The notes beneath the pieces were generated by a model. It was not told the DNA's origin. It did not search any database and saw only the letters and a program-made list of their open reading frames with translations. From positions 62,001-126,000 of the forward strand of contig NZ_LQRT01000013.1 in NCBI RefSeq assembly GCF_001632745.1: a stretch of DNA of 64,000 nucleotides. Reading direction: 5' to 3'. The position numbers were made by a program, and so were the translations under genes. Shown one piece after another: positions 1 through 64,000 of the stretch. The DNA comes from Aquimarina aggregata. Lineage in GTDB: Bacteria > Bacteroidota > Bacteroidia > Flavobacteriales > Flavobacteriaceae. Every line of letters starts with the position of its first letter. Within the stretch, counting starts at the first letter, position 1.

Positions 1-2178
1 AACCCGGTGACTTCTAAAATTGGCGTTACTGTTCCTCTTTCGGGATATCGTCGCAATGCTTTAGGATATATTAAAGCGTCTACAGAAGGGAACAAATTAG
101 CTGTAGCACATTTTGGATTTGCCACTGTTACTGCTGGTAATGGTCCAGGAAAAGTAGTACTGTATGACTTTGATAACATAACAGGCGCTGTAAGTAATGA
201 AATTGAACTCTATAACGGAGACTCCCCTTACGGAATAGAATTTTCTCAAAGCGGGCAACGACTCTACTCTGCCATTGGGATCGGAAATGAAGGTATAGGT
301 CAAAGTTTTCTTTTACAATTCGACCTTACACTACCCGATATAGATATTCCGGCAAGCGGAACAAGAATCCTTAATGAAAACGGTGTCAATTTTTCTTCTT
401 TTTTTGAGGGGGCTTTACAATTAGCTCCAGACGGAAAAATATACCGAACTCAATATGAAGATTTTGCAACCGACACAGGTGACTACTTAGGTATTATTGA
501 GAACCCGGAAGAAATAGCAGCAAATGTGATATATGTCGAAAAAGGGCTTTTAGTAAATTCTGACGGGCGTCGTGGTGTCCGTCTTGGATTACCACCTTTT
601 ATTCAGTCAATTTTTGCACAAACTATTGATATCATAAATTCTGGTGATTCTAACAATGCAAACCTTTCTCTTTGCGAAGGAGAAACTTTTAGACTTTCTT
701 ATCAAAATATCCCGGGCGCTACTTATACATGGTTTGTTGATAATACTCCAATAAGTACTACATCCAATTTTTTAGATATCACTGCAACTGCTAATTATCG
801 ATTAGAAGTCGATCTTAATGATGGTAGTTGCCCTCTTGTAGGAGTTGCGAATGCCACATTTACTGAAATTCCTCCTAGCATCCCCGTAACACTTATACAA
901 TGTGACCTATATCAAGTAATGGGTGATAATTTAGCACTGTTTGATTTAAATCTTGCTACCGATCAAATTACCGGAGGAAATAATCAATTTAGCGTAAGTT
1001 TTTTCATTGATCTCCCCTCTGCTCAAGCAGGAACTCCTGCCCTTACTAATATCACTAGTTTTGAAAACAACCAAAACAATCAACTAGTATATGCCCGGGT
1101 AACAGACAATAACAACACGAATTGTTTTAGCATTACCACTATCGAATTACAAGTCAATGCTACAAGTGCCAATGATGTAGAATTACGAGCCTGTGATGAT
1201 GATGGTATTGAAGATGGTATTACCGTTTTTAACCTTTTAGAAGCCGATCCACTAATTCTTCAAGGTATAACTACAGCTGGATTGACATTAACCTATTATC
1301 AAAATATTGATGATGCCCAATTTAATGTTAATCCGATTACTTCTTATAGTAATACCACCCCTAATACTCAAGGTGATGATATCGTCTATGCCAAAGTTGA
1401 AGAGAGCAATGGTAACTGCTTTGCTATTGCTTCTGTAGCATTATTCGTAAACCCTACTCCCGAAATTGAAGAAATAGGTGCTTATTTTTTATGCCAAAAC
1501 CAAACAAATATTGAAATTGATAAGGGCGTACTTCCAAACCCTGGCTTAACTAATTTTACCTTTTTATGGTCTACCGGCGAGACAACACAATCAATCTTTG
1601 TGGATCAAGCCGGGACATATATGGTAGAAATAACAGATACGTCAACTCAATGTTCTAACACTCGTACTGTAGAAGTTACAGGTTCTAGCATACCAACAAT
1701 AACATCTGTAGATATTAATGATGCATCAAATAATAACACCGTAACTGTTAATGTACAAGGAATTGGTAGTTATGAATATGCAATAGAAATAAATGGTGTA
1801 TTAAGCACCTACCAGGATGAAGCGACATTTAACAATGTTCCTCCAGGTTTTCATGTTGTTTATGTCAGAGATAAAAATGGTTGTCTTCCCGAGGTCACAA
1901 GAGATATAGCTGTAATAGGATTTCCTGATTTTTTCTCGCCTAATGGTGATGGATTTCATGAAAGTTGGAATGTAGATGGAATATCATCTCAAATGTTATC
2001 CGACTCTTTAATCTATATTTTTGATCGTTATGGAAAACTAATCAAACAATTAAGAGCAGGTACCCCAGGTTGGGATGGTACTTACAATGGCAAACTAATG
2101 CCTTCTAGTCAATATTGGTATAGAGTTGAATTACAAACCGGGAGGGTTCTCACAGGCAGTTTTTCTTTAATTAGATAA
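1..2178 (+). CDS. T9SS type B sorting domain-containing surface protein (5' partial)
   Basis: The reading frame is open to the first base of the window, so the real start lies upstream and the GTG at position 7 is only the first in-frame start-like codon. The visible part starts with a propeller-like region that mentions dates and positions of growth typical of Bacteroidota surface proteins, followed by repeated Cys-containing Ig/PKD-like modules (for example the SLCEGE and LRACDDDGIEDG stretches). The last ~85 residues (SPNGDG, then FDRYGKLI and GWDGTYNG) are the gliding-motility-associated C-terminal domain (CHU_C) that directs export by the type IX secretion system. The protein is therefore expected outside the cell or on its surface. 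Substrate or partner is not visible. Confidence 0.85.
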   Translation, partial: NPVTSKIGVTVPLSGYRRNALGYIKASTEGNKLAVAHFGFATVTAGNGPGKVVLYDFDNITGAVSNEIELYNGDSPYGIEFSQSGQRLYSAIGIGNEGIGQSFLLQFDLTLPDIDIPASGTRILNENGVNFSSFFEGALQLAPDGKIYRTQYEDFATDTGDYLGIIENPEEIAANVIYVEKGLLVNSDGRRGVRLGLPPFIQSIFAQTIDIINSGDSNNANLSLCEGETFRLSYQNIPGATYTWFVDNTPISTTSNFLDITATANYRLEVDLNDGSCPLVGVANATFTEIPPSIPVTLIQCDLYQVMGDNLALFDLNLATDQITGGNNQFSVSFFIDLPSAQAGTPALTNITSFENNQNNQLVYARVTDNNNTNCFSITTIELQVNATSANDVELRACDDDGIEDGITVFNLLEADPLILQGITTAGLTLTYYQNIDDAQFNVNPITSYSNTTPNTQGDDIVYAKVEESNGNCFAIASVALFVNPTPEIEEIGAYFLCQNQTNIEIDKGVLPNPGLTNFTFLWSTGETTQSIFVDQAGTYMVEITDTSTQCSNTRTVEVTGSSIPTITSVDINDASNNNTVTVNVQGIGSYEYAIEINGVLSTYQDEATFNNVPPGFHVVYVRDKNGCLPEVTRDIAVIGFPDFFSPNGDGFHESWNVDGISSQMLSDSLIYIFDRYGKLIKQLRAGTPGWDGTYNGKLMPSSQYWYRVELQTGRVLTGSFSLIR

Positions 2179-2343
2179 ACCCGAAAAACAAAAACACAAT
2201 ACATTAAAACTTCTTATAAAAGCTTACAATCATAGGCCTTATTTTCTTCTTATGAATTAAAATTTAAAATAAAAAGTAGGGTATTTTAAAAGTCTTTTGT
2301 TTTGGGATATAAAGAAACTTAATTTTTAAAAGAAACATATCCT

Positions 2344-3300
2344 ATGAGAAAATTGAATTATATACTCATCGCTTTCATAAGTATTTCTACATTTTTTATT
2401 CAATCTTGTAATAACGATGATGATGGTACCGGACCAATACAAAATGAAGCAAACGGTGCAGATGGTGATGGTAGTCTAAAAAATTTAACCTTGTACAAAG
2501 TAGAGGGGGAAAATATTGTAAAACAAAAAGACTTTAATGTATCAGGAAATGCACTAGCTCTACAAAAAGATACTCAAAAGCATCAGGAAATATGGGAATT
2601 AACTAAAAAAATTGTTCCTCTAGAGTATCGATCTAAAATGAGTGAATTCATGATTTATTCTGGAGATGACAGTGAAGACAAAGGCGTTCTTGGATATGTT
2701 ATAGAACGTACTCAAGACCTTTCAAAATGGCAAATGGGTATAGCTGTCGATTATGCATATGAAGGAGGATTTAACGCTAAAGGGGAACTTGCCTACACTA
2801 TCATACATGAGTTTGGACATATTATTACATTGGATAATACGCAATTAGATGCCTCGATAAAACAAAGTAACTGCACAAACTACTTTCCGGGAGAAGGTTG
2901 CGCAAAATCTGATTCTAATATTAATAAGCTTCACAAAAATCATTGGGCAGATATCTGGGAAGAATTTCAAAATACTGAAACCGAAGTTCAAGCACAAGAA
3001 TTTTATACCAAGTATCAAGAACGTTTTGTCACACAATATGCTTCAACAAATCCTGGAGAAGATATCGCTGAAATATTTGCTACGTTCACAACTAGAGCAG
3101 AAGGTGTTAATGGAACTAGTGGTGCTGAACAAAAAATCAAGATCATGTATGATGACAATGAAATGGTAAAACTAAGAAACTACATTCGTGGAAATATTTC
3201 AAAAAGTAATAAAACATTTTTACCAGCTCCAGGAGCCTGGAAAAGAGCACATACTTTTGGAGATAAAAACAAATCGCATTGTAGACTTCATAAAAATTAA
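2344..3300 (+). CDS. Putative zinc metallopeptidase lipoprotein
   Basis: This 318-residue protein starts with a lipoprotein signal peptide (hydrophobic segment then SCNNDDD), so it is probably anchored in a membrane after export. An HEFGH motif at residues 155-159 fits the HExxH zinc site of metallopeptidases. The Asp-rich stretch after the lipobox Cys is typical of flavobacterial surface lipoproteins. A downstream segment (GEDIAEIFATF) places acidic residues where a third zinc ligand (gluzincin-type Glu) would sit, but I cannot prove the ligand. It resembles the putative zinc-binding metallopeptidases found widely in Bacteroidota. The substrate is unknown. It lies between a T9SS protein and a small lipoprotein gene, each with its own spacing, so co-transcription is uncertain. 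Confidence 0.7.
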   Translation: MRKLNYILIAFISISTFFIQSCNNDDDGTGPIQNEANGADGDGSLKNLTLYKVEGENIVKQKDFNVSGNALALQKDTQKHQEIWELTKKIVPLEYRSKMSEFMIYSGDDSEDKGVLGYVIERTQDLSKWQMGIAVDYAYEGGFNAKGELAYTIIHEFGHIITLDNTQLDASIKQSNCTNYFPGEGCAKSDSNINKLHKNHWADIWEEFQNTETEVQAQEFYTKYQERFVTQYASTNPGEDIAEIFATFTTRAEGVNGTSGAEQKIKIMYDDNEMVKLRNYIRGNISKSNKTFLPAPGAWKRAHTFGDKNKSHCRLHKN

Positions 3301-3356
3301 AAAATAAGATAACAGCTTCTTATGACGCTGATTAATTAAACAATAAAAATAAGAAT

Positions 3357-3800
3357 ATGAAGTATCTCGTAATGCTACTGGCACTATTAAATTTCTCTTG
3401 TAGTTCTACTAAGAAAACACCCTTGACTTCGGCAGAAGACGATATTCTAATATATTACTCAAAAAGTCCTTGTAATGGAAAATGTCCTGTTTATGATTTA
3501 TGGATATTTAAAGATGGATCAATTGCGTACTCAGGTATTAATAATGTTAGTGTAAAAGGAAAGATAAATAAGAAATTAAGTAAGGAAGAATTTGAAAGCT
3601 TAAAAGCAACATTAACAAAAGATCCTAAAGAAAATATTACGTTTAAAAGAAAACGAGATAAATCTATAACTACTTTGAATATTAATAACAAAGAATACAA
3701 ATATTATACAACGAGTGCTAGTAATTATATAAAAGTACTTGATAGTAAACTAAAAGATATAGTAAGTAAAATCATGCAAAATACTGCAAGTACTATTTAA
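3357..3800 (+). CDS. DUF6438-type small lipoprotein
   Basis: This 147-residue protein has a short hydrophobic N-terminus ending in a lipobox (NFSCSS), so it is an exported lipoprotein. The motif SPCNGKCPVYDLWIF followed by DGSIAYSG is the signature of the DUF6438 family, which is common in Bacteroidota and has no assigned function. The two conserved cysteines in CNGKC are seen here. The gene follows the metallopeptidase gene by 56 bases, and the two may be co-transcribed. Confidence 0.75.
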   Translation: MKYLVMLLALLNFSCSSTKKTPLTSAEDDILIYYSKSPCNGKCPVYDLWIFKDGSIAYSGINNVSVKGKINKKLSKEEFESLKATLTKDPKENITFKRKRDKSITTLNINNKEYKYYTTSASNYIKVLDSKLKDIVSKIMQNTASTI

Positions 3801-3902
3801 ATCTTGTTTATTGGTTTTAGTGGGAAAATCAATAGAGTAAATCATGATTTTACTGTTTTAGGTTAGTTTGTTTGTTTATTTCTGAATTGTTTATTTGGAT
3901 TG

Positions 3903-3935
3903 AGGCTGTTTGATTAATTTCAAACAGCCTTACGT
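3903..3935 (+). terminator. Possible terminator hairpin upstream of uvrB
   Basis: An 11-bp perfect inverted repeat (AGGCTGTTTGA, six-base loop, TCAAACAGCCT) lies in the gap between the DUF6438 gene and uvrB. The T-tract after it is weak, so it could be a terminator or another RNA structure. Confidence 0.4.
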
Positions 3936-4033
3936 AGTATATAAAATTTCACATTTTTTTAGAAATAAATAGTAGCTATCAAAACTTTATGTTTCAGTAT
4001 CTTTAATGTTTAAAAAGGAAAAAGAAAAGATTC

Positions 4034-6040
4034 ATGAAGTTCGAACTTAAATCTAAATTCAAACCCACTGGAGACCAGCCTGATGCCATAAGACAATTAG
4101 TTGAAGGCATCGAATCAAATGAAAAATACCAAACACTTTTAGGAGTAACTGGATCGGGAAAAACATTTACAGCGGCGAATGTGATCGAAAAAGTACAGCG
4201 ACCTACTTTGGTCCTAGCCCACAATAAAACCCTAGCAGCACAGCTATATTCTGAGTTTAAACAATTTTTTCCGAATAATGCTATCGAATATTTTGTTTCT
4301 TATTATGATTATTATCAACCTGAGGCTTACATTCCTACCTCTGGTACATATATAGAAAAAGACTTGTCGATTAATGATGAGATAGAGAAAATGAGATTAA
4401 GTGCAACCTCATCTCTACTATCCGGAAGACGAGATGTACTTGTAGTTGCTTCAGTATCCTGTTTATATGGTATTGGTAATCCGGTAGAGTTTCAAAAAAA
4501 TGTAATCTCTATCGAAACAGGACAATTTGTTTCGCGTACGGCATTATTACATCGCTTAGTACAAAGTTTATATTCAAGAACTGAAGCAGAGTTCAAACAC
4601 GGTAATTTTAGAATAAAAGGAGATACTGTTGATATTTTTCCTAGTTATGCAGATGATGCATTTAGGGTACATTTTTTTGGTGATGAAATTGAAGAAATTG
4701 AAGCTTTTGATGTGCAAACCAATAGCATTATAGAAAAGTATGAGCGCTTAAATATCTACCCTGCTAATATGTTTGTAACGTCTCCTGATATCCTTAATGC
4801 TGCCATTGATCAGATAGCATTAGATTTAGGTAAACAAGTAGAATACTTCAAGGGGATCGGTAAACCTCTTGAAGCTAAAAGATTAGAGGAACGAACAAAT
4901 TTTGACCTTGAAATGATCAAAGAATTGGGCTATTGCTCTGGAATCGAAAATTATTCGCGTTATCTAGATGGCAGAAATCCGGGCACAAGACCCTTTTGTT
5001 TATTAGACTATTTTCCTGACGATTATTTAATGATTATAGATGAGAGTCACGTAACGATACCTCAAACTCATGCTATGTATGGTGGAGATCGATCAAGAAA
5101 AGAAAATCTAGTAGAATATGGTTTTAGACTTCCTGCAGCAATGGATAACAGACCTTTAAAGTTTGAAGAACTTGAAGCTATACAAAATCAAGTATTGTAT
5201 ATAAGTGCTACACCTGCAGATTATGAATTACAAAAAAGTGAAGGAACTTTTGTTGAACAAATTATCAGACCCACAGGACTATTGGATCCTGTTATTGAAG
5301 TGCGCCCAAGTTTAAATCAAATCGATGATTTAATTGAAGAAATGCATAAACGAATCGAAGTTGATGAACGTATTTTGGTAACTACGCTAACCAAAAGAAT
5401 GGCAGAAGAGTTAGCCAAATATCTTACAAGAATTAATGTTCGTTGTAGATATATTCATAGTGATGTCGATACGCTCGAGCGTGTTGAAATTATGCAAGAT
5501 TTAAGAAAAGGAATTTTTGATGTACTTATTGGCGTAAACTTACTTAGAGAAGGATTGGACCTACCCGAAGTCTCATTAGTTGCTATTCTTGACGCAGACA
5601 AAGAAGGCTTTTTACGTAATAAAAGATCTTTAGTACAAACGGTTGGTAGAGCTGCTCGTAATGTAAATGGAAAAGCTATTATGTACGCAGATAAGATTAC
5701 CGATAGTATGCAAAAAACTATAGATGCTACAGAATACAGACGAGAAAAGCAGATTGCGTATAATACTAAACACAATATTCAGCCTACTGCCATCAAAAAA
5801 TCATTAGATAATGCTCTTTATGGTAAAAAAATTGAACCATACCAATTCGAAACGTCACCAACTTTGCAAGCTGCAGAGGAAGAAACAGCATATTATACCA
5901 AAGAACAATTAGAAACACGTATTCGTAATGTTAGAAAAGAAATGGAGAAAGCCGCTAAAGAGTTAGATTTTATTACGGCCGCTAGGTTACGTGATGAAAT
6001 TAAAATGTTGCAAGACAAAGTACAAGATCAAAAAGTGTAA
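4034..6040 (+). CDS. uvrB: UvrABC excinuclease subunit B
   Basis: UvrB is the damage-verifying helicase-like subunit of nucleotide excision repair; it is loaded on DNA by UvrA and recruits UvrC. The 668-residue length is normal. The Walker A motif GVTGSGKT is at residues 37-44, the beta-hairpin region YYDYYQPEAYIP follows at about 90-105, the DESH box is near residue 338, helicase motifs V-VI (GVNLLREGLDLPE, QTVGRAARN) are intact, and the C-terminal UVR domain is at about 623-660. A purine-rich stretch (AAAAAGGAAAAAGAAAAG) lies just upstream of the chosen ATG. It heads a probable three-gene operon, with the deaminase gene starting 24 bases after its stop. Confidence 0.98.
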   Translation: MKFELKSKFKPTGDQPDAIRQLVEGIESNEKYQTLLGVTGSGKTFTAANVIEKVQRPTLVLAHNKTLAAQLYSEFKQFFPNNAIEYFVSYYDYYQPEAYIPTSGTYIEKDLSINDEIEKMRLSATSSLLSGRRDVLVVASVSCLYGIGNPVEFQKNVISIETGQFVSRTALLHRLVQSLYSRTEAEFKHGNFRIKGDTVDIFPSYADDAFRVHFFGDEIEEIEAFDVQTNSIIEKYERLNIYPANMFVTSPDILNAAIDQIALDLGKQVEYFKGIGKPLEAKRLEERTNFDLEMIKELGYCSGIENYSRYLDGRNPGTRPFCLLDYFPDDYLMIIDESHVTIPQTHAMYGGDRSRKENLVEYGFRLPAAMDNRPLKFEELEAIQNQVLYISATPADYELQKSEGTFVEQIIRPTGLLDPVIEVRPSLNQIDDLIEEMHKRIEVDERILVTTLTKRMAEELAKYLTRINVRCRYIHSDVDTLERVEIMQDLRKGIFDVLIGVNLLREGLDLPEVSLVAILDADKEGFLRNKRSLVQTVGRAARNVNGKAIMYADKITDSMQKTIDATEYRREKQIAYNTKHNIQPTAIKKSLDNALYGKKIEPYQFETSPTLQAAEEETAYYTKEQLETRIRNVRKEMEKAAKELDFITAARLRDEIKMLQDKVQDQKV

Positions 6041-6064
6041 TTTTCCCTTAAATAATCAAGAATT

Positions 6065-7084
6065 ATGAGTACTATTTCAATCGAAAAGTTCATAGAAGGA
6101 ATACCCAAAGCCGAGCTTCATTTACATATTGAAGGCACATTTGAACCTGAATTAATGTTCGAAATTGCTAAAAGAAATAATATAAAAATTAAGTATTCAA
6201 CAGTAACCGAATTAAAAAATGCTTACAAGTTTAATAATCTTCAGGAATTTCTTGACATTTATTATGCGGGAGCAAATGTCTTGATCCATGAAAACGATTT
6301 TTATGATCTTACTTGGTCATATTTAAACAAAGTTCATGAGCAAAATGTAAAACATGTTGAAATATTTTTTGACCCGCAAACACATACCGACCGAGGAATT
6401 TCTTTTGATACCGTAATTACAGGGATTTATAAGGCACTAGAAGATGGAAAAGAAAAATTAGGAATCACTTTTAGGTTAATTATGTCTTTTTTAAGACACC
6501 TTGATGAAGCTTCAGCCTTTAAAACATTAGAACAGGGTTTAGCTTATAAAAAATGGATTAGTGGTGTAGGCCTGGACTCTTCTGAAATAGGAAATCCACC
6601 ATCTAAATTCGAACGTGTTTTTGCTAAATCCATAGAAGAAGGTTTTATCACAGTAGCACATGCCGGAGAAGAAGGCCCTGCCGAGTACATTTGGGAAGCC
6701 CTTGACCTGTTAAACGTAAAGCGTATCGACCATGGTAATCGCTGTTTAGATGATCATAAATTGGTTGATAGATTAGCAACACAGCAAATACCACTTACAT
6801 TATGCCCCCTTTCTAATTTAGAACTAAAAGTGGTCACTGATTTAAAAGATCATCCTATTGTAAAAATGATGGATAAAAACTTATTAGTTACTGTTAATTC
6901 TGATGATCCCGCATATTTTGGAGGGTATATGAACGAAAATTATCTTGGTATTGCAAAAGCATTAAACCTCTCTAAGAGACAAATTACCGAACTCGTAAAA
7001 AATAGTTTTAATGCCAGTTGGTTACCCGATACAGAAAAAGAAAAATACATTTCAAAAATTGAAAATTACTTTCTAAATAATTGA
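6065..7084 (+). CDS. Adenosine deaminase family; probably adenine deaminase (Aah1/PA0148 type)
   Basis: A metal-dependent deaminase of 339 residues with HLH at residues 19-21 (first metal ligands), AHAGEEGP, RIDHGNRC and the NSDDPAYFGG metal/catalytic segment. By family this hydrolyses an aminopurine to the 6-oxo form in purine salvage. Database names for such proteins are usually adenosine deaminase. However HIEGTFEPELMF, IFFDPQTHT, GLDSSEIGNPPSKF and VNSDDPAYFGGY match my recollection of the adenine-specific branch (yeast Aah1, Pseudomonas PA0148) better than true adenosine deaminases. The substrate assignment is inference. It sits 24 bases after uvrB and 18 bases before the next gene. Confidence 0.9.
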   Translation: MSTISIEKFIEGIPKAELHLHIEGTFEPELMFEIAKRNNIKIKYSTVTELKNAYKFNNLQEFLDIYYAGANVLIHENDFYDLTWSYLNKVHEQNVKHVEIFFDPQTHTDRGISFDTVITGIYKALEDGKEKLGITFRLIMSFLRHLDEASAFKTLEQGLAYKKWISGVGLDSSEIGNPPSKFERVFAKSIEEGFITVAHAGEEGPAEYIWEALDLLNVKRIDHGNRCLDDHKLVDRLATQQIPLTLCPLSNLELKVVTDLKDHPIVKMMDKNLLVTVNSDDPAYFGGYMNENYLGIAKALNLSKRQITELVKNSFNASWLPDTEKEKYISKIENYFLNN

Positions 7085-7102
7085 TCAAAAATAGTACACC
7101 AC

Positions 7103-7447
7103 ATGCCACACTTTATATTAGATTGTTCAGAACATATCATAAGACTTAAAACACCAGAAGAGATCATTAAAAATGTGTATGACACTGCAGATTCTACAGG
7201 GCTTTTTGCAAAAGGAGATATCAAAGTACGAATCAACCCTTTTCAGCATTATACTATAGGAAATACTAATGATGATTTTATACACGTATTTGGTAATATC
7301 ATGGAAGGAAGAACGGATGAACAAAAATTAGACCTTTCAAAAAAAATAGTAACGACTCTTAAGATTATGTTTCCTAATGTACCCATATTATCGATGAACA
7401 TTAGAGAGTTTGAAAAATCCTCTTATGTAAAAAAAGATATGGTTTAG
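7103..7447 (+). CDS. 5-carboxymethyl-2-hydroxymuconate isomerase-like tautomerase
   Basis: This 114-residue protein begins MPHFILDCSEH. In the CHMI/tautomerase family Met is removed and the exposed Pro1 is the catalytic base, so the N-terminus chosen here fits an active enzyme. Length and the pattern up to the C-terminal FEKSSYVKKD agree with the family. The natural pathway would be homoprotocatechuate degradation, but no other genes of that pathway are near, so the true substrate is open. It is the last gene of the uvrB-led operon. Confidence 0.8.
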   Translation: MPHFILDCSEHIIRLKTPEEIIKNVYDTADSTGLFAKGDIKVRINPFQHYTIGNTNDDFIHVFGNIMEGRTDEQKLDLSKKIVTTLKIMFPNVPILSMNIREFEKSSYVKKDMV

Positions 7448-7483
7448 TACTATGACACATAAAGGGGGAAATCCTTTTTTCTA

Positions 7484-8197
7484 TTACAACGACCTATCCA
7501 AGATTCCTAAATATGAATTTGATGTTTGCGCTATAAATTCTTTATAGGACTTATTTTCAATAAAGGCCATTATACTTTCTTCTGAATCTGAATACCAAAG
7601 TAATATTTCATCCATATTGCAAGGAATCTGCTTCGGGTTTTTATCTTTGTTTTTAATATGTACCAATGAGGATACTGATCCCGAATAAAAAAGTTTAACC
7701 TGATATCTACTTGCTAAATCAATTACTATTTTTTTGGTTGCCGAAGTATGTTCTCCACTATAGTGATGAACAGCATATTTTTTTGTTGTATCCTTTGTCT
7801 TACTTGCTTTAAAATTATTTTTTGTGGTAAACCCAAAATTGAAATCTTTTACAGCTTTGATTCTTATCACACTTATAAGCTTAAAGTATAATTTTTCGAT
7901 CAAATTCTTAAAACTTTTTACAGAAGGATACTTAACTATTAATAGCATATTTTGTTGATCACTTCCTAGTATTTTTTTTACAATCTCTCCTTTAAAAATT
8001 GGCCTTGCTCCTACATTATAAACACTTTTAACAGCTAAAAGATTATAAAAATTGTACAATGTTTTATTCTTAGTAACAAACCAATTTACTGCAAACACTT
8101 CTTTATCTAATGAAATATTTTCTGCTTTGGTCTTGATAAGTAATGTCTTATCCCTTGAAACTTTGCATGAAACTTCCTGAAATGAATTCATAAACAA
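7484..8197 (-). CDS. Hypothetical protein, possible tandem DUF1330-like fold
   Basis: I do not recognise this 237-residue protein with certainty. There is no signal peptide and no clear membrane segment. Residues ~35-125 contain FAVNWF, VGARPIFKGEIV and MLLIVKYPSVKSF, followed by an RIKAVKDF segment; this pattern of strands and helices resembles the DUF1330 dimeric alpha/beta-barrel family. The second half (YAVHHYSGEHTSATKKIVIDLASRY and later DEILLWYSDSEESIMAFIENKSYKEF) looks like a diverged second copy. If so, one chain would form the two-domain barrel that DUF1330 proteins make as dimers. It is downstream of the receiver-kinase gene on the same strand but separated by 43 bases, so it may be part of that transcript. 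Confidence 0.45.
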   Translation of the reverse strand: MFMNSFQEVSCKVSRDKTLLIKTKAENISLDKEVFAVNWFVTKNKTLYNFYNLLAVKSVYNVGARPIFKGEIVKKILGSDQQNMLLIVKYPSVKSFKNLIEKLYFKLISVIRIKAVKDFNFGFTTKNNFKASKTKDTTKKYAVHHYSGEHTSATKKIVIDLASRYQVKLFYSGSVSSLVHIKNKDKNPKQIPCNMDEILLWYSDSEESIMAFIENKSYKEFIAQTSNSYLGILDRSL

Positions 8198-8240
8198 ATT
8201 TTAGTTAACTCTGTTGAAGTGATATTTTTTTATAATGATT

Positions 8241-9395
8241 TCAGTTTTCAATTGGAATTGTGAAACTAAAAGTACTTCCTTTACCTATTTCACTTTTCAC
8301 AGATAACGAACCTTTGTTTTGCTCTATTAATTCTTTGCATAACATCAGCCCTAAACCAGTACCTACTTCTCCAGAAGTACCTTTTTGAGTAGAAACCACA
8401 TCTTCATCAAAAATAGAATCTAATACTTCTTTATCCATTCCTACCCCGGTATCGATAACTGAAATTACAGCAGAATCTTCGATTACTTTAAGGTCAACCG
8501 TAATTCTGCCACCTATTGGCGTAAATTTAATTGCATTAGCAAACAAATTTCTAATAACAAATGATATTACATTTTTATCTCCATAAATAGTGGTATTACT
8601 GTTTGCATGGTTATAAAAATCTAATGATTTCTTTACAATTTTATCATGAAATAGCTCGGATATTTCCTGGGTTACTTCATTTATATTTACATCTGTTTTA
8701 CTCATTTCTCTATTTGCCAATTGAGATTTGGCCCAATAGAGTAGATTATCCATTAAAGATTGAATACTATTCAATTCCGTTTTGACTGTACCAACATATC
8801 CAATCAATTCTTTTTCATCTAATTGTATTTCTTCATCACTAAAAATCTCTAACAAACCATCTAAAGTAGCCAGTGGGGCCCGTACATCATGAGATATGAT
8901 TGAAAAAATCCTATCCTTAAGCATATTCAACTTCTGAAGTTCTTCATGTTGTTTAGAAATCAATAGTGCTTGATTTGCAATCTCTTCTCCGTTTTTTTTG
9001 ATTTTAAGATAGGCGTCTTGAAGTTTAAGAGTAGCAGTAACTCGAGCTACAAACTCCAATTTATCAAAGGGTTTTTTTAGATAGTCATGAACTCCAGCTT
9101 CAAAACTTTCTTTCATAGATGCTGCATCTATCTTAATTGCAGATATCATAATAAATGGTATGTCCTTAGTTTTATGTGATGCTTTTAAGGCTTTCAACAA
9201 TTCTAAACCATCCATCTCCGGCATCCCCCAGTCTGACAAAATTAAATCTGGAGTTATTTTCTCTATTAATCCTAGAGCTACCTTTCCATTAGGTGCAGAA
9301 TAAATTTTATTTCCTAACTCCATTTCTTTTAATAAAATACTTATAAATCTAATATTCTCTGGCTGGTCATCAACAACTAATATAGAGTATTCCAT
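8241..9395 (-). CDS. Response regulator-histidine kinase (REC-HisKA-HATPase)
   Basis: A 384-residue cytoplasmic protein with a receiver domain first: acidic pair at residues 9-10, phosphoacceptor Asp55 in LILSDWGMPEMDG, Lys near 108 in LKKPF. A linker leads to a HisKA domain with His169 (FSIISHDVRAP) and a C-terminal HATPase domain with the N box (NLFANAIKFT), DTGVGMD and GTGLGL. It has no sensor or membrane segment. Its start codon follows the stop of the upstream membrane kinase by 7 bases, so the two are co-transcribed and it probably takes phosphate from, or signals after, that kinase. No DNA-binding domain is present. Confidence 0.93.
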   Translation of the reverse strand: MEYSILVVDDQPENIRFISILLKEMELGNKIYSAPNGKVALGLIEKITPDLILSDWGMPEMDGLELLKALKASHKTKDIPFIMISAIKIDAASMKESFEAGVHDYLKKPFDKLEFVARVTATLKLQDAYLKIKKNGEEIANQALLISKQHEELQKLNMLKDRIFSIISHDVRAPLATLDGLLEIFSDEEIQLDEKELIGYVGTVKTELNSIQSLMDNLLYWAKSQLANREMSKTDVNINEVTQEISELFHDKIVKKSLDFYNHANSNTTIYGDKNVISFVIRNLFANAIKFTPIGGRITVDLKVIEDSAVISVIDTGVGMDKEVLDSIFDEDVVSTQKGTSGEVGTGLGLMLCKELIEQNKGSLSVKSEIGKGSTFSFTIPIEN

Positions 9396-9402
9396 AGGGG
9401 TA

Positions 9403-12400
9403 TCATTTCAATGATGTATTCAGTACTTTTTCTTTAAGATATAAAAAGGCTTTTTCGTCAAAACTTGTAAGTGCTTCCATCATCATATCTCGCCACTTTC
9501 TAACATTATCCGTTTCATGGGCTGATAGTTTATCAAAAATATCCAGCCACTCACCCATTTCGTATATGGTCAAGGTATTAATTTTTTCTGTAAAAGAATT
9601 CAACAAATTAAAATCTTTTTCTTCTAAATTTAAACGATGCATAGGATTGCTATATGCATTGTTATTGGTGTTAGTTTGATTTTCGGCAACAATACTATCT
9701 GATGTTCTTTGAAGCGTAATAAAGAAAGAACTACCTCTATTAATTTCTGATGTAACCCAAATTTCACCACCATGTGCTTCTATTGCCATTTTACAAAAAG
9801 ACAATCCTAATCCAGTAGATTGGGCCACTCCAGAATCTTTTGCATCTATTTGTGAAAATTTATTAAATATAAAAGACAAAAGGTGTTTCGGTATACCCGA
9901 TCCATTATCTTTTACACAAACAATGATCTTACTAGGGTTTTTATCTTCTACTTTTGCTGAGATTTCTATATATTCGTCAGATTTAGAGAATTTGATTGCA
10001 TTTGTTAGAAGGTTTATAAAAACTCTTTCGATAACATCTCGATCTATATTTACGCTATAGATTTCATCAACGGTATTATTTATTTGTATTCGTTTTTCTG
10101 ACGCCAATAAATTAACATGATCTGTTCCTTCTAGAATTACTCTTCTAAGGTTACACGTATTCATATTTAATTGAACATCTGTACTCTCAAACTTTTGCAC
10201 TTCTAGCATATTCTCGATTAAATTAAGCATCGTCTTGCCAGATTTATTGATACTTTTCAGGTTAGGGTTATCAGAAGCATCAGAAGAATATCCCAAAATT
10301 GTAACCAAAGGATTTTTAAGATCATGAGCCAACATACCTGTAAATTCATTTTTAAAATTCTCTAGCTTTTTCAATTTGGTATATGCATCTTCGGTTTTAT
10401 CTTTTTCCTTGCTTAACGCTATATTTTTTTGTTGAATAGTTTTTGTTCGTTCATTTACTTTTCTCTCTAACAACTGGTTTCGTCTTTCTGCTCTATTAAG
10501 TTTAATACGATAATAACTATATGTTGCCAGTACGAGAATTAAAATCAGACTACTCTTAAAATACCAGGTCATGTACCAAGGTGTTGGAATATGTAATGAA
10601 ATACTGGTATAATTTTCATTCCATAAAGTATTACTATCTGTTGATTTTATTCTTAATTCATAACTCCCAGGGTTTAAGTTAGTAAACTCTAAATAACGAT
10701 TCTTATTCAGATAACGCCAATCTTGATCATACCCTATTAATTGATAAGCATAATTAATTTTACTGGGCTTATCAGGGTTGATTGCCGCAAATTCAAAAGT
10801 GGCATGACTTTCAAACGGAATATTCAGTCTTTCCGGAATTTTAAAATATACGCTATCATTTATCTTAACTTTTGTAAAATTAATTTTTGGAAAAGCTACA
10901 TTTGATTCTATTTCTTTAGGCTTGAAATATGTAATTCCGTTTTTACCTCCAAAATAAAACACCCCATCATTTGTCTTTGCATAGGCTTCAAGATTATAAT
11001 CATCTCCTACTAATCCATCTTTTATTGTATAATTCACAAAAGTCTCGTTCTCTGGATCAAAGTGTGACAAACCGTTGTTTGAGCTTATCCAATACCTTTC
11101 ATTATCATCTTGCAACATACCCATTGTAGAATTATTAGACAATCCGTCTTTTTCGGTATAGTTAATGAATTTTTTTTCTTTATAGTAAAACTTGTTTATC
11201 CCTCCTCCTAATGTTGTTATCCAAAAAAAATCTTTGTCTTGTTCGTCATAAATATGTAATATTTTATGATCATTAAGACTAAAATCTTTTTCTATATCAG
11301 GTAAAAATCTTTCAAACTTCCTCGTACTTTTATCATAGGCATTGAGTCCTCCCCCATATGTACACACCCATATAATCCCTTTTTTATCCTGATAAAAAGA
11401 CGTTATATGATCATCACTTAATGAGTCATCATTTTTTTTATCATGAACGATTGATATAAAATCATCTGTTTCTGGTTGGTAGATATTAATTCCTCCTCCA
11501 TACGTACCAATCCATAATTCACCATCTTTATCTTCGAATATAGCAGTAATTATATTATGACTTAACTCATTATTTTCTCCTGATTGTGGTAGGTAACGTT
11601 TAAAAGTACCAGTCTTTTTATTAAATTTATTTAGGCCTCCTCCCCATGTTCCAATCCACATTGTATTAGCACGATCTTCATAAATAATTCTTACCCAATC
11701 ATGACTTAAACTAGAGGGATTGTTTTCTTCATTCTTAAAATGATCAAATTTTTGTGTTTGAGGGTCGTAACGATTAAGCCCTCCTCCATATGTACCAAAC
11801 CAAAGAATATCATTATGATCGCGATATATACAATAAACATTATTATTACTTAGACTATTACTTATTTTTGGATTGTTTTTTAAGACTTGAAAGGGATTTT
11901 GTATTACTTTATCAAAACCCTTAGTATAAAACCCCACATATAAAACATTATTAGCCCCAAAAAATATACTACTTACATCGTTATCATATAAAGAATTGCT
12001 ATCATAAGGGTCTTTATTATAATTATAGAATCGATTTTCTGCATAAGAATACAAGGAAAGTCCCTTTGTAGCACTACCAATCCATATATAATTATCATCT
12101 CCTTTTTCTATAGATTTTATTTTGTTTCCTCCTTTGTAATTAAATTTTTCTGATTGATCTTTATAAAAAATAAATGAATTTGTATTCGTGTTATACTTTA
12201 CTAATCCATCACTATCTGTTCCTATCCAGATATTGTGATTTTGGTCAGTGTGTAAACTCCAAATAGTTTTAGTGTTAAACGATCCAATATTAAAAAAGGC
12301 TATAACTTCAGATCTATCTGAACTGATTTTAAAAAGTCCTAGGTTTTCGGTTCCTATCCACAAATTACCCAATACATCCTCTGTGACAGCAGTTATTTTT

Positions 12401-12951
12401 GCAGTAGATGGTAATTCTTCTACCAAAGTAAACGTTTCTTTTTCTTTAGAAAAGATATACAACCCCTCACCTTCTGATCCCACATAAAATCTCCCTTTTT
12501 GATCTTCAAAAAGCGTTTTTACGGCTAGGTTACCCAGGGTTTTATTTTGCTTTCGTATCAAATAGTTTTTAAAGTTATTTTCTTCAAAATTAAACTTACT
12601 TAATCCCATTTTTGTACCAAACCAAAGCGTTTGATCTTTGCATTCTAAAATGGTCCAGACTGCATTATCAGCAATAGAAGAACTGTCTCCGAATTCATTA
12701 GAATATGAAGTAAAATTATATCCATCAAACTTATTAATACCGCCAAAATTAGCTACCCACAAGTAATCTCTGGAATCCTGATATATAAAATTCACGCTAC
12801 TTTGACTAAGGCCTTCTTCTTTTCCGTAATGTGTGAATTTTTGAGATACTTTCTGAGCAGAAGTAACTAAACCAAGTAGTAGAAATATTGTTTTAAAGAA
12901 CACCTCACTTTTAACAAAAAAGTTCAATAAATAATCTTCTTTTTGTTTCAT
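9403..12951 (-). CDS. Two-component propeller sensor histidine kinase
   Basis: This 1182-residue protein has an N-terminal hydrophobic segment, then ~14 repeats of the Reg_prop type (pattern IWIGTxxGGLNxYD) that fold into two beta-propellers in the periplasm, a Y_Y_Y domain (LNPGSYELRIKSTDSN) at about 690-780, one membrane segment near 795-815, a coiled region, HisKA with His876 (LAHDLKNP) and a HATPase domain (DNGSGIP, STGLGLSF). The C-terminal ~90 residues are a helical extension I do not recognise. Unlike many hybrid two-component systems it has no receiver or AraC domain; those roles may be taken by the receiver-kinase encoded 7 bases downstream. A promoter-like element and a perfect inverted repeat lie upstream. 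The ligand is unknown. Confidence 0.93.
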   Translation of the reverse strand: MKQKEDYLLNFFVKSEVFFKTIFLLLGLVTSAQKVSQKFTHYGKEEGLSQSSVNFIYQDSRDYLWVANFGGINKFDGYNFTSYSNEFGDSSSIADNAVWTILECKDQTLWFGTKMGLSKFNFEENNFKNYLIRKQNKTLGNLAVKTLFEDQKGRFYVGSEGEGLYIFSKEKETFTLVEELPSTAKITAVTEDVLGNLWIGTENLGLFKISSDRSEVIAFFNIGSFNTKTIWSLHTDQNHNIWIGTDSDGLVKYNTNTNSFIFYKDQSEKFNYKGGNKIKSIEKGDDNYIWIGSATKGLSLYSYAENRFYNYNKDPYDSNSLYDNDVSSIFFGANNVLYVGFYTKGFDKVIQNPFQVLKNNPKISNSLSNNNVYCIYRDHNDILWFGTYGGGLNRYDPQTQKFDHFKNEENNPSSLSHDWVRIIYEDRANTMWIGTWGGGLNKFNKKTGTFKRYLPQSGENNELSHNIITAIFEDKDGELWIGTYGGGINIYQPETDDFISIVHDKKNDDSLSDDHITSFYQDKKGIIWVCTYGGGLNAYDKSTRKFERFLPDIEKDFSLNDHKILHIYDEQDKDFFWITTLGGGINKFYYKEKKFINYTEKDGLSNNSTMGMLQDDNERYWISSNNGLSHFDPENETFVNYTIKDGLVGDDYNLEAYAKTNDGVFYFGGKNGITYFKPKEIESNVAFPKINFTKVKINDSVYFKIPERLNIPFESHATFEFAAINPDKPSKINYAYQLIGYDQDWRYLNKNRYLEFTNLNPGSYELRIKSTDSNTLWNENYTSISLHIPTPWYMTWYFKSSLILILVLATYSYYRIKLNRAERRNQLLERKVNERTKTIQQKNIALSKEKDKTEDAYTKLKKLENFKNEFTGMLAHDLKNPLVTILGYSSDASDNPNLKSINKSGKTMLNLIENMLEVQKFESTDVQLNMNTCNLRRVILEGTDHVNLLASEKRIQINNTVDEIYSVNIDRDVIERVFINLLTNAIKFSKSDEYIEISAKVEDKNPSKIIVCVKDNGSGIPKHLLSFIFNKFSQIDAKDSGVAQSTGLGLSFCKMAIEAHGGEIWVTSEINRGSSFFITLQRTSDSIVAENQTNTNNNAYSNPMHRLNLEEKDFNLLNSFTEKINTLTIYEMGEWLDIFDKLSAHETDNVRKWRDMMMEALTSFDEKAFLYLKEKVLNTSLK

Positions 12952-13018
12952 CTCTATTGCTTAAAACTCTCTTTACTCTGCATAAGACTAATTAAATATC
13001 AAATAAAAGTTATTCATA

Positions 13019-13053
13019 CAAAGATATTTATAAGTGTAAAATACACTTATAAA
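13019..13053 (-). promoter_or_regulatory. Candidate promoter -7 element and operator of the two-component operon
   Basis: On the minus strand TATCTTTG (13026-13019) matches the Bacteroidota -7 consensus TAnnTTTG and is 67 bases upstream of the kinase start. Directly upstream on the same strand is a perfect 12-bp inverted repeat (TTTATAAGTGTA, 3-base spacer, TACACTTATAAA; 13027-13053) that covers the place where the -33 element should be. This layout suits a repressor or activator site; the binding protein is unknown. Confidence 0.45.
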
Positions 13054-13164
13054 ATCTTAAAACAATTAAAACAATCATTCTTTATTTCAAGAAAATGTCA
13101 CAAATATTGATTTATAAAAGGTAATATCGAGACTTAGATCTTATATGAAAGGGTATTTTTCCTA

Positions 13165-13199
13165 TAAAAAATGCCCTTCATACGAAGGGCATTTTTATA
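13165..13199 (-). terminator. Rho-independent terminator of the SPFH/Arc operon
   Basis: An 11-bp perfect stem (AAATGCCCTTC, ATAC loop, GAAGGGCATTT) with runs of T on both sides lies just downstream of the minus-strand Arc-like gene. It could also work in the other direction. Confidence 0.8.
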
Positions 13200-13208
13200 T
13201 GTAAATCT

Positions 13209-13394
13209 TTATTCTTTACCTCCCGAATCTTCAGGTAGATTTTTTGATTTTAGACGCTTGGCATCTTTAAGACACTTATGCATCATCCATTCTAACTGAC
13301 CGTTAACACTACGAAATTCATCATCTGCCCATTTCTCTATTAATTTAAAAGTTTCTGGGTCAATTCTAAGAACAAATGATTTTTTTTTACTCAT
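13209..13394 (-). CDS. Arc-like ribbon-helix-helix protein
   Basis: A 61-residue protein starting with MSKKKSFVLRIDPETFKLIEKWA, followed by FRSVNGQLEWMMHKCL. The short basic beta strand (SFVLRID) and two amphipathic helices fit the Arc/MetJ ribbon-helix-helix fold. Family knowledge suggests a dimeric DNA-binding protein. It begins 3 bases after the SPFH gene's stop, so they form a tight operon. In Flavobacteriia this small protein is often encoded beside an SPFH gene; the functional link is not known. Confidence 0.75.
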   Translation of the reverse strand: MSKKKSFVLRIDPETFKLIEKWADDEFRSVNGQLEWMMHKCLKDAKRLKSKNLPEDSGGKE

Positions 13395-13397
13395 AGA

Positions 13398-14252
13398 TTA
13401 CGAATGTAATGTACCTGTATTAATTACTGGGGTTGCTTCTTTATCTCCGCAAAGAACAACCATCAAATTACTGACCATAGATGCTTTTTTATCATCATCA
13501 AAATCAATGATATTATCTTTTGATAATTTAAACAATGCATCTTCTACCATACCAACAGCGCCTTCAACTATTTTTTTTCGAGCAGCAACAATAGCTACAG
13601 CCTGTTGACGTTTCAACATTGAATTTGCAATTTCTGGAGCATAAGCTAAATACCCAATTCTTGCTTCTGTTACCTCTATCCCGGCAATCAATAAACGCTC
13701 TGTTATTTCATTTTCTAATGCTTCATTAACCTCATCCATACCAGATAGCAATGTTACTTCATTTTTTCCATCTGCAAAGTTATCATAAGGATATGAACCT
13801 GCAAGTTTTCTTACGGCTGCATCGGTTTGTACTCTTACAAAATCTTCATATTGATCCACATCGAATGCAGCTCTATATGTATTCTTTACTTTCCACACTA
13901 AAATAACATTAATCAAAATCGGATTACCAATCTTATCATTTACTTTTACGCGTTCACTATAAAAGTTTCTAGCTCTTAACGAAATTCTTTGTTTGGTATA
14001 AAAAGGATTAATCCAAAAAAAGCCATTATCCTTTACTGTTCCTTTATATGCACCGAACAACACCATCACTTTAGAACTATTAGGGTTTACAATAAAAAAA
14101 CCTTTTCCAATAAACAGCAAAACCAAAAGTAAAACTATAAAAAAAGGTTTTCCAGTTATGATCAAACCTAAAATCATACTTATCAAAACTAATAACAATG
14201 CTCCAAGCATTATATAACCACTAATCGCTTTAATTCTTTTCTCTTTATTCAT
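13398..14252 (-). CDS. SPFH/Band 7 domain membrane protein
   Basis: This 284-residue protein has two hydrophobic N-terminal segments (about residues 12-32 and 36-55) and then an SPFH/Band 7 domain: FIVNPNSSKVMVLFGAYKGTV, FWINPFYTKQRISLRARNF, and RKLAGSYPYDNF with a later IEVTEARIGYLAYAPEIA helix. SPFH proteins form large ring assemblies at the membrane and scaffold or regulate proteases and lipid domains. It is the first gene of a two-gene operon with the Arc-like protein. No protease partner such as NfeD or FtsH is adjacent. Confidence 0.9.
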   Translation of the reverse strand: MNKEKRIKAISGYIMLGALLLVLISMILGLIITGKPFFIVLLLVLLFIGKGFFIVNPNSSKVMVLFGAYKGTVKDNGFFWINPFYTKQRISLRARNFYSERVKVNDKIGNPILINVILVWKVKNTYRAAFDVDQYEDFVRVQTDAAVRKLAGSYPYDNFADGKNEVTLLSGMDEVNEALENEITERLLIAGIEVTEARIGYLAYAPEIANSMLKRQQAVAIVAARKKIVEGAVGMVEDALFKLSKDNIIDFDDDKKASMVSNLMVVLCGDKEATPVINTGTLHS

Positions 14253-14355
14253 AATAATATCATTTTGATATCACAATGATACAATTTTTTTTTGACTTAA
14301 AAAATATATTTCAGCCTCTCTTAAAAAGAAATACTTAGCATTTATCTTTGAAAAA

Positions 14356-14390
14356 TAAAAAAACGCCCTTGTATAAAGGACGTTTTTTCA
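14356..14390 (-). terminator. Terminator of the small heat shock gene
   Basis: AAAAAACG(C)CCTT, GTAT loop, AAGG(A)CGTTTTTT forms a stem with one mismatch or bulge, flanked by A and T runs, 35 bases downstream of the Hsp20 stop on the minus strand. Confidence 0.7.
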
Positions 14391-14424
14391 CTCATTAACT
14401 AAATAAATCTAAACTCAACACAAA

Positions 14425-14862
14425 TCATGAAATTTCGATTAATCTTTTTGGCTGTATTTTAGCCTCTTCTTTTTTTGGGATAATCACGGCTAATACTCCA
14501 TTTTCATATATCGCTTCTATTGATGCATTATCAACAATTTCTGGCAGATTAAATGATCTTTTAAATGAACCATAACTAAATTCTTTTCTGGTATATTTAC
14601 CTGCATTCTCTTTTGTTTCTTTTTCAGATTTTGTTTGTGATGAAATTATTAGCGTATCGTTATCTAATTCAATATTAAAATCCTCTTTACTAAGCCCTGG
14701 AGCCGCTAATTCTACTTTAAAATCATTATCTGTTTCTTGTACATTAACCGCAGGAGTATTAAATCCAATTCTACTTGTGTTTGTAGTACCTCCTAACCAG
14801 TCAGTTGCAAAAAAATCATCGAAAAGGAATGGCAATCTATCTGTTCTTTTTATTAAACTCAT
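14425..14862 (-). CDS. Small heat shock protein, Hsp20/alpha-crystallin family
   Basis: A 145-residue chaperone with a short N-terminal arm containing FLFDDFFATDWLGG and an alpha-crystallin domain from about residue 36 (PAVNVQETDNDFKVELAAPGLSKEDFNIELDND begins the domain), ending with the conserved ENGVLAVIIPKKEE segment. Such proteins hold unfolding clients in an ATP-independent way. The gene is monocistronic with its own terminator. Its upstream region carries a sigma-54-type promoter and TGACA palindromes, described separately, which points to stress control by an enhancer-binding activator rather than the usual sigma factor. Confidence 0.95.
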   Translation of the reverse strand: MSLIKRTDRLPFLFDDFFATDWLGGTTNTSRIGFNTPAVNVQETDNDFKVELAAPGLSKEDFNIELDNDTLIISSQTKSEKETKENAGKYTRKEFSYGSFKRSFNLPEIVDNASIEAIYENGVLAVIIPKKEEAKIQPKRLIEIS

Positions 14863-14910
14863 TGTATTTGTTTTTTAAATGTTATTTATATTTTTATTTA
14901 CAATGAGGAT

Positions 14911-14930
14911 ATAGCAAATTAGGTTCCAAT
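14911..14930 (-). promoter_or_regulatory. Candidate sigma-54 (-24/-12) promoter of the Hsp20 gene
   Basis: Read on the minus strand the site is TTGGAACCTAATTTGCTAT. The GG and GC dinucleotides are separated by exactly 10 bases, as needed for RpoN promoters, and TTGGAAC / TTTGC match the -24 and -12 consensus well. Transcription would begin about 40 bases before the start codon. Confidence 0.55.
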
Positions 14931-14939
14931 CCATTTTTA

Positions 14940-15008
14940 ATGACAGTTTGTCATCGTAATCGTGGCATTTAGTGACTTTTTGTCATTTTTGATCTAAAAA
15001 CAATGACA
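14940..15008 (-). promoter_or_regulatory. TGACA/TGTCA palindromes upstream of the sigma-54 site
   Basis: ATGACAGTTTGTCAT (14940-14954) is a perfect 6-bp inverted repeat with a 3-base spacer. A second, imperfect one (TGAC, five T, GTCA; 14973-14985) and a further ATGACA (15003-15008) follow. They lie upstream of the -24 element, where an enhancer-binding protein would be expected to bind. The binding protein is not identified in this window. Confidence 0.45.
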
Positions 15009-15035
15009 AAACCGCAATAAATCAACATTTTTCTA

Positions 15036-15440
15036 CTAATTATAAAATCTAGTAAAAATTGCTATCAATTCTTTAGGCGGAATAACTTTATTAGGATAGT
15101 TATGCATTTCTTTTAAAACGGTATCTAAAGCTTCTGGTCGCAATCCCATACGCAAACCTATATCTTTAATTTTATGAATCTCTTCTAGAGAAGTTTCTTG
15201 ATCAACATTCATAAGAAGTACTAAACGATGAAACTGAAGAATGCGCTGAGATTCTGGTTGTAAGTTCTTTTTTGCTACTCCTTCTTCAATCAATTTTTTG
15301 ATTTCTTCTTCTGATACACCTAACTGAGATCCCACAACCACAATAAAGTTATACTCTTGTTCCTTAAAGTTCTTATCTGCTTTTGCAAACTGTATCATCT
15401 CAGAAAGCAAACTCAATTTTTCTTCTTTACTATACATCAT
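15036..15440 (-). CDS. TerB-like (TerB family) protein
   Basis: A 134-residue all-helical protein with YSKEEKLSLLSEMIQFAKADKNFKEQEYNFI and later VSEEEIKKLIEEGV, the pattern of TerB/DjlA-type domains. These acidic helical proteins are linked to tellurite resistance and to envelope or metal stress, but no other ter genes are present, so the role is open. It is transcribed on its own toward the Hsp20 gene. Confidence 0.75.
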   Translation of the reverse strand: MMYSKEEKLSLLSEMIQFAKADKNFKEQEYNFIVVVGSQLGVSEEEIKKLIEEGVAKKNLQPESQRILQFHRLVLLMNVDQETSLEEIHKIKDIGLRMGLRPEALDTVLKEMHNYPNKVIPPKELIAIFTRFYN

Positions 15441-15507
15441 CCTAATTACTTTTTGCCGAAAATAGTAAATTTCAAATTATATTTAACCATAATATAGTTA
15501 CAAAACA

Positions 15508-15515
15508 TACCTTTG
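15508..15515 (+). promoter_or_regulatory. -7 element (TAnnTTTG) almost at the DUF1456 start codon
   Basis: TACCTTTG matches the Bacteroidota -7 element, and it ends only 4 bases before the ATG at 15520. Transcription from it would begin at or within a few bases of the start codon, which implies a leaderless or nearly leaderless mRNA. I see no clear -33 TTG. Confidence 0.4.
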
Positions 15516-15519
15516 CAGT

Positions 15520-15780
15520 ATGGGTTTGACAAACAACGACATTTTCAAAAAGTTAAGAGTTGCACATAAATTACGTGACGACGATATTATTAAAATTTGT
15601 GCTTTAGTAGATTTTAAAGTATCAAAAAGTGAACTAGGAGCCTTTTTCAGGAATGAAAACCACCCAAAATATATGGAATGTGGTGATCAAATTCTTAGAA
15701 ATTTTCTTAATGGACTCATTATTCATTTAAGAGGCCCAATGCCAAAAAAAGAAACTACACCCAAAAAAAAGACCTCTTAG
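15520..15780 (+). CDS. DUF1456 family protein (YehS-like), single repeat
   Basis: An 86-residue protein with NNDIFKKLRVAHKLRDDDIIKIC and a helix pair ending in FFRNENHPKYMECGDQILRNFLNGLI, the DUF1456 signature. YehS of E. coli has about 150 residues and two such repeats; this one has only one, followed by a basic tail (PKKETTPKKKTS). The function of the family is not established. Confidence 0.8.
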   Translation: MGLTNNDIFKKLRVAHKLRDDDIIKICALVDFKVSKSELGAFFRNENHPKYMECGDQILRNFLNGLIIHLRGPMPKKETTPKKKTS

Positions 15781-15863
15781 TTTTATGTGTTTCAAGAAAC
15801 TCTTTTATCTACATATGTAAAGCATTCGGCATTCATCTTTATGATTAAATCGTTTTACCTACA

Positions 15864-15898
15864 CTTTTAATCTATACAGCTATTTAGAACAAATGTTT
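15864..15898 (+). repeat. Left 35-bp direct repeat bounding the 15.9-17.5 kb island
   Basis: CTTTTAATCTAT..AGCTATT.AGAA.AAATG.TT is present here and again at 17474-17508, with 5 mismatches over 35 bases in the same orientation. The two copies enclose about 1.6 kb of accessory sequence between the DUF1456 gene and the methyltransferase gene. Confidence 0.6.
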
Positions 15899-15995
15899 TA
15901 TTTATTACATTTGAAATACATGAGGTGTCACAGGCGTAAATAATTTTAAGTTGATTATAAACTTGCTAAATATTTGAGTGATATCAGAGAAATGT

Positions 15996-16011
15996 AGTTA
16001 CCAGGGTAACT
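15996..16011. repeat. Perfect 7-bp inverted repeat
   Basis: AGTTACC, AG, GGTAACT is a perfect palindrome with a two-base centre, 28 bases upstream of a short reading frame. It could be an operator or chance; nothing else supports a role. Confidence 0.3.
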
Positions 16012-16039
16012 ATATAACATTTTTGACAAACACTTAAAA

Positions 16040-16243
16040 ATGTTTCAAATTATGATTGAAGAAACAGATCAGTTAATAATAACCGAGAGCATCAGAAAAA
16101 AAGTACAAGAACCAGAAAGTCGTATTCGGAATTTGGAGGAGAAGATTAAATTAATAAGTTTTATCAAATCATATTGGTAGTTTATACTAACCTTTATTGG
16201 ATTTGGTGCTTTTTTGTCAAAAGTATTTCTCTTATTCCCCTAA
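16040..16243 (+). pseudogene. Remnant of a small coiled-coil/membrane protein interrupted by TAG
   Basis: A frame starting at ATG 16040 encodes 46 residues with a charged helical stretch (ESIRKKVQEPESRIRNLEEKI) and stops at TAG 16178-16180. The same frame continues for 20 residues with FILTFIGFGAFLSKVFLLF, a membrane helix, before TAA at 16241-16243. One nonsense change would explain this, because the whole would be a 67-residue coiled-coil plus membrane-anchor protein. The start may instead be ATG 16052. I do not recognise the family. Confidence 0.4.
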
Positions 16244-16255
16244 AATAAAAAACGA

Positions 16256-16428
16256 TTGCCAACAACATATATGCGATCATAGCAACTAAGTGATGAATCG
16301 AATGGTTGTTGTATTTTTGGTAAGGGCAATGATTGAAAAATGAAAAAAAACACAACAAACAATGCGCAAATTTATCGATCGCTAGGTAACATTTTGCTCT
16401 GTCATGACATATATGTTATTACCTTAGG
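16256..16428 (+). repeat. Palindromic cassette-type repeat, copy R1
   Basis: The ends AACAACATATATG (16261-16273) and CATATATGTTATT (16408-16420) are inverted repeats with one mismatch, and inner parts also pair (GGTTGTTGTATTTTT with AAAAAAAACACAACAAAC). It shares CTAAGTGATGAATCGAATGG, GTATTTTTGGTAA and GTAACATTTT with the copy at 54948-55114. It lies just after the small pseudogene and just before a hypothetical gene. Confidence 0.75.
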
Positions 16429-16462
16429 TATAATTAAAAAAACCAAATACTTTTAAAACTGC

Positions 16463-17077
16463 ATGATAGTTTATATTTCAGGAACTTACCAAATCTCAAT
16501 CCACTCATACAGACCGAAAGAAATTAAATGTTATAACTGTAACGCTTCCAGCCAAATAATAGTCGAAAAAAAGGTATCGGTTTATCATTTGATGTACATT
16601 CCTATTTCTCCATATAAAACTAAAAACATATTCACATGTACATCGTGTAATAACGAATTTGAGCCAAAAAATTTAAAACCTGAAAACAAAACTTATTATA
16701 AGAACTTTAAATCAAAGAAATGGATTCCAATTTGGCTATTTAGTGGGGTAATAATAATCCTATTCGGAATTGGATATTTTGCTGTTAATCAAATAAAAAA
16801 AAATGAAGAAAAGTTAAGTAAATTAACCAACGGAGATCAAACACAAATAATACAATATGAAACTGATAATGGAAATTACACAACACTAAGAACTATTAAA
16901 ATCACTTCAGACTTTGTTTGGTTGAATTATAATGAATATGAAATTGAAAAGTATGATTTCATATACCAAATAGGAGGTGAAGGAAATTACTCAACTGATA
17001 CCGTAAAGGTTGACATTAAAATAATTAAAGAATTATTTAAACAAGGAAAGGTCAAAAAAATTTATCCTATTAAATAA
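16463..17077 (+). CDS. Hypothetical zinc-ribbon membrane protein
   Basis: A 204-residue protein with two CxxC pairs in the N-terminal part (CYNCN near residue 24 and CTSCN near 58), which fits a zinc ribbon, then one membrane helix at about residues 92-111 (IPIWLFSGVIIILFGIGYF), and an ~90-residue C-terminal domain. The arrangement suggests a cytoplasmic zinc ribbon anchored in the membrane. I do not recognise the C-terminal part. The gene is preceded by palindromic repeat R1 and followed by a small membrane protein gene, in an island of accessory type. Confidence 0.6.
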   Translation: MIVYISGTYQISIHSYRPKEIKCYNCNASSQIIVEKKVSVYHLMYIPISPYKTKNIFTCTSCNNEFEPKNLKPENKTYYKNFKSKKWIPIWLFSGVIIILFGIGYFAVNQIKKNEEKLSKLTNGDQTQIIQYETDNGNYTTLRTIKITSDFVWLNYNEYEIEKYDFIYQIGGEGNYSTDTVKVDIKIIKELFKQGKVKKIYPIK

Positions 17078-17140
17078 TTTTACAATGTTCAACAACCTGA
17101 ATCGATTGCGGAATAAATCAAATAAACAAATGAAAATAAT

Positions 17141-17335
17141 ATGGAAACATTTTTAGTAATCTTATTTTTTCTAATTTGCTTAGGCTCTATGACAACAACT
17201 CTTGTAGCAATAATTCAAATTTTAACAAATGAATTCAATGGTTCAAAAGGAATGTGGATAATAATTTCAATGATTGGCATAATTGGACCAATTTTATACT
17301 TGTCTAAGGGACGAAAATTAATAGTAAAAAAATAG
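17141..17335 (+). CDS. Small two-helix membrane protein (PLDc_N-like)
   Basis: A 64-residue protein with two hydrophobic helices separated by NEFNGSKGMWIIIS and ending IGPILYLSKGRKLIVKK. The pattern Trp-hydrophobic-IGPILY-GRK is like the phospholipase D N-terminal/PLDc_N small membrane proteins. No function can be assigned. It sits between palindromic repeat remnants. Confidence 0.6.
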   Translation: METFLVILFFLICLGSMTTTLVAIIQILTNEFNGSKGMWIIISMIGIIGPILYLSKGRKLIVKK

Positions 17336-17349
17336 AACGATTTATTATC

Positions 17350-17435
17350 ATGACATATGTGATCACAGTTGACTAATGATTGATCGAATGGTTCTTGTAT
17401 ATTGTATGGACAGAAAAAAACTTACAATCACAAAT
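17350..17435 (+). repeat. Palindromic cassette-type repeat, partial copy R2
   Basis: TATGTGATCACAG and GATCGAATGGTTCTTGTAT match the left half of copies R1, R5 and R7. The right half is missing; sequence similarity ends before the 35-bp direct repeat at 17474. The copy begins just after the stop codon of the small membrane protein gene. Confidence 0.6.
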
Positions 17436-17473
17436 CGAAGAATTAATTAAAAAGTAAAATCACTTCATATATT

Positions 17474-17508
17474 CTTTTAATCTATTTAGCTATTCAGAAT
17501 AAATGCTT
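17474..17508 (+). repeat. Right 35-bp direct repeat bounding the island
   Basis: Second copy of the repeat at 15864-15898 (30 of 35 bases identical, same orientation). It lies 42 bases upstream of the methyltransferase start. Confidence 0.6.
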
Positions 17509-17550
17509 AATTTGGAGGGTAACTAACCATAATCTTTCAAAGAAGCACCT

Positions 17551-19158
17551 ATGCTCACCACCGAACAAAAACAAAAATACAGGGAAGAGCTTTTTCGTCA
17601 TTTAGACGGAATCGCAGTTGCTCCTGTTGCCTATTCATTATTCAAAAATGATATCACAAAACACCTTCTAGATCATAAAGAGACATCTGTTACACAGATA
17701 GCCTCTGCTCACAAAGCAAATGAAGGATACATTAATGTTGCCTTGCGAATCTTAGCTGCACAAGGCTGGTTAACGTATCAAAATGAAGGTAACGAAATCA
17801 TAGTTAGTATTAATGAGTATTCAAAAATCGCATTCGAGTGTTTTTATCTATATGAAGACGTTGTAGATTTACTTGAGTATTCTGGTAAATTTCATCCAAG
17901 AAAATTTGAAATCGAACCTTTTTATAAACTTGAAAAATTATTCAAGAAGTACCAAGATCGTTTTAACCTCACACCTTCTTCAGAAAATACAACTAATCAA
18001 ATTCAAAACCAAATTCTTAAACATATTGAAGGTATCCTTGTAGGGCCTACTGTTGTTCATTTAGGCATGGGAGGTATGTTTCATAAATATTTTATGGAAG
18101 CATCTTTTAGTGCTGATGAATACCATCAACACCCTAAAAGCTTTAACACCATACTCACATTTCTATCTGGCTTAGGTTGGTTTTCAAAGTCTAACAATCA
18201 CTATACGTTCACAGAAAAAGGTTTATTTTTTGCAAAAAGAGCTTCGGCTTATGGTGTCACCGTTTCATACATCCCTATGTTTAGAAAAATGAATACGTTG
18301 CTGTTTGGAGATCCTAATATTTTATGGAAAACTCAAAATGAAAGTGAGATTCATGTTGATAGAGAGATGAATGTATGGGGCAGCGGGGGTGCACATGCTA
18401 CCTATTTTGAAAAAATCGATGAAATTATAATTAGCTTGTTTAATAAACCTTTAGACGAACAACCTAAAGGCATTTTAGATATGGGATGTGGAAATGGGGC
18501 TTTTTTGATTCATCTATTTGATGTTATAGCATCAAAGACACTTCGAGGCAAACACTTAGACGATCACCCATTATTTCTAGTTGGTGCAGATTACAATAAA
18601 GCTGCTCTAAAGGTAACCCGTGCAAACCTTGTTCAAGCTGACATATGGGCCAAAGTAATTTGGGGAGATATTAGTGATCCTGATTTACTTCAAAAAGACT
18701 TAAAAAAGAATTATCAAATTGAATTGAAAGACCTATTATCGGTTCGTACATTCCTAGATCATAATAGAATTTGGAGCCAACCAACCACTACATTAGACGC
18801 TCCTAGTATTTCTACTGGAGCTTTTTCGTATAGAGGAAAACGACTAAACAATGATGATGTTGAGCGCAATTTAAAAGATCACTTACAAAACTGGGAACCT
18901 CACATTGCAAAATTTGGCCTAATCATTATTGAGCTACACACTATCTCTCCATCATTAACAGCAAAAAACATTGGCAAAACAGCTGCTACTGCATATGACG
19001 CCACTCACGGGTTCTCGGACCAATACATTTTAGAAATTGCTTCTTTTCTTAAAATAGTTAAAGAAGTTGGCTTAGAAAGTGAGAATACCTATTTTTCAAA
19101 ATTCCCGGACTCTGATCTGGCTACGGTTAGCATTAACTATCTTATTAAAAATCATTAA
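17551..19158 (+). CDS. Class I SAM-dependent methyltransferase with duplicated N-terminal domain
   Basis: This 535-residue protein has a methyltransferase domain in its second half: motif I LDMGCGNGAF with Asp at residue 310, then VGADYNKAALKVTRANL, consistent with SAM binding. The first ~230 residues hold two related winged-helix-like units, each opening with the pattern HL/IxGIxVxPxxxxL (HLDGIAVAPVAYSLF and HIEGILVGPTVVHLG) and ending in a GW(L/F) turn. The architecture recalls the AprA-type methyltransferases of polyketide pathways, which is a recollection and not proven. An aldo/keto reductase gene starts 38 bases downstream on the same strand and is probably co-transcribed. The substrate is unknown. 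Confidence 0.75.
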   Translation: MLTTEQKQKYREELFRHLDGIAVAPVAYSLFKNDITKHLLDHKETSVTQIASAHKANEGYINVALRILAAQGWLTYQNEGNEIIVSINEYSKIAFECFYLYEDVVDLLEYSGKFHPRKFEIEPFYKLEKLFKKYQDRFNLTPSSENTTNQIQNQILKHIEGILVGPTVVHLGMGGMFHKYFMEASFSADEYHQHPKSFNTILTFLSGLGWFSKSNNHYTFTEKGLFFAKRASAYGVTVSYIPMFRKMNTLLFGDPNILWKTQNESEIHVDREMNVWGSGGAHATYFEKIDEIIISLFNKPLDEQPKGILDMGCGNGAFLIHLFDVIASKTLRGKHLDDHPLFLVGADYNKAALKVTRANLVQADIWAKVIWGDISDPDLLQKDLKKNYQIELKDLLSVRTFLDHNRIWSQPTTTLDAPSISTGAFSYRGKRLNNDDVERNLKDHLQNWEPHIAKFGLIIIELHTISPSLTAKNIGKTAATAYDATHGFSDQYILEIASFLKIVKEVGLESENTYFSKFPDSDLATVSINYLIKNH

Positions 19159-19196
19159 AAAATAGAGTAATCTATATTCAATATTAGTAAACACAC

Positions 19197-20180
19197 ATGA
19201 ATTACAGAACTTTAGGTAAAACAGGGTATTCCATCTCTGAAATCAGCTTAGGCACATGGCAAGTAGGCGGTAAATGGGGCTCTACTTTTAACAACGCTAA
19301 TGCAGACAAAATTCTTAACACCGCAATAGACTCAGGAATCAACTTTATTGATACTGCCGATGTATACAGCGAAGGTTTAAGTGAAAAAGCTGTAGGTAGA
19401 TTGATAAAATCAAGATCCGAAAAAATATACGTCGCCAGTAAATGTGGGCGTTTTATCACCCCCCATACAAACAAAAACTATACAGCCAAGGTCTTAAGGC
19501 AATATGTCGAGGACAGTCTTACTAATCTTGGAATAGAGACACTTGATTTAATCCAATTGCATTGCCCTCCCACAGAAGTATATTATCGCCCAGAAATATT
19601 TGAAGAGTTTGACAAATTAAAAGACGAGGGTAAAATTGGTGCATTAGGAGTAAGTGTCGAAAAAGTTGAAGAGGCCATAAAAGCTATAGAATACGATAAT
19701 GTTACTACGGTTCAAATTATCTTTAATATGTTTAGACAGCGGCCAAATGAGTTATTTTTTGAACAAGCCAAAAAGAAAAATATAGGCATCATCGCAAGGG
19801 TACCTCTTGCTAGTGGGCTACTTAGTGGTAAATACTCGAAGAAAACCACTTTTCACAAAGATGATCATAGAGCTTTTAATAGAAATGGTGACGCTTTTGA
19901 CAAAGGTGAAACTTTCTCAGGAGTAGATTACAATCTAGGACTTGAAACTGTTGAACTTTTAAAACAACATTTTCCAGATGTTTCGTTACCACATTTAGCT
20001 TTAAAATGGATTTTAAATCACCCTGAAATAAGTTGTGTAATTCCTGGAGCCTCTAATGTTGAACAATTAGTATCAAATATCAGCGCCAGTAGTATAAATA
20101 ATCTTACAAATGGTGATGTCGAGACAATAAGAAATATCTATCAGGAGCATATCAAAAAATATGTTCATCAATACTGGTAA
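19197..20180 (+). CDS. Aldo/keto reductase
   Basis: A 327-residue NADPH-dependent oxidoreductase of the (beta/alpha)8 type. The catalytic tetrad can be placed: Asp in NFIDTADVY, Tyr in DVYSEG, Lys in YVASKCG and His in IQLHCPP. The C-terminal cofactor region (CVIPGASNVEQLVSN) is intact. It reduces or oxidises a carbonyl/alcohol pair. It follows the methyltransferase gene by 38 bases, and a strong terminator follows it, so the two form a short operon. Confidence 0.93.
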   Translation: MNYRTLGKTGYSISEISLGTWQVGGKWGSTFNNANADKILNTAIDSGINFIDTADVYSEGLSEKAVGRLIKSRSEKIYVASKCGRFITPHTNKNYTAKVLRQYVEDSLTNLGIETLDLIQLHCPPTEVYYRPEIFEEFDKLKDEGKIGALGVSVEKVEEAIKAIEYDNVTTVQIIFNMFRQRPNELFFEQAKKKNIGIIARVPLASGLLSGKYSKKTTFHKDDHRAFNRNGDAFDKGETFSGVDYNLGLETVELLKQHFPDVSLPHLALKWILNHPEISCVIPGASNVEQLVSNISASSINNLTNGDVETIRNIYQEHIKKYVHQYW

Positions 20181-20183
20181 AAA

Positions 20184-20216
20184 ATAAATCCCGGTTGATT
20201 AATCCGGGATTTATAA
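20184..20216. terminator. Bidirectional terminator between convergent genes
   Basis: AAATCCCGG, nine-base loop, CCGGGATTT with A and T runs on the sides, between the plus-strand aldo/keto reductase and the minus-strand small secreted protein gene. Confidence 0.8.
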
Positions 20217-20238
20217 TTCTATAAACTATTTAACAGTT

Positions 20239-20571
20239 TTATTCTTCTACTAGTCGCACTGGTAATTTAAAAGTGACTTTATCAGAACTAAAACTTGTAT
20301 GAACTTTTTTATAATTCAAACGACCTTTGATGTAATTTTCTAATACCTCACTTTCAGAATCAACAGACAACACTACGATTTCATTTTCATCATTAATCGT
20401 CAAGATAACATCAGCTATCAATTCATTTGTAATTTTAAAATTAGGTTTTTTAAGTAACCCTTTAATCTCTTGGGTCAGAACATTTTCTGTAGTAGACGGA
20501 TTAGTATTGGCATGGGCTACTGAACTGACTGCAATTATAATTGCCAGAAATAATACATTTAGTTTTTTCAT
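20239..20571 (-). CDS. Small secreted hypothetical protein
   Basis: A 110-residue protein with a clear Sec signal peptide (KKLNVLFLAIIIAVSSVAHA, cleavage after AHA). The mature part, with LLKKPNFKI and INDENEIVVLSVDSESEVLENYIKGRLNYKKV, is like the small exported proteins of Flavobacteriaceae that resemble a TonB C-terminal fold. No enzyme motif is visible. It is expected in the periplasm. Confidence 0.65.
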   Translation of the reverse strand: MKKLNVLFLAIIIAVSSVAHANTNPSTTENVLTQEIKGLLKKPNFKITNELIADVILTINDENEIVVLSVDSESEVLENYIKGRLNYKKVHTSFSSDKVTFKLPVRLVEE

Positions 20572-20723
20572 GATCTATTCGTTTTTATTGATTTATATCT
20601 ATAAGACTACGAACGATCTCAGTTTGTTACGTTAAAAAGAATCTTTAACCATTACTTAACAAAAGCTTCTTTGCTCCTAAAAAAACAACTTACATGTTTT
20701 ATCATTCTCTATTAGAGCTTTCC

Positions 20724-21230
20724 TCAGTTTCTAGTATATTGGGTTATTACTTTTTTATGATCTGGGTATTCTTTAATTAGCGCTTCTCTTTCTGCCAGCT
20801 CAAAATCATTAAAATCAAAACCAGGAGATACTGTACATCCCACCAAAGAATAACTGTTAGTATCCTTAACACTAGAAGCAAACCAACAACCTGCTGGCAC
20901 AACTAATTGCGGCAACTCTCCTTGATCCAATTGCATCCCCACGATATATTTTCTATAAACTCCATCCAAACCTATAACATGCACATATAATGATGAACCA
21001 TTATAGTAATGCCAAATTTCATCTTGTTTAATCCTATGGAATGCAGAAAAATTCTCTGACGTAAGTAAAAAATAAATTGCTGTAGCATAATTTCGATCTC
21101 CCGAAAATCCTTCACTTAAACTAGACTTAGAAATCAATCCATTACTTCTATAAGTCTCTTTATAGAAACCTCCTTCAGGATGAGGATTCATTTGTAATTT
21201 ATAAACTATGTCTTCTATTTTTTCTTTCAT
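20724..21230 (-). CDS. Cupin domain protein, DUF985 type
   Basis: A 168-residue cytoplasmic protein with GGFYKETYRS, then FHRIKQDEIWHYYNGSSLYVHVI and the PAGCWFASSV stretch, which is the DUF985 cupin pattern. His and Glu residues of the HxxxDEIWH segment would line the barrel. The family is related to predicted sugar epimerase-like enzymes, but the substrate is not known. Confidence 0.85.
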   Translation of the reverse strand: MKEKIEDIVYKLQMNPHPEGGFYKETYRSNGLISKSSLSEGFSGDRNYATAIYFLLTSENFSAFHRIKQDEIWHYYNGSSLYVHVIGLDGVYRKYIVGMQLDQGELPQLVVPAGCWFASSVKDTNSYSLVGCTVSPGFDFNDFELAEREALIKEYPDHKKVITQYTRN

Positions 21231-21252
21231 AATGATTTACACTATTATATGA

Positions 21253-21290
21253 CAAAAAAAAAGAAGCGATCTAGATAGATCGCTTCGAAT
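21253..21290 (-). terminator. Terminator of sucC
   Basis: GAAGCGATCT, AGAT, AGATCGCTTC forms a perfect 10-bp stem. On the minus strand it is followed by a run of nine or more T, and it lies 29 bases after the sucC stop. Confidence 0.85.
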
Positions 21291-21314
21291 ATATAGTATA
21301 CAATCTATAAAGTA

Positions 21315-22508
21315 CTACGCCAATACAGCCTGTACTTTATCAGCAGCTTCTTGGAATTGTACAGCACTTTGTACATCTAATCCACTACTATCGATTAATT
21401 CTTTAGCTATATCAGCATTTGTTCCTTGTAAACGAACAATAATAGGAACTTTGATTGCATCACCCATATTTTTGTATGCATCAACCACTCCTTGAGCGAC
21501 TCTATCACAACGAACAATTCCTCCGAATATATTAATCAGAATTGCCTTTACATTAGGATCTTTTAAAATAATTCTAAACGCTTCTTCAACACGTTTAGCA
21601 TCTGCAGTACCTCCTACATCAAGAAAGTTTGCTGGTTCTCCACCTGCTTGCTTAATCAAATCCATTGTAGCCATTGCAAGACCGGCACCGTTAACCATAC
21701 AACCAACATTTCCATCAAGGTCAACATAATTAAGTCCCACTTCATTTGCTTCGACTTCAATAGGATTCTCCTCGCGGATATCTCTCATATCCACATAATT
21801 CTTATGACGGTATAATGCATTATCATCAATAGTCACTTTTGCATCAACTGCCATGATCTTATCATCACTTGTTTTAAGAACAGGGTTAATTTCAAATAAA
21901 GACGCATCTGATTTTACATATGCCGTATATAATGCCATTACGAATTTTGTCATTTCTTTAAATGCAGTACCACTTAATCCTAAATTAAATGCTACTCGAC
22001 GTGCTTGAAAAGGGAGTAACCCAACAGATGGATCTACTTCTTCAGTAAAAATCAAATGAGGTGTTTCTTCTGCAACAGTTTCAATATCCATTCCTCCTTC
22101 TGTAGAATACATAATCATATTACGCCCAGAAGTACGGTTTAATAAAACTGACATATAGAACTCATCTGGTTCACTATCCCCAGGATAATATACATCTTCA
22201 GCAACTAATACTTGGTGAACTTTCTTACCTTCTGCAGAAGTTTGCGGTGTAATCAAATTCATACCAATGATCTGACCAGCAATCTCTTCAACTTCTTTAA
22301 GGTTTTTTGCAAGTTTAACTCCACCACCTTTTCCTCGTCCACCTGCGTGTACTTGCGCCTTAATAACATGCCATCCTGTACCGGTTTCAGCAGTTAATTG
22401 TTTAGCTGCAGCTACAGCTTCATTAGCATTTTGAGCAACAAGACCGCGCTGAATACGCACGCCAAAGCTGCTTAATATCTCTTTACCCTGATATTCGTGT
22501 AAGTTCAT
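21315..22508 (-). CDS. sucC: Succinyl-CoA synthetase (ADP-forming) beta subunit
   Basis: SucC makes ATP (or GTP) while converting succinyl-CoA to succinate in the TCA cycle, with SucD as partner. The protein has 397 residues, the usual length. MNLHEYQGKEIL starts the ATP-grasp domain, followed by QVHAGGRGKGGGVKLAKN, FEINPV and, near the C-terminus, the GGIVRCDRVA loop and IIVRLQGTN that form the subunit interface. sucD is not next to it; the gene has its own terminator and appears monocistronic, which is common in Bacteroidota. Confidence 0.98.
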   Translation of the reverse strand: MNLHEYQGKEILSSFGVRIQRGLVAQNANEAVAAAKQLTAETGTGWHVIKAQVHAGGRGKGGGVKLAKNLKEVEEIAGQIIGMNLITPQTSAEGKKVHQVLVAEDVYYPGDSEPDEFYMSVLLNRTSGRNMIMYSTEGGMDIETVAEETPHLIFTEEVDPSVGLLPFQARRVAFNLGLSGTAFKEMTKFVMALYTAYVKSDASLFEINPVLKTSDDKIMAVDAKVTIDDNALYRHKNYVDMRDIREENPIEVEANEVGLNYVDLDGNVGCMVNGAGLAMATMDLIKQAGGEPANFLDVGGTADAKRVEEAFRIILKDPNVKAILINIFGGIVRCDRVAQGVVDAYKNMGDAIKVPIIVRLQGTNADIAKELIDSSGLDVQSAVQFQEAADKVQAVLA

Positions 22509-22650
22509 ACTATTATTTTTTTGCCTTTTTTATAGGAGTCCCAAAAATATGAAAAGTGAAGTTACTGTGCCAATCTTTTATCGTAAAAAACATCGAAGAT
22601 ATATCTTACAAAAATTCGCTTTAAAAAGTTTTAAAAAACAATACGGGATA

Positions 22651-23286
22651 TCACAATTTAAAATTTTCAAAATCTAAAGGATCAAAGTTTCTAAAATGAC
22701 CATTCATTTGTATCACTTCTTTGGCCCTATTCATTTCACGAACAACAGGAATTGTTATTTTTAAATGTCCGATAAGATAATTTAATCGTTCCAATTCACT
22801 TCGCAATGTTAACAAATGATACTCTTGATGTAATGCTAAACCTATTTTATGCGCTACCTGGTAACTTATAAAAGGAATATCAAAAGAAGGTGGGTTTTCT
22901 ATGGTAAGTTCTACGTACAAAATCGCTATATTTTTTAATAGCTCTTCTTGCAACTCTTCTGCGGTACTATCATTATCGGTTAAAAACTCAACATCACCTC
23001 CTGCATATAGTTTACCTGGAAACCGTTTAAAGAAATTCTTAATTCTAAAAATTCTAGTTCCAACACAAACCACATCACTTTCTCCTTTTTCATACTTCTT
23101 AGACACTTTTTGAAGCTTTACTTCTGTACCATAATCTAATTTATTGTTTATATACGTTGGAACACCAAAAGAAATACCATCATTTTCGCAATCATTAATT
23201 AATTGCTGATAACGTTCTTCAAAAATATGTAAAGGCAGACGTTCACCGGGATAAACAACTGTTTGCAATGGAAAAAGAGGTAACAT
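22651..23286 (-). CDS. Lon N-terminal (LON substrate-binding) domain protein
   Basis: A 211-residue cytoplasmic protein starting LPLFPLQTVVYPGERLPLHIFEERY, the start of the Lon substrate-binding (PUA-like) domain, with a helical C-terminal half. It has no AAA+ or protease part, so it is not a Lon protease itself. Such stand-alone proteins are common in Bacteroidota and their role is not established. Confidence 0.9.
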   Translation of the reverse strand: MLPLFPLQTVVYPGERLPLHIFEERYQQLINDCENDGISFGVPTYINNKLDYGTEVKLQKVSKKYEKGESDVVCVGTRIFRIKNFFKRFPGKLYAGGDVEFLTDNDSTAEELQEELLKNIAILYVELTIENPPSFDIPFISYQVAHKIGLALHQEYHLLTLRSELERLNYLIGHLKITIPVVREMNRAKEVIQMNGHFRNFDPLDFENFKL

Positions 23287-23439
23287 GTTTTTTTATTAAA
23301 AATACTAATTAACCATCTTTATCACGCTTAAACACAAGTTAAAAATCTCAAAATCTATCGTTATAGTAGATTTTTTAGATAACTGGCGCTGATATCTCTA
23401 ATTTTATTGATAATTTCGTAGGCTTAAATTCGTGACACG

Positions 23440-24672
23440 ATGGAAAATGAAAATTTATTAGCAATTGCAAAAGAATTTGGGAGTCCGGTATATGTATACG
23501 ACTCTTCAAAAATTATTTCACAGTATAATCGCCTTTCTGGAGCGTTTAAGAAGGTCAAACGATTAAAACTGAATTATGCAGTCAAGGCACTGTCTAATCT
23601 TGCAATTTTAAAGCTAATGAATTCGTTAGGAGCGGGATTAGACACTGTATCTGTTCAGGAAGTTAAACTAGGATTACTTGCAGGTGTAAAACCGAGTAAT
23701 ATCATTTTTACACCAAACGGTGTTTCCTTAGAAGAAATAGAACAAGTATCTGCTATGGGGGTTCAAATTAATATTGATAACCTATCTATTCTCGAGCAAT
23801 TTGGAACAAAACACCCTAAAGTACCTGTATGCATCAGAGTTAATCCTCATGTAATGGCAGGCGGAAATAGCAATATTTCTGTGGGACATATTGATAGTAA
23901 ATTTGGGATATCTATTCATCAAATTCCTCATATTCTAAGAATTGTTGAAAATACTGGAATGAACATTAATGGTATACATATGCATACCGGAAGTGACATC
24001 CTAGATATCGAAGTTTTCTTATATGCAAGTGAAATATTATTCGAAACCGCAAAAAACTTTGAAAATTTAGATTTTATAGATTTTGGAAGTGGATTTAAAG
24101 TTCCTTACAAACCAGGAGATATAGAAACTAATATTGAAGAATTTGGCGAAAAACTCACCAAACGATTTAATTCATTTTGTAAAGAGTATGGAAAAGAAAT
24201 AACTTTAGGTTTTGAGCCTGGAAAATTTCTTGTTAGTGAGTCTGGTTATTTTTTAGCAAATGTCAATGTAGTTAAACAAACTACCTCTACAGTTTTTGCC
24301 GGAATTGATAGTGGTTTTAATCATTTAATAAGACCAATGTTTTATAACTCTCATCATGAAATTATAAACATCTCAAATCCAGAAGGAAAAGAGCGTTTTT
24401 ATTCTATAGTTGGTTATATATGTGAAACAGATACATTCGCTACCAATAGACGTATTTCAGAAATTAAAGAAGGTGATATTATTGCCTTTAAGAATGCTGG
24501 AGCATACTGTTTTTCTATGGCGAGTAATTACAATTCAAGATATAGACCTGCCGAAGTATTATGGCATAATGGAGAGGCGCACCTTATTCGTAAAAGAGAA
24601 GTTTTTGAAGACCTGACAAAAAATCAAGTCGATGTAGACATATTTTCTAAAGAAGCAGCATCTGTTTCTTAA
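23440..24672 (+). CDS. lysA: Diaminopimelate decarboxylase
   Basis: LysA carries out the last step of lysine synthesis, decarboxylating meso-diaminopimelate with PLP. The protein has 410 residues. Lys49 in LNYAVKALSN forms the Schiff base with PLP; HMHTGSDI, FGSGFKVPY, GFEPGKFLV and the CETDTFA segment (catalytic Cys from the partner subunit) are all present. A strong bidirectional terminator follows it, separating it from the convergent amidohydrolase gene. Confidence 0.97.
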   Translation: MENENLLAIAKEFGSPVYVYDSSKIISQYNRLSGAFKKVKRLKLNYAVKALSNLAILKLMNSLGAGLDTVSVQEVKLGLLAGVKPSNIIFTPNGVSLEEIEQVSAMGVQINIDNLSILEQFGTKHPKVPVCIRVNPHVMAGGNSNISVGHIDSKFGISIHQIPHILRIVENTGMNINGIHMHTGSDILDIEVFLYASEILFETAKNFENLDFIDFGSGFKVPYKPGDIETNIEEFGEKLTKRFNSFCKEYGKEITLGFEPGKFLVSESGYFLANVNVVKQTTSTVFAGIDSGFNHLIRPMFYNSHHEIINISNPEGKERFYSIVGYICETDTFATNRRISEIKEGDIIAFKNAGAYCFSMASNYNSRYRPAEVLWHNGEAHLIRKREVFEDLTKNQVDVDIFSKEAASVS

Positions 24673-24691
24673 GATCAGTTATGTATTAATA

Positions 24692-24733
24692 CAAAAAAAA
24701 AAGCATCGATTAGTATCGATGCTTTTTTTTGTA
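24692..24733. terminator. Bidirectional terminator lysA / amidohydrolase
   Basis: AAGCATCGAT, TAGT, ATCGATGCTT flanked by long A and T runs. The stem can be extended through the A:T runs. It separates two converging genes. Confidence 0.9.
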
Positions 24734-24743
24734 TCTATAAAAA

Positions 24744-26321
24744 CTACTCTTTGATACCTGGTTGTAGAATTTTGAAATTTTCTTTTTTCTTTGCAGCATC
24801 TACTATTCTTTTTACATCTTTCAACAAGTTTTTAGCATCATATACAACACCATCTTTGATTGTATACTTTACACCTCCTACTCTTGTTACAACATTATCT
24901 TCTGTTAACCTAATTGCTCCTGTACCATATAGAACTTTAAGGTTTTTTAGTGGATTTTCATCAATGATTACAAAATCTGCTAATTTTCCTACCTCAACAG
25001 ATCCTATTTTATCAGCGACACCTAATGCTTCGGCTCCGCTTAACGTAGCTGCTCTTATCACCTCAAGGGGATGAAAACCTGCCTCTCTCATTAATTCTAA
25101 TTCTCGAATGTAAGCAAACCCATATAATTGAAAAATAAAACCAGAATCCGAACCAACGGTTATCCTACCACCTCTATTCTTATATTCATTTATAAAAGTC
25201 ATCCATAACCTATAATTTTCTTTCCAAGCTACTTCTTGCTCTGTACCCCAATCATGCCAATAGGATCCATGAGAAATTTTACTTGGCTGATAAAACCTCC
25301 AAAGTGACGGTAACGTATATAGCTCATGCCACTCTGCTCTTCTTGCCCTTTGCAAATCCCTACTCGCTTCGTAAATATTAAAAGTTGGATCTATTGTAAA
25401 ATCAAGTTCTAAAAGCTCATTCATTACTTTGTTCCAATGATCAGAAAATGGCTTTGCAGCTTGCTTCCAAAGTTTTCCTGCCTCTTCGAATCGGTCTTGC
25501 TCGTTTTGGTAATTATAGTCTAATGGATATTGTTGAACGGTTTTATCTTCAAACAAAGCTTCTGGTAATCCATACCAGTGCTCCATAGAGGTCAACCCAG
25601 CTCTCGCAGAATTCAAAACATTCCATCTTGCTACATCAGTTTGTGCATGATGACAAGCAGAACGCAATCCTAGTTTTTTATTCTCATCTAATGCTGCTGA
25701 CATAATTTCTGGGGCAGCTCCAAATAACTTTATCCCATCAGCTCCTCTCTTTGCATTTTCTCTAACCCAATTCCTTGCCATTTCGGGTGTACTAATCGGG
25801 GCTTCACTTCCTTCACCAAAGCCTGTATACGCAAAGATTCTTGGGGCTACAATTTCGTTTTTGATACTAGATTTTTTTAATTCCAAAGTCCAACCCAAAC
25901 CTCTACCACTTGGTTCTCGAACTGTAGTAACCCCATGCGCCATCCATAACTTAAACACATAATCAGCATCAGCTCCTTGAGCAACACCACCTATATGTCC
26001 ATGCATGTCGACAAACCCTGGCAGGAGATACATTCCTTCTACATCAATTTCTTTTCCTCCGGCTTTTAAAATTGGTCTTCTGTCGTTTTTAATAGGCACT
26101 CCTGGATACCCCACTACTTTAATCTCTTTTATCACATTATTTTCTACAACAATATCTAATGGACCTCTTGGAGGGGATCCATTACCATTGATTAAAGTTA
26201 CCCCACGAATAATAAGTTGTTTAAATGGTCCTTCAGAAAATTCTTGAGCAAAAGACAGGTTGAATATTACATTAAAAACAAAACAAACGAGTAGTGATTT
26301 TTCTATTTTCATGGTTAGCAA
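24744..26321 (-). CDS. Secreted amidohydrolase family protein
   Basis: A metal-dependent hydrolase of up to 525 residues. The likely start is the second Met (MKIEKSLLVC), since it gives a normal signal peptide ending NLSFAQ. The metal-binding HxH is in DMHGHIGG, further His residues are in ACHHAQTD and SMEHWYG, and the late Asp is in TVGSDSGF. The last part (GKLADFVIID) is typical of imidazolonepropionase/prolidase-like amidohydrolases. It probably acts in the periplasm on an amide or cyclic compound; the substrate cannot be read from sequence. Confidence 0.88.
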   Translation of the reverse strand: MLTMKIEKSLLVCFVFNVIFNLSFAQEFSEGPFKQLIIRGVTLINGNGSPPRGPLDIVVENNVIKEIKVVGYPGVPIKNDRRPILKAGGKEIDVEGMYLLPGFVDMHGHIGGVAQGADADYVFKLWMAHGVTTVREPSGRGLGWTLELKKSSIKNEIVAPRIFAYTGFGEGSEAPISTPEMARNWVRENAKRGADGIKLFGAAPEIMSAALDENKKLGLRSACHHAQTDVARWNVLNSARAGLTSMEHWYGLPEALFEDKTVQQYPLDYNYQNEQDRFEEAGKLWKQAAKPFSDHWNKVMNELLELDFTIDPTFNIYEASRDLQRARRAEWHELYTLPSLWRFYQPSKISHGSYWHDWGTEQEVAWKENYRLWMTFINEYKNRGGRITVGSDSGFIFQLYGFAYIRELELMREAGFHPLEVIRAATLSGAEALGVADKIGSVEVGKLADFVIIDENPLKNLKVLYGTGAIRLTEDNVVTRVGGVKYTIKDGVVYDAKNLLKDVKRIVDAAKKKENFKILQPGIKE

Positions 26322-26457
26322 TTAAAATACATTTCGATTTATGAATAAACTTACAGAATTCAATACAAAACCAAGGCTCTTCTTTCAAAAAAAACAACAA
26401 ACCACCGGTAATTACATCAAAAACAATTACTTAACACCTGCGCAATACATTTTTCTT

Positions 26458-26465
26458 TACTTTTG
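26458..26465 (+). promoter_or_regulatory. Candidate -7 element (TACTTTTG) of the START-like gene
   Basis: TACTTTTG matches TAnnTTTG and lies 25 bases before the ATG at 26491, a normal leader length. A good -33 TTG is not seen. Confidence 0.35.
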
Positions 26466-26490
26466 ACTTTCAATCAAATCACGTATAATC

Positions 26491-27003
26491 ATGGGAAAAT
26501 TAACATGGAATTCATTTACGAAAAAAATATACATTCACACCTCTGCTAAAAATCTATATAAACTCTGGGCTACTTCAGAAGGGATTACTTCATGGTTTTT
26601 AAGAGAAGCGACCTATAAGAATTCCCGCGGGGGAATTAAAAAACAATCTGAATATATTGAAAAAGGGGATTCATATGTTTGGAAATGGCATAATTGGGAT
26701 GGAGAAGAAGAAGGCACAGTACTAGAAGCTAATGGAGAAAACTATCTAGAAATTTCATTCGAATCTTCTAAGGTATCTGTTTCTTTAGAAGAAAAAAACA
26801 ACATTACTATTGTAACTTTAAAACAATTTTCTATTCCTGAAGATGATAAAAGTAAATTGCAAATACACTATGGATGTAGTAATGGTTGGACTTTCTGGCT
26901 CACCAATCTAAAAGCTTTTATTGAACATGGTATTTTATTAAATGAAGTAGAAATAAATTTAAAAGAAAATGACCTAGCAGGCTATGAATTCGTAAACATG
27001 TAA
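26491..27003 (+). CDS. START/SRPBCC-like (AHSA1-type) protein
   Basis: A 170-residue cytoplasmic protein of the SRPBCC superfamily: IHTSAKNLYKLWATSEGITSWFL opens the fold, and the long C-terminal helix holds GWTFWLTNLKAFIEHG. These proteins form a deep hydrophobic pocket for lipids or other ligands, or act as Aha1-like co-chaperones. The ligand is not known. The stop is 3 bases from the stop of the convergent DUF3820 gene. Confidence 0.85.
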   Translation: MGKLTWNSFTKKIYIHTSAKNLYKLWATSEGITSWFLREATYKNSRGGIKKQSEYIEKGDSYVWKWHNWDGEEEGTVLEANGENYLEISFESSKVSVSLEEKNNITIVTLKQFSIPEDDKSKLQIHYGCSNGWTFWLTNLKAFIEHGILLNEVEINLKENDLAGYEFVNM

Positions 27004-27006
27004 CCT

Positions 27007-27231
27007 TTATAATTTTTTGATATTCCTAATCAAGTGCTCTAATCCGTTTAATTTTAATTCATAAACGGTTTGAAGTTGTTGACCAAGAACGCCTTTCGGA
27101 AATCCTTTATTGTAATACCAAACTATATAATACTCTGGAAGATCTATCAAGTATCGATCTTTATACTTGCCGAATGGCATTTTAGTATGAGCTAATTTTA
27201 ATAAAAACTCTCTTTGAAGTTGGGGATCCAT
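27007..27231 (-). CDS. DUF3820 family protein
   Basis: A 74-residue protein with MPFGKYKDRYLIDLPEYYIVWYYNKGFPKGVLGQQL, the signature of DUF3820 (putative quorum-sensing-regulated virulence factor fold). The sequence fits the small single-domain members found in Bacteroidota. Function not established. It lies 19 bases downstream of the DUF922 gene, so the two are probably co-transcribed. Confidence 0.85.
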   Translation of the reverse strand: MDPQLQREFLLKLAHTKMPFGKYKDRYLIDLPEYYIVWYYNKGFPKGVLGQQLQTVYELKLNGLEHLIRNIKKL

Positions 27232-27250
27232 TTGATTTAAAGCGAAGAAA

Positions 27251-27829
27251 TTATTTGGTATAATCTCTATAGTACCAGAGAAGTGTTTTTATCTTTTTCT
27301 CCCATTTTGCTTGGTTTGCAGTATTTCTAGAATGATCTGTCTCTTCATCATATCTTTCCTGCATATTGATTCTCATTCGCTCAACCAACTTATACATTTT
27401 ATTTAAATCTCGTCTTATATTTTTACCTGCTTTGTATTCTTTTAATCGCTTCCTCATAATTCTAGCATGCAACTCTGAAATATCAAAATGTAATTGTTCA
27501 TGAAAGAGAAGATGATCAGACATTTGCCCTCGTTTCACCCACGAAAGAGATGGATAGCAAAAGCTATCTACTTGATAATTTAATTCTATATCACCTTTAT
27601 CTTTACCGTAAGACCATTGGTAAGTTATCCCTGTATTTACACTTGCATCAAAAGTACTATTCATTTCAGGCCTACCTCTAAAGTCAGACCAATCAAGCTT
27701 ACTTCTTTCAGCATAAGAGAATTTACCTACAAAACCATTATTAATGGGAAAAGATAAAAATAAAATAATAGTAAAGTACTTAATCATAATTGCAACAATT
27801 ATGCCCAACCCAAAAGTTATATTGTTCAC
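27251..27829 (-). CDS. DUF922 putative zinc-dependent protease, exported
   Basis: A protein of up to 192 residues with LDWSDFRGRP, TGITYQWSY and HEQLHFDISELHARI, which together mark the DUF922 family. HEQLH fits the HExxH zinc site and is followed by a helix with further acidic and His residues. The N-terminus is hydrophobic; the internal Met at residue 15 (MIKYFTIILFLSFP) gives a more typical signal peptide and may be the real start at 27787. Expected to act outside the cytoplasm. Confidence 0.82.
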   Translation of the reverse strand: MNNITFGLGIIVAIMIKYFTIILFLSFPINNGFVGKFSYAERSKLDWSDFRGRPEMNSTFDASVNTGITYQWSYGKDKGDIELNYQVDSFCYPSLSWVKRGQMSDHLLFHEQLHFDISELHARIMRKRLKEYKAGKNIRRDLNKMYKLVERMRINMQERYDEETDHSRNTANQAKWEKKIKTLLWYYRDYTK

Positions 27830-28177
27830 TATTTAATTATGTTAGCGTCCAATATGGGGCAAATATTGTCGACACAATTAAAATAGTCTTAATTTCCTTG
27901 ATCCTAAATATACATGTATTTTTAAATTTCACATGACCAATTAGCATCTAAAATGTATAATTTTTCCACTGCATATATTCCAATTATATATAAGCAATTA
28001 TAATGCCAAGAGCACCTAATTTTAAGATAAATTCATAAAAAAAGACAACTTATACAATATCAAATATATAGAAAAATCTTTTTTTATACTATTGAATATT
28101 AAAATTATTTTATCGTAAATAAAAATTCGATTATTTAATACAAGTAGACTGTATCCTCAGCATACTTTTTGACAGAA
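27830..28177. other. 348-bp intergenic stretch without a recognised gene
   Basis: Very AT-rich sequence upstream of the DUF922 gene and downstream of the LysM gene stop. I see no reading frame of note, no strong terminator and no repeat of the palindromic family. It probably carries the promoter of the DUF922 gene. Confidence 0.5.
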
Positions 28178-30349
28178 TTATTCTACAAGTGTTAATTTTA
28201 AATCATTATCAAATTTTATAAGATATGCTGCATTATTATAGTATCCTCCTATTATCTTTTTGGTGTAATTAAATTTGGTCTCTTCATACTCGGTAACACC
28301 TTCAAAAGAAACAGAATGATATAGGTCATCTGCGGTCCCTAAGCGCATCAATATATCATATGTAATATCAAAACCTCGTACTGCCCAATTATTAGGTTCA
28401 ACACCATACTCTTTTATATATCTTTTAACAAACGGAGACACCGATTTCTTTTCTTCTCCTTCAACTTCTTCTTTATCATATTCTTTATTCAAAGAAGGAT
28501 AATGCATATGCAACTTTGACAACTGTTCATTTTTTATACTATCATCATCAAAAGCTGTATTCTTATCTGTAGTAAAAAGAGTTATATTATGACTTTCTGC
28601 TTTAGCATTCAACAGTGGCGTAACATTACTTATCATTGCAACATCGTCTGATTCCAGAAAAACCCAATTAGGTTTCTTTTCGTCTAATACTTTGTTAAGG
28701 TGCACCTCATAAAGATAATTACCTTCTTCAATTCTTGCTATTTTAGCTTCCGGAAATTTAGCTTTTAACTTTGCCTTTATAGCTTCATACTTAGGACTTT
28801 GTTGTACTATAATTACAATGTTTTTATCTATTGAATCTTTCTCAACAAAAGCAATGATTTTATCCTGCAATACTGCACTTGTAGGTCTTGTCTGAAAGAA
28901 GTTATCATACAAACTTGATTCCCTTTTGGATGCCGGAGAAAAAACAGGGGTATTATACTTATTAAGTGCCTCTGCAACTGTTTCTAAATTATTTTGAAAC
29001 AATGGACCAATAACAGCATCTGCTTCATCGAAATTATTTTCGTTTATGAGCTTTGTTATATAATCTTTATTATTATTTTTCTTAGTATCAAATACGTTTA
29101 ACTCTGTTGTAATCCCTTTTACTCTGGCCGAATCAACAGCGATCAAAATACCACTGTACAAGTCTAAGGCTATTCTAAGACTTGGTTTTTTCTTTAAATA
29201 ATCTGTTGTTTGCTGTCTGGTCTCTACATTTAGAGTGTCCAAAGTAAACGGTAACATTACTGCCAATTTCTTTAGATTAAAGTTATATAGCTTATCTTCC
29301 AAGGTAAGATATTTACCTTGCGCAACAATATCTAAGGCCAACGTATCTTTTTTAGGTATAGTAATCACCATACCTTCTTTTAAACCTTCCACTAAAAACG
29401 GGTTCAGTTTTACAAGTGAATCTGAAGAAATTTGGACAGTTCGACAAATATTAAAGATTGTTTCTTTTGCAGGTACCTCATACAATTCAAACCCTGACTC
29501 TAAAGTTTCTTCTACTGGAATAAAAACAGTGGTAGGAACAATAATTTCGGTACCTATCGGGAGATTTGGATCGATATTAGGATTAAGTCGTTCTAATTCT
29601 CCTATAGTAATACCATGTCTGCGCGCAATATTATATCTAGTATCTTTTGGTTTTATAATATAGGTAGTTGTTACTGACAGCCTATTTACAATACTATCCT
29701 TGACAACCTCTACAGGAGTTTCGACCTTGGCAAATACAGGAATTCTGATTTTATCCTTCTTCTTGATTTGCTCAGAATACAATCTTTTATTCTCTTTCTT
29801 TATATCTTCTACTGTAATTTTATACTTACCTGCAATCCCGTATAGCGTTTCCTTTCGTCTGACTTTATGAGTAATATATCGAACAATTTTCTTTTCTTCT
29901 GGAAGAACTTTTAAGCTATCTAAGACTTTACTTTTTCCATCTTGTATTTGCTCTTCTACATCTCTATTTTCCTCAATGTTTTTTTCAATTACACCTATCC
30001 TTAGAACCTGTCCCAAATTAATACCATTAACAGCTTCTGGATTAAGATTATAGATAACCTCTGGAGTCGTATTATATTTTTTAGAAAGGTTATATACAGT
30101 ATCATCCTTTTCTACAACATGTGTTTTATATTCTTGATCATCAACCACTGGAATAGCCAAAATTTGACCTTCTTTAATTCCGTCTTTTGCAGTCGGATTA
30201 ATTTTATATATAGCCTCGGGAGTAGTATTATAACGTTTTGCTATTCTATATACATTTTCTCCTTTAGTCACAGTATGACTCTTATATTGCTGTCCTATAG
30301 CATAATTACTCATGATCAACAATACACAGACCAATAAAAACTTTTTCAT
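28178..30349 (-). CDS. LysM repeat protein with C-terminal periplasmic-binding-like domain
   Basis: A 723-residue exported protein: signal peptide (LLVCVLLIMSNYAIGQ), then five LysM-type units at about residues 22-66, 74-117, 160-203, 229-272 and 284-331 (the fifth, with ETIFNICRTVQIS, is diverged), and from about residue 355 a type 1 periplasmic-binding fold similar to branched-chain amino acid receptors (LAVMLPFTLD, VDSARVKG, ADAVIGPLFQNN, VIIVQQSP). LysM binds peptidoglycan glycans. No ABC permease is near, so the receptor-like part may sense or scaffold rather than transport. It follows guaA by 50 bases and is probably co-transcribed with it. Confidence 0.9.
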   Translation of the reverse strand: MKKFLLVCVLLIMSNYAIGQQYKSHTVTKGENVYRIAKRYNTTPEAIYKINPTAKDGIKEGQILAIPVVDDQEYKTHVVEKDDTVYNLSKKYNTTPEVIYNLNPEAVNGINLGQVLRIGVIEKNIEENRDVEEQIQDGKSKVLDSLKVLPEEKKIVRYITHKVRRKETLYGIAGKYKITVEDIKKENKRLYSEQIKKKDKIRIPVFAKVETPVEVVKDSIVNRLSVTTTYIIKPKDTRYNIARRHGITIGELERLNPNIDPNLPIGTEIIVPTTVFIPVEETLESGFELYEVPAKETIFNICRTVQISSDSLVKLNPFLVEGLKEGMVITIPKKDTLALDIVAQGKYLTLEDKLYNFNLKKLAVMLPFTLDTLNVETRQQTTDYLKKKPSLRIALDLYSGILIAVDSARVKGITTELNVFDTKKNNNKDYITKLINENNFDEADAVIGPLFQNNLETVAEALNKYNTPVFSPASKRESSLYDNFFQTRPTSAVLQDKIIAFVEKDSIDKNIVIIVQQSPKYEAIKAKLKAKFPEAKIARIEEGNYLYEVHLNKVLDEKKPNWVFLESDDVAMISNVTPLLNAKAESHNITLFTTDKNTAFDDDSIKNEQLSKLHMHYPSLNKEYDKEEVEGEEKKSVSPFVKRYIKEYGVEPNNWAVRGFDITYDILMRLGTADDLYHSVSFEGVTEYEETKFNYTKKIIGGYYNNAAYLIKFDNDLKLTLVE

Positions 30350-30399
30350 TTAGTTCTATTTTTAAATTCCCTTACTAAAAACCAACCTCTAATATACTA

Positions 30400-31938
30400 C
30401 TATTCCCATTCTATTGTAGCAGGAGGTTTGGAGCTTATATCATATACTACTCTATTAACGCCTTTTACACGGTTTATTATTGCATTAGATGTTTTTTGTA
30501 AAAACTCATACGGTAAATTCACCCAGTCAGCAGTCATCCCATCTGTACTTTCGACCGCTCTTAATGCAACACAATTTTCATAAGTGCGTTCATCTCCCAT
30601 AACCCCAACGCTCTGCACTGGTAATAATATTGCTCCTGCTTGCCAGACCTTATCATACAAACCATTTTCTTTTAAACCGTTTATAAAAATTGCATCTACT
30701 TCTTGCAAAATACGAACTTTCTCACTTGTAATATCTCCTAATATTCGTATTGCTAATCCAGGTCCCGGAAAAGGATGTCTACCTAATAATTCCTTATCCA
30801 TACCCATAGATTTTCCGACACGTCTTACTTCATCTTTAAACAACATTTTTAATGGTTCGACAATCTTTAGTTTCATATAATCTGGTAATCCACCAACATT
30901 ATGATGACTCTTTATTGTAGCACTTGGACCTCCAGTGACAGAAACACTCTCTATAACATCTGGATAAATAGTCCCTTGAGCCAACCAAGTAACATTTTCA
31001 ATAGCATGTGCTTCATCGTCAAAAACTTCAATAAAAACTCGTCCTATAGCCTTACGTTTTTTTTCTGGATCACTCTCACCTTCAAGAGCTTCCAAAAAAC
31101 GTGCCGAAGCATCGACACCTTTAACGTTTAACCCCATACCTTTATATTGTTCCAAAACTCCTGAAAACTCATTCTTACGAAGTAATCCATTATTTACAAA
31201 AATACAATATAGGTTTTCACCAATTGCTTTATGTAAAAGCATTGCAGCAACCGAAGAATCGACACCACCAGAAAGCCCTAAAACAACTTTATCATTACCT
31301 AATTGTTCCTTTAAATTACTTACGGTTTCCTCTACAAAAGAATCTGGAGTCCAATCTTGAACAACGCCAGCTATATGTACCAAAAAATTCTCCAAAAGCT
31401 GCGTACCATCTTTAGAGTGGTATACTTCTGGATGAAATTGAATGGCATAGGTTTGTTCTCCTTCAATTTTAAAAGCTGCGTTTTCTACATCATGCGTACT
31501 TGCTAAAAGTTTGCTGTTTGTTGGTAATTCTTTTATGGTATCACTATGACTCATCCACACTTGCGAACCATTAGAAATATTTCTAAATAATTCATTGTCG
31601 TTAACATAAGATAAATTTGCGCGTCCGTACTCTCGCGTATTTGACTCAGCTACTTTACCGCCTCCAAAATGCGCCAAGTATTGAGCTCCATAACAAATAC
31701 CTAGTAGTGGTTTATTACCTTGTATTTTTTTAAGATTTGGATGTGCTACATTATCTCCTCTAACCGACAATGGACTACCTGATAATATTACAGCCTTATA
31801 ACTGTCAATGTCCTCTGGTGGTTTATTATATGGATGTATTTCTGAATAAATATTGAGCTCTCTAACTCGACGCCCAATAAGTTGTGTTACCTGTGACCCG
31901 AAGTCTAAAATAAGTACCTTGTTGTTTTGCATAGGCAA
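30400..31938 (-). CDS. guaA: GMP synthase (glutamine-hydrolysing)
   Basis: GuaA converts XMP to GMP with glutamine and ATP. The 512-residue protein has an N-terminal class I amidotransferase domain (GICYGAQYL with nucleophile Cys82, FHPEVYHS with His and Glu), the PP-loop [13 protein letters not shown], and a C-terminal dimer domain ending PPATIEWE. The annotated start gives MPMQNNKV; the Met at residue 3 is an equally possible start. It leads a probable operon with the LysM protein gene. Confidence 0.98.
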
Positions 31939-32124
31939 AAATAAAATTAAATTACAACCCTCGAAATCCTGAAGGCAATAAATTTTAACTTTATTTATTA
32001 TTTGATTATTTAATCAAATAAATTCTTTTTCATATTCTTAATTCATTTCCTGTTTTTACGTTAATTATTCATAAATCGTTAACTGAACCCATAAAAATCT
32101 TATAATTTTGAGGAAAACTTTGTT

Positions 32125-32673
32125 GTGATGCCAGATATTATTTTTTCTTCAATTATAAGAGACTTAAAAGCAGCTTTAACTACTCGGGATCACTCTTTTA
32201 GATATTTTACGCTGGCAACTACAGATAATTACGGTATTCCAAAAATAAGAACGATGGTATTGCGCGGGGCTGATAATAACTTAAATATTACTATTTATAC
32301 TGATAAACGTTCTTCAAAAATTTCTCATATTGCTAAACAAAATAGGGTAAGTCTTTTGTTTTTTGATCCAGAAAGATTAGTTCAAGTTTCTATACAGGCC
32401 AAAGCAAAAATCGAAGAAGATGATCAAACCTTAAAAAACATTTGGGAAAATATACCTCAAAAATCTAAAAAGGATTACACTACAAAATTTGCCCCCGGAT
32501 CTGAAATACAAAAACCTGAAGCTGTAGATTACCTAGAAAACAAACATTATTTTTCTGCTATTACCTTTGTTCCTGAAAGCATAGAATATTTACGTTTAAA
32601 AAAGCCAAATCATATGCGAGTCTTATTTAAGAAAAAAAATAGCAACTGGAATGGTAATTATTTGGTTCCTTAA
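32125..32673 (+). CDS. Pyridoxamine 5'-phosphate oxidase-like FMN-binding protein
   Basis: A 182-residue protein with YFTLATTDNYGIPKIRTMVLRG, DKRSSKISHI and RVSLLFFDPE, the flavin-reductase-like split barrel of the PNPOx family (Alr4036 type). The N-terminus and FMN-contact residues (Arg-Thr-Met-Val) are present. The C-terminal dimer/substrate part of classic PdxH is not evident, so pyridoxamine oxidase activity is not assured. A -7 type element TAATTTTG (32103-32110) lies upstream. Confidence 0.85.
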   Translation: MMPDIIFSSIIRDLKAALTTRDHSFRYFTLATTDNYGIPKIRTMVLRGADNNLNITIYTDKRSSKISHIAKQNRVSLLFFDPERLVQVSIQAKAKIEEDDQTLKNIWENIPQKSKKDYTTKFAPGSEIQKPEAVDYLENKHYFSAITFVPESIEYLRLKKPNHMRVLFKKKNSNWNGNYLVP

Positions 32674-32743
32674 ATAAAAGATAATAATTGTATATTGCCC
32701 TTGTAACATACTAGTTATACAAAAGAACAACTTAAGGGGATAT

Positions 32744-33295
32744 ATGAAAAAAAAAATTCTAAACACCGAAAAAATCATTGGTTTCTCGGCGATATTCATC
32801 AGTTTGCTTACACTTATTATTTTCTTATACCAAACTAAGATAATTAGCAAACAAGCAAGGTTATCTGTTACTCCCAGACTAACTTTCACAGCTGGCGTAG
32901 GTCATTTTGATGACGTTATAAAATTTAGTATTGGAATAAAAAACAATGGGTTGGGTCCTGCTATTATTGATTCTACAGCCATTTTTGCTAATAACAAATA
33001 CTACCCTCTTAATTTTAAAGATTTTACAAAAAAAAACTATCCGCAAGCTGACACTATTATTTCTAACTCAAGTACAAATATTATTGCAAGAGGAGCTACC
33101 ATATTGCCAAATAATGAAGTACAAATAGCTGAGGCTGTTGTTCCCAATGAAAAAATAGCATCCTATTATAAAATGTATAATTTACCCATAGGAAGTACCG
33201 ATTTCCCTTTTGACGTTATTATATATTACTCCTCTATTTATGAAGAAAAGTGGAAAGTGTCTCTAAAGACTGTAGGACACCCAATTGAGTTATAG
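32744..33295 (+). CDS. Hypothetical membrane-anchored protein
   Basis: A 183-residue protein with an N-terminal membrane helix (about residues 12-31, IGFSAIFISLLTLIIFLYQ) and a predicted extracytoplasmic domain of strands (LSVTPRLTFTAGVG, FSIGIKNNGLGPAIIDS, IIARGATILPNNEVQIAE). The domain looks like an immunoglobulin-type or CARDB-like fold, which is a guess. No catalytic motif seen. Confidence 0.6.
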   Translation: MKKKILNTEKIIGFSAIFISLLTLIIFLYQTKIISKQARLSVTPRLTFTAGVGHFDDVIKFSIGIKNNGLGPAIIDSTAIFANNKYYPLNFKDFTKKNYPQADTIISNSSTNIIARGATILPNNEVQIAEAVVPNEKIASYYKMYNLPIGSTDFPFDVIIYYSSIYEEKWKVSLKTVGHPIEL

Positions 33296-33707
33296 TTTTT
33301 ACTATAGTAATGATACGCTTTCTATCGCTTTAATAAAGCTTCAAAATTCTTGAATATTTTCCTATCTGGTTTTTTAATGGGTAAACATATTTTGTTTCTA
33401 CAAAACAACATTATCAATTTAAAGATCCTAATTAAAAAGTATACTTAAGAACAAAAGTTCTTTTTGTTGTTATATAAAAACACACTTGTTTATATCTCAA
33501 AAAGATTCGTATTAAGTTATTGTAAAATCTTGACTCCACACACTCATTTGTTATTCAAAAACACACTTAACAAAACCCATTCAACACACTAAAAATCAGA
33601 TTATTAAAATCGTGTCCCGCTTTTGTCCCTATTCTTTTTTTTTGAAAACACATCAATGATTATAGGTTTGATTCTTAAATGAAGAATTCAACATCAAACA
33701 CATAATC
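33296..33707. other. 412-bp intergenic region before the surface-protein cluster
   Basis: It holds a weak hairpin (AAGAAC, AAAA, GTTCTT at 33447-33462 followed by T-rich sequence), several CACACTYA-like words, and the promoter described separately. I see no coding sequence. Confidence 0.5.
33642..33670 (+). promoter_or_regulatory. Bacteroidota-type promoter for the surface-protein cluster
   Basis: TTG at 33642-33644, an 18-base spacer and TAGGTTTG at 33663-33670 match the -33/-7 consensus TTG-N~19-TAnnTTTG. The first gene starts at 33708, giving a leader of about 30 bases. Confidence 0.5.
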
Positions 33708-35276
33708 ATGAAAAAAATTAACACTTCAAAAAGCAAGTTTATAACTGCTAATTGCTTGCTCTTTATACTCTGGATAGCAAGTACATTATATGTTCATGCA
33801 CAAACCAATTATAGTAGCAGTACTCGTAAACCTGGCAACGTAGGTTATATAAAAAATTCAGGAGGAGAAGGACAGTACAGAAATGCAGCTGGAAGAGTCG
33901 TTATTTTTAATCCAGATGGTTCCAGAACAACTAATGAGAATTTTTATGTATCATATACTAACAATTGGTGGCCGAATGTAAAATTCGAAGTACAACGAGA
34001 AGGTGGTGCAGGCACCAGAAACGGTATGTTCATGGATACTGGTCACCTATATCTCATAGGAGATTGGGACAATAATTCTAATAGTGAAAATATCATTTTT
34101 GGGTTCAATAGCAATCTAAGATCCAGAGTAAGCGAAAAAATGCGTCTTACGCAAAATGGTTTCTTAGCCCTTGGTACTACAACTCCAAAGGGAATGCTTC
34201 ATGTAAATGGAGATACTTATTCCAAAGGACATGTTTATCTGTATGCGTATGAAGGGGATGGTAATTCAGGAACAGCCTATCTACAGGCCAGAGACAAATC
34301 AAATAGTTCAAATATAGGACTTCAGTTAAGAACTCAAAATGTGGGTAATATTGTTAACGCACTTAAAATTAACCCTAATGGTAATGTGGGTATAGGAACT
34401 ACTGATCCTGAACAAAAACTGCATGTTGATGGAAACACAAAAATCAATGGAAGCATACAAACGAACGGAAATACATATTCAAAGGGAAACCTTTCTTTAT
34501 TTGCCAATGAAGGTGAAAACCAATCAGGAACTGCATATTTACAAGCTAAAGATGAATCTGGTCGTTCTTCAATAGGGTTTCAATTAAGAAGTCAAAATAC
34601 CGGTAATTTCATCAATGCACTTAAAATCAATCCTAACGGCAATATTGGAGTTGGTACTACCGAGCCTACTGAAAAACTAGAAATTCAAGGAAATATAAAA
34701 ACCTCAACCGGAAGTGCTATTCTTCTTCAAAAGGGAGTTTTGTCTGATCAAGAAGGTCTTTATCTAATTGGAGATCGCGACAATACCTCAGAAAATGAAG
34801 ATATCATCTTTGGTTTTGATGGTAACTCTCGCGAATCCATACAAGAAAAAATGAGGTTAACAGATGAGGGCTATTTAGGTATTGGTACCAATACCCCTTC
34901 AGAAAAGCTAGAAGTACTAGGGAAAATTAAAGCCAGCTCTTTTGTGACTTCTCTACAAAGTTTTCCCGATTACGTTTTTGAAAAAGATTACAAATTACAA
35001 CCGCTTATCGAGGTTAAAAAATATGTCGAAGCACATCATCATTTACCTGGTATGCCTTCAGAAAAAGAGGTTCTAAAAAACGGTTTAGACATCAGAGAAA
35101 TTACTGTTTTATCTGTTGAGAAAATTGAAGAGCTATTCCTGCATACCATAACACAACAAACAATCATAGAAGAACAAAAAGAAATTACTGCCAAACAACA
35201 ATCATTTATGATATCACAACAAGAAATAATTAAAAAACTAGAACAGCGCATAGCTAATTTAGAAAGATCAAGATAA
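33708..35276 (+). CDS. GIGT-module surface protein, paralogue 1
   Basis: A 522-residue protein with an N-terminal signal (ILWIASTLYVHAQ), then beta-rich modules that each end in a GIGT/GVGTT turn and HVNG or EIQG (phage tail-fibre-like). The modules run: MRLTQNG unit, HVYLYAYEGDGN unit, LSLFANEGENQ unit, then ILLQKGVLSDQEGLYLIGDRDN unit. The C-terminal domain begins SFVTSLQSFPDYVF, continues with HHLPGMPSEKEV and ends in a coiled coil (EKIEELFLH to IANLERSR). It has no T9SS domain. First of four tandem paralogues, all plus strand. It shares a 128-nt identical block with paralogue 3. Confidence 0.8.
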   Translation: MKKINTSKSKFITANCLLFILWIASTLYVHAQTNYSSSTRKPGNVGYIKNSGGEGQYRNAAGRVVIFNPDGSRTTNENFYVSYTNNWWPNVKFEVQREGGAGTRNGMFMDTGHLYLIGDWDNNSNSENIIFGFNSNLRSRVSEKMRLTQNGFLALGTTTPKGMLHVNGDTYSKGHVYLYAYEGDGNSGTAYLQARDKSNSSNIGLQLRTQNVGNIVNALKINPNGNVGIGTTDPEQKLHVDGNTKINGSIQTNGNTYSKGNLSLFANEGENQSGTAYLQAKDESGRSSIGFQLRSQNTGNFINALKINPNGNIGVGTTEPTEKLEIQGNIKTSTGSAILLQKGVLSDQEGLYLIGDRDNTSENEDIIFGFDGNSRESIQEKMRLTDEGYLGIGTNTPSEKLEVLGKIKASSFVTSLQSFPDYVFEKDYKLQPLIEVKKYVEAHHHLPGMPSEKEVLKNGLDIREITVLSVEKIEELFLHTITQQTIIEEQKEITAKQQSFMISQQEIIKKLEQRIANLERSR

Positions 35277-35280
35277 TACT

Positions 35281-36858
35281 ATGCTAACCCTATATAACAA
35301 CTACACAATCATGAAAAACTTAATGAAGAAAAAAACTAGTACTCTAAAAAAAAAGTATTACATCATTCTAAAGACCACATTAATAATACTATTCTGGACA
35401 CTTACACTACAGACAGGCCATGCCCAATACAGCAATAGTAGTAACACTAACCCCGCCACACACAAAATAGGATCTAATAGAGCTAGAGTAATTTTTTTTA
35501 ATGATGATGAATCGAATCACAAAAATGAAAACTTCTATGTCTCCTTTGGAAAACAAAATAATTGGTGGAATAACGTAAAACTAGAAGTTCAACGTGAAGG
35601 AGGTGTTAGCGCCCGTAATGGAATGTTTATGGACCGAAGCCACCTGTATTTAGTAGCCGATTGGGATAATATAGGAAATCGAGAAGATATTGTTTTTGGA
35701 TTTAATGGAAATAGAAGATCTACTATTCAAGAAAAAATGCGATTAACAGATCAAGGAAGACTAGGTATTGGAACTTCGAATCCAAAAGGAAAACTGCACC
35801 TTAAACATTCTAGCACTTCGTATGACGGATCAGGATTTATATTAGAAAACAATACCTCTTCGTCTGTTTATAACATTATAAATTCTAATAACAATCTTTT
35901 TATTGGTTTTAATAATAATCGTAACAGCAACTTTCCTCAAAATTCGTATCAACATCGCTTCTTTATAAAATCTAATGGAAATATTGGTATTGGTACCACA
36001 GATCCAAAAGAAAAACTTCATGTTAATGGTAACTCTTTTCTGAAAGGAAATTTTCAATTATTTGCAAATGAAGGAGAAAATAAATCTGGAACGGCTTATA
36101 TACAAGGAAGGGATAAATCTGGTAGTTCGAATATTGGACTTCAACTACGAAGTCAAAAAATGGGTAATATTATTAATGCCCTTAAAATTAATCCAGATGG
36201 AAATATAGGAGTTGGTACAACTGCACCTAGTGAAAAACTAGAAATACATGGTAATCTTAAAACGGGAATAGAACATAATATACTGTTGCAACAAGGAACC
36301 CTATCTGATAATAAAGGATTGTATCTTATTGGGGATCGAGATAATACCTCAGAAAGCGAAGATATCATTTTTGGATTTGACGGTAACTCTCGTGAATCTA
36401 TACAAGAAAAAATGAGATTAACAGATGAAGGGTATTTAGGTATCGGAACCAATGTCCCCACTGAAAAACTAGAAGTATTAGGTAAAATCAAAGCCAGTTC
36501 TTTTGTTACTTCTCTACAAAGTTTCCCCGATTATGTATTTGATGAAGATTACAAATTACAACCCCTTACCGAGATAAAAAAGTATGTTGAAATGCACCAG
36601 CATTTACCGGGAATGCCTTCTGAAAAAGAAATTATAAAAAAAGGACTTGATCTCAAAGAAATTACTGTTATATCTGTTGAGAAAATTGAAGAATTATATC
36701 TCTATACTATAAAACAACAAGAAGTAATTAAAGAACAAGAAGAAATCAATACCAAACTACAGTTACTCATGAGTTTTCAGCAAGAAATGTCTCACAAACA
36801 AGAGTTAATGATCAAAAAACTCGAACACCGAATAGTACAATTAGAAAAAACTAAATAA
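35281..36858 (+). CDS. GIGT-module surface protein, paralogue 2
   Basis: A protein of up to 525 residues; the start at M11 (MKNLMKKK, at 35311) gives a more usual signal region, ending TLQTGHAQ. Modules: a NGMFMDRSHLYLVADWDN unit, a HSSTSYDGSGFILENN unit shared with paralogue 3, an FQLFANEGENK unit, then the shared YLIGDRDNTSESEDIIFGFDG unit. The C-terminal SFPDYVF domain and coiled coil are present. It starts 4 bases after the stop of paralogue 1, so it is in the same transcript. Confidence 0.8.
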   Translation: MLTLYNNYTIMKNLMKKKTSTLKKKYYIILKTTLIILFWTLTLQTGHAQYSNSSNTNPATHKIGSNRARVIFFNDDESNHKNENFYVSFGKQNNWWNNVKLEVQREGGVSARNGMFMDRSHLYLVADWDNIGNREDIVFGFNGNRRSTIQEKMRLTDQGRLGIGTSNPKGKLHLKHSSTSYDGSGFILENNTSSSVYNIINSNNNLFIGFNNNRNSNFPQNSYQHRFFIKSNGNIGIGTTDPKEKLHVNGNSFLKGNFQLFANEGENKSGTAYIQGRDKSGSSNIGLQLRSQKMGNIINALKINPDGNIGVGTTAPSEKLEIHGNLKTGIEHNILLQQGTLSDNKGLYLIGDRDNTSESEDIIFGFDGNSRESIQEKMRLTDEGYLGIGTNVPTEKLEVLGKIKASSFVTSLQSFPDYVFDEDYKLQPLTEIKKYVEMHQHLPGMPSEKEIIKKGLDLKEITVISVEKIEELYLYTIKQQEVIKEQEEINTKLQLLMSFQQEMSHKQELMIKKLEHRIVQLEKTK

Positions 36859-36897
36859 AAGATACTCAATTGCTTTTAAAATTTTAAAAACAACATT

Positions 36898-38385
36898 ATG
36901 AAACACACACTTTTTTTATCAAAGTGCATTTTAAAGGATAAAGTAGGGGTTGTAATATTGATTCATATACTTATTTCTACATTTAGTTTATCCGCACAAA
37001 TTGGGCCCATTGGGCCCATAAACCCACCCAGTAATGGAATCACCATACTTAATAGTTCTAATAAAGGTATGGTAAATCACTTTCATAAAGACAGTCGCGG
37101 TGGTGGTGAAGATTTTTATTTTTCATCTGGATCTGGAAATTGGAGAAACAGAGTTCAATTTAGAATCCACACGAATGGTACTGTAAGTACAACAAGTGGT
37201 ATGTATACAGATCACGGAAATCTATATCTAGTGGCAGATTGGGATAATTCTCATAATAATGAAGATATTATTTTTGGTTTTGATAGCTATCAAATCAACA
37301 ACGTTAAAGAGAAAATGCGTCTCACTGATGAAGGAAGGTTAGGTATCGGAACTGTTAACCCTAAAGGAATGCTTCATATTAAGCATACTAGTCCTTCATA
37401 TGACGGTGCGGGATTTATATTAGAAAACCATACTTCTTCTTCTACTTATAATATTATAAATTCTAATAACAATCTTTTTATTGGTTATAATAATAATCCT
37501 AATGCTAACTATCCTCAAAGCTCATATAAAGATCGTTTCTATATAAAATCTAATGGAAATATTGGTATTGGTACCATAAATCCAAAAGGAAAACTTCATG
37601 TAAATGGAGATACCTATACAAGCGGAAAACTGTATGTCGACAATAATACTTATGTAAAAGGAAATGTATCCTTATTTGCAAACGAAGGAGAAAACCAATC
37701 AGGAACAGCCTATCTACAGGCAAAAGATAAATCAGGAAACTCTAATATTGGGTTTCAATTTAGAACCCAAAAAGCTGGTAATTTCATCAATACTCTTAAA
37801 ATTAATCCTAATGGCAATGTAGGGATTGGAACAACTGAACCTACAGAAAAACTAGAAATTCAAGGAAATATCAAGATTTCAGATGGTAACAATATTCTTT
37901 TACAAAAGGGTACCTTATCTGATCAAGAAGGATTATATCTGATCGGAGATCGCGACAATACCTCAGAAAACGAAGATATTATTTTTGGGTTTGATGGAAA
38001 CTCTCGTGAGTCGATACAAGAAAAAATGAGATTAACAGATGAAGGATATTTAGGAATCGGAACCAATGTACCAACAGAAAAACTGGAAGTCTTGGGCAAA
38101 ATTAAAGCTAGTTCTTTTGTGACTTCTCTACAAAGTTTTCCCGATTACGTTTTTGAAAAAGATTACAAATTACAACCGCTTATCGAGGTTAAAAAATATG
38201 TCGAAGCACATCATCATTTACCTGGTATGCCTTCAGAAAACAATGTCCTAAAAAATGGTTTGGACATCAAAGATATCAGTGTAAAATCAGTAGAAAAAAT
38301 CGAAGAGCTCTTTCTTTATGTGATCCAACAACAAGAAATTATTCAAAATTTAAAACAACGAATTGAACAATTAGAAAAACCTTAA
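36898..38385 (+). CDS. GIGT-module surface protein, paralogue 3
   Basis: A 495-residue member with signal peptide (LIHILISTFSLSAQ) and a Gly-Pro-Ile rich start of the mature part (IGPIGPINPP). It shares with paralogue 2 the HTSPSYDGAGFILENH unit and with all four the IIFGFDGNSRES unit. The C-terminal domain (SFPDYVFEKDYKLQPLIEVKKYV) is identical at DNA level over 128 nt with that of paralogue 1, pointing to gene conversion. The C-terminus is shorter than in paralogues 1 and 2. Confidence 0.8.
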   Translation: MKHTLFLSKCILKDKVGVVILIHILISTFSLSAQIGPIGPINPPSNGITILNSSNKGMVNHFHKDSRGGGEDFYFSSGSGNWRNRVQFRIHTNGTVSTTSGMYTDHGNLYLVADWDNSHNNEDIIFGFDSYQINNVKEKMRLTDEGRLGIGTVNPKGMLHIKHTSPSYDGAGFILENHTSSSTYNIINSNNNLFIGYNNNPNANYPQSSYKDRFYIKSNGNIGIGTINPKGKLHVNGDTYTSGKLYVDNNTYVKGNVSLFANEGENQSGTAYLQAKDKSGNSNIGFQFRTQKAGNFINTLKINPNGNVGIGTTEPTEKLEIQGNIKISDGNNILLQKGTLSDQEGLYLIGDRDNTSENEDIIFGFDGNSRESIQEKMRLTDEGYLGIGTNVPTEKLEVLGKIKASSFVTSLQSFPDYVFEKDYKLQPLIEVKKYVEAHHHLPGMPSENNVLKNGLDIKDISVKSVEKIEELFLYVIQQQEIIQNLKQRIEQLEKP

Positions 38386-38418
38386 TAAAACTCAATAAAC
38401 CTATTTAAAAATTAAACA

Positions 38419-39837
38419 ATGAAAAGCACAATTATTATTCATGCTATTTTGATTGCAACTTTGTTTAGTTCAAGTCAATTAACAGCACAAACCAGCACTA
38501 ATAAACCAAGATCAAGTGCTTCAATTTTTGGTAGAAATAATGCCATTGTAATGCATATGAACGATGATGGTTCAAGTCATAAAGATGAAGAATTTTTTGT
38601 CTCTCGTGGTAAAGGAAGTTGGTATAACAACATACGTTTTAGAGTTCACGCCAACGGCACAATCAGTACGATGAATGGTATACATGCTGATGCAGGTAAT
38701 CTCTACCTAATTGCTGACTGGGATAATTCTCGAAATACTGAAGACATCATTTTTGGATTTGATGGCTATCAAAAAGAGAGAATTAAAGAAAAAATGCGAT
38801 TAACCGATGAAGGTAGATTAGGAATAGGCACTTCTAACCCCAAAGGGAAGCTACATGTAACAGGCAATATCTATGCAAAAGGACATGTTTATTTGCATGC
38901 CTACGAAGGAGATGGAAAATCTGGAACCGCCTATCTACAAGCTCGAGACAAATCTAACGATTCTAAAATAGGCCTTCAATTACGCAGTAAAAATGGTAGC
39001 AGCATTATCAATGCTCTTAAAATTAACCCAAATGGTAATGTGGGTATCGGAACAACAGATCCCACAGAAAAACTTCATGTAAATGGAAATACCTATGCAA
39101 AAGGAAATGTTCAGTTATTTGCAAATGAAGGAGAAAACCAATCAGGAACCGCCTATCTACAGGCAAAAGATGGATCTGGAACCTCTAATATTGGACTTCA
39201 GTTTAGAACCCAAAAAGAAGGTAATTTTATCAATGCTTTTAAAATTGATCCCACTGGTAATATCGGGGTTGGAATTACCTCACCATCCGAAAAACTAGAC
39301 GTACAAGGGAATATTACCACAGCTTCTGGTCACAATATACTTCTTAAACAAGGAACACTATCTGACGATACAGGGTTATATCTTATAGGAGATCGTGATG
39401 GTAACTCGGAAAGCGAGGATATCATTTTTGGTTTTGATGGAAATTCTCGTGAATCTATTCAAGAAAAAATGAGATTAACGGATGAAGGATATTTAGGAAT
39501 CGGAACCAGTGTACCAACAGAAAAACTGGAAGTTTTGGGTAAAATTAAAGCCAGTTCTTTTGTTACATCGCTTCAAAGTTTTCCAGATTATGTTTTTGAC
39601 CCTGACTATAAAAAACGTTCGCTTTCTTCTGTGGAATCCTATGTTACTACACATAGGCATCTTCCAAACATGCCCAGTGAAAAAGAAATCGTAGAAAAAG
39701 GAATGAATATTCCTAAAATAGTTACCAAGTCTGTAGAAAATATAGAAGAAATATACCTACACCTCATCGAACTAGAAAAGAGAATAAAAACACTAGAAGC
39801 TGAAAATACAATACTAAAAAGGAAACAACAGAAATAA
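38419..39837 (+). CDS. GIGT-module surface protein, paralogue 4
   Basis: A 472-residue member with signal peptide (LIATLFSSSQLTAQ). Like paralogue 1 it has the HVYLHAYEGDGKSGTAYLQARDKS unit rather than the YDGSGF unit of 2 and 3. The C-terminal domain is the most diverged of the four (FDPDYKKRSLSSVESYV, HLPNMPSEKEIVEKGM) and ends in a coiled coil (RIKTLEAENTILKRKQQK). The 3' neighbour is the large T9SS protein 37 bases away. Confidence 0.8.
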   Translation: MKSTIIIHAILIATLFSSSQLTAQTSTNKPRSSASIFGRNNAIVMHMNDDGSSHKDEEFFVSRGKGSWYNNIRFRVHANGTISTMNGIHADAGNLYLIADWDNSRNTEDIIFGFDGYQKERIKEKMRLTDEGRLGIGTSNPKGKLHVTGNIYAKGHVYLHAYEGDGKSGTAYLQARDKSNDSKIGLQLRSKNGSSIINALKINPNGNVGIGTTDPTEKLHVNGNTYAKGNVQLFANEGENQSGTAYLQAKDGSGTSNIGLQFRTQKEGNFINAFKIDPTGNIGVGITSPSEKLDVQGNITTASGHNILLKQGTLSDDTGLYLIGDRDGNSESEDIIFGFDGNSRESIQEKMRLTDEGYLGIGTSVPTEKLEVLGKIKASSFVTSLQSFPDYVFDPDYKKRSLSSVESYVTTHRHLPNMPSEKEIVEKGMNIPKIVTKSVENIEEIYLHLIELEKRIKTLEAENTILKRKQQK

Positions 39838-39874
39838 ACCACCTATTTACTTATTTCCTAAAAAACAACAACTT

Positions 39875-42800
39875 ATGAAAAATATATTTATATCATGTCG
39901 ATATCATGTGCTAATAGTTCTCTTTGCACTATCAAACCTATATTTTGGAGCAGCACAAGAATTACGAATACCTTCTTCAGGAGAACTTCCTGAAGGAGCT
40001 TATATTAAAGGTCTCTATCACTTACAGGCCGATGATCCTGCTGGTCAATATATTAAAGAATCTAACGGAATATTAAGTTATGACACTTTTAATACTGCCG
40101 CTAGCGAGTTTTATTTTTGGGGTATAGAAAACGCCTTTAAAGGAACGTTTCAACTCTATAGCGCACGAATTGGAAGTGAAGGTAAACCCTTAAGTATTAC
40201 CAATGACGGTACTACTCGATTTGCTACTACCGTAGATGAAGATAGATCTCACCTGCTATTACAAATGTATCCTGAAGGTCCTACGAATGACAGCAATAAC
40301 CCCAAAGCATCAAAAGCTATTATAGTTACAGAATCTCTTACCGAATATAGTGATACAAATTGTAAATGTAATGTGCTACAAATAGAAGGAAATTCCAAAT
40401 TTAAAATCATTCGTTCTGAAAATGATAGTTTTAATGAATACCGCCCTATTGTTTTTGAAAAAGCGAGTATTAATAATACTGGTATTATTAGCGAAATAAA
40501 CGATCAAACGATTATCACACAACCCGAAACGCAACACTTTCAGAACTTTGTCTCTACTAATTTTTATGTCAAAAATTTTGCAGAAGATGATTTTAAAGTA
40601 AACATCACGCCAGGTACTCAAGGAACAATAGGTTTTTTGCATTATACCCATCATCATTATACTAAAAATGTTTTTGCCAATGCAAAACCTCAAATTGGTA
40701 TTAAAATAATAGACGACAAAATTTCATTATTTTATCTTTCTGGTAATCAACCGCTTCCTTTTAGTCAAGAAGGAATTGGACATGAAATACTTACAGATTT
40801 CGTATTTGGACAAGACATCACCTTTGGTTTTAGCGGTCAAGATGTATTCGTAGCATCTCAAGGGGATAAGGTTTTTGAACTAAAAGGTGCGGTTCCCACA
40901 GAGTTTTTCTTCAATCAATCAATTACCCGAACCGCTCGCGCAATCGCAAGACTTAAAAAAGGGGAAATTACTATAGCTTCTACCCCAAAGAATTTTCTTA
41001 TAGGATCGGCAAATGACAAAGGGGATAACGATGGTTCAAATTTTATCTCTACAAATGCTTATTTACCCTATAATCAAGGAAAAGCATTTGTTAATACTTT
41101 TAACTGGCAACAGACCCAATGGGATGTAAGGTATATTGGCGATAATGGCTTAGTAGAAGAACGCGTATTTAGCCCATTTTATTCTAACGAAATAGATTTT
41201 GCAGGTATATCAGCCAAGTATAGTCCTAATGGTAGTTATCTAGGAGGAGAAGACTTTTCTGCGGTAGAAGGTTGGGAATTGATAAAATCTAACTTAGGAT
41301 ACAATGCAGATGGTACAAAGAGAAATCAAGCTTCAGTATATCCATATGCCATACTCTATGATAGGATTAGTGGAACTCTTAGAGTATTTATGTATACTAA
41401 AAATGAAAGCATTGCCAACCAGTTAACAATTAGTCTTAAAATGGACAGGGGACTTCCTGGGAATCAATCTAATGACCCAAGTTATACTCCAAAACTATGG
41501 GGTGGTCTACAACAGTTTGAGGCACTTAATAATTCTGAAAGCTCTGCTTATAGCCGTTCACTACCGTATCTAGCCAGCCCAGGGCGTAGCTGGTACTTTG
41601 CAGATTTTGTAATGGAGTATGACCCTTGTATAGATTTTTTTGAATCTAGTATTAAAATTAATGTTACAAAAACTACTCAAGGTGACTTAACCATGATTGG
41701 TCGTTTAGAAGGAGGGGCAATACCCGCAGGAACCCAAGAATATGATGATTGGCAAAATAACAAAGATAAGTTCTTACTTGGAGCCATGGATAACGATTTT
41801 GGAGAATTAGAAAACACATTGGGCGATGTAACCTTTAATCAATATGAAAACTTTAATGCCAAAGAGTTTACCGAAGAAATTACCGGAACTTTAGAAGGTA
41901 AAGAAATCCAAGCATGGGAAAAAGAAGCTGCACGTTTAGAATGGGAGGGCAAAAATCAAATTGCAAATGCTGAAATTGCCGACGGAAGTTTTAAAATAGC
42001 TGAGGGCGTTGCTAAAATAGCTGAAGGCGCAGCTAAAATGAATTCTAATCCATTAAAGTTTTTGGGGTTTAAAATTGGCGAAGGTGGAGCGAAAATCGCT
42101 CAAGGCGCAGCAAAAATCGGACAAGGTGGAGCTACTGTTGCAAAAGGAAGTTCTAGAAAAAAAGTAGCCTATGCTAGAAAACTATACTATGATAACATCA
42201 AAGACAAGACAAAACGAAGTGATCAAAATATTAAGCTATCCATCCCCCCTCCTCGTCCGCAAGCTGTATTTGGTGAAATTGCATTAAAAGGTACTTTATC
42301 TATTGAAACTACATTAATAAATGCCGAATTTATCGCTACACCAGGAGCAAAAAATTCAGATAACACTCCAGAATGGTATAATAATGGTACCAGAGGTGCT
42401 GCTCCTCTATACAATAAGGATATGGGGAAATTTTCCTTGCTTAAATCTCCTAAATTTGGCATCAAAATAATACATGACAAAAGTTTTGGGTATAGTGCTT
42501 ATTTAAAAACCAAAGAAAAGCCTTACATCGTTCATAATGCACAAGCACTTGGTAAGCTAGATGATATTTTTAAAATTGCAGTACATGTAGAAACTTTTAA
42601 TCGCACCGGGAAAAGAATCAGTGGATTTACAAGTAATGGACACACGAACTTTTTTGGTAACGATATCAATAATCCTTTACCTGGTGATATGGATATTACA
42701 TCATTAATTGATTGGGAGCAAATAGAAAAAAATATAAGAGCAAATGGTGATATCAATACAGAACTATCATCATGGATTCGCGTATCTTATGAAATATGGT

Positions 42801-43393
42801 CTTTAACCTTAAGTAATATTAAATCTCGTGATTTAGCAAGAGTATTTGCTAATGGGGACAATTATTATAGAGGAGAAAGTGAGTTTCACTTCAGTAAAGA
42901 AGAAGCTGCATCTTTATATCATTTTGAAAACAGAGCAAAACAGCTCGCTAATGCTCAATTTAATGAATATACTTTTGTAGATAATTCTGATTGGGGTTTA
43001 CAGTATAACTTATACAATACGCAATCTGATTTTGAAGATTTAATGCACCAGTATTGTGCAAGTTTAAATTCAAACGCAAAACGTAGCAACCCTGCTCCAG
43101 AAGATCTACCAGAAACAATACCACTCTTAAAAACGCAAGAAGACCTTTCTGTATACCCGAACCCGAGTAAACTAGTTACAAATTTTAATCTAAATACTCA
43201 TGAACAAGGAAAAGTTTTAATTTCATTATTAGATATGTCTGGTAAGGAATTATTAAAAACTGACGACTTTTTGAATGGAAGAGATCTATTAACAGGAACT
43301 ATTAGTATTCAAGCATTAATTCCTGGTATCTATATTCTTAAAGTAATATTGCCAAGTGGAAAGCGAATTACTAGAAAGATTATAAAAAATTAA
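39875..43393 (+). CDS. Large T9SS type A surface protein with Ala/Gly repeat segment
   Basis: A 1172-residue protein with signal peptide (SNLYFGAAQ), a first part with trefoil-like strands (YIKGLYHLQADDPAGQYI), a long central region, and a T9SS type A C-terminal domain from about residue 1090 (LSVYPNPSKLVTNF, ISLLDMSGKELL, PGIYILKVILPSGKRITRKI). Around residues 695-760 there is a heptad-like segment (KIAEGVAKIAEGAAKM, later KIGEGGAKIAQGAAK, VAKGSS), a possible flexible or coiled spacer. It is expected on the cell surface. Its gene follows the four GIGT paralogues and precedes a TPR regulator. Function not known. Confidence 0.85.
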   Translation: MKNIFISCRYHVLIVLFALSNLYFGAAQELRIPSSGELPEGAYIKGLYHLQADDPAGQYIKESNGILSYDTFNTAASEFYFWGIENAFKGTFQLYSARIGSEGKPLSITNDGTTRFATTVDEDRSHLLLQMYPEGPTNDSNNPKASKAIIVTESLTEYSDTNCKCNVLQIEGNSKFKIIRSENDSFNEYRPIVFEKASINNTGIISEINDQTIITQPETQHFQNFVSTNFYVKNFAEDDFKVNITPGTQGTIGFLHYTHHHYTKNVFANAKPQIGIKIIDDKISLFYLSGNQPLPFSQEGIGHEILTDFVFGQDITFGFSGQDVFVASQGDKVFELKGAVPTEFFFNQSITRTARAIARLKKGEITIASTPKNFLIGSANDKGDNDGSNFISTNAYLPYNQGKAFVNTFNWQQTQWDVRYIGDNGLVEERVFSPFYSNEIDFAGISAKYSPNGSYLGGEDFSAVEGWELIKSNLGYNADGTKRNQASVYPYAILYDRISGTLRVFMYTKNESIANQLTISLKMDRGLPGNQSNDPSYTPKLWGGLQQFEALNNSESSAYSRSLPYLASPGRSWYFADFVMEYDPCIDFFESSIKINVTKTTQGDLTMIGRLEGGAIPAGTQEYDDWQNNKDKFLLGAMDNDFGELENTLGDVTFNQYENFNAKEFTEEITGTLEGKEIQAWEKEAARLEWEGKNQIANAEIADGSFKIAEGVAKIAEGAAKMNSNPLKFLGFKIGEGGAKIAQGAAKIGQGGATVAKGSSRKKVAYARKLYYDNIKDKTKRSDQNIKLSIPPPRPQAVFGEIALKGTLSIETTLINAEFIATPGAKNSDNTPEWYNNGTRGAAPLYNKDMGKFSLLKSPKFGIKIIHDKSFGYSAYLKTKEKPYIVHNAQALGKLDDIFKIAVHVETFNRTGKRISGFTSNGHTNFFGNDINNPLPGDMDITSLIDWEQIEKNIRANGDINTELSSWIRVSYEIWSLTLSNIKSRDLARVFANGDNYYRGESEFHFSKEEAASLYHFENRAKQLANAQFNEYTFVDNSDWGLQYNLYNTQSDFEDLMHQYCASLNSNAKRSNPAPEDLPETIPLLKTQEDLSVYPNPSKLVTNFNLNTHEQGKVLISLLDMSGKELLKTDDFLNGRDLLTGTISIQALIPGIYILKVILPSGKRITRKIIKN

Positions 43394-43423
43394 GATTACA
43401 TTTATACTGATTTTCTTAATGCG

Positions 43424-43458
43424 AATACCCCGGTACTTATACTGGGGTATTTTTTTGT
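43424..43458 (+). terminator. Terminator after the large T9SS gene
   Basis: AATACCCC(G)GTA, CTTA, TAC(T)GGGGTATT followed by TTTTTTTGTA: a stem with one mismatch and a good T-tract, 31 bases after the stop codon. It closes the cluster that starts at 33708. Confidence 0.85.
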
Positions 43459-43556
43459 ATTATGACGGACTCAGATCAATACATTACCTATTTTAGATCA
43501 AAATTACTATTACGTTACCCGATTGTTAAGCACACAAAAAAACTGAATCAAAACTC

Positions 43557-43564
43557 TACTTTTG
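43557..43564 (+). promoter_or_regulatory. Candidate -7 element of the TPR regulator gene
   Basis: TACTTTTG matches TAnnTTTG, 30 bases before the ATG at 43594. No convincing -33 TTG is at the right distance. Confidence 0.35.
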
Positions 43565-43593
43565 TCTTGCTAACTAACGATTAATAATTCTCT

Positions 43594-45450
43594 ATGAAAA
43601 CCTTTTACTTTGGCTTTTGCCTTAGTATTCTTTTACTACTAAACTCTAGAGCATTAGCTCAAAACCTTAACAAAATAGATAGTCTACAAAAATTAATTAA
43701 CACCCCTAAAACTGCAGATACTACACTTATAAAAGCCTATAATGACTTAGGTATTCAACATGCTACTTCTAATCCTATTTTGGCAAAACAAAATATAAAC
43801 AAAGCACTTCGTATAGCTCACAAAATCAAAAAACCGCGTGGTATTGCCGGAGCCAATAATTGTCTTGGAGTAGTGTATTACTATCAAAAAGAATATGACT
43901 CAGCTTTAGTGTATTTTAATAAAGCATATAAGATAAATACAGAAATGGGACATTCTTGGGGCCAAGCATCTGCATTGCATCAAATTGGAGTTGTTCAGAA
44001 TCACTTAAACAAATACTCAAAAGCTATTAAAAGCTTTCAGAAAGCGGGTAAGGTGTTTAAATCGTTAAATGACTCTTTATCCTATATCAAAACTATAGAA
44101 AATATTGGTGTATCCTATAACTTAATGAAATACCAGAAAAAAGGATTAGAACGCTTCCTTTCTGCGAATACTTTATACAAACAACTGCATAATACATCAG
44201 GTATTGGTCGTACTTATATTCATATAAGTCAGATTCTAATTAAACAAAAAGAGTATGAAAAAGCGCTAAGCTATCTAAAGAAATCATTGCCTCATATACA
44301 TAGTGGTGGTAACAAAAGACATTTAAGTGTAGTCTTAAATAATATCGGAATTAGTCAACGAGGATTAAAAAATTATGACGATGCATTAGCATATTTACAA
44401 AAATCCTTGGCTTTGCGAAAAGAAAAAGGAAACTCAAAGACAGTTGCAGTAATTCAATCAGAAATTGGAAATACATATTTTGAAATGGAATCGTACGTAG
44501 AGGCGTTACACTATCAAAAAAAGGCATTACAAAACTATAGTATCAAAGGTAGTTATAGACAAAAAGCTACTTCATATAATTCAATTGCAAGATGTTTTCT
44601 AAAATTAAATCAAATCGACTCTGCCAAATCTAACGCCACAAAGGCACTTTCAAGTTCAAAAAAAGCATCTGATCTAGAGACCGAAACAGAGGCAAATCAA
44701 ACACTTGCTAGTATTGCTGAAAGAGAAGAAAATAGTCTTGCTGCCTATCAACATTTTAAAAATTTATCTATACTTAAAGATTCATTAAAAATTATAAAAC
44801 AAGAAGAAGTTGCAAAAGAATTATATGCAAAGTATGAAACAAAGCAGAAGGAATCTCAAATTAACATACTACAACAATTAAATAATAAAATAAAGCAACG
44901 CTATACAATTTTGGTATCTGCATTAATACTCGCAATGGCCTTGTTAACCGTTGGTTTATTGATTTTTATAAAAAAAATAAAACATACATCTTTAGAAAAA
45001 GAGATACTAGATAGAGAATTAGATACAAAAAAAAAGGAGTTAACTACTCATTCTCTACATTTAGTTAAAAAAAACAAAGTATTAGAAAGTTTAAAAGAAG
45101 AAGTTGAACACATTCGATGCTCTGAAGATCAAAATGCACAGTTTAATTACCTTAAACTTATACAAACTATTAACTTTGATCTTAGTGATGATACAAGTTG
45201 GGAGAATTTCAAACGGTCTTTTGAACAGGTACATAAGGATTTTTATAGCATTATTAAAAGTAAGTATCCCAATGTTACTTCTAATGAGCTACGTTTGATG
45301 GCCCTTCTAAAGATTAATCTATCGTCAAAAGAAATAGCAAGTATTCTTAACATTACACAAGAAGGAGTAAGAAAAGCTCGCTACAGACTTCGTAAAAAAT
45401 TAGATATTCCATCAAATAAAATACTTATGGATATGATTTTAAATATTTAA
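43594..45450 (+). CDS. TPR-membrane-HTH (LuxR-type) regulator
   Basis: A 618-residue protein with signal peptide (LLLNSRALAQ), about nine TPR units (GVVYYYQKEYDSALVYFNKAY pattern) in the periplasm, one membrane segment near residues 445-465 (LVSALILAMALLTVGLLIFI), a coiled coil, and a C-terminal LuxR/SpoIIE-type helix-turn-helix (LRLMALLKINLSSKEIASILNITQEGVRKARYRLRKKL). It is a one-component design that senses outside through TPRs and binds DNA inside. Its position after the surface-protein cluster, same strand but own promoter, suggests it might control that cluster. The stop abuts that of bshC. Confidence 0.85.
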   Translation: MKTFYFGFCLSILLLLNSRALAQNLNKIDSLQKLINTPKTADTTLIKAYNDLGIQHATSNPILAKQNINKALRIAHKIKKPRGIAGANNCLGVVYYYQKEYDSALVYFNKAYKINTEMGHSWGQASALHQIGVVQNHLNKYSKAIKSFQKAGKVFKSLNDSLSYIKTIENIGVSYNLMKYQKKGLERFLSANTLYKQLHNTSGIGRTYIHISQILIKQKEYEKALSYLKKSLPHIHSGGNKRHLSVVLNNIGISQRGLKNYDDALAYLQKSLALRKEKGNSKTVAVIQSEIGNTYFEMESYVEALHYQKKALQNYSIKGSYRQKATSYNSIARCFLKLNQIDSAKSNATKALSSSKKASDLETETEANQTLASIAEREENSLAAYQHFKNLSILKDSLKIIKQEEVAKELYAKYETKQKESQINILQQLNNKIKQRYTILVSALILAMALLTVGLLIFIKKIKHTSLEKEILDRELDTKKKELTTHSLHLVKKNKVLESLKEEVEHIRCSEDQNAQFNYLKLIQTINFDLSDDTSWENFKRSFEQVHKDFYSIIKSKYPNVTSNELRLMALLKINLSSKEIASILNITQEGVRKARYRLRKKLDIPSNKILMDMILNI

Positions 45451-47046
45451 TCATTCTTTTATAATTACAAATTCACCTTTAAGAGGGTTCAAATATTTAA
45501 TTAAGGTAGGTATTAGATTTTCACCGTATTCCAAATACATTTCAGAAAAATTAGTATTTCGTTCTTGTAAGCTTTGGTTAGGAAATAACTGGTTTTGTAT
45601 CTCGGCAAGTCTTTTTACCTGATCGCTAAGCTTTCGTCGTTGTGCTTTAAGCAAACGTTTCTCTAGCATATCTAAACCTTTAAGTTGTTTTATCTCTTGA
45701 GCCTTAACTGCATTAACAAAAGTAACATCTGTTTGCTCTGCCAATTCATACATTTCTTTAAACTGCTCTTCAAGATGTTTTTTCTGTGTATCAAAATTAA
45801 TATCAATATTTGAGATTTGTCGAACTTTGCGATTGATTAACTCGTGTTGTTTTAAAAACAAATCTTTATCAGAAACTTCTAATTTATTCACTTTCTCTGT
45901 TTGTTTCTTTGTTTGCATTAATACAGAGTTTCGCAATAACAGCATAGGAAAAGGTATCGCGACAGCATCAAAATAGTCTTTTAGTTCCAACCAATACGCT
46001 AGTTCTCCTCCCCCACCGATATAGCATAAATTCGGTAAGATCACCTCTTGATATAATGGTCGCATCATTACATTAGGGCTAAATCGTTCTGGAAATTCAG
46101 TGAGTTCTTTTAATATTTCATTCTTACTCCAACGAATATTTGTTTCATTAACTACATAATCTCCATCTTGTTCAATGATTCGTTCTCGTACTCCTTCTGC
46201 TAAATAAAACAGATTAATTTCTCTTGGATTTACTTGTACTTTATAACCTGCTTTTTCTAATTTATTTGCTTTAGGTTGAACATTTTGATACGATGTTTGT
46301 TCTAGAAGTTCTTTTTCCATAAAAGGAATAAAAAGACGTTTCAGTTTCTGATCGTTTGCATCAACTATTACTAACCCATAGGATTCAAAAAGGGCATTGG
46401 CTAAATACCGTGTTGCGTCACTAAGCGTGTTATGTTCTAAATATGCTTTTTCAAAAAGACTTTTTAATCGTTCAGCATTTCTTCCAGTTCCAATTTCAGT
46501 TTTAAAAATATCAAAAACCTTATCCAATCCTTCTGTATCAAAAACACCTACTGCTCCCCCATCATCACGATTCCATTGTATCTTTTTTCCGAATAAGTTA
46601 AAGTAATTAATTTCATCAAAGTCATGATCTTCTGTAGCCATCCAATATATCGGCACAAAATCATTTTTAGGATATTTTTCTTTTAAAGTAGTAGTTAAGT
46701 TTATTGTAGAAACGATCTTGTACAAAAAATATAGTGGCCCAGTAAAAAGGTTAAGTTGGTGTCCAGTAGTAATCGTAAATGTGGTTTCATTAGCCAGCAA
46801 TTTAATATTGTCGTTTGTAACATCAGAAACAGCTGTATTTTTATATTGTTTCTGAAGTACATCTACTAATACTTTTCTGTTTTCGTTAGAAAATGACTCT
46901 CCTTTTTCTTTTATCTGCGCACCAAAATTATCTAACTCTGGGAAGCGATGATAAAATTCATTTAATTCGGGTTTCTTTTCTAAATAATCACAAATAAACG
47001 TTGAAAAGTAATTCGTATCTCTAAACGGAATACAGTCACTAGGCAT
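45451..47046 (-). CDS. bshC: Bacillithiol biosynthesis cysteine-adding enzyme
   Basis: BshC joins cysteine to glucosaminyl-malate to make bacillithiol, the low-molecular-weight thiol of many Bacteroidota and Firmicutes. The 531-residue length fits. Signature segments include ITTGHQLNLFTGPLYFLYKI, YWMATEDHDFDEIN, and IGGGGELAYWLELKDYF, with a C-terminal coiled coil (KQLKGLDMLEKRLLKAQRRK). bshA and bshB are not in the window. The gene's stop codon abuts that of the convergent TPR regulator. Confidence 0.95.
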   Translation of the reverse strand: MPSDCIPFRDTNYFSTFICDYLEKKPELNEFYHRFPELDNFGAQIKEKGESFSNENRKVLVDVLQKQYKNTAVSDVTNDNIKLLANETTFTITTGHQLNLFTGPLYFLYKIVSTINLTTTLKEKYPKNDFVPIYWMATEDHDFDEINYFNLFGKKIQWNRDDGGAVGVFDTEGLDKVFDIFKTEIGTGRNAERLKSLFEKAYLEHNTLSDATRYLANALFESYGLVIVDANDQKLKRLFIPFMEKELLEQTSYQNVQPKANKLEKAGYKVQVNPREINLFYLAEGVRERIIEQDGDYVVNETNIRWSKNEILKELTEFPERFSPNVMMRPLYQEVILPNLCYIGGGGELAYWLELKDYFDAVAIPFPMLLLRNSVLMQTKKQTEKVNKLEVSDKDLFLKQHELINRKVRQISNIDINFDTQKKHLEEQFKEMYELAEQTDVTFVNAVKAQEIKQLKGLDMLEKRLLKAQRRKLSDQVKRLAEIQNQLFPNQSLQERNTNFSEMYLEYGENLIPTLIKYLNPLKGEFVIIKE

Positions 47047-47212
47047 AAACTTTTTTTTTGAGAGGATAAATATACATTAGATTGTGATTGTAAATCTTAA
47101 ATTTTAGTTAACACAGATTATATCCTTGATATTACTCGGTATTTTACACGCGTTCTCTATTCTTTCTACAAGTAAATGAGGGCGCTATCAAGTACAAACA
47201 TCTTATGATTCA

Positions 47213-49693
47213 ATGAAAAAACTATTCTTCACACTTTTTGTCGCAACGACATGTATAACTTACGCTCAAAATAAATTACAGTCTCCTGAAGAGTTTTTAG
47301 GATACAAAATTGGAGATCAATTTACGCGCCATTCTGATGTAATTCAATACTTCAAACATGTAGCAAACAACTCTAAAATGGTAAGCTATAAAACCTATGG
47401 GAAGACAAATGAAAGAAGACCTTTGACTTATGCTATTGTCTCTTCTGAAGAAAATATTAACACTATTGAAAACATACGATTAGAACATCTTAAAAATGCT
47501 GGAATTGTAGAAGGAACGGCTACGTCAAAAAAAGCTATTGTATGGCTGAGTTATAATGTTCATGGCAATGAAGCATCAAGCACAGAAGCTGCCATGAAAA
47601 CGATTCATGAACTAATTACAAAAAAAGAATCTTGGCTTGAAAATACCGTGGTAATTATAGACCCGTGTATAAACCCTGATGGTCGCGATCGATATGTAAA
47701 TTGGTATAATCAAGTAAAAGCAACTCCGTATAATACTGATCAAAATGCTACAGAACATAATGAACCTTGGCCAGGAGGAAGACCAAATCATTATCTATTC
47801 GATTTAAATCGTGATTGGGCATGGGCCACACAAATAGAATCTCAACAACGTTTAAAAATTTACAATCAATGGATGCCACATATTCATGTAGACTTTCATG
47901 AACAAGGAATAAATGAACCATACTATTTTGCTCCTGCTGCAGAACCTTTTCATGAGATCATAACACCTTGGCAACGTGATTTTCAAACTCAGATCGGTAA
48001 AAACCACGCTAAATATTTTGATAAAGAAGGGTGGTTATTTTTTACCCGAGAACGTTTTGATTTACTATACCCAAGTTACGGAGACACCTACCCTACATTT
48101 ATGGGAGCTATAGGAATGACATATGAACAAGCAGGTCATGGTCGGGCAGGATTAGGTATACAAACAGACGAAGGATATGTATTAACTTTAAAAGATAGAG
48201 CATTACACCATACTGCTACGGGATTATCTACTGTAGAAATGTCTTCTAAAAATGCACTTAAATTAAATGAAGAATTTAAAAAATTCTTTATCAATACCGA
48301 TTTAAAATATAAAAGTTATGTGCTAAATGGTCCTAAAGACAAAATAAAAGCATTAACTACATTACTTGATAAACAAGAAATCAAATATGGTTTCACTAAA
48401 ACGCCTAAAGTAACTGGATATAATTTTAGAGAAAACAAACAAGGTAGTATTAATGCTAATGGAGCACTTGTAGTAAGCACTAATCAACCCAAAGGAAAAA
48501 TGGTCAAAGTACTTTTTGAACCCGACGCTAAATTAAGTAACCCCCTTACCTATGATATTACTGCTTGGAGTATACCTCATGCCTATGGTCTGGAAGCAAT
48601 TGCGTCTACATCACTTGTTGCCACAAATCAAAGTAAACAACAAGAACCTATAGCCAACATCGCTAATGCATCGGGAGCAGGATATATCACAAAATGGAAT
48701 AGCATCAATGATGCTGCATTTATGGCAGATTTAGTACAAAATTCTATCAGAGTACGTTTTAGCGAAAAAAACTTCTCTAATAATGGTGATGATTTTAAAA
48801 AAGGAAGTTTAATTATAACTAAGAGCGATAATATAAGTACTAAAGATTATGACAAAATTGTTATAAAAATTGCCAATAAACATCATCGTAAACTATTCAC
48901 TGCAACAAGTAGTTTTGCATCTAAAGGTGTTGATTTTGGTTCTCCAGAAGTAAAACTAATTAATAAACAGCGAATTGCTATATTAAAGGGTGACTATGTT
49001 TCTTCATTAAGCTATGGTGAACTTTGGCATTTCTTTGAACAACAATTAAACTACCCCATAACAAGTATAGACTCGCAATATTTTAATAAAGTAAATCTTA
49101 ATTCATATGATGTTCTGATATTACCCAATGGGTCTTATAGAGGAGAAATAAGTGCTAGTACACTTAACAAATTAAAAAAATGGGTGCAACAAGGTGGAAA
49201 ATTAATTGCTATGGCAGGGGCCGTTGGAACTTTTGCAGGTAAAGAAGGGTTTGATCTTATAAAAAACAAACCTAAACCGAAAAAAAAGGATTCTATCGGA
49301 AATTTGACTCCATATGACCAGCGAGAACGTGAAAATGTAAAAGATCTAATAACTGGTAGTATTTTTAAAACTAAAGTAGACCCCTCTCACCCTATGGCTT
49401 TTGGATATGATGACACCTATTTTAGCTTAAAATTAAATAATAATTCATATAAATTACTAAAAAAAGGATACAATATAGCGTATATGCAAAGTCCAGAAAA
49501 TGTATCTGGATTTTCAGGAAAAACGGCTCTTAAAAACTTAAATAATTCACTAGTATTTGGTGAAGCCCGAATTGGTAAAGGAAGTGTTATTTATATGGTC
49601 GACAATCCTATGTTTCGGTCTTTCTGGGAAAATGGTAAGCTTTTCTTAGTAAATGCTATATTTTTCACCAATAATAATAAATTTAGGCTTTAA
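47213..49693 (+). CDS. M14 family zinc carboxypeptidase
   Basis: An 826-residue exported enzyme with signal peptide (LFVATTCITYAQ). Zinc ligands: His117 and Glu120 in NVHGNEASS, and His in VDFHEQGINEPYYF; the GMTYEQAG segment supplies the catalytic Glu. DPCINPDGRDRYVNWYN is typical of the family. The C-terminal ~250 residues form a class I glutamine amidotransferase-like/GATase domain (LPNGSYRGEIS, QGGKLIAMAGA). Expected to remove C-terminal residues from peptides in the periplasm. It is followed by an M3 peptidase gene, 81 bases on. Confidence 0.92.
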   Translation: MKKLFFTLFVATTCITYAQNKLQSPEEFLGYKIGDQFTRHSDVIQYFKHVANNSKMVSYKTYGKTNERRPLTYAIVSSEENINTIENIRLEHLKNAGIVEGTATSKKAIVWLSYNVHGNEASSTEAAMKTIHELITKKESWLENTVVIIDPCINPDGRDRYVNWYNQVKATPYNTDQNATEHNEPWPGGRPNHYLFDLNRDWAWATQIESQQRLKIYNQWMPHIHVDFHEQGINEPYYFAPAAEPFHEIITPWQRDFQTQIGKNHAKYFDKEGWLFFTRERFDLLYPSYGDTYPTFMGAIGMTYEQAGHGRAGLGIQTDEGYVLTLKDRALHHTATGLSTVEMSSKNALKLNEEFKKFFINTDLKYKSYVLNGPKDKIKALTTLLDKQEIKYGFTKTPKVTGYNFRENKQGSINANGALVVSTNQPKGKMVKVLFEPDAKLSNPLTYDITAWSIPHAYGLEAIASTSLVATNQSKQQEPIANIANASGAGYITKWNSINDAAFMADLVQNSIRVRFSEKNFSNNGDDFKKGSLIITKSDNISTKDYDKIVIKIANKHHRKLFTATSSFASKGVDFGSPEVKLINKQRIAILKGDYVSSLSYGELWHFFEQQLNYPITSIDSQYFNKVNLNSYDVLILPNGSYRGEISASTLNKLKKWVQQGGKLIAMAGAVGTFAGKEGFDLIKNKPKPKKKDSIGNLTPYDQRERENVKDLITGSIFKTKVDPSHPMAFGYDDTYFSLKLNNNSYKLLKKGYNIAYMQSPENVSGFSGKTALKNLNNSLVFGEARIGKGSVIYMVDNPMFRSFWENGKLFLVNAIFFTNNNKFRL

Positions 49694-49774
49694 CACATCA
49701 TAAATTAAGCTAAAAACGATACTCTATTAATCAAATATCATCAATCAAAATACACATAATTAATACACAATACG

Positions 49775-51943
49775 ATGAATACACTACACATTACTAAAAC
49801 TGTAAAAATAATGGCGCTCTCTGCCACTGTTTTTATAACTAGTTGTAATCAAAAGAAAGAACCTGTGAAAACAAGTACAGCACCTGAAAAAACAGAAAAT
49901 GTTTTATTAAAAGAATGGACCGGACCTTACGGAGGAACACCTGCGTTTGACAAAATGAACCTTAGCGATCTAAAGCCCGCACTTGAAAAAGGCATGGCTT
50001 TAAACCTTGAAGAAATTGATCAAATTGCTAACAACAGTGAAGCACCGACTTTCGAAAATACAATTGTTGCCATGGAAAAAGCAGGATCAGAGCTTGATCG
50101 TGTATTTACTTACTATGGCATTTTAAGTAGTAATATGTCTTCACCAGAGTTTAGAGAGATCCAAAAAGAGATGGCTCCTAAATTATCAGAATTTAGATCA
50201 AAAATATCACAGAATGAAAAATTATTTAAACGTATTAAAGCTGTTTATAATAGTACCTTAAAAACACCTTTAGAAGAAGATCAACAACGTGTTGTGCAGC
50301 TCACCTATGAAGGTTTTGCTATGAACGGCGCAGAATTAGATGCAGAAAAGAAAAAAAGGTATGCCGCCATTAACAAAGAACTATCTGGATTATACACTAA
50401 TTTTTCTAACAACATATTAGCCGATGAAGAAGGATATGTAACATATCTTACCAAAGATCAATTAAATGGATTGTCAGAACCTTTAATTAAAGCATATGCA
50501 AAAGCGGCTAAAGATCGTGGACAAGAAGGTAAATATGCTGTTACCAATACACGTTCATCTATGGATCCATTTTTAACTTACTCAACAGAAAGAGCCCTAC
50601 GAGAAAAAGTTTGGAAGAATTATTACTCGCGTGGTGATAATGGAGATGATAAAGATAATAATGAAAATATCGCCAAAATTTTAAAACTACGAAAAGAACG
50701 TGTTGGATTACTTGGGTACGATAACTTTGCTGATTGGAGGTTACAAAACCGAATGGCCAAAAACCCTCAAAATGCGATGCAATTAATGAATGCTGTTTGG
50801 CCTGCTGCTATTGCTCGAGTAAAAGAAGAAGTTACCGATATGCAAGCTGTTGCTAATTCAAACAAAGACAACATTACTATCGAACCTTGGGACTATAGAT
50901 TCTATGCAGAAAAAGTTAGAAAAAAGAAATACGATCTAGACTCTGATGAAGTAAAGCAATACTTGCAATTAGATAAGTTAAGAGAAGCTATGTTTTTTGT
51001 GGCTGGTGAATTGTTCAATTTTAAATTTACCCCTGTAGCAGATGGTAAAGTTCCCGTATTTCATGAAGATGTAAAAGTATGGGAGGTAAATGATAAAACA
51101 TCAGGAAAACATATCGGACTTTGGTATTTAGATCCTTTTGCAAGAACTGGAAAACGTTCTGGTGCCTGGGCTACAACCTACAGAAGCCATACTACATTTG
51201 ATGGTAACAAAACAGTATTGGGTTCTAATAATTCTAATTTTGTAAAACCAGCCCCAGGAGAACCTGTTTTAGTTTCATGGGATGACGCTTCTACCTTTTT
51301 TCATGAGTTTGGACACGCACTCCACTTCTTTTCTTCAGAAGTAAGGTACCCAACCTTAAATGGAGGTGTTCGTGATTATACCGAATTTCAATCTCAATTA
51401 TTAGAACGTTGGTTAGCTACAGATAAAGTAATCGACAACTACTTAGTACACTACAAAACAGGAGAAACCATGCCTAAAGCATTGATTGAAAAAGTAAAAA
51501 AAGCGGCTACATTTAATCAAGGTTTTGCTACAACAGAATATTTGGCGTCTGCATTAATGGACATGAAATTTCATTTAGCCGATCCAGAAAATATAGATGT
51601 TGACGCATTCGAAAAAGAAACTCTAACCGAATTAAAAATGCCTAAAGAATTAGTAATGCGTCATCGTACACCGCATTTCGGACATGTTTTTTCTGGAGAA
51701 GGTTACGCTACCGCATACTACGGTTATATGTGGGCTGATGTACTAACATCTGATGCTGCTGAAGCTTTCGCTGAAGCCCCTGGAGGGTTTTATGATAAGG
51801 AAGTTGCAGCTAAACTTGTTAAATATTTATTTGCACCCCGCAATGCTATGGACCCTGCAGAAGCATATCGCAAATTTAGAGGTCGAGATGCTAAAATTGA
51901 AGCTTTAATGAAAGATAGAGGATTTCCAGTTCCTAAATCTTAA
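49775..51943 (+). CDS. M3 family metallopeptidase (dipeptidyl carboxypeptidase type)
   Basis: A 722-residue lipoprotein (signal ending ITSCNQKKE) of the M3 thimet/Dcp family. The zinc motif HEFGHALH is at residues 510-517, with the third ligand Glu in the TEFQSQLLERW segment. The substrate-gripping GYATAYYGYMW segment near the C-terminus is conserved. It probably removes C-terminal dipeptides in the periplasm, so together with the M14 enzyme it may make amino acids from peptides. A very long hairpin follows. Confidence 0.95.
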   Translation: MNTLHITKTVKIMALSATVFITSCNQKKEPVKTSTAPEKTENVLLKEWTGPYGGTPAFDKMNLSDLKPALEKGMALNLEEIDQIANNSEAPTFENTIVAMEKAGSELDRVFTYYGILSSNMSSPEFREIQKEMAPKLSEFRSKISQNEKLFKRIKAVYNSTLKTPLEEDQQRVVQLTYEGFAMNGAELDAEKKKRYAAINKELSGLYTNFSNNILADEEGYVTYLTKDQLNGLSEPLIKAYAKAAKDRGQEGKYAVTNTRSSMDPFLTYSTERALREKVWKNYYSRGDNGDDKDNNENIAKILKLRKERVGLLGYDNFADWRLQNRMAKNPQNAMQLMNAVWPAAIARVKEEVTDMQAVANSNKDNITIEPWDYRFYAEKVRKKKYDLDSDEVKQYLQLDKLREAMFFVAGELFNFKFTPVADGKVPVFHEDVKVWEVNDKTSGKHIGLWYLDPFARTGKRSGAWATTYRSHTTFDGNKTVLGSNNSNFVKPAPGEPVLVSWDDASTFFHEFGHALHFFSSEVRYPTLNGGVRDYTEFQSQLLERWLATDKVIDNYLVHYKTGETMPKALIEKVKKAATFNQGFATTEYLASALMDMKFHLADPENIDVDAFEKETLTELKMPKELVMRHRTPHFGHVFSGEGYATAYYGYMWADVLTSDAAEAFAEAPGGFYDKEVAAKLVKYLFAPRNAMDPAEAYRKFRGRDAKIEALMKDRGFPVPKS

Positions 51944-51965
51944 GAATCTAAAATATAGTGATAAC

Positions 51966-52010
51966 ATACACATATATCTAGATTATCTAGATATATGTGT
52001 ATTTTTATAT
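51966..52010 (+). terminator. Long perfect hairpin terminator after the M3 gene
   Basis: ATACACATATATCTAGAT, one base, then its exact reverse complement (18-bp arms, 51966-51983 and 51985-52002) followed by TTTTATATAT. It ends the peptidase transcript and stands at the left edge of the cassette-like region. Confidence 0.8.
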
Positions 52011-52076
52011 ATAATAAATATGTAGGCTAGTAAACATTGTGAATTATTAGTAGTAATTGATTCTTATTGAAAAATA

Positions 52077-52601
52077 ATGGATATTAAAACGATACGAGAA
52101 AATTATAAAAAAATGTCAATAGAAGAATTGACTAAATTGGTTGCTGAAATAAAAACTCTAAGACCAGAAGCTATTCTATTCCTACAACAAGAATTAATAT
52201 CCAGAGAAGAAACCCAAAAAGCCTTAAATATTACTAATTATTTACTTTCAATAAAGTATCACATTAGTGAAAGTGTTTTATTTGATTATATAACCAAACT
52301 TAAGAAAAAAGGATTTTCGGAAACCGAAATAGATAAAGATTTAGAAGAGAAACACGGAATTGATAAAAACTATTCTCAACTCATAAAGTCAAACCTGAAT
52401 TCAAAAGGGAAAGAGAATATAATCATTGGGTTGGCTATGATAATTATTCCTTTAGTTTTTGGAATAATTTTGATTTCTCTAAATGCCTTTATTGGAATAT
52501 TCCCATTACTGTTAATTGGAATCGGAATCTGGAGATTAAATAAAGGTCTATTACAAAGAAAAGTCAATAACAAAATAAAAACTACTTCCCACACTATATA
52601 A
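52077..52601 (+). CDS. Hypothetical membrane protein of the cassette region
   Basis: A 174-residue protein whose first ~120 residues are charged and helical (EELTKLVAEIKTLRPEA, LKKKGFSETEIDKDLEEKHGI) and whose C-terminal part has two hydrophobic helices (IIIGLAMIIIPLVFGIILISL and IGIFPLLLIGIGIW). The last nine residues are KIKTTSHTI, and the final codons and stop lie inside palindromic repeat R3. The unrelated gene ending at 54312 has a near-identical end. I do not recognise the family. Confidence 0.6.
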   Translation: MDIKTIRENYKKMSIEELTKLVAEIKTLRPEAILFLQQELISREETQKALNITNYLLSIKYHISESVLFDYITKLKKKGFSETEIDKDLEEKHGIDKNYSQLIKSNLNSKGKENIIIGLAMIIIPLVFGIILISLNAFIGIFPLLLIGIGIWRLNKGLLQRKVNNKIKTTSHTI

Positions 52602-52656
52602 CAAAACATAGTTACCCTTCGGGACAACAACGTTTGTTATATTTAACGTTGAGGCA
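52572..52656 (+). repeat. Palindromic cassette-type repeat, copy R3
   Basis: Starts AAAATAAAAACTACT, then CACTATATAACAAAA; TATAACAAA (52597-52605) is the exact reverse complement of TTTGTTATA (52633-52641), and the copy ends TATATTTAACGTTGAGGC. It overlaps the end of the gene at 52077-52601 and supplies its stop codon; the next gene starts 12 bases after it. Confidence 0.75.
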
Positions 52657-52668
52657 AATTAAAACGAA

Positions 52669-53436
52669 ATGAAATTACCCAAGTTAATCTTTATAGTTTT
52701 TTTTTCTTTAACCTGCCTGGGTTGTAAATCACAAACATCGGTTTCTCGAGTAGAAATAGTTGAGCCAACTATTGAGCAAGAAGCAACATCAATTTGGAGA
52801 ACAATCAATGATATTACTTTTTTTGAAAAACAAGGTTATAAAATTAATCTACCAAAGGATTCGTTAATCGACTCATTGATAACAAAATCAAAGAATGGAA
52901 CTTTTGGAAATGAAGACTTTAATACTATTTACACCCTTGTAGAAACAAAAATATTCGACAAAAAAAATTATGAACCAGCGATACAAAAAGTTACGAATCA
53001 AACAGAACTTATTAGTAGTCTAGTTTATGAAATAGATACTTCTAAACACCAATGGCATTGGAACTTCAATATGTTTGATAAATATAGAGTTATATTCACT
53101 TTATTTGGAACAGGAGGAAGTTACGACCCTGATGAAGGAACTATCACTTTATTGACGAATATGAAAGGAGATTTCATGAATTATAAAAACCCTGTGAACA
53201 CAATAATTCATGAAATCACACATATGGGAATGGAATATTCAATTGTACGGAAATACAATCTCACTCACGGATTGAAAGAAAGAATTGTAGACACTTTTAT
53301 TCATATTATGTTTAAGGAACAATTACCCGAATACAAAATCCAAAATATGGGAGATACTAAAATAGATAAGTATTTTAATCAGAAAAAAGATATCGATTCT
53401 CTAAACACTACATTATCAAAATTTTTGAATAAATAA
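52669..53436 (+). CDS. Lipoprotein with HExxH motif (putative metallopeptidase)
   Basis: A 255-residue protein with a lipoprotein signal (FFSLTCLGCKS; lipobox Cys near residue 19). HEITH at residues 181-185 fits the zinc site of metallopeptidases, in a hydrophobic helix (NTIIHEITHMGMEYS). Otherwise I do not recognise it. It lies between repeats R3 and R4, both within a few bases of its ends, as one unit of the cassette-like array. Confidence 0.6.
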   Translation: MKLPKLIFIVFFSLTCLGCKSQTSVSRVEIVEPTIEQEATSIWRTINDITFFEKQGYKINLPKDSLIDSLITKSKNGTFGNEDFNTIYTLVETKIFDKKNYEPAIQKVTNQTELISSLVYEIDTSKHQWHWNFNMFDKYRVIFTLFGTGGSYDPDEGTITLLTNMKGDFMNYKNPVNTIIHEITHMGMEYSIVRKYNLTHGLKERIVDTFIHIMFKEQLPEYKIQNMGDTKIDKYFNQKKDIDSLNTTLSKFLNK

Positions 53437-53437
53437 C

Positions 53438-53574
53438 TTGCCGTAACAACATGCATAAAACATAACTAGTAAGTGCTAAACTGAAAGTAAAAGTTAGCAG
53501 CCAATGTCCAGAAAAAACCGAAAAACAAAGTAACATTTTGCTCGGCTACGAGACATATATTAAACGTTAGTGCT
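53438..53574 (+). repeat. Palindromic cassette-type repeat, copy R4
   Basis: Starts TTGCCGTAACAACATGCAT two bases after the stop of the HExxH lipoprotein gene and ends GTAACATTTTGCTCGGCTA, CGAGACATATATTAAACGTTAG, 12 bases before the next gene. The right half closely matches that of R1 and R6. Confidence 0.75.
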
Positions 53575-53586
53575 AATTACTCAAAA

Positions 53587-54312
53587 ATGAAAATACCTAA
53601 AATTAAAAGAATAATTGACAGACGTATTCTAATCAACTACCAAGTTGACAAGGAAGTTTTAGAAAATTATTTACCGAAGCCATTTAAACCTAAACTGGTA
53701 AATGGAAAAGGTGTTGCTGGAATATGTTTAATCAGACTAAAAGAAATCAGACCTAAAGGGTTACCAAAACAAATCGGAATTTCCTCTGAGAACGGAGCTC
53801 ATAGAATTGCAGTTGAATGGAATGAAAATGGAAAATTAAACGAAGGTGTTTATATTCCGAGAAGAGATACTTCTTCGAAATTGAACTCTTTAGCTGGAGG
53901 AACTATGTTTCCTGGAATTCATCATCTTGCTGAATTTACGGTTAATGAATCAGATAGGAATTATAATGTGGCATTTATTAGTGATGATGGAACCTCTTTA
54001 TCAATCGAGGCTCGTGAGACTGACAAATGGAATGAAGAAAGTGTATTTGAAAATCTAAATTGTGTCTCAGATTTTTTCGAGAATGGTTCAATTGGTTATT
54101 CTCCTGGCAAAAATGAATTTGACGGATTAAAACTCGAGGCATATAACTGGAAAGTATCTCTTTTGGAGGTAAAAGAGGTGCAATCAAGTTTTTTTGAGAA
54201 TGAAGACATTTTTCCAAAAGGTTCTGTGAAATTTGATAATGCTCTTTTGATGAGAGATATTGAACACGAATGGATTGCATTGGAAAAAATAAAAACTACT
54301 AACACTATATAA
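53587..54312 (+). CDS. DUF2071 family protein
   Basis: A 241-residue protein with MKIPKIKRIIDRRILINYQVDKEVLENYLPKPF and IHHLAEFTV. The pattern of the first 40 residues is the DUF2071 start, an acetoacetate-decarboxylase-like fold whose members are of unknown function. The C-terminus is KIKTTNTI with the stop inside repeat R5, almost the same as that of the unrelated gene ending at 52601. Unit of the cassette-like array. Confidence 0.8.
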   Translation: MKIPKIKRIIDRRILINYQVDKEVLENYLPKPFKPKLVNGKGVAGICLIRLKEIRPKGLPKQIGISSENGAHRIAVEWNENGKLNEGVYIPRRDTSSKLNSLAGGTMFPGIHHLAEFTVNESDRNYNVAFISDDGTSLSIEARETDKWNEESVFENLNCVSDFFENGSIGYSPGKNEFDGLKLEAYNWKVSLLEVKEVQSSFFENEDIFPKGSVKFDNALLMRDIEHEWIALEKIKTTNTI

Positions 54313-54364
54313 CAAAAAATAGCCGCACTATAGGTCAGTAACATTCGTTATATTTAACGTTTGG
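54286..54364 (+). repeat. Palindromic cassette-type repeat, copy R5
   Basis: Starts AAAATAAAAACTACTAACAC, then TATATAACAAAA, and ends TCGTTATATTTAACGTTTGG, 7 bases before the next start codon. It shares its first ~15 bases and the ACTATATAACAAA block with R3, and supplies the stop codon of the DUF2071 gene. Confidence 0.75.
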
Positions 54365-54371
54365 TACAATT

Positions 54372-54974
54372 ATGACAAATACTATTTTCCATAACGAAGA
54401 ATTTGAAATAAATAGAATTTCTATACCTGAATTCAAATTAAAGAATGGGAATCTTATTAGGATTTATGTCCCAAATTTTGACAGGAAATATCTGCCTTTA
54501 GGTTTTGATTTAACTATTGAATTAATAAAACGTTTTCAAAATCAAAAACCTGATTTTCCATGGGCAAAAAACTATCAACAAGGGACATTAATGGAATTAT
54601 TAAGTCCTTTGACTGTAAATAAATACCTGATCAATAAAATGAGGATTGACAAATTGATAGCTCAAAAAATTGTCGAAGAGATCGGAATTAATTCAAAAGA
54701 CAAATTAGGAAATTTAAGTTTCACAAATAGAAAAGCGCTAATAATAAAAGCACTGTTTAACAAAAACAATAGTATAATTTTGGATTATTACGGAGTAGGT
54801 GCTAACGGAATTGGATTTTTGGAAAGTTTAGTAAATTCCGAAATAAAAAATGGTAAATCTGCCATCACATTTGATAGATTAGAATTTAAAGCTGATAAAG
54901 AACCGTTTCAAAATATTATCCCAATAGAAATAAAAAACTGTCCCCTTCACGATAATTGTGATCACAGCAGCTAA
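54372..54974 (+). CDS. Hypothetical protein of the cassette region (weak ABC-like resemblance)
   Basis: A 200-residue protein without signal or membrane segment. The second half has FTNRKALIIKALFNKNNSIILDYYGVGANGIGFLESLVNSEIKNGKSAITFD, in which an LDYYG segment sits like the Walker B/D-loop of an ABC ATPase and NGKSAI like the following strand. I see no Walker A (GxxxxGK[ST]) in the first half, so it is at best a degenerate relative. The last ~15 residues (KNCPLHDNCDHSS) are encoded by repeat R6, so the natural end may lie before them. Function not known. Confidence 0.5.
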   Translation: MTNTIFHNEEFEINRISIPEFKLKNGNLIRIYVPNFDRKYLPLGFDLTIELIKRFQNQKPDFPWAKNYQQGTLMELLSPLTVNKYLINKMRIDKLIAQKIVEEIGINSKDKLGNLSFTNRKALIIKALFNKNNSIILDYYGVGANGIGFLESLVNSEIKNGKSAITFDRLEFKADKEPFQNIIPIEIKNCPLHDNCDHSS

Positions 54975-55114
54975 GTGATGAATCGAATGGCTATTGTATT
55001 TTTGGTAAAGCGCAATGCTTGCAAGACTGAAAAAAACAGCAACTAATACGCAGATATCTTCAATGATTAGGTAACATTTTTCCTCACTACGACACAAATG
55101 TTAAACATTGATAT
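54948..55114 (+). repeat. Palindromic cassette-type repeat, copy R6
   Basis: Contains ATTGTGATCACAGCAGCTAA, GTGATGAATCGAATGG, GTATTTTTGGTAA, ATTAGGTAACATTTT and the right end AAATGTTAAACATTG. Over ~165 bases it is clearly related to R1, 38 kb away. It overlaps the 3' end of the preceding gene and lies 19 bases before the next start codon. Confidence 0.8.
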
Positions 55115-55132
55115 TAATTAACCAAAAAATAA

Positions 55133-55750
55133 ATGAATAAAGTCTGGAAACTTTCGGAGTCAAAATCAGATAAATTAATTTTGATAAAAAACCAAACTAT
55201 TTATAAAGGAAACCCTGGAAAGGAAAAAATTAACAAATTCTCTCTGGATGTTGAAACTTATTCAAATAATGAAATTGAAAAGGAATTATTTGGTATACCT
55301 TATCATTACATTAAAAAAGTAATAAATCAAAAAGGAATCAAACATATAAAAGTACTTTTCGGAAATGACTCTGAAGAAGAACTCATCATAGAAGACGAAA
55401 AAATCAAAAATGAAATTTTTGAATTCTTAAAAAAAGATATTATAGAATTAAAATACAAATTGGAATTACCAAGTTTTTTCAATTATTGTAAAGCACAGAT
55501 TTTTGCGATACTTATTTTAACTGGAATTTTTATTTGGAGTATGTATTACGCCATCGAAATTGATAAGGGCACTGTTTTTGAATTGCGTGGTGGAGGTGGA
55601 CGACTTGGAATAGGTGGACTTGTATTCATCCTTGGAAATCTTGGCAAGATGAAACTAATAATTGGATATTCCGCTTTTATAGGACTTGCACTATTATCCA
55701 TGTTTCGCAAATTAAAATCTAGAACGGAAATAGAAGTTTTATATCGATAA
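55133..55750 (+). CDS. Hypothetical membrane protein of the cassette region
   Basis: A 205-residue protein. The first ~120 residues are soluble and look like a PH-like strand-rich domain (KLILIKNQTIYKGNPG, IKVLFGNDSEEELIIEDEK), and two hydrophobic helices follow near residues 124-144 (AQIFAILILTGIFIWSMYYAI) and 160-195, with a Gly-rich loop (RGGGGRLGIGGLVFILG). I do not recognise it. Flanked closely by R6 and R7. Confidence 0.6.
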   Translation: MNKVWKLSESKSDKLILIKNQTIYKGNPGKEKINKFSLDVETYSNNEIEKELFGIPYHYIKKVINQKGIKHIKVLFGNDSEEELIIEDEKIKNEIFEFLKKDIIELKYKLELPSFFNYCKAQIFAILILTGIFIWSMYYAIEIDKGTVFELRGGGGRLGIGGLVFILGNLGKMKLIIGYSAFIGLALLSMFRKLKSRTEIEVLYR

Positions 55751-55753
55751 AAA

Positions 55754-55889
55754 CTAACACCAATAACACAATTGTGATCATAGCAGCTAAGCAATACATC
55801 GAATAGCTACTATATTTGATTATGCACAATGCTTGCAAAAAGTAAGATAACATTCTGCCCTATTACGATACATATATTATACGTTGCGC
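55754..55889 (+). repeat. Palindromic cassette-type repeat, copy R7
   Basis: Starts CTAACACCAATAACACAATT four bases after the stop of the preceding gene, contains GTGATCATAGCAGCTAAG, ACATCGAATAGCTA, CAATGCTTGCAA and ATAACATTCTGCCC, and ends CATATATTATACGTTGCGC. It closes the run of four genes that have repeats on both sides. Confidence 0.75.
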
Positions 55890-56004
55890 TTCAGTATAAT
55901 AAACCGCTAACTAAGACTAAAATTCTTTAGAAAAATTAGACAAAACTTACTTTTTAGAGTAAAATCGAAAATATTTTAAACCTATTCTTGGAGAAATTAT
56001 TTTT

Positions 56005-56012
56005 TACTTTTG
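56005..56012 (+). promoter_or_regulatory. Candidate -7 element of the LytTR gene
   Basis: TACTTTTG matches TAnnTTTG, 28 bases before the ATG at 56040. The nearest upstream TTG is 14 bases away, shorter than usual. Confidence 0.35.
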
Positions 56013-56039
56013 AATATTACAAAAAAAAGTTTCTAATTT

Positions 56040-56876
56040 ATGAGCACTAAAGAGCCGTCCAAGAATACATTAAAAACCGTATGGCGTTCATTTGCTAGTA
56101 GTTCTGTATGGCGTTGGTTTCAGAAAGCAATTATATTGATTATTTTCTCGTTAGTCGCAAATCATTTAGCAGCGAGTGATAATTTTCTTGATAGTGCAAC
56201 GTATAGATTTCCTACTGTAGGCTTTCTTTTTACTATTGTTTTTTTTATTGTCGTGGGAATCATTGCAGAACTTAATTTTAAATTTTATAAGAAAAAGTAC
56301 TTCTCTAAGAAAGTAGAAATTGCTACTATCATAAGGTTTATGGCTTCAACTTTAGGATACTTTACAATAATCTATATTCCTGTAAATATTATTTTAGAGA
56401 TAGTTTTAGATGGGGAAATACAGTTCTATTATACATTAATTGGTTTAGTAATTTCGTTATTAATATGTTTTATTCTCATAGGTCTATTGTATGCTAAAGA
56501 TCTACATAATTTATATAAGGTATCTATAAAAGATGCTGAAATTATTATTGACAGCGGTGCGAAAGTAACAAAGCTTACTTACGAAAATATTGCATGTTTT
56601 TATAGCGCAAACAAAATTGTATATACGGTTCAAAATAATGGCACCACAATTAACACCGATTTTACATTAAATGAACTCGAAGAAACTATAAACGATCAAT
56701 TATTTTTTAGGGCCAATCGGCAAATTATAATCCACAAAGATACCGTAGACCTAATTGAAAAAATTGAAAATGGCAAGTTGCGTATTCAGTTAAAATCTTT
56801 CATTAAAAACGATGCAATTTCAGAAATCAACATCAGTCGTTACAAACGAAAAGCATTTATGGATTGGTTTCAATAA
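56040..56876 (+). CDS. Membrane-anchored LytTR family transcription regulator
   Basis: A 278-residue protein with four membrane helices in the first ~165 residues (AIILIIFSLVANHL, FLFTIVFFIVVGIIAEL, TLGYFTIIYIPVNIILEIVL, LIGLVISLLICFILIGLLY) and a C-terminal LytTR domain from about residue 180 (KLTYENIACFYSANKIVYTV, FRANRQIIIHKDTVDLIEKIENGKLRI). Membrane sensing with direct DNA binding is inferred, without a separate kinase. The adjacent CPBP protease gene has a 21-bp-phased repeat in its promoter region that fits a LytTR site. Confidence 0.9.
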   Translation: MSTKEPSKNTLKTVWRSFASSSVWRWFQKAIILIIFSLVANHLAASDNFLDSATYRFPTVGFLFTIVFFIVVGIIAELNFKFYKKKYFSKKVEIATIIRFMASTLGYFTIIYIPVNIILEIVLDGEIQFYYTLIGLVISLLICFILIGLLYAKDLHNLYKVSIKDAEIIIDSGAKVTKLTYENIACFYSANKIVYTVQNNGTTINTDFTLNELEETINDQLFFRANRQIIIHKDTVDLIEKIENGKLRIQLKSFIKNDAISEINISRYKRKAFMDWFQ

Positions 56877-56893
56877 AAGATTCTAAAAAGTAC

Positions 56894-56928
56894 CGACTAT
56901 TCAGTTATAAATTACGACCCTTCAGTAA
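56894..56928 (+). promoter_or_regulatory. Candidate LytTR binding site upstream of the CPBP gene
   Basis: CGACTATTCAGT and CGACCCTTCAGT are direct repeats; the TTCAGT parts (56900-56905 and 56921-56926) are exactly 21 bases apart, two turns of the helix. LytTR dimers bind two direct repeats of about 9 bases spaced in this way. It is 18 bases after the LytTR gene and 73 bases before the CPBP start. Confidence 0.5.
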
Positions 56929-57000
56929 AAACATAAGTATTTAAAGGGGTTTTCAGAGATTTTGTTCATTATTTCGTCTAGAATTTAAAATCAAAAAACA

Positions 57001-57663
57001 ATGAATAAAATCACCTTACGACAAATATTAATTCCTTTAATTACATTTACAATCATCTGCTTTTTATGGTTTGGACCAATTTATTTAAGTTTCTTTACAA
57101 ATATTATTGCTTCGATAGTAATCATTATAGCAAATTATATAGAATACAAAAGAAAAGCATTTTCAGAACTTGGGTTTCAACGGGAAAAATTCACAACCAA
57201 AAACATTCTCGTACTTGCTCCATTAGTTGCACTGGGGCTCTTTATTTTTTATGCCTTTTTATTGGTACCTGTAATTACTAAACTCACTGGAGTTCCTATA
57301 GATTATTCAAGTTTTGATGAATTAAAAGGAAATCTTCCTACCTTATTATTTACTTTATTAATAGTATGGGCCACTTCAGGGTTCGGAGAAGAGATAATTT
57401 TTCGCGGTTATTTTATGCGACAATTTGTAAAATTCTTTGGAGAAAGCAAAATTAGTATCGTAATTAATATTATTCTAGTTACTGGTTTTTTTGGCTTCAT
57501 GCACGGTCAACAAGGTATTACAGGACAACTTGTTACTTGGATTACCGGAGCACTTATAGCTCTGATATTCTACTTACGCAAATATGATTTGTGGTTTGTT
57601 ATTGCGGTACACGGTTTTTTTAACACCATAGCTTTAATTTGTATCTACTTTGATTTGGTGTAA
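57001..57663 (+). CDS. CPBP family intramembrane metalloprotease
   Basis: A 220-residue membrane protein with about six to eight helices. The CPBP motifs are intact: EE at residues 130-131 and Arg135 (GFGEEIIFRGYF), His168 (FGFMHGQQ) and His204 with Asn208 (AVHGFFNTI). The family includes CAAX prenyl proteases and bacteriocin-immunity proteins; in bacteria without prenylated substrates the target is often unknown. It is next to the LytTR regulator, whose putative site is in its promoter region, so it may be the main target of that regulator. Confidence 0.92.
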   Translation: MNKITLRQILIPLITFTIICFLWFGPIYLSFFTNIIASIVIIIANYIEYKRKAFSELGFQREKFTTKNILVLAPLVALGLFIFYAFLLVPVITKLTGVPIDYSSFDELKGNLPTLLFTLLIVWATSGFGEEIIFRGYFMRQFVKFFGESKISIVINIILVTGFFGFMHGQQGITGQLVTWITGALIALIFYLRKYDLWFVIAVHGFFNTIALICIYFDLV

Positions 57664-57712
57664 CGATAACTAGAAACATCGCTAATTTTAAAAATTAAGT
57701 TATTTTAAATTA

Positions 57713-57866
57713 ACGTGAGTACAACAACAGCTATAATTCATGTCGGTGGAATTTCTTAAACAGAAATTCCTATCTTGTTGTGGTGGTTTGGTTTTCTCAG
57801 AATGTCCTAAAAGAGTACATCACAACTAGGCCATAGTCGAACCGTTGTATGCCATTTAACTCACTA
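57713..57866 (+). repeat. Palindromic repeat of a related but distinct type, copy R8
   Basis: Outer arms GTGAGT / ACTCAC (57715-57720, 57859-57864) and ACAAC / GTTGT pair, and an inner perfect 8-bp stem GGAATTTC, seven bases, GAAATTCC (57748-57770) is present. The sequence is unlike R1-R7 but the size, symmetry and place (between stop and start of neighbouring genes) are the same. The GNAT gene starts 9 bases after it. Confidence 0.6.
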
Positions 57867-57875
57867 TAAAGGATA

Positions 57876-58319
57876 ATGAAAATAATACGAACAAATTCTC
57901 AAAATCCAGAATTTAAAAGACTTGTACAATTACTAAATCTAGACCTCGCAGGAAGAGATGGTAAGGCTCATCCTTTGTCTCAATTTAATGACATCTCCAA
58001 TTTAAATTATGTTGTTTTGGCATTAAAAGAGGACAAAGCAATTGGTTGCGGAGCAATCTCTGAATACAATTATAATTCTATGGAGATTAAAAGAATGTAT
58101 GTATCGCCAGAAACAAGAGGTCAAAGAGTTGGAGAAAAAGTTTTATCCGAATTAGAAAACTGGTCTAAGGAATTAGGATATTCCAGATGTGTACTTTTTA
58201 TGGGGTCAAAACAACCCGAGGCTGGTAAACTTTATCAAAGAAACAATTACAATTTTATAGAGAAATACGGTATACTAAAGGATATTCCTGATAGCTTATG
58301 CCTTGCAAAAGATTTATAA
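57876..58319 (+). CDS. GNAT family N-acetyltransferase
   Basis: A 147-residue acetyltransferase. The acetyl-CoA pyrophosphate loop is RGQRVGEK in the segment MEIKRMYVSPETRGQRVGEKVLSELENW, and the C-terminal YQRNNYNFIEKYG is also typical. It transfers an acetyl group to an amine of a small molecule or protein; substrate not visible. It has palindrome R8 immediately before it and possible fragments of another after it, which fits a mobile accessory gene. Confidence 0.93.
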   Translation: MKIIRTNSQNPEFKRLVQLLNLDLAGRDGKAHPLSQFNDISNLNYVVLALKEDKAIGCGAISEYNYNSMEIKRMYVSPETRGQRVGEKVLSELENWSKELGYSRCVLFMGSKQPEAGKLYQRNNYNFIEKYGILKDIPDSLCLAKDL

Positions 58320-58657
58320 ATTAAAACGAATGTACAACGACCAATAAAATTAATTACTACAAGCATAATAACAAAAAAACTAGCGGATTTTTATTTAACA
58401 TACATTAGTTAAATTCATTGTTTAAAACACGTAACTAATTACATCAATTATGAATTAAGTTTGAAAAATTAATGTTGTAACTATCCATTTTTCCAAATCA
58501 AATAAGCAGATCGTTGTTTAAAGAGAAGTTGCTTTACATATTTAAAGTAACCAATACGGTTAATCCAAACACTAAATCGCAATTTAAAACAAGATTTTGT
58601 CATAGTAATTCGTTATTTTAGTGTCAAACATCTTTTTTAACCCTAAAGACATCTACT
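58320..58657. other. 338-bp gap between the GNAT and AsmA-like genes
   Basis: It begins with GAATGTACAACGACC, which resembles the left arm of R8 (GAGTACAACAAC), so a decayed repeat may start here. The rest is AT-rich with no reading frame I can support. It should contain the promoter of the AsmA-like gene. Confidence 0.4.
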
Positions 58658-61600
58658 TTGAAGATTAAAAAATTCTGGAAACGAATTTTATTAGCCCTAA
58701 TCTTAGTTCCAATTTTAGTAGTAGGAGGACTAATGTTATATATTCAGAATAATCAATCTGAAATTATAAAAGACGAGATCGCTAAACTTAATAAAGAACA
58801 CAAAGGCCTTATTAGCGTGGGTAAAAGTGAATTATCACTTTTTAGTAACTTTCCATATATCTCTATAAAAGTATACGATGTAAAAATTTTGGAAACCAAA
58901 GAAGACAATGCACCCATAATAATGGATGTAAAAGATATATATATAGGCTTTAACCTATGGGATATGGTGAAAGGAAACTATGATATTCAGTCTTTAATAG
59001 TAGAAGAAGGTGTTTTTAATATTGTGATTCATGAAAATAATACTACGAATATACAAAACTCCTTAGCAAGCACTTCTGAAACGGAAACACCTTCTACTAA
59101 TATTCATCTAAAAAAAATACGATTTAAAAGTCTAGACATTCATACATTAGATGAAGCTACCAATACAGATGTCGAAAAATACATGTACGCCGGTACGGGT
59201 GGTTTTAGTCAAAAGGATAGCATTATTGCTGGGCATGTTGACACTCATTTTGAGTTAAATGTAATCAAAGACGGAGATACAACTTTCATTCATGATAAAC
59301 ATTTTGAAGTACATACAGACCTAATATTTAATGAATACACAGGCATTCTCGACATACAACCTTCTAGTATTGTTATGGAAAATGGCGATTTTGAATTAGA
59401 AGGCTCGATAGATACAAAAAATGATGTAGATCTTGATCTAGCTATAAAAGGAACGAAGCCCAATTTTGATATGTTGATCGCTTTTGCTCCCACAGATGTC
59501 ATACCAGTATTAGAAAAATACAGAAATGCTGGTGAAATCTATTTTAATGCTAATATCAAAGGTCCTGCCAACAAAGGAAACAGACCTTTTATCAAAGCCA
59601 ATTTTGGAGCAGGAAAAGCCTTTTTAGAAAATACCAAAAAAGCAAAAAAGATTGATCATATGGGCTTTAATGGTCATTTTACGAATGGGAAAAATAGAGA
59701 TGCAAGTACCATGGAGTTTTCGCTAACCGATATGACAGCGTCTTTGGAAAAAGGAGAGTTTACAGGTTCTATTTTTGTGAAGAATTTTGAATCCCCAGAA
59801 GTAAATATGCAAATAAACTCGAATTTTAATCTCGATTTTATTACAGAATTTTTTGAACTAGAGCAAGTACAGGACGCTACTGGAGAAGTTTCGTTGAAAA
59901 TGAATTTTCATGATATTATAGATATTGACAATCCCGAAAAAGCATTAGAAAAACTCAATCAGGCATACTTTACAGAATTGATTGTAAAAGATTTAAGTTT
60001 AGTTGCCCAAGAACTTCCTGCTCCATTACATGATTTAAATGTACATTTGGTAATGAATGGTAAGGAAGCAACTCTAAACAAGTTCGAAATGCTGATGGGA
60101 GATTCTGATTTATCAATACAAGGTTTTCTTTCGGACTTACCTGCGATTTTACACCATACAAACATCCCAATAGATGTACATTTAGATATTGCCTCTAAGC
60201 ACCTAGATATTGCCCAGCTAACAAGCTTTTCACAACAGGACACAACCCAAACTCGGTTCGATGAACAAATAAAGGATCTAAGTCTAGGTCTTTCTTTTAA
60301 AGCTTCTGCAAAAGATTTCACAGAATCTGAGTATTTACCAAAAGGCGAATTTTTTATTGATAGCTTATATGCAGATTTGAAGTATTATCCGCATAAGTTA
60401 CATGATTTTCATGCCGATGTCTTAATCGATAACAAAGACTTAAAAGTAATAGATTTTACAGGCTATATAGATGATAGTGATTTTCATTTTGACGCTCTAA
60501 TACATGATTACGCCTTTTGGATGAAACCTCAACTTAAAGGAGATGTAGATTTAGATATCAATCTCACTTCTAAAAAGCTAAGATTAGAAGATGTTTTTTC
60601 GTACAAGGGAGAAAACTATGTTCCAGAAGAGTATAGACATGAAGAATTTGACGATTTGGCATTGCATATTGCCACTAGTATGCATTATAAAGATTCTGCG
60701 TTACATTCTATCGATCTTACTTTAGACAAGTTAGATACAAAAATGAAATTGCATCCACTACGTTTTGATAATTTTAGAGGAAACATATATTACGAAGAGG
60801 AACACTTAATGATAAAAGACTTTCATGGTGAAATAGGAACGACCAATTTTAGTTTCGATTTGAACTATTATTTGGGGAAAGATTCGCAAATAAAGAAAAG
60901 AGATAATTACCTCGATTTAAAAGCAAATTATATTGACTTTGATGCGCTTTTTAAATTCGACTTAGGTTCATCAAAACCAACAGAAGCTGTAACTTCAAAA
61001 ACCGAAGATGTAAAAGAACATGCAGATGCTTTTAATTTATATGAGTTACCATTTACCGATATGCAATTTAAGGCAGATATTGCTCACTTTATTTATCACA
61101 GAATAGATCTTCAAAATATCAAAGCCGATTTAAGAACAACACCTAACCATTACATTTATATAGATACATTAAACATGGATGCTGCAGGAGGAAATATTCG
61201 ATTGAGTGGGTATTTTAATGGTAGCGATCCAAAACATATCTATATGCAGCCGGATTTGGTTATGAATAATGTTGATTTGGATAAACTGCTATTTAAATTC
61301 GAAAATTTTGGACAAGATCATCTTGTTTCAGAAAATTTACAAGGAAAACTCACCTCTAGAATTAAAGGAAAAATTAGAGTATACCCCGATATGGTTCCTG
61401 ATCTAGATCAATCTACTCTAGAAATGGACGTAAAAGTATTAAATGGAAGATTAAAAAATTATGATCCAATGTTAGCACTTTCGGATTACATGGGAGATAA
61501 AAACCTGCAAAATATTCGGTTTGATACGTTACAAAATAGCTTAGCAATAAAGAAAGGAAAAATCAATATCCCTTCTATGAGGATCGAATCTACTTTGGGA

Positions 61601-61849
61601 CATATAGAACTATCAGGAACTCATGATAGTAATCAAAATATAGATTATTATTTACGCATTCCTTGGAAAACCGTAAGAAAAGCTGCTTGGCAAAAATTAT
61701 TTGGAAATAAAAAAGATACTATCATTAGCAAGGAACAAGAAAATGAAATTATAGAAATAGATCCTAACAAAAAAATAAAATATCTCAATCTAAAGATAAA
61801 AGGTAGTATCGATGATTATAAGGTTTCATTGAGCAAGAAAAAAGATTAG
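58658..61849 (+). CDS. AsmA-like C-terminal region protein (large envelope protein)
   Basis: A 1063-residue protein with one N-terminal membrane helix (ILLALILVPILVVGGLMLYI) and a long beta-rich body of the AsmA/TamB-like type, ending in a highly conserved C-terminal part (GTHDSNQNIDYYLRIPWKTVRKAAWQKLFG). Start is TTG at 58658, because the helix-encoding segment begins just after it and the next Met is inside the helix. Such proteins are thought to help move lipids or outer-membrane parts across the periplasm. It is much larger than its cassette-like neighbours and may be a resident gene. Repeat R9 follows it. Confidence 0.85.
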   Translation: MKIKKFWKRILLALILVPILVVGGLMLYIQNNQSEIIKDEIAKLNKEHKGLISVGKSELSLFSNFPYISIKVYDVKILETKEDNAPIIMDVKDIYIGFNLWDMVKGNYDIQSLIVEEGVFNIVIHENNTTNIQNSLASTSETETPSTNIHLKKIRFKSLDIHTLDEATNTDVEKYMYAGTGGFSQKDSIIAGHVDTHFELNVIKDGDTTFIHDKHFEVHTDLIFNEYTGILDIQPSSIVMENGDFELEGSIDTKNDVDLDLAIKGTKPNFDMLIAFAPTDVIPVLEKYRNAGEIYFNANIKGPANKGNRPFIKANFGAGKAFLENTKKAKKIDHMGFNGHFTNGKNRDASTMEFSLTDMTASLEKGEFTGSIFVKNFESPEVNMQINSNFNLDFITEFFELEQVQDATGEVSLKMNFHDIIDIDNPEKALEKLNQAYFTELIVKDLSLVAQELPAPLHDLNVHLVMNGKEATLNKFEMLMGDSDLSIQGFLSDLPAILHHTNIPIDVHLDIASKHLDIAQLTSFSQQDTTQTRFDEQIKDLSLGLSFKASAKDFTESEYLPKGEFFIDSLYADLKYYPHKLHDFHADVLIDNKDLKVIDFTGYIDDSDFHFDALIHDYAFWMKPQLKGDVDLDINLTSKKLRLEDVFSYKGENYVPEEYRHEEFDDLALHIATSMHYKDSALHSIDLTLDKLDTKMKLHPLRFDNFRGNIYYEEEHLMIKDFHGEIGTTNFSFDLNYYLGKDSQIKKRDNYLDLKANYIDFDALFKFDLGSSKPTEAVTSKTEDVKEHADAFNLYELPFTDMQFKADIAHFIYHRIDLQNIKADLRTTPNHYIYIDTLNMDAAGGNIRLSGYFNGSDPKHIYMQPDLVMNNVDLDKLLFKFENFGQDHLVSENLQGKLTSRIKGKIRVYPDMVPDLDQSTLEMDVKVLNGRLKNYDPMLALSDYMGDKNLQNIRFDTLQNSLAIKKGKINIPSMRIESTLGHIELSGTHDSNQNIDYYLRIPWKTVRKAAWQKLFGNKKDTIISKEQENEIIEIDPNKKIKYLNLKIKGSIDDYKVSLSKKKD

Positions 61850-61878
61850 ATGTAATGATGAATAAGTGAAATTACCAT

Positions 61879-62032
61879 TGCTAACACTTTATATGTGATC
61901 ATAGCAATTCCGTGTTTAATCAAATAGTTGTTTTATTTTTGGTAAGCCGTAATCCCCACAAAAAGTAAAAATTAGCAATCAACTCTGAGAAAATATTAAT
62001 TTGTTCTGACTAGAATCCGTACATCATGTTTT
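61879..62032 (+). repeat. Palindromic cassette-type repeat, copy R9
   Basis: Starts TGCTAACACTTTATATGTGA, then TCATAGCAATT, AATCAAATAGTTG and ATTTTTGGTAAGC, matching the left halves of R1, R2, R6 and R7. The right half is less conserved and ends CCGTACATCATGTTTT. It begins 29 bases after the AsmA-like stop and ends about 100 bases before the next gene. Confidence 0.65.
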
Positions 62033-62130
62033 AAAAAAATTGAAGATAGAAAAATCGGATTAAAAGAAATATTACAATTGACTTGTAAAAGATCATAGTT
62101 CTTATAACCCCCCATTAATTATGCTTTAAG

Positions 62131-62736
62131 ATGAATGTTTTAATTATATATTGTCACCCAAGTAAAAAATCTTACACGCATCAAATTCTACAACAATTAA
62201 AAAAGGTTTTGAAAAACGAAAGTATAAAATTCGAAATTTCGGATTTGTATGAAATGAACTTTCAAACAGAAATGACAGAACAGGAGTATATGCGAGAAGG
62301 ACTTCTTAATTTGGATTTACCCATCCCTGAAGATGTACAAAAAGAACAAGAAAAAATTGAAAATGCTGATTGTATAATTTTCTTATATCCCGTGTGGTGG
62401 AGTGATTGCCCGGCCAAATTAAAAGGTTGGTTTGATAGAGTTTATACAGTTGGATATGCTTACGGGTATGACAAAGCCGAAAAAGAAAATAAAAAAATGA
62501 AAACTGTTAAATATGGTATTTCTTTATGTACTGCGGGGCATCCAAATATGTTTTTAGACGAAATCGGAATCGCTGAAAGCATGAGGAATATTATGATTGA
62601 TGACAGATTAGGGCAACGATTCAGTAATAAAGAGCTAATAATTTTAGGTGGAACTTTGGATAGAAAAAAAGTAGAGAAAGACCACTCTAAAATTGTTAAA
62701 AGCATTCCTAAACGTATAAAAAAATACTGTGCCTAA
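62131..62736 (+). CDS. NAD(P)H-dependent oxidoreductase, flavodoxin-like fold
   Basis: A 201-residue FMN/FAD enzyme of the quinone reductase family (YwrO/KefF/NQO1 type): MNVLIIYCHPSKKSYTHQIL opens the flavodoxin-like fold with the phosphate-binding loop, and LYPVWWSDCPAKLKGWFDRVYTVGYAY is the isoalloxazine-contact segment. It probably reduces quinones or electrophiles by two electrons with NAD(P)H. Placed just after palindrome R9. Confidence 0.92.
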   Translation: MNVLIIYCHPSKKSYTHQILQQLKKVLKNESIKFEISDLYEMNFQTEMTEQEYMREGLLNLDLPIPEDVQKEQEKIENADCIIFLYPVWWSDCPAKLKGWFDRVYTVGYAYGYDKAEKENKKMKTVKYGISLCTAGHPNMFLDEIGIAESMRNIMIDDRLGQRFSNKELIILGGTLDRKKVEKDHSKIVKSIPKRIKKYCA

Positions 62737-63251
62737 AAACATAAATTGATGAATAACAACAAATGATTATTACCTACTGAAATACCATAATTAATTTTTA
62801 ATATAAAATCACTAGAATAAAGAAAAGGCAATTGTCATTCAATTAACAGGCACATCCGAATAACTACACTATGGTGTAAAATGTACAATACCTTTTTTTA
62901 GATCTATCTCCCCTCTCCTAGTCTATTTTTACCAACAAATCCTTTTGAATATTCATAAACACCCTTAAATACCACAATATGTTCTAAACTTTATGTTTAG
63001 GTATTTCTTCAGGGTCTATAAGCATACTATTTTCACGTTCATATATAAAATTGATATAGATCAATTTTACTTCTTGATAGAAGTCAAGCTTTTTTCTTAG
63101 CACAGGTCATATTAATCTCATCATATATGACGCAACTTTGTAATGTAAATAATTGATAAATCTAGTGTACGGTTTATTTGACTATTAGTTATATAAAACT
63201 AAAGCCTAATCTTTAAAAAAATAAAATAAAACCAAAATAAATAATATCCTC
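62737..63251. other. 515-bp intergenic region with several hairpins upstream of the ZIP gene
   Basis: No coding sequence seen. Hairpins: CTAAAC-TTTAT-GTTTAG (62984-63000), AAAATTGAT-ATAG-ATCAATTTT (63047-63068) and ACTTCT-TGAT-AGAAGT (about 63068-63084, followed by CAAGCTTTTTTC). They might be a terminator or a regulatory RNA leader for the metal transporter; I see no known riboswitch. Confidence 0.4.
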
Positions 63252-63926
63252 ATGAATAAGTATTTACTCCCAGTTATAGCCATTGTTGTTGGTGTTATTA
63301 TTGCTTTTATTACCAAAAAGCAAAAATCAATAGGCACTAAACTCTTATTAGCATTTAGTGGTGCATTTCTATTAGCATTAGCACTTTTTGATCTATTGCC
63401 AGAAGTATATCATCATTTAGACGGCAAGCAAACCGGACTTTTTATAATGTGCGGTATCTTATTGCAAATTGTTTTAGAATTTTTCTCTAAGGGTGTCGAG
63501 CATGGTCATGAACATATACAAAAAGAAGGTAAAGAGTTTCCGTGGGTACTATTTATAAGTCTTTGCATTCATAGTTTTTTAGAAGGGTTTCCTATTCATC
63601 AACACAATGATATGGTGTATGGCATACTGATTCATAAAATTCCGATAGCAGCCTTAATAACTACATTTTTACTTCAATCTAGTTATAATAAAACTCAAAT
63701 TATTGGATTCTTGGTAGTATTTGCTGTAATGACACCTCTAGGTACTTACATATCAAATAATACAGTCTTAGCTACCGAACATATTGATATTGTTAATGCG
63801 ATAGTCATCGGTATCTTTTTACATATTGCTACAACTATTCTATTTGAAACTAGTGAAGGCCATAAATTTAATTTATCCAAGCTGGTAGTGGTATGTTTGG
63901 GTATTTCGATTGCTCATTTTATCTAA
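63252..63926 (+). CDS. ZIP family metal transporter
   Basis: A 224-residue membrane protein with about seven or eight helices. The ZIP metal-binding motifs are HSFLEG (residues 107-112) in helix IV and HKIPIA (128-133) in helix V, and a His-rich loop EHGHEHIQKEG (about 83-93) precedes them. ZIP carriers bring zinc, iron or other divalent ions into the cytoplasm. The 515-bp upstream region with hairpins may control it by metal supply. Confidence 0.93.
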   Translation: MNKYLLPVIAIVVGVIIAFITKKQKSIGTKLLLAFSGAFLLALALFDLLPEVYHHLDGKQTGLFIMCGILLQIVLEFFSKGVEHGHEHIQKEGKEFPWVLFISLCIHSFLEGFPIHQHNDMVYGILIHKIPIAALITTFLLQSSYNKTQIIGFLVVFAVMTPLGTYISNNTVLATEHIDIVNAIVIGIFLHIATTILFETSEGHKFNLSKLVVVCLGISIAHFI

Positions 63927-64000
63927 ATATTCCAAAAAAAAGAATCAAGACAAATGTAGTAAGAGCTCTGGATTAACTTTAGAAAACCATTTTCCAAGAA

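Follow-up and report, generated by a model that had tools for sequence, protein, structure and literature searches.

The DNA analysed here, called the window below, is a stretch of 64,000 nucleotides from the genome of Aquimarina aggregata (6.19 Mb in 60 contigs) and belongs to its 741-kb contig C13. Between a gene for an M3-family peptidase and a resident gene for a LytTR-domain protein (56040..56876), it contains a row of five gene cassettes (52046-55885), each composed of a gene and an attC-like site behind it, with all features on the + strand. The left edge of cassette 1 is a degenerate R' box, ATT-AGTAGT-AATT (52046..52058), complementary at four of six positions to the R'' box of the cassette. 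The same box, as GTT-AGTAGT-AATT, precedes an 80% homologue of the cassette 1 gene in genome G016, and on this evidence AGTAGT replaced GTGAAT as the left border. The cassette 1 gene (52077..52601) encodes 174 amino acids with a hydrophobic C-terminal part (judged by eye), gives no match in Pfam or NCBIfam, and has its last codons in attC-like site 1 (R3; 52590..52650, 61 nt), whose R'' box is ACTTCC-CAC, with a degenerate core, and whose R' box is GTT-GAGGCA-AATT. Cassette 2 consists of a gene for 255 amino acids (52669..53436, no Pfam or NCBIfam match) and site 2 (53445..53568, 124 nt), with R'' TGCCGT-AAC, complementary at 4/6 positions to the upstream GAGGCA, and R' GTT-AGTGCT-AATT. The third gene (53587..54312, 241 aa) codes for a DUF2071 protein (PF09844) with the site-encoded tail TTNTI; its site 3 (R5; 54301..54361, 61 nt) has the R' box GTT-TGGTAC-AATT, and its R'' resembles the expected AGCACT-AAC minus 3 nt. 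Cassette 4 carries a gene for 200 amino acids (54372..54974) with the site-encoded tail CPLHDNCDHSS, followed by site 4 (R6; 54946..55109, 164 nt) of a long type with degenerate core. The gene of cassette 5 (55133..55750, 205 aa) is without Pfam or NCBIfam match, and its long-type site 5 (55762..55885) forms the right border of the array.

The two 61-nt repeats, sites 1 and 3, are 71% alike over 96 nt, and the longer repeat type stands behind other genes of the same row. With site 4 as query, 31 matching places were found in the genome, itself included. Further long-type copies lie near small genes at 16255-16440, 17340-17410 and 61865-62010 of the window, two of them apparently truncated, and may be isolated or decayed cassettes; a small gene near such copies (16463-17077) has a sub-threshold zinc-ribbon match. 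An Rfam scan of the window at gathering thresholds gave no match, and a plasmid search with 52077-55750 gave none either. A separate region (33708-43393) contains genes with long direct repeats (families D1-D8), and its NIGIGTTDPKEKLHVNG-like units resemble those of tail-fibre-like or cell-surface proteins.

The genes of the row run into their sites. An earlier note on this DNA had stated that the 174-residue protein ends with KIKTTSHTI and the DUF2071 protein with KIKTTNTI, both genes reading AAAATAAAAACTACT..ACACTATATAA; translation of the open reading frames bears this out, and the right part of this stretch coincides with the left arm of both 61-nt repeats, whose cores are at 52590 and 54301. 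The repeat does encode the tails, but AAAATAAAA (KIK) is the DUF2071 gene's own and only the residues after it are repeat-derived, since copies without visible attC alongside also have KIK (KIKSP, KIKKTF). Similarly, the 200-aa reading frame enters R6 as had been claimed, but by nine codons counted from the core (54946), or about 12 with the outer box, rather than by about 15.

That gene ends lie in repeats is more than chance, as it is found again, beside different repeat sequences, in homologues of all three genes and in the cassette counts given below. Comparison with homologues identifies the tails as site-encoded additions: the bodies are kept and the tails vary with the flank. The DUF2071 set comprised 20 of 24 matches (our own copy and 19 at 79-89% identity, one from another genus), leaving out two fragments and two copies of 22-23% identity. 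Most of the 20 share a body ending approximately EHEWIGLxKIK and then diverge together with the flank. Beside attC-like DNA the endings are KTTNTI, NY, NH, KCS, SLNTV and KTTPNKV; where no attC is visible by eye, they are SP, KTF, YNENLYI and others (SMKA, ENRTY). The sequence AAAATAAAAACTACTAACACTATATAA yields KIKTTNTI with its stop in the inner box, and with one extra A the stop moves into the core CTAAC and the ending is KIKNY or KIKNH. Relatives of the 200-aa protein continue after a common ..IKN with CTQHDICDHSS, CTQHDM, CS or YSLTS, each from its own site. In nine genomes with the 200-aa cassette (36 pairs), pairwise identity is 0.37 immediately before GTT, 0.77 in GTT-N6-AATT and 0.88 in the gene; the hexamer GGGTAC precedes the gene in five genomes, while the preceding site varies. 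A 63%-identical homologue of the 174-aa protein stops at RGNN, before the tail, though its flanks are cassette-like as well.

Long-type copies are concentrated on small contigs of the genome. On one of them, C19 (17.7 kb), all 25 non-overlapping reading frames of at least 60 amino acids are on the + strand, and 21 sites can be recognized, the complete ones 53-185 nt long and different in sequence. These sites share AAC at their left and GTT at their right end. Read as reverse complement, the six bases following GTT of one site recur before AAC of the next: 19 neighbouring pairs agree on average at 5.47 of 6 positions, 381 other pairs at 2.07, and R' and R'' within the same site at 2.55 (20 sites). 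In 20,000 permutations the observed sum was never attained. The sites were set by eye, mostly from their inner arms and after the link between boxes had been noticed, so this count is not blind; the right half of site S20 is missing, and S20-S21 was excluded as a pair. Such an inverted link is expected of an integron, where each inserted cassette brings along the bases that follow G^TT. Tn916-like elements carry coupling sequences as direct repeats; a coupling-sequence model, with N6 directly repeated, is ruled out here, as N6 is inverted. Among the cassette proteins of C19 (locus L040), seven of ten scanned have no Pfam match and the rest are DMP19-like, SMI1/KNR4 and beta-lactamase-family proteins; one cassette seems to hold two reading frames (12402-13351).

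The signature is also found blind, without hand-set sites. In 20 loci, the motif CGTT-N6-N-ATT is followed within 4 kb downstream by the exact reverse complement of N6 joined to AAC in 68 of 125 cases, against 2 of 125 upstream; on the opposite strand of the same loci the numbers are 0 of 37 downstream and 2 upstream. Two defining traits of integrons are present, namely complementary R' and R'' boxes owned by the cassette, as in attC, and, on C19, an array of cassettes in one orientation. The strict R' heptamer GTTRRRY, on the other hand, occurs in only 22 of the 220 boxes of exact-signature cassettes. GTTR is found in 200 and C before GTT in 176 of them; the motif behind this set requires ATT or AAGC after N6, so that this part of the box is partly given by construction.

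In 204 of these 220 cassettes a reading frame of at least 50 amino acids ends near the core; the other 16 have none of 50 aa there. The stop lies 2-16 nt before AAC in 132 of the 204, farther upstream in 36, at the core in 26 (in 22 as TAA of ..TAAC) and beyond it in 10, so that 36 stop at or beyond the core. The genes under study belong to the minority stopping beyond it. The earlier note had regarded the repeat edge as a ready-made 3' end, with genes attached to it at differing points. Our data do not support this: the repeat has the appearance of a recombination site that closes a cassette, usually no more than 16 nt from the gene's stop, and tails vary because the reading frame differs, not because the joining points do. 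The earlier reading was thus partly supported, being correct on the added tails and not on the nature of the repeat. This accounts for a practical trap: cassette genes can bear site-encoded tails that vary from species to species and may be of no importance to the protein.

Main arrays of this kind are headed by a tyrosine recombinase gene. The sole such gene of our genome encodes 375 amino acids on contig C2, which ends 163 nt past the stop codon. Of 56 related genomes, counting our own, 26 have a match at E ≤1e-60, and a scan of public genomes gave 79 recombinase loci, many from uncultured or MAG records, in Aquimarina, Lacinutrix, Winogradskyella, Algibacter, Flavivirga, Olleya, Psychroserpens, Gelidibacter, Mangrovimonas and other genera. 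When 395 genomes were sampled evenly across the phylum, 109 of them matched at the same threshold, not all of which need have integron heads. Of the 79 loci, 77 were used (L173 and L174 were left out), and 73 of these retain the 3' end of the integrase gene, four being without it; L100 has no attI candidate and 16 of the remaining 72 have too little DNA, which leaves 56. In these 56 an attI-like GTT lies 32-66 nt past the recombinase stop, mostly after a palindrome, and the site reads ATTGTT in 46 of the 73 loci. In a second blind test, predicting from the attI side alone, the reverse complement of the six bases after this GTT, followed by AAC, was found downstream in 45 of the 56 loci, where 1.17 would be expected from the hexamers of other loci; the exact match is missing in 11. 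A further defining trait of integrons, attI beside the integrase gene with insertion at GTT, is thus found here.

Looser conditions, admitting any GTT within 150 nt, were applied to the best 29 loci of the phylum sample outside our own genome, with integrases 35-63% identical; three of these loci were too short. The downstream side gave 18 of 26 (1.16 expected) and the other side of the gene 2 of 26 (0.6 expected). Loci of canonical IntI gave a weak signal in the same test, 5 of 15 downstream (1.5 expected) and 2 of 18 upstream (0.24 expected). The contig ends less than 200 nt past the integrase stop in 12 and less than 1 kb past it in 21 of the 73 loci (L096-L172); it seems that assemblies tend to break at cassette arrays, and this would make the arrays easier to miss.

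The row in the window has decayed sites. Its boxes are complementary at 4/6 positions in four cassettes (boundaries set by hand), against a mean of 1.5 for cross pairs; 17% of unrelated C19 pairs reach 4/6. The DUF2071 cassette fits the signature only if a 3-nt deletion is assumed. No match to TIGR02249 or to the array-head integrase was found on contig C13. As judged from its sequence, the row is probably an old, decayed satellite array without integrase that has lost its mobility. Among the 16 closest loci of the LytTR gene (other matches, less than 50% identical, were left out), a similar right border at GTT upstream of the same gene is present in four, own included and one by eye only. No empty site was found among them, the peptidase gene being within 1.5 kb in 0 of the 16. 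DNA upstream of a shared promoter-proximal stretch occurs, as judged by eye, in several unrelated versions, some with attC remnants, and this region (window 51944-56039; L200-L214) is likely a hot spot where cassette DNA collects at a distance from the integrase.

The array-head recombinase lacks the IntI-specific insertion (I2 region), with 18 residues between two matched parts where IntI4 has 61; the I2 helix is regarded as necessary for working on attC-type sites. Its score with TIGR02249 is 192.5, below the cut-off of 265, profile positions 183-238 being skipped; sub-cut-off matches to this profile are unspecific, as they occur in 14 of 14 control genomes. The definition of an integron calls for an IntI with this additional domain in its catalytic core, so the recombinase is not IntI by definition, though the layout is that of an integron. 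The best-scoring curated profile is the XerA-type NF040815 (220.2 bits, cut-off 220). With an AlphaFold model (mean pLDDT 80.7, pTM 0.50), the best Foldseek match was IntI4 (4.2e-17) with XerA next to it, and VIA placed XerA (Z 23.1, rmsd 16.3 over 248 residues) above IntI4 (Z 20.5, rmsd 11.3 over 258). An extra N-terminal domain of about 75 amino acids reaches pLDDT 90.1 when modelled alone; it has no Pfam family beyond noise and no Foldseek match at E 0.001. In VIA the archaeal XPB N-terminal domain came first (Z 6.6), with the HARP domain of SMARCAL1 at Z 4.2, weak values that indicate resemblance of fold only. The XPB N-terminal and HARP domains bind distorted or forked DNA, and our guess from the model would be that the N-terminal domain has a role in hairpin recognition.

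Canonical IntI above the cut-off is present in 105 of the 395 phylum genomes, 104 outside the class of the window and one inside. In trees, IntI forms one group (100/100). The first tree suggested that IntI arose within the insertion-less group; holding the insertion-less rows together was not rejected (p-AU 0.468, in a tree from which 14 of 45 long, short or near-identical rows had been dropped), and the trees fit insertion-less enzymes as ancestors of IntI, as its sisters or as a mixture alike. In both trees the recombinase of locus L264 (genome G147) is placed beside canonical IntI (98/96 and 98/92), and its locus is positive under the looser attI conditions; it is a possible candidate intermediate.

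Published attC sites have R'/R'' boxes, a G after AAC on the bottom strand, UCS and EHB, and lengths of 57-142 nt (PMC2727003). In circular form, 18 sites of C19 fold with a mean z of -4.05 relative to shuffles, and the bottom strand is predicted to be the more stable in 15 of them, by 2.1 kcal/mol on average. Between the outer and inner boxes, ten predicted folds leave a central spacer of 4/2 or 5/3 bases and five have a one-sided bulge (2-3/0) there, and three folds lack a clear R/L stem; an extra base lies in the L'' arm in nine folds and in the other arm in three.

Taken together, these observations make it very probable that we are dealing with gene cassettes of integron type and that the repeats are their attC-like sites. 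Each cassette would consist of one gene, rarely two, with its site, and its circular form would bring the outer boxes into pairing. We infer that the array-head recombinase performs the reaction, inserting cassettes at the GTT of the attI-like palindrome behind its own stop codon; most likely, and by analogy with integrons, its substrate would be the folded bottom strand of the cassette attC, joined to attI. Cassettes may also end up elsewhere and decay, and this is how satellite arrays such as the one in the window would have arisen. After a small change of frame, a gene would read into its site and stop at the core TAA (..TAAC) or in the inner box (TATATAA). Such read-through would be easy because the site begins a few bases from the stops of most genes, whence tails are short and differ between species. 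What sequence comparison brings out is a cassette signature, a boundary at GTT, a position for attI, a potential for hairpins and swaps of tails; it argues for mobility of the cassettes and for the place of crossover, short of proving single-strand recombination or action without helpers.

A Xer-like enzyme might instead exchange both strands at the core GTT-N6-ATT, the inner palindrome being only a binding or terminator element. The recombinase is as close to XerA as to IntI in profile score and in VIA and has no I2 region, and the attI-like site is palindromic, which recalls the dif site; yet double-strand exchange gives no reason why the opposite end of the same cassette should preserve N6 in inverted form, and leaves the unequal central spacer and the extra base of many predicted folds unexplained. 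We consider it unlikely. Far less probable still is that the repeats are dispersed intergenic elements (REP-, BIME- or MITE-like, or terminators) that came to lie beside genes, with the tails as accidents of insertion, a view close to that of the earlier note. Copies apart from the array or truncated in appearance (16243, 17329, 61865) agree with such elements, and hairpin potential would suit a terminator as well. Dispersed repeats would not be expected, however, to differ in sequence and range from 53 to 185 nt while alternating in one array under a common cassette signature, to hold a fixed place behind an integrase gene, or to let gene and outer box move together as the preceding site changes.

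The tails could also be selected parts of the proteins rather than by-products of the sites. KTTNTI does recur in two DUF2071 copies, a like tail is found in the 174-aa protein and its G016 homologue, and three relatives of the 200-aa protein have CDHSS in common; this recurrence, however, tracks the recurrence of the same type of site, and the tails of other homologues are unrelated and of other lengths, so that we regard selection of the tails as very improbable. Of the readings considered, cassettes with attC-like sites remain the one we prefer.

Integrons are already known from Bacteroidota (PMC8618304), and the survey with IntegronFinder 2.0 names one complete integron in Bacteroidetes proper, that of Salinibacter (PMC9024848). 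IntegronFinder is described as detecting integrases through a profile of the IntI-specific domain (PMC9668308), so a system without this domain would be missed. In the open-access papers searched we found no account of arrays of this kind in Flavobacteria; an earlier description, in preprints or subscription journals for instance, is possible. From the sequences, the layout of integrase, attI and array appears to extend over many genera of Flavobacteria and to other Bacteroidota, and would enlarge the pool of mobile genes considerably. How I2 and attC could have originated together has been presented as a chicken-and-egg paradox, with the question how each was selected without the other (PMC4792948). 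A recombinase without I2 at the head of attC-like arrays offers a natural test case for it. At somewhat less than even chances, we would suggest that Bacteroidota hold a broad integron-type branch in which I2-less enzymes act on folded attC, perhaps aided in Flavobacteria by the N-terminal domain. If true, these I2-less systems would either be working intermediates such as the paradox requires or represent a second, independent origin of the integron.

Among the closest known systems are chromosomal (sedentary) integrons, which possess IntI, attI and arrays of attC. Common to them and the arrays described here are an integrase gene next to attI, insertion at the GTT, cassettes of uniform orientation with foldable sites, R'/R'' boxes, an often unequal central spacer (predicted here), a frequent C before GTT and a similar size of sites (53-185 nt on C19, 57-142 nt in PMC2727003). 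The arrays described here differ in that their recombinase has no IntI insertion and carries the additional N-terminal domain, that R' begins with GTTR and pairs beyond the heptamer rather than fitting GTTRRRY, and that the integrase gene points toward its array. This last feature is shared by the integrons of Treponema, whose integrase is transcribed toward attI and in the direction of the cassettes; these are, however, described with intI (PMC3607928), unlike the flavobacterial enzyme without the IntI-specific part. The array of the window, with five attC-like sites and no such integrase on its contig, is like a CALIN, a cluster of attC sites without integrase, although formal CALIN calls rest on the attC model of IntegronFinder (PMC9024848) and the window sites were set by hand. 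With XerA, XerC and XerD the recombinase shares the catalytic core and the best-scoring curated profile, and it differs from them in its extra N-terminal domain and in the linkage of its gene to attI and cassettes. As described in PMC4792948, integration of CTXphi by XerCD involves neither a dedicated integrase nor a cassette array, unlike the flavobacterial system; in CTXphi integration an I2-less recombinase takes part in a reaction similar to cassette recombination, on a folded phage site, as would the flavobacterial enzyme on folded attC. Because XerCD acts on that folded site, action of an I2-less enzyme on folded DNA has a precedent (PMC4792948).
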